From: a virus
DNA length: 25,496 nt
Strand: one strand, 5' to 3'
Virus record (IMG/VR): IMGVR_UViG_3300037961_005010
Location: 95,588 to 121,083 of that record
The notes under the pieces are model-generated. The model had not been told where the DNA came from. It did no database searches and was given only the letters and a program-made list of their open reading frames with translations. Both the position numbers and the translations under genes were made by a program. This document shows, piece after piece, positions 1-25,496 of this stretch (its first letter is position 1; each line of letters opens with the position of its first letter).

Positions 1-1689
1 TACGAAGAGTTTGGAAATCTCTATACATTATACAAAGAAAACCATCAAAAGTTTATTGACTATAACATTAAAGACGTACAATTAGTTGATCGTATTGATG
101 CAAAGATGGGTCTTATATCTTTAGCATTGACTATGGCTTATAAAGGTGGAGTCAATGTAAATGACACGTTTGGAGTTACAAACATATGGGAATCAATTAT
201 TTATCGTAGATTACTCAGTAAAAATATAGTATCGCCTATAAAACAAATTAATAAAGTGCCTTACTCTATTGTAGGCAATCCAGATAGTGAACATAAAACT
301 TCTATTGCTGGAGGTTTTGTAAAAGATCCTCAAGTTGGCGGACATGATTGGGTAGTTTCTTTTGATTTAAATTCTCTATATCCTAACATTATTGTTCAAT
401 ACAATATTTCACCTGAAACTTTATTGAGATCTCACAATATAAGATTTCCCTCAGGCCCTGCAGCATATTTATCTAATTATAAATCTGACGAACAAATATC
501 AGACAAATACTCAGTGACCGCTTCAGGCGTTCCTTTTACAAAAGATAAGCAAGGTATTATTCCTGAACTTATCACAGAGTATTATGATGAAAGATCTCAG
601 ATAAAACGTAAAATGCTAGATGCAAAATCAGCATATGAGAAAACAAAAGAATATAAACTAGAGTCTGAAATCAACCAACTTGAAAATAATCAGATGGCAA
701 TTAAAATTCTTTTGAACTCTCTTTATGGCGCTCTAGCTAACAAATACTTTAAGTATTTTGACAATGCTCTTGCTGAATCAGTTACACTTACTGGTCAGCT
801 ATCAATTAAGTGGGCAGAAGAAGCTATCAACAAAGAGATGAATAAAATACTAAAGACTGATAAAGATTATGTTATAGCAATTGATACCGATTCAGTTTAT
901 ATAAACATGGGCCCTTTAGTTAAAAAGTTAAATCCACCAGATCCTGTTCAAGCGCTTGACAAAATATGTCAAGATCACTTTGAAAAAGTTATCGCGGCAG
1001 CATACGATCGACTGTTCCACTACATGAATGCCTTTACCTCGAGAATGGAAATGGGTCGTGAAGTAATTGCTGACCGCGGTATCTGGACTGCTAAAAAGCG
1101 ATATATACTTAATGTACACAACAACGAAGGTGTACAGTATGCTGAGCCTAAACTAAAGATAATGGGTATTGAAGCTATTAAATCTTCTACTCCAGAAGTT
1201 GTAAGAGATAAGTTCAAAGCTATATTTAAGATCATGGTTACTGGTGATCAGCAAGCAACTCGTAGATTTATTGATGAGTTTAGAGAATGGTTCAAGACTT
1301 TACCGCCCGAGCAAGTAGCTTTTCCTCGTGGTGTAAGTCAAATAGATAAGTGGAAAGATAGAAGAAACATATATGGAAAAGGTACACCTATTCATGTGAG
1401 GGGCGCGCTACTTTATAATCATGAATTACAAGACAAAGCTCTCACAAAAAGGTATGGCGCAATACAATCTGGTGAAAAGATAAAGTATTCTTATTTAAAA
1501 CTGCCGAATCCAATACGTGAAAATATAATATCATTCCCTGACTATCTACCACCTGAGTTTAACCTTCATAAATACATAGACTACGATATTCAATTTGAAA
1601 AAACTTTTATTGAACCAATAACACCTATTCTTGAAGCTGTAGGTTGGTCAGTAAAAGAAGAAGCGACACTGGAGGACTTTTTCGCATGA
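1..1689 (+). CDS. 43: Family B DNA polymerase, T4 gp43 type (5' end outside window)
   Basis: Replicative DNA polymerase with 3'-5' proofreading. The frame is open from base 1, so the N-terminal half is missing and 562 residues are visible. Exonuclease motif III (YNIKD) is encoded at 61-75. The polymerase motifs follow in order: motif A DLNSLYPNI near 364-390, motif B KILLNSLYGALANKYF near 703-750, and motif C IDTDSVYIN near 880-906, with the catalytic Asp residues intact. The last residues, TLEDFFA, resemble the C-terminal peptide by which T4/RB69 gp43 docks on the gp45 sliding clamp. Two other proteins in this window end almost the same way. The stop overlaps the next start as ATGA. An internal ATG at 106 is not the true start, because coding similarity continues upstream of it. 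Very confident. Confidence 0.97.
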   Translation, partial: YEEFGNLYTLYKENHQKFIDYNIKDVQLVDRIDAKMGLISLALTMAYKGGVNVNDTFGVTNIWESIIYRRLLSKNIVSPIKQINKVPYSIVGNPDSEHKTSIAGGFVKDPQVGGHDWVVSFDLNSLYPNIIVQYNISPETLLRSHNIRFPSGPAAYLSNYKSDEQISDKYSVTASGVPFTKDKQGIIPELITEYYDERSQIKRKMLDAKSAYEKTKEYKLESEINQLENNQMAIKILLNSLYGALANKYFKYFDNALAESVTLTGQLSIKWAEEAINKEMNKILKTDKDYVIAIDTDSVYINMGPLVKKLNPPDPVQALDKICQDHFEKVIAAAYDRLFHYMNAFTSRMEMGREVIADRGIWTAKKRYILNVHNNEGVQYAEPKLKIMGIEAIKSSTPEVVRDKFKAIFKIMVTGDQQATRRFIDEFREWFKTLPPEQVAFPRGVSQIDKWKDRRNIYGKGTPIHVRGALLYNHELQDKALTKRYGAIQSGEKIKYSYLKLPNPIRENIISFPDYLPPEFNLHKYIDYDIQFEKTFIEPITPILEAVGWSVKEEATLEDFFA

Positions 1690-2411
1690 ATTATATTTTT
1701 GATGTTGATGGTACTTTAACAGATAGTAGACAAAAAATAGATCCTGAATTTGAAGAGTTCTTTTTAGATTTTACTAGAAACAATAACTGCTACACTGTTA
1801 CAGGATCTGATTATGAAAAAACTTTAGAACAACTAGGTGAAGACGTTTGTAATAATTTAACTTACATGTTTCAGTGTGCCGGTAATTGTGTTTATAAAAA
1901 TGGCGAGATGATTTATGAAAATGACTGGAAACTTCCAGACTCTGCAGCTTTTTGGTTGTTAGATAAACTACATAGCAGTGGATTTTATAGAAAAACTGGA
2001 AGACACTTAGAACACAGACCAGGCATGGCAAATTTTAGTATTGTTGGAAGAAATTGTAATTTTGAAGAACGTGTCATGTACAGAGAGTGGGACGAACATA
2101 AAAAAGAAAGACAAACTATAGCAAATGAATTCAAAGAAAAATTTAACATAGACGCGTCTGTAGCTGGAGAAACAGGAATTGATATATATCCTATGGGTTC
2201 AGACAAAAGCCAAGTTATAGAGTGGATAGAAAAACCTATTACTTTCTTAGGTGATATGATGCAACTAGGCGGAAATGATTATCCTTTAGCTAGAGCTCTA
2301 GAAATGCACGTAGATTGCGTGTCCTTGCAGGTAAAAGACTGGAAAGATACACAAAGAATATTGTTTGCTTTAAAGAACCCTAGTTTACATTCTAGTGTAA
2401 TTGTGGTATAA
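1686..2411 (+). CDS. Phosphomannomutase-like HAD phosphatase
   Basis: A 241-residue HAD-superfamily protein resembling the eukaryote-type phosphomannomutases, which interconvert mannose-6-P and mannose-1-P. Motif I FDVDGTLTDSR contains D6 and D8. The cap segment has RPGMANFSIVGRN, which matches the RNGMLNVSPIGR-type substrate loop. GIDIYPMGSDKSQ supplies the conserved lysine region, and GDMMQLGGNDYPLA is the motif IV GGND block typical of this family. The start is the ATG overlapping the polymerase stop (ATGA); an upstream in-frame start would lie inside gp43. A nucleotidyltransferase/mannose-6-P isomerase fusion lies just downstream, which fits a mannose-activation role. Mutase rather than simple phosphatase activity is inferred. 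Promoter elements for the next operon lie over its 3' end. Confidence 0.82.
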   Translation: MNYIFDVDGTLTDSRQKIDPEFEEFFLDFTRNNNCYTVTGSDYEKTLEQLGEDVCNNLTYMFQCAGNCVYKNGEMIYENDWKLPDSAAFWLLDKLHSSGFYRKTGRHLEHRPGMANFSIVGRNCNFEERVMYREWDEHKKERQTIANEFKEKFNIDASVAGETGIDIYPMGSDKSQVIEWIEKPITFLGDMMQLGGNDYPLARALEMHVDCVSLQVKDWKDTQRILFALKNPSLHSSVIVV

Positions 2412-2412
2412 T
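2384..2412 (+). promoter_or_regulatory. sigma70-like promoter (TTTACA-N17-TATAAT)
   Basis: TTTACA at 2384-2389 and TATAAT at 2407-2412 are separated by exactly 17 nt, with TGTGG directly before the -10 element. It overlaps the end of the phosphomannomutase-like gene and precedes the MazG-like gene. It belongs to a set of six promoters in this window with the same architecture and is the best match to consensus. Confidence 0.8.
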
Positions 2413-2432
2413 AATTTAAATGGAGTATATAA

Positions 2433-2843
2433 ATGAGTGATTGGGCAAATGATATTTACATGATGCACAACAAGTTTGGTGTCAAAGATTGGTTTGAAAA
2501 AAATAAAGATAATAAAGAATTGATGGATAAGTATTTACGCTTTCGTCTTTCTATGTGTAAGGAGGAACTTGATGAAACGCTTGATGCTATTGATAATAGA
2601 GATCCTGAGGAAATCGTTGATGGCCTTATTGATCTTTGCGTTTTTGCTATCGGTACTCTTGACGTTTTTGGTGTGGATGCCAATAAAGCATGGGATGCAA
2701 TTTATGAGGCGAATATGGCAAAAAGTCCAGGGATAAAAGAAGGAAGACCTAATCCATTTGGTTTACCGGATTTAATAAAACCAGAAGGCTGGCAAGGTCC
2801 AAGCCACGAGGATAATCATGGAGATCTCAACAACTGTTTTTAA
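2433..2843 (+). CDS. MazG-like all-alpha NTP pyrophosphohydrolase
   Basis: A 136-residue mostly helical protein with the metal-binding pattern of the MazG/dUTPase superfamily: EELDETLDAI, then EEIVDGLIDLCVFAIG, then a distal W-x2-I-x2-ANMAK segment. Members hydrolyse (d)NTPs to NMP and PPi. In this phage it could sanitise the nucleotide pool or remove an unmodified dNTP (T4 gp56 dCTPase belongs to the same broad superfamily), but the substrate cannot be read from sequence. It is the first gene after the promoter at 2384-2412, with TGGAG (2421-2425) as ribosome binding site. It overlaps the next gene by 26 nt. Family confident; substrate unknown. Confidence 0.8.
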   Translation: MSDWANDIYMMHNKFGVKDWFEKNKDNKELMDKYLRFRLSMCKEELDETLDAIDNRDPEEIVDGLIDLCVFAIGTLDVFGVDANKAWDAIYEANMAKSPGIKEGRPNPFGLPDLIKPEGWQGPSHEDNHGDLNNCF

Positions 2844-3747
2844 GTCAATATACGACAATAAAACTCATCGTCGTATAAACTTTCCAACTTTTCCAGATTT
2901 TGAAAAGTTTCTGTATGCTTTGTCAAAAGATAAAAAGAAAGGAAAAAAAGATGCGCAACTTATATCACCGGCTACTTACACAGCTGACACCACTCGAGCC
3001 AATAAAAATGTTTTGGATTGGGGAGGTTGGTGTGCTATCGACGTTGATGATCATGAGTTTAAAGGGAATTTAAAAGATGAGCTTCTTGATCGTTATGGCA
3101 AATATTATTTTGTATGCTATTCTACTGCTAGCAGCACAGTTGACTTACCGAAGTTTCGAATGGTGTTCCCAACTAGAAAAAGAGTTGGAGGAGATAACAT
3201 CAAACATTTCTGGTTCGCACTCAACACAGAACTTAACTCAATTGGAGATAAACAAACTAAAGATTTATCACGAATGTATTATATACCTGGTACGTACGCT
3301 GGCGCTTTCAACTTTATCTTTTCTAATACTGGCGATTATATAGATCCAGATGATTTAATGAATAAGCATGCTTTCATAGAAAAGAAAGCTAGCAATTCTT
3401 TCTTAGATAGATTACCTGAAGAACTTCAAAAACAAATAGTTGAATACAAAAAAGCAAAATTAGATAATACTTCAGTTCATTGGACTGGATATCGAGATTG
3501 CCCGTTCTTTCCTCGTAGACTTGAATCAGAATATAAAACAATAAGTAACACTGGTTGGTATCACAAGATGTATCAAATTATGGTTGCCCTAGCAGCTACA
3601 GCATTGAAAAATAGATATCCTATAACTGCTCAAGAAATAGCAGTGTTATGTCGTGAATTGGATATTGAAACTGGTAACTGGTATGAAAATCGTCCACTTG
3701 AAGTAGAAGCAGATAGAGCATTGGAGTACGCTTATAGAAATGTATAA
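2818..3747 (+). CDS. Archaeo-eukaryotic primase-like (AEP/PrimPol) protein
   Basis: 309 residues. WGGWCAIDVDDHEF places an Asp-x-Asp pair (D75, D77) as in AEP motif I. It is followed by YSTASSTVDLPKFRMVFP (about 101-117), which matches the 'S-x-S/H ... P-R-x-R-x-V-x-P' block of viral AEP primases. KDLSRMYYIPGTY (about 148-160) is the third conserved block. The C-terminal third is helical and may be a primase C-terminal-type domain; no helicase is fused. It would synthesise primers or act as a primase-polymerase. The start has a GAGGA ribosome binding site at 2808-2812. T4 itself uses a DnaG-type primase (gp61), so an AEP here is notable. The assignment rests on motifs only. Confidence 0.68.
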   Translation: MEISTTVFKSIYDNKTHRRINFPTFPDFEKFLYALSKDKKKGKKDAQLISPATYTADTTRANKNVLDWGGWCAIDVDDHEFKGNLKDELLDRYGKYYFVCYSTASSTVDLPKFRMVFPTRKRVGGDNIKHFWFALNTELNSIGDKQTKDLSRMYYIPGTYAGAFNFIFSNTGDYIDPDDLMNKHAFIEKKASNSFLDRLPEELQKQIVEYKKAKLDNTSVHWTGYRDCPFFPRRLESEYKTISNTGWYHKMYQIMVALAATALKNRYPITAQEIAVLCRELDIETGNWYENRPLEVEADRALEYAYRNV

Positions 3748-4510
3748 GACAGTTTTAGTAACAGGTGGTTTTGATCCAATACACTCAGGTCATATATCGT
3801 ATTTAAGAGAAGCTTCTAAATTAGGTAAACGCTTGATTGTAGGACTAAACAGCGATGACTGGTTAGCGCGTAAAAAAGGAAGAGCTTTTTTACCATATGA
3901 AGAAAGGAAACAAATTGTTGAAGGATTGGAAATGGTCGACTCGTCGCTTCTTTTTAATGATGATGACGATAGTGCTTGCGATGCAATTGATAAAATACTC
4001 AGGGATACCACTGACACCGTCGTCTTCGCAAATGGAGGTGATCGCAATGGAGAGAATACTCCAGAATATATCAAATATAAGAATCACCCTGATGTAGAAT
4101 TTGCTTTTAATGTAGGTGGAGAAAAAACTAACTCTTCTAGTTGGATTCTTAATCGTTGGAGAAATGATAGATTTGCAGAAAGAGACTGGGGTCAATGGAA
4201 AGTTTATGATGAAGGAAAAGGATGGAAAGTCAAGCAATTAGTAATTTATCCAGGACAGGCTCTCTCTAATCAAAAGCATAATGATAGATCAGAACATTGG
4301 TGGGTGCTTGAAGGGAATGTACAAATTGATTTACGGTGGGACGATGGCAGATCGCCAGACTGGCAGATTCAGATGTTAAGTCGTAACACTGACTTTATAA
4401 TACCTAGTGGCGTATGGCATAAAACTAGTAACATTGGAACAGATTTAGCTGTGATAGTAGAAACACAGTTTGGAGATAGATGTGAAGAAAGTGATATTAT
4501 CAGAAAATAA
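3740..4510 (+). CDS. Nucleotidyltransferase / type II mannose-6-phosphate isomerase cupin fusion
   Basis: A 256-residue two-domain protein. Residues 1-140 are a cytidylyltransferase-fold nucleotidyltransferase with H15-S-G-H18 and a GGFDPIHSGH opening, similar to RfaE/HldE C-terminal and glycerol-3-P cytidylyltransferase domains. Residues 150-256 are a cupin like the C-terminal half of ManC/type II phosphomannose isomerase. H180, the RSEHWWVLEG block, IPSGVWHK and the ending ETQFGDRCEESDIIRK (241-256) match the family's E-x-Q-x-G ... E-x-DI-x-R ending. Together these could isomerise fructose-6-P to mannose-6-P and later activate mannose-1-P with a nucleotide. The phosphomannomutase-like gene at 1686 would supply the middle step. 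It overlaps the primase gene by 8 nt. Domain calls are strong; the pathway is inferred. Confidence 0.83.
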   Translation: MYKTVLVTGGFDPIHSGHISYLREASKLGKRLIVGLNSDDWLARKKGRAFLPYEERKQIVEGLEMVDSSLLFNDDDDSACDAIDKILRDTTDTVVFANGGDRNGENTPEYIKYKNHPDVEFAFNVGGEKTNSSSWILNRWRNDRFAERDWGQWKVYDEGKGWKVKQLVIYPGQALSNQKHNDRSEHWWVLEGNVQIDLRWDDGRSPDWQIQMLSRNTDFIIPSGVWHKTSNIGTDLAVIVETQFGDRCEESDIIRK

Positions 4511-4513
4511 TGG

Positions 4514-4542
4514 TTTACATTTTACTAAAAATATGATAGTAT
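4514..4542 (+). promoter_or_regulatory. sigma70-like promoter (TTTACA-N17-TAGTAT)
   Basis: TTTACA at 4514-4519 and TAGTAT at 4537-4542 with a 17-nt spacer ending in TGA. It lies in the 50-nt gap after the fusion gene. The predicted transcription start is near 4549, leaving about 15 nt of leader before the ATG at 4564. Confidence 0.75.
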
Positions 4543-4563
4543 TATACAATGAAAGGTTATAAA

Positions 4564-4914
4564 ATGAAAGAATCTCTTAAAGTATTGCAGAAAGCTGCAG
4601 AAATACAAACTAAAAAAGGTAATGATTATCAGAATCCTAACTCTCGAGTCAGGCAAGCAGATTATTATCCTCGTGGTTGTGCTACACTTTTAGATACAAT
4701 GTATGCCAAAGTACTTCGCATGCAATCAGTTTTAGAAGCTATGGAGCAAGATCCTGATTACAATCCTAATTTTGAATCACTAGAAGATTCATGCATAGAT
4801 ATTATTAATTACGCATCATTCTTTGCTGCTTATATGAAGAATGGAATTGACGGCCAAGATCCAGATAGAGATTTCTTGAATCGTCCTAAGAAAGAGAATG
4901 CAAATGTGGACTAG
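4564..4914 (+). CDS. Nmad1/DUF1599-like protein
   Basis: 116 residues. The pattern KKGNDYQNP ... LLDTMYAKVLRMQSVLE ... FESLEDSCIDIINYASFFAAYM matches the all-helical DUF1599 family, also called nucleotide-modification-associated domain 1. In that family an LD-x-M-x-K-x-x-R helix is followed by an ES-x-x-D-x-x-D-x-INYA helix. The acidic residues resemble those of MazG-type NTP pyrophosphatases. The family is predicted to act in modified-nucleotide metabolism, but I know of no proven reaction. ATG 4564 is preferred because AAAGG lies at 4552-4556; the in-frame ATG at 4549 coincides with the predicted transcription start and has no leader. It overlaps the next gene. Family moderately confident. 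Confidence 0.65.
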   Translation: MKESLKVLQKAAEIQTKKGNDYQNPNSRVRQADYYPRGCATLLDTMYAKVLRMQSVLEAMEQDPDYNPNFESLEDSCIDIINYASFFAAYMKNGIDGQDPDRDFLNRPKKENANVD

Positions 4915-5176
4915 ATTTTTTAAAAAAGAAGAAAAAGATGAATGGACTGAAAGTTCTCAGCTAAGCACTTATTCTTTAGAAGTTTTAGAAGATAAAAAAA
5001 CTGGAGATTTATACTTTGAATTTCCAGACGCGCTTATGAATCAAATGGGGTGGGACATAGGTGATAAACTAATATGGAACGAACTTCCTGGGGGTGACTG
5101 GAAACTGCACTTGGAGAAAACAGATGAAGATACTGATAATGGGATTGCCGGGGTCGGGCAAGACTCATCTAGCTAA
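4904..5176 (+). CDS. Small AbrB/MazE-like phage protein
   Basis: 90 residues, function not recognised. The central part, LYFEFPDALMNQMGWDIGDKLIW, has the 'P-x-x-L-x-x-x-x-GW-x-x-GD-x-L-x-W' pattern of swapped-hairpin AbrB-like folds, which usually bind DNA. The first 25 residues are charged and the last 15 are acidic and probably disordered. Two ATGs are possible (4898 and 4904). The second is preferred because AAAGAG at 4891-4896 is then well spaced. The 3' end overlaps the P-loop kinase gene by 53 nt in a different frame. DNA binding is a guess from the fold pattern only. Confidence 0.6.
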   Translation: MWTRFFKKEEKDEWTESSQLSTYSLEVLEDKKTGDLYFEFPDALMNQMGWDIGDKLIWNELPGGDWKLHLEKTDEDTDNGIAGVGQDSSS

Positions 5177-5543
5177 AAGATTACACGTACATCTTAACTG
5201 TGCTTGGTATAACGCAGATAAAGTAAGAGAAATGGCAAATGATTGGGACTTTACTCCATCAGGCCGACGACGTCAAAGCGAACGTATGAATACAATAGCT
5301 ACGTTTGAAGCTACTAGAGCTCGTACTGTTATTTGTGATTTTGTTTGTCCAACTGGAGAAACACGTAAACAATTTAATGCTGACATTACAATATGGATGG
5401 ATACTATTGAAGCAGGCAGATATGACGATACTAACAAAATATTTGAATCGCCAGAAGATGTAGATTTCAGAATTGCTGGTTACATGTCAGATGAAGGCAT
5501 TATAGAATTTGCACAAGCTTTGAAAGATAAGTATAATGTTTGA
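5124..5543 (+). CDS. P-loop kinase, adenylylsulfate-kinase-like
   Basis: 139 residues. Walker A GLPGSGKTHLAKRL opens the protein, and NADKVREMANDWDFTPSGRRRQSERM follows, close to the D/N-x-D-x-VR ... F-x-x-x-x-R-x-x-x-x-R-M segment of APS kinases (CysC). A DFVCPTGETRKQFNAD segment corresponds to the APS-kinase P-x-x-x-x-R region, and a distal WMDTI-x-x-GRYDDTN block follows. APS kinase itself phosphorylates adenylylsulfate, but phage versions may phosphorylate other small molecules. The start has GGAG at 5113-5116. It overlaps the next nucleotidyltransferase gene by 8 nt, so the two probably work in sequence. Kinase fold is sure; substrate is not. Confidence 0.75.
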   Translation: MKILIMGLPGSGKTHLAKRLHVHLNCAWYNADKVREMANDWDFTPSGRRRQSERMNTIATFEATRARTVICDFVCPTGETRKQFNADITIWMDTIEAGRYDDTNKIFESPEDVDFRIAGYMSDEGIIEFAQALKDKYNV

Positions 5544-5946
5544 TTGGAAAAAACCTACAGCGCAAATGTTAGGTCGCTGGCAGCCTTGGCATGAAGGCCA
5601 CACCAAACTGTTTGAAAAAGCTCTAGAAGAAACAGGTCAAGTTTGTATTATGATTAGAGATGTTGGAGGTATTATTGGAGAAGATGCTGGAGCGGGTAGA
5701 ACGGCGAAACAAGATGATAATCCATTTGAATATAATGAAGTAATACAAAACATTCAAGTTGCATTAGCTAATGCTGGATATAACTATAACAAACAATATG
5801 TAATTATGAAAGTCCCTAACATCGTTGATATTAGTTATGGACGAGGTGTTGGGTATACTTTTACTCAACATGATTTAGGAGTTAAAACCCACGACATAAG
5901 TGCTACTAAAATTCGTAAAAAGATGAGAGAAGAAGGAAAACTCTAA
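5536..5946 (+). CDS. HxGH nucleotidyltransferase, NMN-adenylyltransferase-like
   Basis: 136 residues. GRWQPWHEGHTKLFEKAL is the GR-(F/W)-QP-x-H-x-GH signature of the nucleotidyltransferase alpha/beta phosphodiesterase superfamily, most like archaeal-type NMN adenylyltransferases and short ATP-sulfurylase-like proteins. ISATKIRKKMREEG near the C-terminus is the I-S-(A/S/G)-T-x-x-R motif that binds the nucleotide phosphates. It would transfer an AMP or CMP to a phosphorylated small molecule. It is the second of three such enzymes in this window and follows a P-loop kinase with an 8-nt overlap. Substrate cannot be read from sequence. Confidence 0.78.
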   Translation: MFDWKKPTAQMLGRWQPWHEGHTKLFEKALEETGQVCIMIRDVGGIIGEDAGAGRTAKQDDNPFEYNEVIQNIQVALANAGYNYNKQYVIMKVPNIVDISYGRGVGYTFTQHDLGVKTHDISATKIRKKMREEGKL

Positions 5947-6173
5947 TGTTACCTGACGAAATGGAAGCTGAAAAGAATCGTAAGATTATTGTAGCTCAAG
6001 CTGACGAAATAGAAGTGTTAAAACGTAATGTACGTGATTTACAGGAAGAACTCACAGCGGCTAGGATTAGAATAGCTGAGGTATTAAAACAACCTGAATA
6101 TGGTGGACCAAAAGGTCCTGAACCAACACGTTACGGAACATGGGAAAACAAAGGCAAGGAGATAGATTTTTGA
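5946..6173 (+). CDS. Small coiled-coil protein
   Basis: 75 residues, no recognised family. Residues 5-48 form a heptad-rich, highly charged helix (VLKRNVRDLQEELTAAR) likely to be a coiled coil, followed by a Gly/Pro-rich tail. The start overlaps the upstream stop as TAATG. It is followed by two small membrane proteins, an arrangement resembling a phage spanin/holin-type cluster, but no lysis motif is visible and that is only a possibility. Confidence 0.6.
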   Translation: MLPDEMEAEKNRKIIVAQADEIEVLKRNVRDLQEELTAARIRIAEVLKQPEYGGPKGPEPTRYGTWENKGKEIDF

Positions 6174-6349
6174 GCGATAACAGAGGTTTAGGCTGGGCGT
6201 TTTTAATCATCACTTTTTTTATAGTAGGTGTGCCTATAATAATGCTTATGATAATGGTAGGCTTAGATGAATACGCTAGATACTGCAACTTAAATATTAT
6301 GCCGTGTTTTACTAATACTATAAATTTTCTTAGAGAGGTTTTAAACTAA
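6170..6349 (+). CDS. Small single-pass membrane protein (TTG start)
   Basis: 59 residues. One long hydrophobic segment, about residues 9-30 (AFLIITFFIVGVPIIMLMIM), follows a short polar N-terminus, and two Cys lie in the C-terminal part. The TTG start is chosen because a strong AAGGAG lies at 6156-6161, 8 nt upstream, and the TTG overlaps the preceding stop as TTGA. No family recognised. Confidence 0.6.
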   Translation: MSDNRGLGWAFLIITFFIVGVPIIMLMIMVGLDEYARYCNLNIMPCFTNTINFLREVLN

Positions 6350-6543
6350 TGGATCCTAGGAAAGCTGCTCAGGAAGAAGCTGAGCGAACATTTAAAGAAT
6401 TTATAAGATGGACTAAAATTGTAGTAGGATGGTCTATCTTCTTTTTACTTGTAGTGGTTGTTGGTTGCAATAGCGGAGTAGATGGAACACAAGGAGGTTA
6501 CAATGGTGAACAATACGATCCAAGTAACTTGAGTGTCAAATGA
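6349..6543 (+). CDS. Small membrane-anchored protein
   Basis: 64 residues: a charged amphipathic N-terminus (1-24), a hydrophobic segment at about 25-40 (VVGWSIFFLLVVVVGC), then a short Gly/Asn-rich tail. The VVVVGC-N sequence weakly resembles a lipobox, but the positive N-terminus is unusually long for a lipoprotein signal. The start overlaps the upstream stop as TAATG, and the stop overlaps the next ATG. Function unknown. Confidence 0.6.
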   Translation: MDPRKAAQEEAERTFKEFIRWTKIVVGWSIFFLLVVVVGCNSGVDGTQGGYNGEQYDPSNLSVK

Positions 6544-6767
6544 AGTGGTTAATTGTAATGACTCTTTTATATGCAGATCCTTTTGCTGTGGAAACTTTAA
6601 AATTTGATACTAAAGAAGAATGTGTAAAGTACGTAACGAATGTAGATAACGCTCAAACTTTAGCTATAGAAGTTATTGCTAAAGCAGGATTTCATGATAG
6701 AGTTACATCAGTATTGTGTTTGCCTGAACAAAACAATACTCTTATTAAAAGGAAATATAATGGCTAA
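6540..6767 (+). CDS. Small exported Cys-containing protein
   Basis: 75 residues. A short hydrophobic N-terminus, KWLIVMTLLYADPFAV, looks like a signal or anchor. The rest carries Cys in 'KEECVKY' and again in 'SVLCLPE'. The same layout is seen in the products at 20867 and 23743, suggesting a small phage family with one disulfide. The start overlaps the preceding stop (ATGA), and the 3' end overlaps the PEP carboxykinase start by 8 nt. Function not recognised. Confidence 0.6.
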   Translation: MKWLIVMTLLYADPFAVETLKFDTKEECVKYVTNVDNAQTLAIEVIAKAGFHDRVTSVLCLPEQNNTLIKRKYNG

Positions 6768-7974
6768 CATTGAAATAACTACAATGCCAACTGGTCGTTC
6801 TCCAGAAAATAAAATATTTTATGGATCAAAAACTCGTAACTTAGATTTAAGCAGACCAAAATATAATAAGATAGGTGAAGAAAAATACTTTTGGGAGTTT
6901 TATGAAGATTTAAATGAGTATGAACACGAATGGGTTTTAGTTTTTTACACTAGTGGTTTATGTTTCCGCGTTGAAACTAATGATGATAGACACGCGCAAT
7001 TCGTTAAAAATATGTTTAAAGTTGAAGAAGATCCATATAATCATACGGCTGATTGGACTATCATACATAACACAGAAATAAAAGTTCCTCCATCTATCGC
7101 CGTTCATTTAGACGAGCAAGTAATGTTAATAGGTGGAACTACGTTCTTAGGTGAAATAAAAAAAGGAGTCTTTAGTATTCTTGGTTTTACTTTACCTGAA
7201 TCAGGTATTTTACCCATGCACTGCGCAGCTTTTACTTACGAAAACACTACTAATTTAATGTTTGGATTAAGTGGAACAGGAAAAACTACGTTAAGTAGCG
7301 ATCCAGACTTTATGTTAATTAGTGATGATGAAGTTTCATGGAATGACAAAGGAATTAAAAAAATAGAAGAAGGATGTTATGCAAAATCTGAAGGTTTGAG
7401 TCCAGAAACTCATCCTACTATTTTTAATGCTGTTGAAGAAGCAAAGAAAAGAGAAACATTAGTTGTAGAAAATCCAAAGGCAGCAAATGCAAGATTAAGT
7501 TATCCTTTAGATTGTGTGCTAAATGCTTGGATTGAACAAGAAGATTTCGCTCATCCAAACAACATATTCTTTCTTACAATGGACGCAACTGGAAGTTTTC
7601 CAGCAGTGAGTAAAATATCAGGAGAAACAGTAAGAAGATTTTTTGAAACCGGTTACACAAGCCAGATGCCAGGAACAGAAGCAGGAGTAAGTGAAATCAA
7701 AAAAACATTTTCACCTTGCTATGGTTCACCATTTATGCCAAGAAAAATACAAGAATATAGCGATATGCTTATGGAAAAGATAGATAAACATAAGGCAAAC
7801 GTATATCTAGTAAATACTGGAATGGATAAAGATGGAAAAAGATTTAAATTAGATTTTACAAGAAATTGTATAAAACATGTAATGTCTAATGAATTGCACG
7901 ATACAAGTGAAGAAGTACTAGAAATTTTGGAGAATTTGTTAATTGAGAATAATAGCGGGCCCATGTCAGCATGA
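6760..7974 (+). CDS. pckA: Phosphoenolpyruvate carboxykinase (ATP), short form
   Basis: 404 residues. It converts oxaloacetate and ATP to phosphoenolpyruvate, CO2 and ADP. TGRSPENK (11-18) carries the substrate Arg, GGTTFLGEIKKGVFSI matches the Y-x-GE-x-KK-x-x-F region, and GLSGTGKTTLS (169-179) is the PEPCK P-loop. LISDDEVSW with D189/D190 is the metal-binding kinase-2 motif, and GCYAK, GYTSQMPGTEAG, FSPCYGSPFM and VYLVNTGMDKDGKR complete the family signatures. It is roughly 130 residues shorter than bacterial enzymes (about 530-540), mainly at the N-terminus. The start is chosen for AAAAGGA at 6747-6753. KdsA, which consumes PEP, begins inside its 3' end, suggesting dedicated PEP supply. 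Very confident on family. Confidence 0.93.
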   Translation: MANIEITTMPTGRSPENKIFYGSKTRNLDLSRPKYNKIGEEKYFWEFYEDLNEYEHEWVLVFYTSGLCFRVETNDDRHAQFVKNMFKVEEDPYNHTADWTIIHNTEIKVPPSIAVHLDEQVMLIGGTTFLGEIKKGVFSILGFTLPESGILPMHCAAFTYENTTNLMFGLSGTGKTTLSSDPDFMLISDDEVSWNDKGIKKIEEGCYAKSEGLSPETHPTIFNAVEEAKKRETLVVENPKAANARLSYPLDCVLNAWIEQEDFAHPNNIFFLTMDATGSFPAVSKISGETVRRFFETGYTSQMPGTEAGVSEIKKTFSPCYGSPFMPRKIQEYSDMLMEKIDKHKANVYLVNTGMDKDGKRFKLDFTRNCIKHVMSNELHDTSEEVLEILENLLIENNSGPMSA

Positions 7975-8701
7975 GACATTATTTAAATCATTAGAAATCG
8001 CAGAACACTGTCAAGAAGTATGTGATAAGTATGATGTAGAGTATTACTTTAAAGCTAGTTATGATAAAGCAAATAGATCTCATGTAGATAACACAAGAGG
8101 TGTAGGATTACATGACACTATAAAAGATTTTCTGCAAATGGAAGAATCAATTGGTGTTAAGATTTTAACTGATGTACATGAAATAGAGCACATCCAGTAT
8201 TTAAAAGATGTTGTTAAGGTATTACAAATACCAGCATTTCTGTGTCGACAGACTGATTTAATACAAGCTGCATGCAAAACAAATTGTATTGTAAACATTA
8301 AGAAAGGTCAGTTTCTTGCGCCAGCTGATGTATATGGCATACTAAGTAAAACCGACGACGCAAAAGAAGTATGGATTACAGAGAGAGGTACAAGTTTTGG
8401 GTATGGGCGTCTTATTAATGATTTCACTGGCATGTACGATATCCTTTGTAATTTACATGGCAATTTTGTTTACGATGTTACACACTCGGTCCAACAACCT
8501 GGAGGAACCTCGACTGGTGGAAATCGTGATTATGTGCCTGGTCTCGCTCGCGCTGGGGCCGCTCTTGGTATTACTTCTTTTTTCTTAGAAGTACATCCTG
8601 AACCTGATTATGCACCAAGTGATGGTGCAAACATGTTAAAGCTTGAAGATTTTGAAGATGTAGTAAAGGATATTAAAAGGTGTAGTTATGAAAGCAGGTA
8701 A
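7943..8701 (+). CDS. kdsA: 3-deoxy-D-manno-octulosonate-8-phosphate synthase (KdsA), metal-dependent type
   Basis: 252 residues. It condenses PEP with arabinose-5-phosphate to KDO-8-phosphate. IIAGPC opens the barrel; Y/FKASYDKANR (36-45), TDVHE, PAFLCRQTDL, KKGQFLAP, ERGTSFGYGRL, DVTHSVQQPGG and LEVHPEPDYAPSDGANM are all family blocks. C8, H181, E216 and D227 match in kind and spacing the metal ligands of class II (metal-dependent) enzymes such as the Aquifex one. The start is TTG at 7943, since GPC must lie near the N-terminus and GGAG lies at about 7929-7932. It overlaps the PEP carboxykinase gene by 32 nt. It is slightly short (usual length about 270-285). Confidence 0.93.
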   Translation: MRIIAGPCQHETLFKSLEIAEHCQEVCDKYDVEYYFKASYDKANRSHVDNTRGVGLHDTIKDFLQMEESIGVKILTDVHEIEHIQYLKDVVKVLQIPAFLCRQTDLIQAACKTNCIVNIKKGQFLAPADVYGILSKTDDAKEVWITERGTSFGYGRLINDFTGMYDILCNLHGNFVYDVTHSVQQPGGTSTGGNRDYVPGLARAGAALGITSFFLEVHPEPDYAPSDGANMLKLEDFEDVVKDIKRCSYESR

Positions 8702-9029
8702 AGTATGGGGAATGACAGAGTTAATCGAAGCTAACGGTGCTCTGGAGTTTCATAGAATTGAAATGAATAAAGGTGGTGTTTGTTCAAAACATTTACATGA
8801 GTTTAAATGGAATGGCTTTTATGTTGAGTCAGGCACTATGCTTATACGTGTTTGGCAAAATGATTATGACTTAATAGATGAGACAATATTATATCCAGGA
8901 GATTATACCAAAGTTAAGCCCGGTGTAAATCATCAATTTGAATGCTTAGCGGATGGCGTAGCTTATGAATTGTATTGGGCTGAATTTAATCACAATGATA
9001 TTGTAAGAGAAACGGTAGGTCACAAATGA
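8688..9029 (+). CDS. Small single-domain cupin
   Basis: 113 residues. A cupin fold is seen in EMNKGGVCSKHLHEFKWNGFYVESGTMLIRVW (motif 1 with H-x-H ... E) and PGDYTKVKPGVNHQFECL (motif 2). It resembles the metal-binding cores of sugar-phosphate isomerase or epimerase cupins such as type II phosphomannose isomerase, but is too small for a firm substrate call. It lies between KdsA and a nucleotidyltransferase, overlapping both, so a role in the same sugar pathway is likely. AAAAGG upstream supports the start. Confidence 0.75.
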   Translation: MKAGKVWGMTELIEANGALEFHRIEMNKGGVCSKHLHEFKWNGFYVESGTMLIRVWQNDYDLIDETILYPGDYTKVKPGVNHQFECLADGVAYELYWAEFNHNDIVRETVGHK

Positions 9030-9439
9030 GAGTAGGTTTTACCTGTAGTACTTTTGATTTGCTTCACGCTGGTCATGTCATGATGCTTAGAGAAGCAAAA
9101 TCACAGTGTGATTATTTGATAGCTGGTTTACAAGTAGATCCATCCATAGATCGTAAAGAAAAAAATTCTCCAATACAAACAATTGTAGAAAGACAAGCAC
9201 AGTTAGAAGCTATAAAATATGTAGACGAAGTCATAATTTATTGTACAGAAGCTGACTTACTTGATATAATAAACATGTATCCAATTGATGTTAGGATACT
9301 AGGTGAAGAGTATAGATCAAATGATTTTACTGGCAAAGACGAATGTAGAAATCGTGGAATAGAACTATACTTTAATAAGAGAGATCATAGATTCAGCTCA
9401 AGCGGTTTAAGAAAGAGAGTATGTAATGAAACTGAATAG
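9026..9439 (+). CDS. Glycerol-3-phosphate-cytidylyltransferase-like nucleotidyltransferase
   Basis: 137 residues. FTCSTFDLLHAGHVMMLREAK has the H15-A-G-H18 active site. RKEKNSPIQTIVERQAQLEAIKYVDEVI is the family's R-x-x-x-L-x-x-x-x-Y-V-D segment, and FSSSGLRKRV near the end is the (T/S)-S-x-x-(L/I)-R-x-R nucleotide-binding motif. It attaches CMP (or another NMP) to a phosphorylated polyol or sugar. Its ATG overlaps the cupin stop (ATGA). It is the third HxGH enzyme of this window. Substrate inferred to belong to the KdsA branch only from position. Confidence 0.85.
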   Translation: MRVGFTCSTFDLLHAGHVMMLREAKSQCDYLIAGLQVDPSIDRKEKNSPIQTIVERQAQLEAIKYVDEVIIYCTEADLLDIINMYPIDVRILGEEYRSNDFTGKDECRNRGIELYFNKRDHRFSSSGLRKRVCNETE

Positions 9440-10109
9440 TGTACACGATATACGTGAATTCTTTAAAGGTGAACTAAAAGATGGAGAATTTACTATAGAT
9501 AAAACCGGCCAGAAAACAATTGAACTTCTTGGCGCAAGTTTTATTGCTTCTGAACCAGCGATTTTTGGTACACCTAGCCAAGAGTATATAGAAAAAGAAT
9601 TAGCCTGGTATCAATCTCAATCCACTAACATTTATGATATAAATGGTGTAGATTCTGATGCTCCTCCTGCAGCTTGGCAGTACGCAGCTAATAAACATGG
9701 CGAGATAAATTCTAACTATGGTCACTTGATTTGGTCAGATAAATATTATAACCAGTATGGACACGTCTTAGATGAGCTGTTAAATAATCCTGATGGCCGA
9801 AGAGCATCAATGATTTATAACAGACCAAGCATATGGATGGAGTTTGATGAAAATGGAAAATCAGATTTTATTTGTACTAACGCTGTCACTTACTATATTC
9901 GTGATAATATACTTCATTGCGTAGTTCAAATGAGAAGTAATGATGTAATCTTTGGTTATAAAAATGATTATGCTTGGCAGTTCAGCATACTAAATCAGTT
10001 GTGTGATGAGTATAATAATTTAACTATGGCTGGTATTGAAGTTGGTCATATGATCTGGCAAGTACAAAACTTGCATGTTTACGAAAGGCACTTCAATCTT
10101 GTCAAATAA
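9426..10109 (+). CDS. 42: dCMP hydroxymethylase (T4 gp42 homologue)
   Basis: 227 residues. It transfers a methylene group from CH2-THF to dCMP to give 5-hydroxymethyl-dCMP, the precursor of hydroxymethylcytosine DNA. It is a thymidylate-synthase-fold protein, recognisable as gp42-like by DKTGQKTIELLGASFIASEP, GEINSNYG, NPDGRRASMIYNRPS, SDFICTNAV with catalytic C150, and MRSNDVIFGYKNDYAW. D181 in the last block corresponds to the Asp that makes T4 gp42 select dCMP instead of dUMP. It ends about 20 residues earlier than the T4 enzyme, right after LHVYERHFNLVK. dCMP deaminase follows with an overlap. Its presence together with an a-gt homologue predicts glycosylated hydroxymethylcytosine DNA. 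Confidence 0.93.
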   Translation: MKLNSVHDIREFFKGELKDGEFTIDKTGQKTIELLGASFIASEPAIFGTPSQEYIEKELAWYQSQSTNIYDINGVDSDAPPAAWQYAANKHGEINSNYGHLIWSDKYYNQYGHVLDELLNNPDGRRASMIYNRPSIWMEFDENGKSDFICTNAVTYYIRDNILHCVVQMRSNDVIFGYKNDYAWQFSILNQLCDEYNNLTMAGIEVGHMIWQVQNLHVYERHFNLVK

Positions 10110-10533
10110 ATGGGATCATAGATATTTGTCCTTAGCTGAAGAGGTCGGCCGCTGGTCAAAAGATCCTTCTTCTCAAATAGGTGCAGTAGCAATAGGATCA
10201 AAAGGACAAGTTCTAGCACAAGGTTACAATGGATTTCCTCGAGGAATATTAGATAGTACAACACGATTAACTGACCGCCAAATAAAATATAAGTACATAG
10301 TTCATGCAGAACAAAATCTTATATACAACGCTACATTTAATGGTGTATCTTTAGATGGTTCTACTTTATACGTAACAGGTTTACCAGTTTGTTCAGAATG
10401 TGCTAAAGGTGTTATTCAAGTAGGAATAAAACGAGTTGTTATGCCAATCCAAACTATTTCTAGATGGAAAGAATCATGGGAGTTATCTGCATCAATGTTT
10501 GACGAAGCTGGTATATCTCACGAATTTATATGA
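10099..10533 (+). CDS. cd: dCMP deaminase
   Basis: 144 residues from TTG 10099. Zn-dependent deamination of dCMP to dUMP, feeding ThyX. NKWDHRYLSLAEEVGRWSKDPSSQIGAV is a typical opening, HAEQN holds one Zn ligand and the catalytic Glu, and GLPVCSECAKGVI holds the two Cys ligands. GYNGFPRG is also conserved. The TTG start is preferred because GAAAGG lies at 10083-10088 and homologues usually begin just before NKWD. An in-frame ATG at 10075 would add 8 residues and a longer overlap with gp42. With gp42 it partitions dCMP between hydroxymethyl-dCMP and thymidine synthesis. Very confident on function, less on start. Confidence 0.92.
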   Translation: MSNKWDHRYLSLAEEVGRWSKDPSSQIGAVAIGSKGQVLAQGYNGFPRGILDSTTRLTDRQIKYKYIVHAEQNLIYNATFNGVSLDGSTLYVTGLPVCSECAKGVIQVGIKRVVMPIQTISRWKESWELSASMFDEAGISHEFI

Positions 10534-11264
10534 GTGTAATATTACAAAATTTTGATAAGTATTATGAAGACGCTTTAGAAGTGTTTCAAAATAGAAGTAT
10601 CAATGTAGATGTAACTCATAGGTGTTTGCTTCAATGTCCATTTTGCTCTCGTCAAAGTTATGACGGAAAGGACATGGTGAGACAATCTCAAATCATGTAT
10701 GGCGACTTATATGATTTAAATGCTGAAGATATCGGCAACACTTTTGACGTGCTATCTTTGTGTGGACAAATATCTGATCCAATATACCACTCTAATTTTT
10801 TAAACATAATGAAAATTTTTATGAATACTTCTTGTAAAAGAATAGATATTCATACAACTGGATCTCATAAGAAAAAAGATTGGTGGAAAGAACTAGTAGA
10901 AATATCTGCAGACCCACAAAAGAATGTAAGATTCATATTTGGAATAGATGGAATAGACGAAAAATCGTCATATCATAGAATAAATCAAAACACTGATCAG
11001 GCATTTGAAGCGATGAAAGTAGTTTCTGACTACTTAAAAGCAAATAAAGATTCTAATATAGAAGTAATATGGCAGTACATACCTTTTAAATATAATGAAA
11101 ATGATATAGATAAAGCAATAGATATTGCAAACGATATGGGTGTGAAACTTTTGATGCTAAAATCTGGAAGATTTAGAACTTCTGGTAATATATTAGAACC
11201 TCCATCAAATCCTGACTTGTTTAACACTAAACAATTTGCAGAAAGAGTTTATATAAATGAATAA
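10530..11264 (+). CDS. Radical SAM enzyme, copy 1 (core only)
   Basis: 244 residues. DVTHRCLLQCPFCSR carries the C-x3-C-x2-C cluster (C32, C36, C39) that binds the SAM-ligated 4Fe-4S cluster. Downstream are LSLCGQISDPIYH, a GxIxE-like region, and IFGIDGIDEKSSYHRINQN. The auxiliary-cluster domain usual for SPASM-type enzymes is not in this protein but in the next gene, which overlaps it by 8 nt. A second, similar pair follows. The ATG overlaps the deaminase stop (ATGA). The reaction is unknown; context of nucleotide and sugar genes suggests modification of a sugar, nucleotide or small peptide. Confidence 0.87.
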   Translation: MSVILQNFDKYYEDALEVFQNRSINVDVTHRCLLQCPFCSRQSYDGKDMVRQSQIMYGDLYDLNAEDIGNTFDVLSLCGQISDPIYHSNFLNIMKIFMNTSCKRIDIHTTGSHKKKDWWKELVEISADPQKNVRFIFGIDGIDEKSSYHRINQNTDQAFEAMKVVSDYLKANKDSNIEVIWQYIPFKYNENDIDKAIDIANDMGVKLLMLKSGRFRTSGNILEPPSNPDLFNTKQFAERVYINE

Positions 11265-11625
11265 ACCTTTTCACATTGAGCCAAGATGTTTTCCTTTTGA
11301 TAAAGATGGAAATAACATAAAAGATAAAATGCAAAACTGTCCAGCTCACACTGCATCAGGATACTTATTGCCGTGTTGCTGGTTAGATAGGTCTAATATT
11401 GTAGCAAACAACGATGATTTAAATGGAATACGTGTTCCAGAATTACATTTAAGAAATAAAATTACTTATGAACAAATTATGAAATCTAAGCAATGGAAGA
11501 ATTTTTATAAGCAATTATTTGAAGATCCAGAAAAAGCACATGACATCTGTAAAGAATGTTGTGGTTGGGTTACACATGACGACGGGTCTAAACAAGAGTT
11601 TTGGAAATATAAAGATGAATTTTGA
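11257..11625 (+). CDS. SPASM-like auxiliary Fe-S domain protein, copy 1
   Basis: 122 residues. Cysteine-rich: C11, C28, the pair C40-C41 in GYLLPCCWLDR, and C98/C101/C102 in DICKECCGW. The layout 'G-x-x-x-PCCW ... L ... S-x-x-W-x-x-F ... C-x-x-C' resembles the SPASM/auxiliary-cluster tails of radical SAM enzymes, here as a free-standing protein. It is probably a partner subunit of the radical SAM core encoded just upstream (8-nt overlap, so translationally coupled). It does not read as a frameshifted remnant: it has its own ATG, and the same split is repeated in the second pair. Confidence 0.72.
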   Translation: MNKPFHIEPRCFPFDKDGNNIKDKMQNCPAHTASGYLLPCCWLDRSNIVANNDDLNGIRVPELHLRNKITYEQIMKSKQWKNFYKQLFEDPEKAHDICKECCGWVTHDDGSKQEFWKYKDEF

Positions 11626-12379
11626 AAATTCATATAATCATTATTTAAATCACTTACAAGAAAAAGCTACTTTAAATATAGAACCTACACATAGGTGTAT
11701 TCTACAATGTGTCTTTTGTAGCAGAACTGGAGAGTTTGGTTTAAAGAAAATAAAAGATTGGAGAAAATCATACGGTGATTTAAAACCAAGTGATGCTAAA
11801 TTAATTGGAAAATATTTTAAAAGAGTTACGTTTTGTGGATCTATATCTGATGTAATATACCATCCTAATTTAATAGAAGTAGTTGATTCTTTAATACATC
11901 CAGAGATGGATTATATAGAATTTAGAACCAATGGGTCTGGAAAAAAGTTAGAGTGGTGGGAAGAATTAGTAGATGTTTTAAATACGTATGAGCATTTAGG
12001 TAAAAGATTTATATTCGGCATAGACGGAATAGACCAAAGGTGTTCTATAAACAGAGTAAATCAAGATTTTGAAAGTGCTTATGAGGCTATGGATTACGTA
12101 GCTGGAAATCTAATTTCAAATAATATGCATAGCACTACATGGCAATACATACCTTTTGGGTATAACGAAAAAGATATTCCTAAAGCCTTTGAAATGGCAC
12201 AAGAACTAAATGTTTCTTTTATGATTTTAAAATCTCCAAGATTTGGTGTAGATCCAAAAAGAAAAGAAATAAGCCCGCCAACTAATCCTAATTTAATATC
12301 ACCTTCAGGCTTTAACGAAGAAACAATAATCGAAAACGATTTTGAACTTAGAAGGTTTTTACATGCAAATAAAAATTAA
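11615..12379 (+). CDS. Radical SAM enzyme, copy 2 (core only)
   Basis: 254 residues. EPTHRCILQCVFCSR has the C-x3-C-x2-C motif (C28, C32, C35). It shares with copy 1 the blocks FCGSISDVIYHPN, WWEELV, RFIFGIDGID, INRVNQ, WQYIPFGYNE, ILKS-x-RFG and PP-x-NP, so the two arose by duplication. ATG 11615 overlaps the preceding stop by 11 nt; a longer upstream extension would run through the SPASM-like gene and is rejected. The accessory Fe-S domain again follows as a separate gene. Reaction unknown. Confidence 0.87.
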   Translation: MNFENSYNHYLNHLQEKATLNIEPTHRCILQCVFCSRTGEFGLKKIKDWRKSYGDLKPSDAKLIGKYFKRVTFCGSISDVIYHPNLIEVVDSLIHPEMDYIEFRTNGSGKKLEWWEELVDVLNTYEHLGKRFIFGIDGIDQRCSINRVNQDFESAYEAMDYVAGNLISNNMHSTTWQYIPFGYNEKDIPKAFEMAQELNVSFMILKSPRFGVDPKRKEISPPTNPNLISPSGFNEETIIENDFELRRFLHANKN

Positions 12380-12716
12380 ACCTAAGTGCTGGCCAGTAAA
12401 TGAAAATGGTGAAAGAGATGACTCTCTTGCAAGAATGCCTCCGGCTTTTTCTGCTAATGGATATTTTTTCCCTTGTTGTTGGATGGAAAAAACTGAATAT
12501 GTAGAAAAAAATATTCATAACTTATTTGATGAAGAGTTAAAAATTACTAATATCGAAAGTGTAGATGAGGTTTTTAATTCTGAACAATGGAAAAAATTTT
12601 ATATGACTATGTTGTTCGATCCAAATAACATTTGTGATGTATGCAAAATTATGTGTGGTGTCGTTATAGATCATAATGAAGAAGAACATGAATATTGGAA
12701 ATGGATAAAAAAGTAG
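12363..12716 (+). CDS. SPASM-like auxiliary Fe-S domain protein, copy 2
   Basis: 117 residues. It parallels copy 1: C9 in KPKCWPVNENG, C38-C39 in GYFFPCCWMEK, the SEQWKKFY helix, and C91/C94/C98 in NICDVCKIMCG. It lacks a counterpart to C28 of copy 1, so the two may hold their clusters differently. The start is ATG 12363 with GAAGG about 7 nt upstream; the 17-nt overlap with copy 2 of the radical SAM core implies coupling. It ends the long operon that began near 4549. Confidence 0.72.
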   Translation: MQIKIKPKCWPVNENGERDDSLARMPPAFSANGYFFPCCWMEKTEYVEKNIHNLFDEELKITNIESVDEVFNSEQWKKFYMTMLFDPNNICDVCKIMCGVVIDHNEEEHEYWKWIKK

Positions 12717-12745
12717 TTTACAAATCTATTTTTTTATGATAGAAT
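12717..12745 (+). promoter_or_regulatory. sigma70-like promoter (TTTACA-N17-TAGAAT)
   Basis: TTTACA at 12717-12722 and TAGAAT at 12740-12745 with a 17-nt spacer ending in TATGA. The predicted start, about 7 nt after the -10 element, falls on the ATG at 12752, so the transcript may be leaderless. It drives the UDG-like / glycosyltransferase / sugar-nucleotide / methyltransferase operon. Confidence 0.77.
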
Positions 12746-12751
12746 AATATT

Positions 12752-13123
12752 ATGAGTAAAATTATATTTGTAGGCATGAACCCGTCGAAGGTTCCAGTGA
12801 GCAGATCTAAAAGTTCTGCTCATAAACGTTTTCATTCTTGGCTAGATTATTTAGATTTAAATCATGTTTCATTTACTAATCTTTCATTTGATCCTGAATG
12901 GGATTTAAAATTTAAAACATTCGATCACACTTTATTGTGTACAACTCTACAAAATTATGATAAGATAGTAGTATGGGGATCAATGGTATCTAATTATCTC
13001 AAGAGATTAGGCTTCACAAATTATTTTGAATTACCACATCCATCTGGATTAAATCGTAAGATTAACGATCATAAATACGTATATCACACACTAGATAAAT
13101 GCAAGGAATATATAAATGACTAG
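12752..13123 (+). CDS. Uracil-DNA-glycosylase-superfamily-like protein
   Basis: 123 residues. IIFVGMNPSK at the N-terminus and ELPHPSGLNRKIND near the C-terminus match the G-x-NP and HPSG-x-NR motifs of the UDG-like superfamily (family 4/5-like and small phage members). A central VVWGSMVSNYL strand matches the usual 'hhhhG' strand. It is small for a complete glycosylase (usually about 180-230 residues), so the activity may differ. It is the first gene of the DNA-modification operon. The start coincides with the predicted transcription start and has no ribosome binding site; starting at M9 would cut off the first strand of the fold. Function beyond superfamily is not claimed. Confidence 0.65.
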   Translation: MSKIIFVGMNPSKVPVSRSKSSAHKRFHSWLDYLDLNHVSFTNLSFDPEWDLKFKTFDHTLLCTTLQNYDKIVVWGSMVSNYLKRLGFTNYFELPHPSGLNRKINDHKYVYHTLDKCKEYIND

Positions 13124-14363
13124 AATCGCTATTGTTCTTGGCCGCGGCACTGAAGGTTGTGGAGTTACACAATGTGCTATTCAAATGCAAAAAGTTACAG
13201 ACGCACATATATTTACTACAACTGATAAGAAATGGGGAAGAGCTAAAGGACTAGACATAGAGCAAAACGAATTTTCAATGTCAAATGATTGGGAGCTAAC
13301 TGCTGATACTATTAACAATTGTTTTGACTTATGCATTATATATTCAGTTCCTTCAAAAGGACATCCACAAGAATGTCAAGATAATTTTATTCCATTCCTT
13401 AAACACATTAATATTCGTAAAGCTTTTATTAACGTAGACCATAAAGCAGCTTCTATTGCACGTAATGCTAATCTGAAAGAAGTCTGTGAAAACGTAGATG
13501 TTATTATGACTCATAGTATGGAAAATGATTTCTGTAAGTTTATGAGGAAGAATAAAATAGAAACACCTCTTACGAAGATGGGATTAGGTTTTGACTATGA
13601 TGGTCACCGTGCAAAGTATTGGCGTCCTATCGAAGAACAACAACACAACATGGTGAGATGGATTGGTCGTACTGCTATGTGGAAAGGACCAAGTGTTATG
13701 ATTGATTTCCATCAAGATGCTTTGATGGAACAAGGATTCATCACTGTCCTTGAAGGATTAGAAGCTTCTATACAATATCCTTTAGTTTTGTATAGAGATA
13801 ATAAATCAGATAATCCTACAGATCGTAGAATTGTAGAAAATCATTTCAGACCTGAGAAACAATTTAATGAAGTAAAGTTTACACCTGATCTGTATGGAAA
13901 AGAAGTTGAAGGTAAAGGTGCATATCTTTATCCACAATATATAAACTCAGAAGCAATGGACCGTATGTCACGTTCAGCGTTTGGTTCAGACTTATACTTT
14001 TTAAAAGCAGAGCATTATGGCAATAACATAGAAAATTGCCACGCTGAATGCATAGCTTCTGGTACAGTTCCATTATTTCACAAACACTTTTGTGATAATG
14101 TAATTCATCCTGTACAAGGTAAACCAATTAGTCAATGTCAAAATTCTGGTACTCTTGGCGTTGATCATACTAACTTTAATGAGTGCCGCGACCAAATGGT
14201 CAAACTTAAAAATGATCCTGCGATGAGAGATGATTGGAGAGAGATGGCTTTTGAATTTTGGAAACAACACTCCGATGGAGAAATGGTTGTAAAAGAAATT
14301 ATCGATCTCGCTTTGAACACTACTAGCAACCAACCACAAGGACTCGAGGAATTTTTCGCATGA
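13116..14363 (+). CDS. agt: DNA alpha-glycosyltransferase (T4 alpha-glucosyltransferase homologue)
   Basis: 415 residues, GT-B fold. T4 a-gt transfers glucose from UDP-glucose to 5-hydroxymethylcytosine in DNA. Matching blocks, in order, are GRGTEGCGVTQ (9-19), IIYSVPS, THSMENDFCK, MVRWIGRTAMWKG (179-191), MIDFHQDAL, YINSEAMDRMSRSAFG (275-290) and AECIASGTVPLF (310-321). E311 is the likely nucleotide-sugar-binding Glu. The protein ends GLEEFFA, like the polymerase tail TLEDFFA; the end of T4 a-gt as I recall it lacks this sequence. AAGGA precedes the start at 13103-13107. UDP-sugar epimerase and dehydrogenase genes follow with 4-nt and 1-nt overlaps, so the donor may not be UDP-glucose. Homology very confident; donor inferred. 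Confidence 0.93.
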   Translation: MTRIAIVLGRGTEGCGVTQCAIQMQKVTDAHIFTTTDKKWGRAKGLDIEQNEFSMSNDWELTADTINNCFDLCIIYSVPSKGHPQECQDNFIPFLKHINIRKAFINVDHKAASIARNANLKEVCENVDVIMTHSMENDFCKFMRKNKIETPLTKMGLGFDYDGHRAKYWRPIEEQQHNMVRWIGRTAMWKGPSVMIDFHQDALMEQGFITVLEGLEASIQYPLVLYRDNKSDNPTDRRIVENHFRPEKQFNEVKFTPDLYGKEVEGKGAYLYPQYINSEAMDRMSRSAFGSDLYFLKAEHYGNNIENCHAECIASGTVPLFHKHFCDNVIHPVQGKPISQCQNSGTLGVDHTNFNECRDQMVKLKNDPAMRDDWREMAFEFWKQHSDGEMVVKEIIDLALNTTSNQPQGLEEFFA

Positions 14364-15313
14364 AAATATTTATCACAGGCCAAGCCGGCATGATAGGCTT
14401 CCACTCGGCAAAACACTTTGCCAAGAAAGGATTCGAAGTAGTAGGAGTTGATAATTTCAATGATTACTATGACGTAGAACTAAAACAAGAAAGAGCTAGA
14501 ATATTAAAAGAAGATTATGGTGTTGAAACTATACTCGCTGATATTCAAGATGAAAAGATTGCACGACATAATATGTTTAAAGATGTAGATGTTTTACTAC
14601 ACCTTGCAGCATATGCTAATCCAAGACATGCTCTTGAAGAACCACAACCTTATATTGACACAAATATAACTGGTACACAAAGATTAATAGAAGAAGCTGA
14701 AGAGTGGAACGTTCCAACTGTATATGCTTCAAGCTCATGTGTTATGCATGGTCAGCCATTGCCTTGGAACGAGCATGATCGTCCAGACATGCAGAATAAT
14801 CCATATGGCTGGTCAAAGCGAGCTAATGAATGTCAGTTTGGACACTCTAAATTACCAAGAAGTGCGGGCTTACGTTTCTTCACTGTGTATGGACCATATG
14901 GTAGACCAGACATGGCACTCTTTAAATTTACAGATGCTATTGTAAATGGAAACCCTATGACACTCTATAACTTTGGTGATATGAAACGTGACTTTACATA
15001 TGTAGATGATATTGTACAAGGTATAGAATTAGTAGTTAATAAACTTCTTGACGAAACTGATAAACAATATCATGAAATCTATAACATTGGTTATGGTCAA
15101 CAAGTTGATTTGCTTGAGTTTGTTGATGAAATTGAGAAAAATTTGGACCGTAAAGGAGAACGGATTTTAGCTCCCAAACACCCCGCAGATGTCCCTGAGA
15201 CGTGGTCTGACACCACTAAGTTGCAGGCGTTAGGTTACAAACCTACTACATCAGTGAAAGATGGAATTAAAGAATTCATCACTTGGTATAAAAGTTATTA
15301 CGGAGTTAACTAA
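14360..15313 (+). CDS. NAD-dependent epimerase, UDP-glucuronate 4-epimerase-like
   Basis: 317 residues, extended short-chain dehydrogenase fold. The NAD-binding motif is G7-Q-A-G10-M-I-G13, and DNFNDYYDVELKQERARIL is the typical second block of UDP-glucuronate epimerases. HLAAYANPRHALEEPQPYI, SSSC (124-127), catalytic Y149-x3-K153 and RFFTVYGPYGRPDMALFKFT also match that subfamily. It would convert UDP-glucuronate to UDP-galacturonate; the UDP-glucuronate-making enzyme is the next gene. ATG overlaps the glycosyltransferase stop (ATGA). Subfamily fairly confident; exact product needs assay. Confidence 0.88.
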   Translation: MKIFITGQAGMIGFHSAKHFAKKGFEVVGVDNFNDYYDVELKQERARILKEDYGVETILADIQDEKIARHNMFKDVDVLLHLAAYANPRHALEEPQPYIDTNITGTQRLIEEAEEWNVPTVYASSSCVMHGQPLPWNEHDRPDMQNNPYGWSKRANECQFGHSKLPRSAGLRFFTVYGPYGRPDMALFKFTDAIVNGNPMTLYNFGDMKRDFTYVDDIVQGIELVVNKLLDETDKQYHEIYNIGYGQQVDLLEFVDEIEKNLDRKGERILAPKHPADVPETWSDTTKLQALGYKPTTSVKDGIKEFITWYKSYYGVN

Positions 15314-16128
15314 TGAAGATAGGAATTGTAGGTCATGGCTTTGTTGGAAAAGCTGTTGATTATGGTTTTCATGGATGCAATAAAATTATTATAGATCCAT
15401 TGTATGGAAACGATATAGAAGATTTGGAAAATGAACGTTTAGATGTTACATTCGTTTGTGTTCCTACTCCTATGGGAGAAGATGGATCTATTGACTCTTC
15501 AATCGTAGAAAAGGCAGTAAGATTTCTCAAAAGAAAAGTTACAGGTTTGATTGTAGTTAAGTCTACAGTCACACCTGCAATCGTAGAAAAATTACAAGGT
15601 GGAATGGCAGGTGACAGAGTCATCTACAATCCAGAATTTTTGACAGAAAAAAATGCACAAGAAGATTTCATTAATCCACAAATGCATATTTTTGGTGGAG
15701 CTAGAAATAAAACCAGACAATTAAGTAACATATATAAAGAATATAGCTTATGTAAACCTTGTCCGATATATCACATGTCTGGCCCTGATGCAAGCTTTGT
15801 TAAGTACGGAATCAATTGTTTCTTAGCTTCTAAAGTTTTATGGTTTAATCAATTTTACGATGTTGTAAAAGATTTTGGAGGTAACTTTGGTAGTATCATT
15901 AACGCAATTGGAACTGATAGTCGGATAGGTCAGTCTCACACTCGTGTTCCTGGCTTTGATGGCAAGCGTGGTTATGGCGGCGCTTGTTTTCCTAAAGATA
16001 CAGCAGCGTTTGCAAGTTTTGCTGGAACATTTTCTACGTTAGAAAAGGTTATAGAAGAAAATAATAAGTATCGTAAAGACTACGATAAAGACGAACGTGA
16101 ATTAGCGCAGAATGTAAGCTATGGTTAA
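15313..16128 (+). CDS. UDP-glucose 6-dehydrogenase-like protein
   Basis: 271 residues, short for the UDP-glucose/GDP-mannose dehydrogenase family (usually about 390-450). It oxidises UDP-glucose to UDP-glucuronate with NAD. GIVGHGFVGKAVDYG is the Rossmann motif; VCVPTPMGEDGSID, VVKSTVTPAIVEKL, NPEFLTEKNAQEDFINP (E108) and K164 in FVKYGINCFLASK are conserved. GYGGACFPKDTAA carries catalytic C225 with K228 and D229. The C-terminal UDP-binding domain is missing or reduced, which may change substrate preference. It overlaps both neighbours (TAATG upstream, 8 nt downstream). Confidence 0.87.
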   Translation: MKIGIVGHGFVGKAVDYGFHGCNKIIIDPLYGNDIEDLENERLDVTFVCVPTPMGEDGSIDSSIVEKAVRFLKRKVTGLIVVKSTVTPAIVEKLQGGMAGDRVIYNPEFLTEKNAQEDFINPQMHIFGGARNKTRQLSNIYKEYSLCKPCPIYHMSGPDASFVKYGINCFLASKVLWFNQFYDVVKDFGGNFGSIINAIGTDSRIGQSHTRVPGFDGKRGYGGACFPKDTAAFASFAGTFSTLEKVIEENNKYRKDYDKDERELAQNVSYG

Positions 16129-17311
16129 TTATGCAAGTATAGTTCCTTTAATAGGAGGAGAAACAATAGCTATGGAGCAGGTCTTTGGAAAGAGGCCTGA
16201 CTACATTTTATCGTATACGGACTTTGAAGCAAATGATAGGCAACTTCTTAATTATTACAATAATAGCGTTCCTTATATTAAGCTTGATATGGGTAACCTT
16301 GCACCTCATAGTGTTGATGTGGTCAATACTGTATGCCCTTGTGCTGGCCTCTCTTCCCTTTCTCCTAGCAGCAATGCTGATAGCACTACTAATGATTGGA
16401 TGGTCAAGTCTGCAGAGTACATCATTGAATCAGTACAGCCAACAGTTTTTTGGGGTGAAAATGCTCCAAGATTAGCTAGTAAGATGGGAGAAAAAGTTGT
16501 TAAACAACTTAGAGATATCGCTAGAAAAAATGGATATACATTTAGTATATACAAAACTAAATCTATTCTTCATGGTTTGAGCCAGGTTAGAGATAGAGCC
16601 TTTTACTTTTTTTGGAAAGGAAACAGTGTACCAATATTTGAGTATTACAATAAACCTCATGAAAAAATAGAAGACACTATAAGGAATGCTTCTTCAAATG
16701 AAAAAGATGAGATGTTTGAAACAACTGCTAATCAAAAGATTCCTTCAAAAGAACCTTTCTATGAATACGTTTTAGAAGAAATGCACGGCGGAATATCTCA
16801 CGCTGATTTTTTTAAATCTATTAAAAAGACAACTAATCCTTTACACTACATAGAAGATAAGAAAGTAGATTATCATACTGTGGCTAAATGGATGGATGAT
16901 AAAGGATATGAGAATCACGCTCGTAAGTGTAGAAGAATGGGTGATAAGCTAAAAGCTGGTGGAAACATCATGAGAAAAACAACTGAGATTGGAAAAGATT
17001 TTATTGGTGCTTTTGTAGGGCACTTTCCAATTGAGCTTACACATCCAGATCAAGACAGATATATCAATGTACGTGAAGCATTAGCTATTATGAAAATGCC
17101 TAAAGATTTTAATCTAGTTGGTGGCAAGAAAAATATAAATATGATATGTCAAAACGTTCCTGTTACTACTGCAGCTGACATGGCTAATAATGTAAAAAAC
17201 TTTTTAGCTGGAGATTGTAAAACAGTTGAATCAGAATTCGCAATACAAGATAATAAATCACAAAAGTTTTGGTCCGAGCCAGTTCCTTCAACACTCGAAG
17301 CATTTTTTTGA
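16121..17311 (+). CDS. DNA cytosine-C5 methyltransferase
   Basis: 396 residues. Motif I is VPLIGGETIAMEQVFG (8-23), motif IV VNTVCPCAGLS has catalytic C74 (P-C instead of the usual PPC-Q), motif VI is GENAP (112-116), and motif VIII is QVRDRAFYF (155-163). Motifs IX-X are IGAFVGHFPIELTHPDQDRYINVREALAIMKMP and MICQNVPVTTAADMANNV. It methylates, or possibly otherwise modifies, C5 of cytosine in DNA; the target-recognition part is roughly 190-270. It ends STLEAFF, like the polymerase and glycosyltransferase tails. It is the last gene of the modification operon and follows the dehydrogenase gene with an 8-nt overlap. Its role in a phage predicted to carry hydroxymethylcytosine is puzzling. Confidence 0.88.
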   Translation: MVNYASIVPLIGGETIAMEQVFGKRPDYILSYTDFEANDRQLLNYYNNSVPYIKLDMGNLAPHSVDVVNTVCPCAGLSSLSPSSNADSTTNDWMVKSAEYIIESVQPTVFWGENAPRLASKMGEKVVKQLRDIARKNGYTFSIYKTKSILHGLSQVRDRAFYFFWKGNSVPIFEYYNKPHEKIEDTIRNASSNEKDEMFETTANQKIPSKEPFYEYVLEEMHGGISHADFFKSIKKTTNPLHYIEDKKVDYHTVAKWMDDKGYENHARKCRRMGDKLKAGGNIMRKTTEIGKDFIGAFVGHFPIELTHPDQDRYINVREALAIMKMPKDFNLVGGKKNINMICQNVPVTTAADMANNVKNFLAGDCKTVESEFAIQDNKSQKFWSEPVPSTLEAFF

Positions 17312-17340
17312 TTTACATTTGTCGCAAAATATGGTAGAAT
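17312..17340 (+). promoter_or_regulatory. sigma70-like promoter (TTTACA-N17-TAGAAT)
   Basis: TTTACA at 17312-17317 and TAGAAT at 17335-17340, 17-nt spacer ending in TATGG. It lies in the 53-nt gap before uvsX. The predicted start is near 17347, leaving a leader that carries the AAGGGAG ribosome binding site at 17352-17358. Confidence 0.8.
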
Positions 17341-17364
17341 ATATCCAGAACAAGGGAGACACTT

Positions 17365-18414
17365 ATGTCTATAATGGATAAACTAAAAAAGAATTCTAAA
17401 TTAAAAAATACAGAAGTTCTTTCAGAATCAAAATTTTTCAATGAAAAAGATATGGTTCCAACAGACGTGCCTATGATAAACGTAGCACTGTCTGGTTCCG
17501 TGGATGGCGGACTTACACCCGGACTTACAGTCTTAGCGGGTCCATCCAAACATTTCAAAACTTCATTTGCTTTGCTAATGGCTGCAGCATATATGAAAAA
17601 ATATCCAGATTCTGTTATGTTATTTTATGACTCAGAGTTTGGCTCTCCACAATCTTACTTTGAACAATTTGATATCGATACATCTAGAGTTCTTCATACA
17701 CCAATTACAAATGTAGAAGAACTTAAGTTTGATATGATTGGTCAGCTTGAACAGTTGGACAGAGATGATAAAGTCGTAGTAGTAATTGATAGTATTGGTA
17801 ACTTGGCATCTAAAAAAGAAATGGAAGATGCTTTAAATGAAAAATCTGTGGCAGATATGTCACGGGCAAAAGCTCTGAAAGGTTTGTTCCGCATGGCAAC
17901 ACCTTATCTCGCTATGAAAAATATTCCAATGTTAGCTGTAAACCATACATATAAAGAAATCGGCTTGTTTCCAAAAGATATTGTTGGTGGAGGTACAGGC
18001 ATTTATTACTCCGCTGATAACATCTGGATCATTGGACGTCAGCAAGATAAGAAAGGCTCTGAGGTACAAGGCTATCATTTTGTAATTAACGTGGAGAAGA
18101 GCAGATATGTTAAAGAAAAGTCTAAGATTCCTATTACTGTTTCCTGGGACGGTGGTGTTCGCAATTACAGCGGCCTTCTTGATGTGGCTCTCGCTGGTGG
18201 CTACGCTACTAAACCTTCCAACGGCTGGTATGCTGAAGTTGATCAGAAGACAGGTGAAGTTGGCGCAAAGGTTAGGCATGATCAAACTTTAGAAGAAGAG
18301 TTTTGGAATCCTATATTTAATAACACTGACTTTAAAGAGTTTATGAAGAAACAATATTCAATTGGATATAAAGATCAAGTATCCATGGACGATATAGTTA
18401 CTGAAGATGCTTAA
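17365..18414 (+). CDS. uvsX: RecA-like recombinase UvsX
   Basis: 349 residues. Strand-exchange protein of T4-type recombination-dependent replication. Walker A is GPSKHFKTS (59-67), the T4-type variant with Lys-Thr-Ser. It is followed by LFYDSEFGSPQSYF, the Walker B-like VVVIDSIGNL, AKALKGLFR, LAVNHTYKEIG and VGGGTGIYYSADNIWII, all as in UvsX. The acidic C-terminus, SMDDIVTEDA, fits the family. It has its own promoter and an AAGGGAG ribosome binding site. It is followed by the small linker gene and gp41, as in other marine T4-like phages. Confidence 0.95.
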   Translation: MSIMDKLKKNSKLKNTEVLSESKFFNEKDMVPTDVPMINVALSGSVDGGLTPGLTVLAGPSKHFKTSFALLMAAAYMKKYPDSVMLFYDSEFGSPQSYFEQFDIDTSRVLHTPITNVEELKFDMIGQLEQLDRDDKVVVVIDSIGNLASKKEMEDALNEKSVADMSRAKALKGLFRMATPYLAMKNIPMLAVNHTYKEIGLFPKDIVGGGTGIYYSADNIWIIGRQQDKKGSEVQGYHFVINVEKSRYVKEKSKIPITVSWDGGVRNYSGLLDVALAGGYATKPSNGWYAEVDQKTGEVGAKVRHDQTLEEEFWNPIFNNTDFKEFMKKQYSIGYKDQVSMDDIVTEDA

Positions 18415-18712
18415 GGAAAATGTAGATTACGAGTTGATACCTTCAGATGATCCTGAAGATGATGCTTGGAGTGTTCGTATATTGAAAGGAGATTTTGTAG
18501 AAACTGTTTTTCAATACGGCGCTATAAAACTAAACGGCGAAGATTTAGATGATGACTCAACTCAAATGACTTTTAATTTTGAACTTAAGTCTTCGCCTAT
18601 ATATGATTTATCAGAGAATAACTTAGAATTGCAGAAACATGTAGGTGACATTTTGTTATCTGTTCTAGAAGACGCAATACAAAACAAACAACTATTAACA
18701 CAAGAGACTTGA
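18407..18712 (+). CDS. Conserved-looking small phage protein between uvsX and gp41
   Basis: 101 residues, acidic, function not recognised. Beta-rich N-terminal half (VDYELIPSDDPEDDAWSVRI, TVFQYGAIKLNG) and a helical C-terminus (ELQKHVGDILLSVLEDAI). It overlaps uvsX by 8 nt and the helicase start by one base (TGATG), so it is translated with replication genes and may be an accessory factor. I know of no defined domain in it. Confidence 0.75.
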   Translation: MLKENVDYELIPSDDPEDDAWSVRILKGDFVETVFQYGAIKLNGEDLDDDSTQMTFNFELKSSPIYDLSENNLELQKHVGDILLSVLEDAIQNKQLLTQET

Positions 18713-20079
18713 TGACAACTAATCTTGAACAAACAATAATTAAAAATATACTTACTAACGAGAAGTATATGAGAAAAGTCCTGCCGTTTATTCGGCCAGA
18801 CTATTTTGAAGGAACTTATCGTCAACTCTTTAAAGAGATTGGAAAGTTTGTTGGAAAATATAATAAGCTTCCAACAATAGAATCATTTAAAATTGAATTA
18901 GATCAAAGTGATTCTTTTAATGAAGAACAATATCGCCATGCCGTTGAAATTATTCCTCAACTTTTTGATGGTGAAGAAGTTGATCAACAATGGTTAAACG
19001 ATACAACTGAAAAGTGGTGCCAGGATCGTGCATTGTATAATGCAGTTATGGAATCTATCACTATTATTGATGGTAAACATCAAAGCTTAACAAAGAATGC
19101 TTTACCTGATATTCTTACAAAAGCTTTAGGTGTTTCATTTGACACTAATATTGGTCATGACTATATAGAAAATTTTGAAGAAAGATATGAGTTTTATCAC
19201 AGAGATGAAGAAAGACTCCCGTTTGATCTTGAGTATTTTAATAAAATTACTAAAGGAGGTTTGCCAAATAAAACTCTTAACATTTGTTTAGCTGGTACTG
19301 GCGTCGGTAAGTCTTTATTCATGTGTCACTGCGCTTCGTCCAATTTGTCGGATGGTAAAAATGTACTTTACCTAACTATGGAAATGGCTGAAGAACGTAT
19401 AGCTGAACGTATAGATGCTAATCTTTTGGACTTACCTATAGACCAAATAGCTGACTTACCTAAAACAATGTTTGCAGATAGAGTTAATCAACTATCTAAA
19501 AGAACTAATGGTAAACTCATAATAAAAGAGTATCCAACTGGTCAGGCCAATGCAGCACACTTCAGAGCGCTGCTCAATGAGCTTAAGTTAAAAAGATCAT
19601 TTGAACCTGATATAATTTACATTGATTATTTAAATATCTGTGCATCTAGTAGAATGAAAGGAATGGGCGGTGCAATCAACTCATACAATTACATTAAAGC
19701 AATTGCTGAGGAACTACGTGGTCTTGCAGTGGAGTTCGACGTTCCGATCGTCTCTGCAACACAAACGACTCGTTCTGGTTATTCTAACTCGGATATTGGG
19801 CTTGAAGATACGTCCGAGTCTTTTGGATTACCCGCTACCGCAGACCTCATGTTTGCACTCATTTCAACAGAAGAACTTGAAGGATCAGGACAATTAGCAG
19901 TAAAACAATTAAAGAATAGATATAATGATCCAACATATAAGAAACGATTTGTCATAGGTGTTGATAGATCAAAAATGAAATTATATGATGTAAATGATAA
20001 TCAACAAACTTTGATAGATGATACACCAACTTTTGACAAAACAGAAATTGCAAACAAATTTGAAGGGTTCAAGCTATGA
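18712..20079 (+). CDS. 41: DnaB-like replicative helicase (T4 gp41)
   Basis: 455 residues. Hexameric 5'-3' helicase of the phage replisome. The N-terminal helical domain spans about 1-150. The RecA-like core holds Walker A AGTGVGKS (194-201), LYLTMEMAEERIAERIDAN, Walker B IIYIDYLNICASS, VSATQTTRSGYSN and the arginine-finger region KQLKNRYNDP. ATG 18712 overlaps the preceding TGA. Its stop overlaps the start of a tiny basic ORF (ATGA). The strand between 19680 and 19860 is visibly richer in G+C than flanking DNA, which may reflect strong conservation or recombination. Confidence 0.95.
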   Translation: MTTNLEQTIIKNILTNEKYMRKVLPFIRPDYFEGTYRQLFKEIGKFVGKYNKLPTIESFKIELDQSDSFNEEQYRHAVEIIPQLFDGEEVDQQWLNDTTEKWCQDRALYNAVMESITIIDGKHQSLTKNALPDILTKALGVSFDTNIGHDYIENFEERYEFYHRDEERLPFDLEYFNKITKGGLPNKTLNICLAGTGVGKSLFMCHCASSNLSDGKNVLYLTMEMAEERIAERIDANLLDLPIDQIADLPKTMFADRVNQLSKRTNGKLIIKEYPTGQANAAHFRALLNELKLKRSFEPDIIYIDYLNICASSRMKGMGGAINSYNYIKAIAEELRGLAVEFDVPIVSATQTTRSGYSNSDIGLEDTSESFGLPATADLMFALISTEELEGSGQLAVKQLKNRYNDPTYKKRFVIGVDRSKMKLYDVNDNQQTLIDDTPTFDKTEIANKFEGFKL

Positions 20080-20186
20080 ATAGAAATTATAAAAAGACAA
20101 GTATTGGACAAAGAAATATTAAAAAGTCTAGTATGAATAAACATAAGAAACGCGGATATAAAAAATATAGAGGTCAAGGAAAATAA
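20076..20186 (+). CDS. 36-residue very basic peptide
   Basis: 36 residues with 10 Lys, 4 Arg and no acidic residue (net charge about +14); Gly-Gln and Lys-Lys repeats such as KKRGYKKYRGQGK close the peptide. Its ATG overlaps the gp41 stop (ATGA), AAGGG lies about 10 nt upstream, and its stop overlaps the ThyX ATG (TAATG), so coding potential is well supported despite its size. Composition suggests binding to nucleic acid, ribosome or replisome DNA. No family recognised with certainty. Confidence 0.7.
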   Translation: MNRNYKKTSIGQRNIKKSSMNKHKKRGYKKYRGQGK

Positions 20187-20866
20187 TGCATGCACGTCTC
20201 ATATCCCATAGCCAACCCACTGGTCGTATCCACTCAGGAGAACTTGCTCAGACGGGGCTTGATAACATCCAAGACCTCATCGCATATTGTGCCCGTGTCT
20301 CCAATCCAACGAACCAAGCTAACACCAAAACAACGTCAAAGTTACTTGGATATCTCATCAAACACAAGCACTGGTCGCCATTCGAAATGGCATCAGCCTG
20401 TATCGAAGTCGAAACAACAAGAGACATTGCAAGACAATTACTCAGACACAGATCGTTTTCATTTCAAGAGTTTTCTCAGCGGTACGCTGACATCAGGGAT
20501 CTTGCTGGCTCTGTTGTAATACGTAAAGCAAGACTACAAGATACAAAAAATCGTCAAAATAGCGTGATGACTGATGATGTTAATTTGCACATGACTTGGG
20601 AACAGCATCAGAGAAACGTTTGGCATACAGCAATGAAAGCATATGAATGGGCTATAGAAAATGGAATCGCAAAAGAACAAGCAAGAGCTGTTTTGCCTGA
20701 AGGCAACACTCCGTCAAGATTATACGTCAACGGGACTATTCGAAGTTGGATACATTACATTGAATTACGATCAGCCAATGGTACTCAAAAAGAACATATG
20801 GATTTAGCCATTTCTGTAGCAGAAGCTATAGGAAAAATATATCCCGGCATAGTAGAGTTTACTTAA
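20186..20866 (+). CDS. thyX: FAD-dependent thymidylate synthase ThyX
   Basis: 226 residues. It makes dTMP from dUMP with CH2-THF, NAD(P)H and FAD. The ThyX signature RHRSFSFQEFSQRY (87-100) is complete, with LIKHKHWSPFEMASACIEVE upstream and EQARAVLPEGNTPSRLYVNGTIRSWIHYIELR (substrate-binding Arg) near the C-terminus. It completes the dCMP to dUMP to dTMP route begun by dCMP deaminase; there is no ThyA-type dTMP synthase in the window, since the TS-fold protein is gp42. AAGGA at 20176-20180 precedes the start. The first 330 nt are notably richer in G+C (30 of 60 bases at 20221-20280). Confidence 0.95.
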   Translation: MHARLISHSQPTGRIHSGELAQTGLDNIQDLIAYCARVSNPTNQANTKTTSKLLGYLIKHKHWSPFEMASACIEVETTRDIARQLLRHRSFSFQEFSQRYADIRDLAGSVVIRKARLQDTKNRQNSVMTDDVNLHMTWEQHQRNVWHTAMKAYEWAIENGIAKEQARAVLPEGNTPSRLYVNGTIRSWIHYIELRSANGTQKEHMDLAISVAEAIGKIYPGIVEFT

Positions 20867-21055
20867 ATGTGGACTTTGGTTTTTGTATATCTCTACGCTG
20901 GAACTCCTTATGCTGTAAAATACGATACTTATAAAAGTATGACAGAATGTTTTTATGCACGAGAAAAACTAGGAGAAGAGCAAACAGGAAACTTAGGATA
21001 TTTTGAACTAGGAACTCAAGCTATCTGCATACACACAGAAAGAAAGGATATTTAA
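20867..21055 (+). CDS. Small exported Cys-containing protein
   Basis: 62 residues. A hydrophobic start, MWTLVFVYLYAGTPYAV, is followed by 'KSMTECFYA' and 'TQAICIHTE', one Cys each. The layout matches the product at 6540 and, more loosely, that at 23743. It begins directly after the ThyX stop. Probably periplasmic or membrane-anchored; function unknown. Confidence 0.65.
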   Translation: MWTLVFVYLYAGTPYAVKYDTYKSMTECFYAREKLGEEQTGNLGYFELGTQAICIHTERKDI

Positions 21056-21259
21056 ATGAAGGAAAGATTAATAGAATGCTTTAAGTCTCATGCAAAAGGA
21101 CATGTAGATAAACATCTAGCAAATGTTGAAGTACTACTCAACCATCCTGCAGGCATAGGCGAGCATGGAGATATCATCGAAGAAATAGAAAAAGAATTGA
21201 ATGAAGTAGCAAAGTATGATGATCTATTAAGCATGGTTGAAAAATATGTCGAGTCGTAA
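21056..21259 (+). CDS. Small helical phage protein
   Basis: 67 residues, predicted all-helical: KGHVDKHLANVEVLLNHPAGIGEHGDIIEEIEKELNEVAKYDD. I believe similar proteins occur in other marine T4-like phages next to replication genes, but no function is known to me. AAAGGA precedes the ATG, which abuts the previous stop. The 3' end overlaps the next gene by 14 nt. Confidence 0.7.
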   Translation: MKERLIECFKSHAKGHVDKHLANVEVLLNHPAGIGEHGDIIEEIEKELNEVAKYDDLLSMVEKYVES

Positions 21260-21455
21260 AATTTCAACGTATTGGGCAGATCCTCCGTTAAAAGGATATG
21301 CTGAAGTGCATATGAACTTTAAAGAAGAGTTTGCATATATTAAATACTTTGATGAAAATGAAAAGCAATTCTTTTCAGAGGATTTTCCTAATAAATCTAT
21401 TAGATATGTAGAAGATGCTGCTGAAAATTGGGCTTTAGGTATAAAAAAAATTTAA
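21246..21455 (+). CDS. Small phage protein, function unknown
   Basis: 69 residues, beta-rich: YWADPPLKGYAEVHMNFKEEFAYIKYFDENEKQFFSEDF, then a helix VEDAAENWALGIKKI. ATG 21246 overlaps the preceding gene by 14 nt; an in-frame TTG at 21237 would only add three residues. It looks like a genuine conserved small protein because of its clear secondary-structure pattern and coupling to the upstream gene. No function recognised. Confidence 0.65.
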   Translation: MSSRKISTYWADPPLKGYAEVHMNFKEEFAYIKYFDENEKQFFSEDFPNKSIRYVEDAAENWALGIKKI

Positions 21456-21473
21456 AAAAATGCATTTTTGGGG

Positions 21474-21502
21474 TTTACTTTTAGTTTGAACTGTGGTAGT
21501 AT
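21474..21502 (+). promoter_or_regulatory. sigma70-like promoter (TTTACT-N17-TAGTAT)
   Basis: TTTACT at 21474-21479 and TAGTAT at 21497-21502, 17-nt spacer ending in TGTGG. Predicted start near 21509, giving a leader of about 23 nt before the cell-wall hydrolase. A T4-late-type element lies just downstream, so this gene seems to have two temporal promoters. The AT palindrome at 21456-21469 precedes it. Confidence 0.78.
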
Positions 21503-21520
21503 AGCTCAAAATGATAGGGT

Positions 21521-21528
21521 TATAAATA
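21521..21528 (+). promoter_or_regulatory. T4-late-type promoter TATAAATA
   Basis: TATAAATACTAAT matches the T4 late consensus (TATAAATACTATT) in 12 of 13 positions. It would start transcription about 6 nt downstream, at or just past the hydrolase ATG (21532), so late transcripts would be leaderless or start inside the gene. Confidence 0.72.
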
Positions 21529-21531
21529 CTA

Positions 21532-21999
21532 ATGAAGTACTTTATAGGCATAACAAGTGGATTATTAACTATGTCAACGCTTACAATACTAGGCTTAACA
21601 GCCATGATGTCACTTCCAGAATTAGATGTAAAACAACATGAATGTTTAGCTTTAAACATCTATCACGAATCTCGCGGTGAAAGATGGGAAGGTCAGATAG
21701 CAGTAGCTCATGTAACAATGAACAGAGTACAAAGTAATGAATGGCCGGACAACATATGTGATGTTGTATATCAAAGTAAACAATTTAGTTGGACACACGT
21801 GGTAAAAGACCATAAGCCAAGAGAATCTAAACCGTGGGCTGAGGCTCAGGTCATAGCTAGAGATGTTATGATAGGAAACACTGAAGATCCTACTAAAGGC
21901 GCAGAGTTTTATCATGCAAATTATGTAAACCCTTATTGGGCAAAAGAATATACGCTTACAAAAGTAATTGGAAATCATCTATTTTACAGTTTGGACTAA
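21532..21999 (+). CDS. SleB/CwlJ-type cell-wall hydrolase
   Basis: 155 residues. The N-terminal hydrophobic segment (about 3-26) is a signal anchor. The rest matches the SleB hydrolase family: LALNIYHESRGERWEGQIAVAHVTMNRV with catalytic Glu46 in YHESRGE, then WPDNICDVVYQSKQFSW, PWAEAQVIARDVM and GAEFYHANYVNPYW. These are lytic transglycosylase-like peptidoglycan enzymes. In a phage this is probably the endolysin (signal-anchor-release type) or a virion-associated lysin. The late-type promoter immediately upstream fits a lysis or structural role. The stop overlaps the Fe-S carrier start (TAATG). Confidence 0.88.
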   Translation: MKYFIGITSGLLTMSTLTILGLTAMMSLPELDVKQHECLALNIYHESRGERWEGQIAVAHVTMNRVQSNEWPDNICDVVYQSKQFSWTHVVKDHKPRESKPWAEAQVIARDVMIGNTEDPTKGAEFYHANYVNPYWAKEYTLTKVIGNHLFYSLD

Positions 22000-22283
22000 T
22001 GATTTTAAACGTAACAGAAACTGCTAAACAATACTTAGCTAAAGTTGGAGAACCTAACGTGTCTCTTTCAGTCAAAGGTGGTGGCTGTTCCGGCTTTCAA
22101 TATGAATGGGGAACAACTGATAAAGAACCTACTGTGGAAAATTTATGGCTAGATCCAATGGCAGAAATGTTCGTCTTTGGATGTACAATAGATTATGTAG
22201 AAGAACTTGGCGGTTCTTTTTTGAAAGTAATAAACCCTAACGCTAAAGCACAATGTGGCTGCGGCGAGAGTTTTGGAGTTTAA
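21999..22283 (+). CDS. A-type Fe-S cluster carrier (IscA/ErpA/HesB-like)
   Basis: 94 residues. The three cluster-binding cysteines are present: C30 in VKGGGCSGFQYEW and C86/C88 in NAKAQCGCGESFGV. ILNVTETAKQYLAKV and DYVEELGGSFLKVINPN complete the HesB-like fold. It delivers Fe-S clusters to apo-enzymes. The two radical SAM/SPASM pairs in this genome need such clusters, so the phage may carry it to mature its own enzymes during infection. The ATG overlaps the hydrolase stop. Family very confident; client proteins inferred. Confidence 0.93.
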   Translation: MILNVTETAKQYLAKVGEPNVSLSVKGGGCSGFQYEWGTTDKEPTVENLWLDPMAEMFVFGCTIDYVEELGGSFLKVINPNAKAQCGCGESFGV

Positions 22284-22307
22284 GTTTATTTTATAATGGA
22301 GAAGAAA

Positions 22308-22946
22308 ATGATTAGTAAAAACTTAACTGAAATACCTAGTACAGGAACTTACAGCGATAAAGAACATAAACCTGTAACAGCAATAGAATTTGAATCGTGG
22401 ATAGAAGATAATAATATAATTGGCTATGTTACAACGAACAGTGCTAATCCAGGTTTTTATGAATCTTCAGAAAATTTAAGTCCTTCAGATATTCATCAAG
22501 AGCTTTATACTTTAAAGTTAAAAGTTGGTGCAACTGAACCAAATAGCTTTACTAGAGGCGAAAAAGCTCGCCGCAATAAATTTATTAAAACTCCACGATT
22601 GAGAGCTAATACAGATTATATTGTTATGTTCAAAACAAAAGAGAATGAAATGAATAGTGATTATAAAAACGAAGAAATAAAATATAAATTTGACGAAGAT
22701 TTATATGTAGAAGAGTTAAATGAATATGTAAATTCAACTTATTCTAGTCATTACTCTAAAGATAAATTTCAAGCAACTGAATTTATAATGGACGGCGGTC
22801 ACGGTACAGGTTTCTGTATTGGTAATGTCTTAAAGTACGCTCAGCGTTACGGAAAGAAAGGTACTGCAGCAGATGCTCGAAAAGACTTAATGAAAGTGTT
22901 ACATTATGCTTTAATGCAGCTCTACGTACATGACAATGAGCTGTGA
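22308..22946 (+). CDS. DUF3310-like protein with N-terminal extension
   Basis: 212 residues. The C-terminal 75 residues, with HYSKDKFQATEFIMD, GFCIGNVLKYAQRYGKKGTAADARKDLMKVLHYALMQL, match the DUF3310 pattern 'HY ... F-x-x-GN-x-x-KY-x-x-R-x-x-K ... D-x-x-K-x-x-x-Y'. Such proteins are often annotated as phage nucleotide kinases without proof. The N-terminal 130 residues are not recognised and lean on polar and charged residues. ATG 22308 is chosen since GGAG lies at 22298-22301; ATG 22296 would have none. The stop lies inside a perfect 20-bp palindrome. Confidence 0.72.
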   Translation: MISKNLTEIPSTGTYSDKEHKPVTAIEFESWIEDNNIIGYVTTNSANPGFYESSENLSPSDIHQELYTLKLKVGATEPNSFTRGEKARRNKFIKTPRLRANTDYIVMFKTKENEMNSDYKNEEIKYKFDEDLYVEELNEYVNSTYSSHYSKDKFQATEFIMDGGHGTGFCIGNVLKYAQRYGKKGTAADARKDLMKVLHYALMQLYVHDNEL

Positions 22947-22960
22947 TAAATTTATCACAG
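22941..22960 (+). terminator. Perfect 20-bp palindrome at gene end, possible terminator
   Basis: CTGTGATAAATTTATCACAG is a perfect inverted repeat that contains the stop codon of the DUF3310-like gene. As RNA it can fold into an 8-bp stem with a 4-nt loop, but the following bases are not a strong U-tract (CAGCAGTTTATT). It could be a weak terminator, an mRNA 3'-end stabiliser or a protein-binding site just upstream of the tmRNA promoter. Confidence 0.45.
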
Positions 22961-22983
22961 CAGCAGTTTATTAAAATAGGGGG

Positions 22984-23012
22984 TTTACTTTTTAAATCAA
23001 TTATGGTTAAAT
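22984..23012 (+). promoter_or_regulatory. sigma70-like promoter of the tmRNA (TTTACT-N17-TTAAAT)
   Basis: TTTACT at 22984-22989 and TTAAAT at 23007-23012, 17-nt spacer ending in TATGG as in the other promoters of this set. The predicted start near 23019 coincides with the 5' edge of the tmRNA acceptor piece, so its 5' end may need no processing. The -10 element is the weakest of the six. Confidence 0.68.
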
Positions 23013-23018
23013 ATACTC

Positions 23019-23071
23019 GTAGATGTTAGAGGGTATACAGGACCGCGGGGCGGTACCGCGCAGCTCCACCA
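23019..23071 (+). ncRNA. ssrA: tmRNA acceptor piece (circularly permuted two-piece tmRNA)
   Basis: It ends in CAGCTCC-A-CCA (23061-23071), the 3' half of a tmRNA acceptor stem with encoded CCA. It pairs over 7 positions (one G-U) with GGGGCTG at 23131-23137, the start of the coding piece located downstream. That order is the hallmark of permuted tmRNA. T arm: CGCGG (23044-23048), 7-nt loop GGCGGTA, CCGCG (23056-23060), a perfect 5-bp stem, although the loop is not the standard TTCRANN. GTAGA (23019-23023) and ATAC (23035-23038) can pair with TCTAC and GTAT of the coding piece, forming the P2 helix. The exact 5' end is inferred. Confidence 0.88.
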
Positions 23072-23130
23072 TAAACACACTGGGAGAAAATTACTTCTCC
23101 GTCACCGAAAGTTTAACAGTGTGTTTTTAT
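23072..23130 (+). other. Intervening segment removed from pre-tmRNA
   Basis: The 59-nt segment between the acceptor 3' CCA and the coding 5' GGGG. AAACACACTG (23073-23082) pairs perfectly with CAGTGTGTTT (23117-23126), and inside it GGAGAA (23083-23088) pairs with TTCTCC (23095-23100). The long stem would bring the two processing sites together, continuing the acceptor stem, so RNase P and 3' nucleases can release both pieces. Confidence 0.78.
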
Positions 23131-23267
23131 GGGGCTGAATTAGGATCGACTGGTATTTGAGTCTACAAAACACAAATGCAAACGATAATTTTGCACCATC
23201 TGACTATGCTCTAGCAGCATAACACAGGGGGCATGCGGCTTGCCTAGCAACAGAAAAGTCGCACCAT
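23131..23267 (+). ncRNA. ssrA: tmRNA coding piece with proteolysis tag ANDNFAPSDYALAA
   Basis: It begins GGGGCTGAATTAGGATCGAC, the conserved acceptor strand and D-loop (the universal form is GGGGCTGATTCTGGATTCGAC). The resume codon GCA is at 23178-23180 and the tag reads ANDNFAPSDYALAA to TAA at 23220-23222, with the ALAA ending recognised by ClpXP. After the stop an H-type pseudoknot is possible: stem GGCA (23230-23233)/TGCC (23241-23244), with loop TGCGGCT (23234-23240) pairing to AGTCGCA (23257-23263). Only 11 nt lie between the P2 strand (TCTAC, 23162-23166) and the resume codon, so the usual first pseudoknot is absent. The 3' end is approximate. Confidence 0.92.
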
Positions 23268-23292
23268 AATCTAAATTTAAAAGGGACAAGAA

Positions 23293-23655
23293 ATGAAACT
23301 TGCAGCAATATTCACAGCAGCATTATTAGCAGCTACAAGTGGTTCAGCAATGGACATCGATGTAGCAGGCCAAACAGTATCAATTGGCGGTGAAGTAGAC
23401 ACAAACTACACAACAGGAACAGAATTATGGGCCGTTGAGTTTACACCATCTGCAGGTGTAGACGCTTGGGGATTCTCATTTGAGGCTTCAACAACAGTTG
23501 ACGTTTTAAAATTAAATGAAGGTGACATTTTCACAGGCGTAGATCTTGAAGCCGGTTATCAGTTGATAGACGGATTAAAAGCATACGGTGAGATCAGCAC
23601 AGACGCTGATTGGGAATTTGGAGATGCAACAGTAGGTGTATCATTCTCTTTCTAA
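23293..23655 (+). CDS. Exported mini beta-barrel-like protein
   Basis: 120 residues. Clear signal peptide (MKLAAIFTAALLAATSGSA, cut near 19-20). The mature part is made of alternating strands (VSIGGEVDTNYTTG, LWAVEFTPSAG, WGFSFEASTTV, TGVDLEAGYQLI, LKAYGEISTD, ATVGVSFSF) and ends in Phe, as outer-membrane barrels do. With about 100 mature residues it would form about eight strands at most. It could remodel the host outer membrane or act as a superinfection-exclusion protein; that is inference. AAGGGAC precedes the ATG. It lies 26 nt after the tmRNA without a terminator between them, so it is probably co-transcribed. Confidence 0.75.
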   Translation: MKLAAIFTAALLAATSGSAMDIDVAGQTVSIGGEVDTNYTTGTELWAVEFTPSAGVDAWGFSFEASTTVDVLKLNEGDIFTGVDLEAGYQLIDGLKAYGEISTDADWEFGDATVGVSFSF

Positions 23656-23660
23656 TCACC

Positions 23661-23668
23661 TATAAATA
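23661..23668 (+). promoter_or_regulatory. T4-late-type promoter TATAAATA
   Basis: TATAAATACTAT matches the T4 late promoter consensus over 12 bases. Predicted start near 23674. A terminator hairpin follows only about 23 nt later. Confidence 0.75.
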
Positions 23669-23696
23669 CTATCGGGTCGCTACGTAATAAGCGCGC

Positions 23697-23728
23697 GGGG
23701 AGCCACGGTTAGCTCCTCTTTTTATTTT
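23697..23728 (+). terminator. Rho-independent terminator
   Basis: GGGGAGC (23697-23703) pairs with GCTCCTC (23712-23718) in a 7-bp stem with one G-U and an 8-nt loop, directly followed by TTTTTATTTT. It is the best terminator in the window and closes the tmRNA/mini-barrel unit. Confidence 0.85.
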
Positions 23729-23742
23729 GAAAGGAAACCAAT

Positions 23743-23985
23743 ATGGATATGATTTTTACAGCAGGTTTTTTAATGTGTATAAAAAACGTCCCTCACAGTT
23801 ATCAAACTTGCGAAATTATGAGGGCACCAGCAAAATTTACAAATGAGAAAAGATGTTGGGAAGTGCTAAATACACAACTTCAAATACTAGCTACTGATCC
23901 GAGAGTAATGTATACGTATGAACCTGTTAATGCTAAGTGTACACAGTGGATACCACAAAAAAAAGAAACTAAAGAATCTTTCTAA
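23743..23985 (+). CDS. Small Cys-containing exported or membrane protein
   Basis: 80 residues. Begins with MDMIFTAGFLMCIKN, a short hydrophobic start, with further Cys at 'YQTCEIM', 'KRCWEVL' and 'NAKCTQW'. The 'K-x-C ... C' layout and length resemble the products at 6540 and 20867. AAAGGA at 23730-23735 is a good ribosome binding site. It lies directly after the terminator, so expression depends on read-through or antitermination from the late promoter at 23661, or on the hairpin acting as an attenuator. Function unknown. Confidence 0.65.
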   Translation: MDMIFTAGFLMCIKNVPHSYQTCEIMRAPAKFTNEKRCWEVLNTQLQILATDPRVMYTYEPVNAKCTQWIPQKKETKESF

Positions 23986-23993
23986 TATAAATA
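23986..23993 (+). promoter_or_regulatory. T4-late-type promoter TATAAATA
   Basis: TATAAATA followed by GATTAG, at the stop of the preceding gene. Predicted start near 23999, about 26 nt before the next ATG (24025), leaving room for the TGGAG ribosome binding site at 24014-24018. Confidence 0.7.
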
Positions 23994-24024
23994 GATTAGT
24001 ATATTATTTTAAATGGAGTATACT

Positions 24025-24594
24025 ATGTTAAGAAAGCTAGGATTTCTAGCAACGTTGATTCTTATTTCTAATGTTGCTATATCTCAAGAAGCCGCTGAAG
24101 ATGTAATAAAAACAGACAATATTAACACTTCTACAGTTGATAGTACGAGCACATCTACTACAACTGTTAAGTCACCACCACCTTCCGCCATTGCACCATC
24201 AATTAATTCTGCTAACTCAGATCTGTGTACAGTTGGAGTTTCTGGTGCAGTGCAAACACAGATTCTAGGTATTTCAGCTGGTAAAACAGTAAGAGATATG
24301 AATTGCGAAAAACTAAAAAATGCAAAGACCTTATATGATATGGGTATGAAAGTAGCTGCCGTTTCTGTTATGTGTCAAGATCCTCGTGTATTTGATGCTA
24401 TGATGGATGCAGGTACACCTTGTCCTTATGAAGGAATGATAGGAGACGCAGCTAAAGCTGCTTGGTTGGCAGATAGTGAACGTCAGCCTGTAGAACCAGA
24501 AAAAAATATTATTAGGGATTTAAATGACGAACAAAAGTCGACTTTATTGGGCGGCGGCGTTGTGGGTAGCCTCTTACTCTTATTGCTACTCTGA
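24025..24594 (+). CDS. Exported protein with C-terminal membrane segment
   Basis: 189 residues. Signal peptide MLRKLGFLATLILISNVAIS, a Ser/Thr-rich linker (about 25-60), then a compact Cys-containing domain: LCTVGVSGAVQTQILGISAGK, MNCEKLKNAKTLYDMGMKVAAVSVMCQDP, GTPCPYEG (four Cys). The end, LLGGGVVGSLLLLLLL, is a membrane anchor. I have an impression of similar proteins in marine T4-like phages, but know no function. ATG 24025 is preferred over ATG 24013 because TGGAG lies just upstream. The last 71 nt also encode the start of the next protein. It is preceded by a late promoter, so it is likely a late, envelope-directed or virion product. Confidence 0.78.
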   Translation: MLRKLGFLATLILISNVAISQEAAEDVIKTDNINTSTVDSTSTSTTTVKSPPPSAIAPSINSANSDLCTVGVSGAVQTQILGISAGKTVRDMNCEKLKNAKTLYDMGMKVAAVSVMCQDPRVFDAMMDAGTPCPYEGMIGDAAKAAWLADSERQPVEPEKNIIRDLNDEQKSTLLGGGVVGSLLLLLLL

Positions 24595-25432
24595 TACAAC
24601 TTACGCGTCGACAAATAATGCTGCTCGAGAAGGACTTTCTTGGGCTATGAAAAATATATTACCTGATTTTTCTCAGCCATTTATGACTGTCGAAATTAAT
24701 GGTTTATATTATAGATATACAATGGTAAAAGAACAAGAAGCAGATGCAACTGTAACTTTATCACATGATGATTTAGCCAATCCTGGTGAAAAAATATTTG
24801 AGCATACAGATGATTGGAGTGATCAGTACGGTGGTACAATACAGAAGTTTTTTAGGTTTGGATATACTAATGCAAACCGATGGGATGATGGTAAATTAGA
24901 GATTGAAGGTGAAGGATCTATAGAAGATCCGTTTGTAATATATAATTATAAAATGGTCATTGATGAGACATTGGAAAAGTGTTATTTAACACCTCTTGCA
25001 GATCCAATATGTCCTGGTTATGAAGATGCTTTAACAGAATATATTTCTAATCTTGAAGCACCTGAAGTCGATGATCCTTTTTATGATGAATGGGTTCAAG
25101 CTAATCTTGCAGAAGAAGCTGAGAAGCCAAAAGAAGAAGAAGAAATTGAAGTTGAAGAAGAGGAAAGAGAAGAAGAAAGCCTGGAGGAACAACTAGGAGC
25201 TGACAACAATTTGGAAGCCATGGTTGATACAAGTGAGCAGGCCTCGATACTTGCAGAATTAGCGCAAGTACCAAAACTCAACAAATATTATGCTACATCA
25301 ATACAGGGTGGTGTGTATGAGGAAACACTTACATTACCAAGTACAGATTATCCTGATAATAGACGAGCGTTGAGAAACTTAGCATCAGATGCTAATCACA
25401 GAACTATGGTTCGCTCACAGTATGAACGATAA
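24524..25432 (+). CDS. Exported acidic protein
   Basis: 302 residues. Signal peptide about 1-28 (hydrophobic WAAALWVASYSYCYS), a beta-rich domain (about 45-170), then a long Glu-rich stretch (about 190-225) likely to be a charged helix, and a C-terminal domain. ATG 24524 has AGGG about 7 nt upstream and lies inside the previous gene with a 71-nt overlap. The overlap encodes a membrane anchor in one frame and a signal peptide in the other. No family recognised. Probably envelope-associated and late-expressed with its neighbour. Confidence 0.75.
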   Translation: MTNKSRLYWAAALWVASYSYCYSDTTYASTNNAAREGLSWAMKNILPDFSQPFMTVEINGLYYRYTMVKEQEADATVTLSHDDLANPGEKIFEHTDDWSDQYGGTIQKFFRFGYTNANRWDDGKLEIEGEGSIEDPFVIYNYKMVIDETLEKCYLTPLADPICPGYEDALTEYISNLEAPEVDDPFYDEWVQANLAEEAEKPKEEEEIEVEEEEREEESLEEQLGADNNLEAMVDTSEQASILAELAQVPKLNKYYATSIQGGVYEETLTLPSTDYPDNRRALRNLASDANHRTMVRSQYER

Positions 25433-25443
25433 TGGAGAAAAAA

Positions 25444-25496
25444 ATGTTCAGAACTATTTTAACCCTTGGAGCAATTGGACTTGCAACTACTAGTGC
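25444..25496 (+). CDS. Start of an exported protein (3' end outside window)
   Basis: Only 17 complete codons are visible: MFRTILTLGAIGLATTS, the beginning of a signal peptide. TGGAG at 25433-25437 is well placed before the ATG. It continues the run of exported proteins begun at 23293. Function cannot be inferred from this fragment. Confidence 0.7.
   Translation, partial: MFRTILTLGAIGLATTS

Follow-up and report, generated by a model that had tools for sequence, protein, structure and literature searches.

A marine relative of phage T4 encodes a DNA glycosyltransferase in which a glucose-contacting histidine is replaced by valine, in one operon with a two-gene cassette predicted to supply an acidic sugar donor. 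Considering that this contact is lost and the cassette lies alongside, we suggest that the phage DNA may bear an acidic sugar instead of glucose. On sequence grounds, we lean towards the view that the glycosyltransferase, tethered to the sliding clamp, would modify hydroxymethylcytosine with an acidic hexose, which is probably galacturonate, and that the resulting DNA would resist restriction. In the proposed route, hydroxymethyl-dCMP would be made by gp42 and then built into the phage DNA. A short UDP-glucose dehydrogenase would convert UDP-glucose to UDP-glucuronate, which the epimerase would turn into UDP-galacturonate by inverting C4. The glycosyltransferase, with its altered sugar pocket (His114 to Val) and held at the clamp by a C-terminal LEEFF tail, would then move the acidic hexose, most likely as alpha-galacturonate, onto hydroxymethylcytosine behind the replication fork. 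The predicted outcome is negatively charged sugar DNA.

The window, by which we mean the whole 25,496-nucleotide stretch of DNA that was analysed, contains the five-gene operon on the plus strand. Its overlapping reading frames encode, in order, a UDG-superfamily-like protein (12752..13123, 123 aa), a T4-type DNA alpha-glycosyltransferase (AGT; 13116..14363, 415 aa), a UDP-glucuronate-4-epimerase-like SDR (14360..15313, 317 aa), a short UDP-glucose-6-dehydrogenase-like protein (UGD; 15313..16128, 271 aa) and a DNA cytosine-C5 methyltransferase (C5MT; 16121..17311, 396 aa). These coordinates and the profile matches described below confirm the five overlapping genes of the original prediction, which had also placed a single promoter ahead of them. 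A promoter-like site was indeed found there at 12717..12745 on the plus strand; its hexamers read TTTACA-N17-TAGAAT, and a TG precedes the second one. The operon is bracketed by a second plus-strand site with identical hexamers (17312..17340), which marks its end and precedes the next transcription unit, that of the UvsX recombinase (17365..18414, plus strand). With no more than one mismatch allowed, shuffled sequences yielded 0.85 such sites per strand, and these consensus matches are weak evidence when taken alone. The same five-gene order was seen again in dozens of IMG/VR contigs, so the operon is more than a chance arrangement. A DNA-level search of phage records returned no close relatives of the window, and a search of bacterial genomes with the AGT, made to find a host, returned none.

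The precursor genes lie upstream of the operon. A gp42-type dCMP hydroxymethylase (9426..10109, plus strand) matches the T4 enzyme with an E-value of 3e-68 and keeps Asp179 (GYKND) in place of the asparagine of thymidylate synthase. It is followed by a dCMP deaminase (10075..10533, plus strand; PF00383, E-value 1e-17), given here as the longest ORF, whose true start may follow gp42. The gp42 sequence is closest to that of T4, which agrees with the predicted synthesis of hydroxymethyl-dCMP. Phages of the RB69 type, including NP, resemble the window phage in being T4-like, in carrying their own sugar-nucleotide genes between the polymerase and uvsX, and in bearing a non-glucose DNA sugar, arabinose on cytosine. 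However, RB69 has a 5-hydroxy-dCMP synthase (PMC13390438), to which the window gp42 shows only 30% identity over part of its length, and its transferase ORF003c is only remotely AGT-like (PMC6024577), whereas the window transferase is an AGT. We rejected an RB69-like 5-hydroxycytosine route since the window gp42 is of the T4 type.

The glycosyltransferase matches PF11440 (E-value 3e-32, 112.5 bits against a curated cut-off of 25), phrog_2888 (E-value 2.5e-70) and the T4 AGT structure 1xv5 (E-value 7e-44), in keeping with its predicted T4-type identity. In T4 AGT, glucose is contacted by His114, His116 and His140 (PMC6024577). The window enzyme keeps His116 and His140, as well as the phosphate and ribose contacts Gly15, Arg204 and Glu311. 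In alignment to T4 AGT, however, His114 is replaced by a valine (Val107 of the window protein, codon 13434..13436, plus strand), as it is throughout the AGT clade of the window. Since a glucose contact is changed, we refer to the enzyme as an AGT-family glycosyltransferase and not as a glucosyltransferase. The homologous gp42 and AGT are thus shared with T4, while the epimerase, UGD, C5MT and UDG-like genes of the operon set the window apart from it.

The two enzymes encoded between AGT and C5MT fit the predicted supply of an acidic donor. The best PDB matches of the epimerase were 5u4q and 6zl6, the latter being the UDP-glucuronate 4-epimerase of Bacillus cereus. Thr178, Arg185 and Ser128 are unique to this subclass, UGAepi (PMC10107529). 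The phage epimerases have the SDR fold and the catalytic Tyr149 and Lys153, and all 66 keep Thr178 and Arg185. Ser128 is replaced by cysteine in the same 66 of 66, and we therefore name the enzyme UGAepi-like. An E. coli GalE row in this alignment was given no weight. A decarboxylating epimerase is unlikely because Arg185 is kept; loss of this residue makes the B. cereus enzyme a decarboxylase (PMC10107529). This bears on an alternative in which AGT would use a different sugar from the pathway, C6-modified or lacking C6: either UDP-glucuronate or, if the epimerase also decarboxylates, a UDP-pentose. Loss of His114 would fit any change at C6, and in one locus (L190) a different SDR is paired with UGD next to an AGT with Leu114/Leu140, which suggests that donors may vary in the family. 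We nevertheless regard this alternative as improbable. Besides the invariance of Arg185, the S128A variant of the B. cereus enzyme still yields only UDP-galacturonate (PMC10107529), and in another locus (L004) the epimerase is kept even though the UGD gene has moved away.

The UGD comprises the NAD-binding and central domains (PF03721 and PF00984) and keeps the catalytic Cys (in GGACFPKD), Lys and Asn. No Pfam match to the C-terminal UDP-binding domain was found in the 271-aa protein, and its model aligned to full-length UGDs with a TMt of about 0.5. All full-length phage UGDs that we compared are likewise short, at about 260-330 aa, and have no such domain, a point that weighs against the proposed route and a role dedicated to DNA. 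The conserved absence of this domain, together with the kept catalytic residues, could mean that the short UGD oxidizes glucose already attached to hydroxymethylcytosine. We consider this very improbable indeed, as it leaves both the UDP-glucuronate-type epimerase and the change in the AGT pocket unexplained, and a search of the tails of all 163 ORFs of the genome found no clamp motif in UGD.

A comparison of 138 distinct AGTs related the histidines to the cassette and argues for a donor other than glucose, as originally predicted. Glucose-type loci of relatives without the cassette share this operon, in the order gp42-deaminase-(UDG)-AGT-C5MT. In cassette-bearing loci the epimerase, alone or with UGD, is inserted precisely at the junction of AGT and C5MT. 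Both His114 and His140 are kept in 62 AGTs, none of which has an epimerase detected nearby; it was absent from all 44 of these loci with enough downstream sequence. Conversely, 64 of the 67 altered AGTs with enough sequence had an adjacent epimerase-family SDR. Of the three exceptions, one (L235) does have an SDR at another place in its record. In the records of L212 and L221 (142 and 60 kb), whose AGTs have Leu114/Leu140, neither an SDR nor a UGD was found. Besides the clade of the window, two further cassette-bearing lineages have also changed His114 and/or His140. When groups were set by the presence of the cassette and not by pocket residues, 50 AGTs without the cassette shared 35 conserved columns. 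Two of these columns had changed in each of three cassette-bearing lineages, and four of the six changes fall on the three glucose contacts. The histidine changes represent only about three independent events, and an independent-pairs test on the tree gave two to three pairs, too few for significance.

The cassette also occurs where no DNA glycosylation operon was found. In a sister group comprising phage C48C1 and 80 IMG/VR loci, an epimerase, mostly with UGD, occupies the same site, and no AGT, gp42 or C5MT was found. This suggests that UDP-galacturonate has another use in those phages. The AGT of the window might then still glucosylate hydroxymethylcytosine as in T4, with the epimerase and UGD serving a surface or virion glycan or host metabolism, and with their position reflecting a cargo hotspot between the polymerase and uvsX. 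This interval is known to be plastic in T4 phages (PMC6024577). GT25- and GT8-like glycosyltransferase genes and, nearby, KdsA/PEPCK-like genes lie elsewhere in the genome and would fit a surface-glycan role; the second-sugar transferase family TAGT and the GT4 family had no match in it. Continued glucosylation is nonetheless unlikely in our view, considering that AGT and its partner C5MT flank the cassette and the reading frames overlap, that histidine changes accompany the cassette in three lineages, and that it was detected in no locus whose AGT keeps both His114 and His140.

Phage DNA with an acidic sugar has a partial precedent. The DNA of Bacillus phage SP-15 bears a uronic acid, and this phage has a UDP-glucose dehydrogenase gene (PMC5977210); there, however, the uronic acid is phosphate-linked to dihydroxypentyluracil, and no hydroxymethylcytosine route is described. 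Literature searches returned no relevant report of phage hydroxymethylcytosine bearing galacturonate. More tentatively, widespread marine T4-like phages may have DNA containing 5-(galacturonosyl-oxymethyl)cytosine. The AGT responsible would be tethered to the clamp and would have switched donor through changes of glucose-contacting histidines together with gain of the UGD-epimerase cassette, and Leu114/Leu140 and Tyr140 lineages would use still other sugars. If so, a common type of ocean phage would carry an acidic-sugar form of glycosylated hydroxymethylcytosine, and the DNA sugar could be predicted by a simple code of residues 114 and 140 plus the gene cassette. Such an AGT would be a ready enzyme for attaching charged sugars to 5hmC, and these phages a test case for how defences directed at glucosylated DNA, such as type IV restriction and Brig1-like glycosylases, are evaded when the sugar changes.

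The tails of two operon proteins point to action on replicating DNA. AGT ends in LEEFFA (14343..14360, plus strand) and C5MT in TLEAFF (17291..17308, plus strand), both putative binding motifs for the sliding clamp gp45. They match the hydrophobic-acidic C-terminal motif of gp43, the late sigma factor gp55 and gp33, whose tails bind gp45 in T4. The DNA polymerase gp43, a reference clamp client whose C-terminal part lies in the window (106..1689, plus strand), ends in TLEDFFA. LExFF tails occur in only four of the 163 ORFs of the genome, those of gp43, gp55, AGT and C5MT, against an internal rate of 1e-4. T4 AGT also binds the gp45 clamp (PMC13216743), but the LEEFF tail is not seen in the T4 enzyme.

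The C5MT assignment in the original prediction holds, with a match to PF00145 (E-value 2.5e-18) and the catalytic motifs PC, EN(A/V) and QxRxR invariant in 16 relatives. The UDG-like protein of the window scored 18.6 bits against PF03167, below the cut-off of 24.3, while 16 of 17 relatives match this family (best E-value 2e-5). Its motifs GMNPS and HPSGLNR correspond to GxNPS and HPSxxN, which are largely invariant, and its model (pLDDT 85) had UdgX as the top Foldseek match (TMq 0.65, E-value 0.014).

The window derives from a T4-like myovirus, whose source record in IMG/VR is 121 kb long and classed as linear; it covers bases 95588-121083 of that record. Ranked by major capsid protein, the closest relatives among cultured or complete phages are C48C1 at 67%, Methylophilales phage Melnitz at 62% and Pelagibacter phage HTVC008M at 60%. 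Gene coordinates bear out that the five operon genes overlap one another. Promoter-like sites with identical hexamers flank the operon on both sides (12717 and 17312), and further sites of a similar kind precede gene starts at 2384 and 4514. Directly upstream of the operon (10530-12716), a separate short gene stands behind each of two radical-SAM genes, and the second of these short genes is a SPASM match. A row of PEPCK-like, KDO-8-phosphate synthase (KdsA), cupin and cytidylyltransferase-like genes before gp42 (6676-9439) suggests a surface-sugar (KDO-like) pathway.

Along its full length, the T4-type DNA alpha-glycosyltransferase (AGT) matches both PF11440 and the structure of T4 AGT. The original prediction of gp42 as the source of hydroxymethyl-dCMP is supported: the protein matches T4 dCMP hydroxymethylase (E 3e-68), retains the Asp characteristic of hydroxymethylases, and is distant from the RB69 enzyme, which makes 5-hydroxy-dCMP (PMC13390438). 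The phage likely makes hydroxymethylcytosine, on which the AGT likely acts. The same phage also encodes a ThyX-type thymidylate synthase (20186-20866). Catalytic motifs are present in the C5-MTase, while the identity of the UDG-like gene is probable rather than certain. The closest relatives of the phage epimerase are UDP-GlcA 4-epimerases, a subclass with three unique residues, S128, T178 and R185 (PMC10107529). All 66 phage epimerases retain T178 and R185 and carry Cys in place of S128. In the Bacillus cereus enzyme, loss of R185 leads to decarboxylation but S128A has no such effect (PMC10107529), so UDP-GalA is the expected product. In the UDP-glucose-dehydrogenase-like protein (UGD, 15313-16128), the NAD and central domains are present together with the catalytic residues, but the UDP-binding domain at the C-terminus is missing. 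Its relatives share the short form: all phage UGDs of the family lack that domain and keep the catalytic residues.

In 80 IMG/VR contigs with a related AGT, the gene order is gp42, dCMP deaminase, (UDG-like), AGT, epimerase, (UGD), C5-MTase, UvsX. A UGD absent from the operon can be located elsewhere in the record (loci L004 and L038). A large group among the more distant AGTs is accompanied by gp42, deaminase, UDG-like and C5-MTase genes but by neither epimerase nor UGD. Comparing these operons shows that the epimerase/UGD cassette has a fixed position, exactly between AGT and C5-MTase. The C5-MTase (16121-17311 and relatives), with intact motifs and a clamp-like tail, is a constant partner of the AGT, including in cassette-free loci. 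This partnership is puzzling, since C5 methylation is impossible on fully hydroxymethylated cytosine.

T4 AGT contacts glucose through His114, His116 and His140 (PMC6024577, citing the T4 AGT structure). The 138 distinct AGTs compared divide into 62 with His114 and His140, 72 with Val114, three with Leu114 and Leu140, and one with His114 and Tyr140. By analogy with related GT-B enzymes, His114 would lie at the sugar's C6. No epimerase was detected near any of the 62 His114/His140 AGTs. Where the locus extended for 1.5 kb or more downstream, an adjacent SDR was absent in 44/44 His/His AGTs and present in 64/67 altered AGTs, counts that are not independent cases because the contact state changed three times and the SDR state four times on an AGT tree built without columns 114 and 140. 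No more than two or three independent pairs could be drawn on this tree, and each either pointed the expected way or showed no difference. For a non-circular count, AGT groups were set by the cassette, and the comparison covered the 35 columns whose conservation among cassette-free AGTs was 93% or more. The changes were H114V and, in 54%, L338I in the Val114 clade, H140Y and P337K in locus L231, and H114L and H140L in locus L190. Four of these six fall on the three glucose-contact columns among the 35, which would be rare by chance (~7e-4 by simple binomial; 0.005 for L190 alone and 0.17 for each of the other two lineages). L190 carries a different SDR without R185, plus a UGD. Counting against the association, the other Leu114/Leu140 AGTs (L212 and L221) have altered contacts, yet no SDR or UGD was found in their records.

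The epimerase-UGD pair also occurs outside AGT phages, with the epimerase in C48C1 and 80 IMG/VR loci, 76 of these with UGD. In C48C1 the pair lies at the polymerase-UvsX site (L251 33480-37226; same arrangement in L252-L331), in the order polymerase, primase-like, epimerase, UGD, UvsX. No AGT, gp42 or C5-MTase was detected in the stretches examined of C48C1 and the 80 loci, and a search of C48C1 and of four records 137-160 kb long turned up no gene of the thymidylate-synthase family. Therefore, UDP-GalA, if made in C48C1-type phages, has another acceptor. GT25- and GT8-like genes in the window's genome, far from the operon, also count as evidence against AGT as the user of this sugar. Outside the window, its record (G000:C1) contains clusters of small GT25/GT8-like and methyltransferase-like genes at 1498-4641 and 39568-43215 (L082 and L084).

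On balance, we consider it fairly probable that the AGT uses a donor other than glucose and, if so, quite likely that this donor is UDP-GalA. The uronic-acid donor originally proposed thus appears reasonable and gains comparative support from the sequences. The nearest known systems are T4 glucosylation, RB69 arabinosylation and the phosphoglucuronate DNA of SP-15.

The AGT ends in LEEFFA and the C5-MTase in TLEAFF. Among the 163 ORFs of the genome, only DNA polymerase (TLEDFFA) and the late sigma factor gp55 (LEEFF) have like tails. In T4, gp43, gp55 and gp33 bind the sliding clamp through similar tails that can replace one another (PMC2988020), and T4 AGT binds gp45 (PMC13216743). The tail was present in 65 of 70 Val114 AGTs versus none of 58 His/His AGTs, and was never found in the epimerase, UGD, UDG-like protein, gp42 or deaminase. 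Among the C5-MTases counted, no more than about half had the strict tail; the rest showed looser endings, for example LEAFL or LDAFMV. These putative clamp tails may tie the AGT and C5-MTase, but not the sugar enzymes, to replicating DNA. Another clamp-like tail, TLDAFFG, ends the Dam-like methyltransferase at the polymerase-UvsX site of C48C1.
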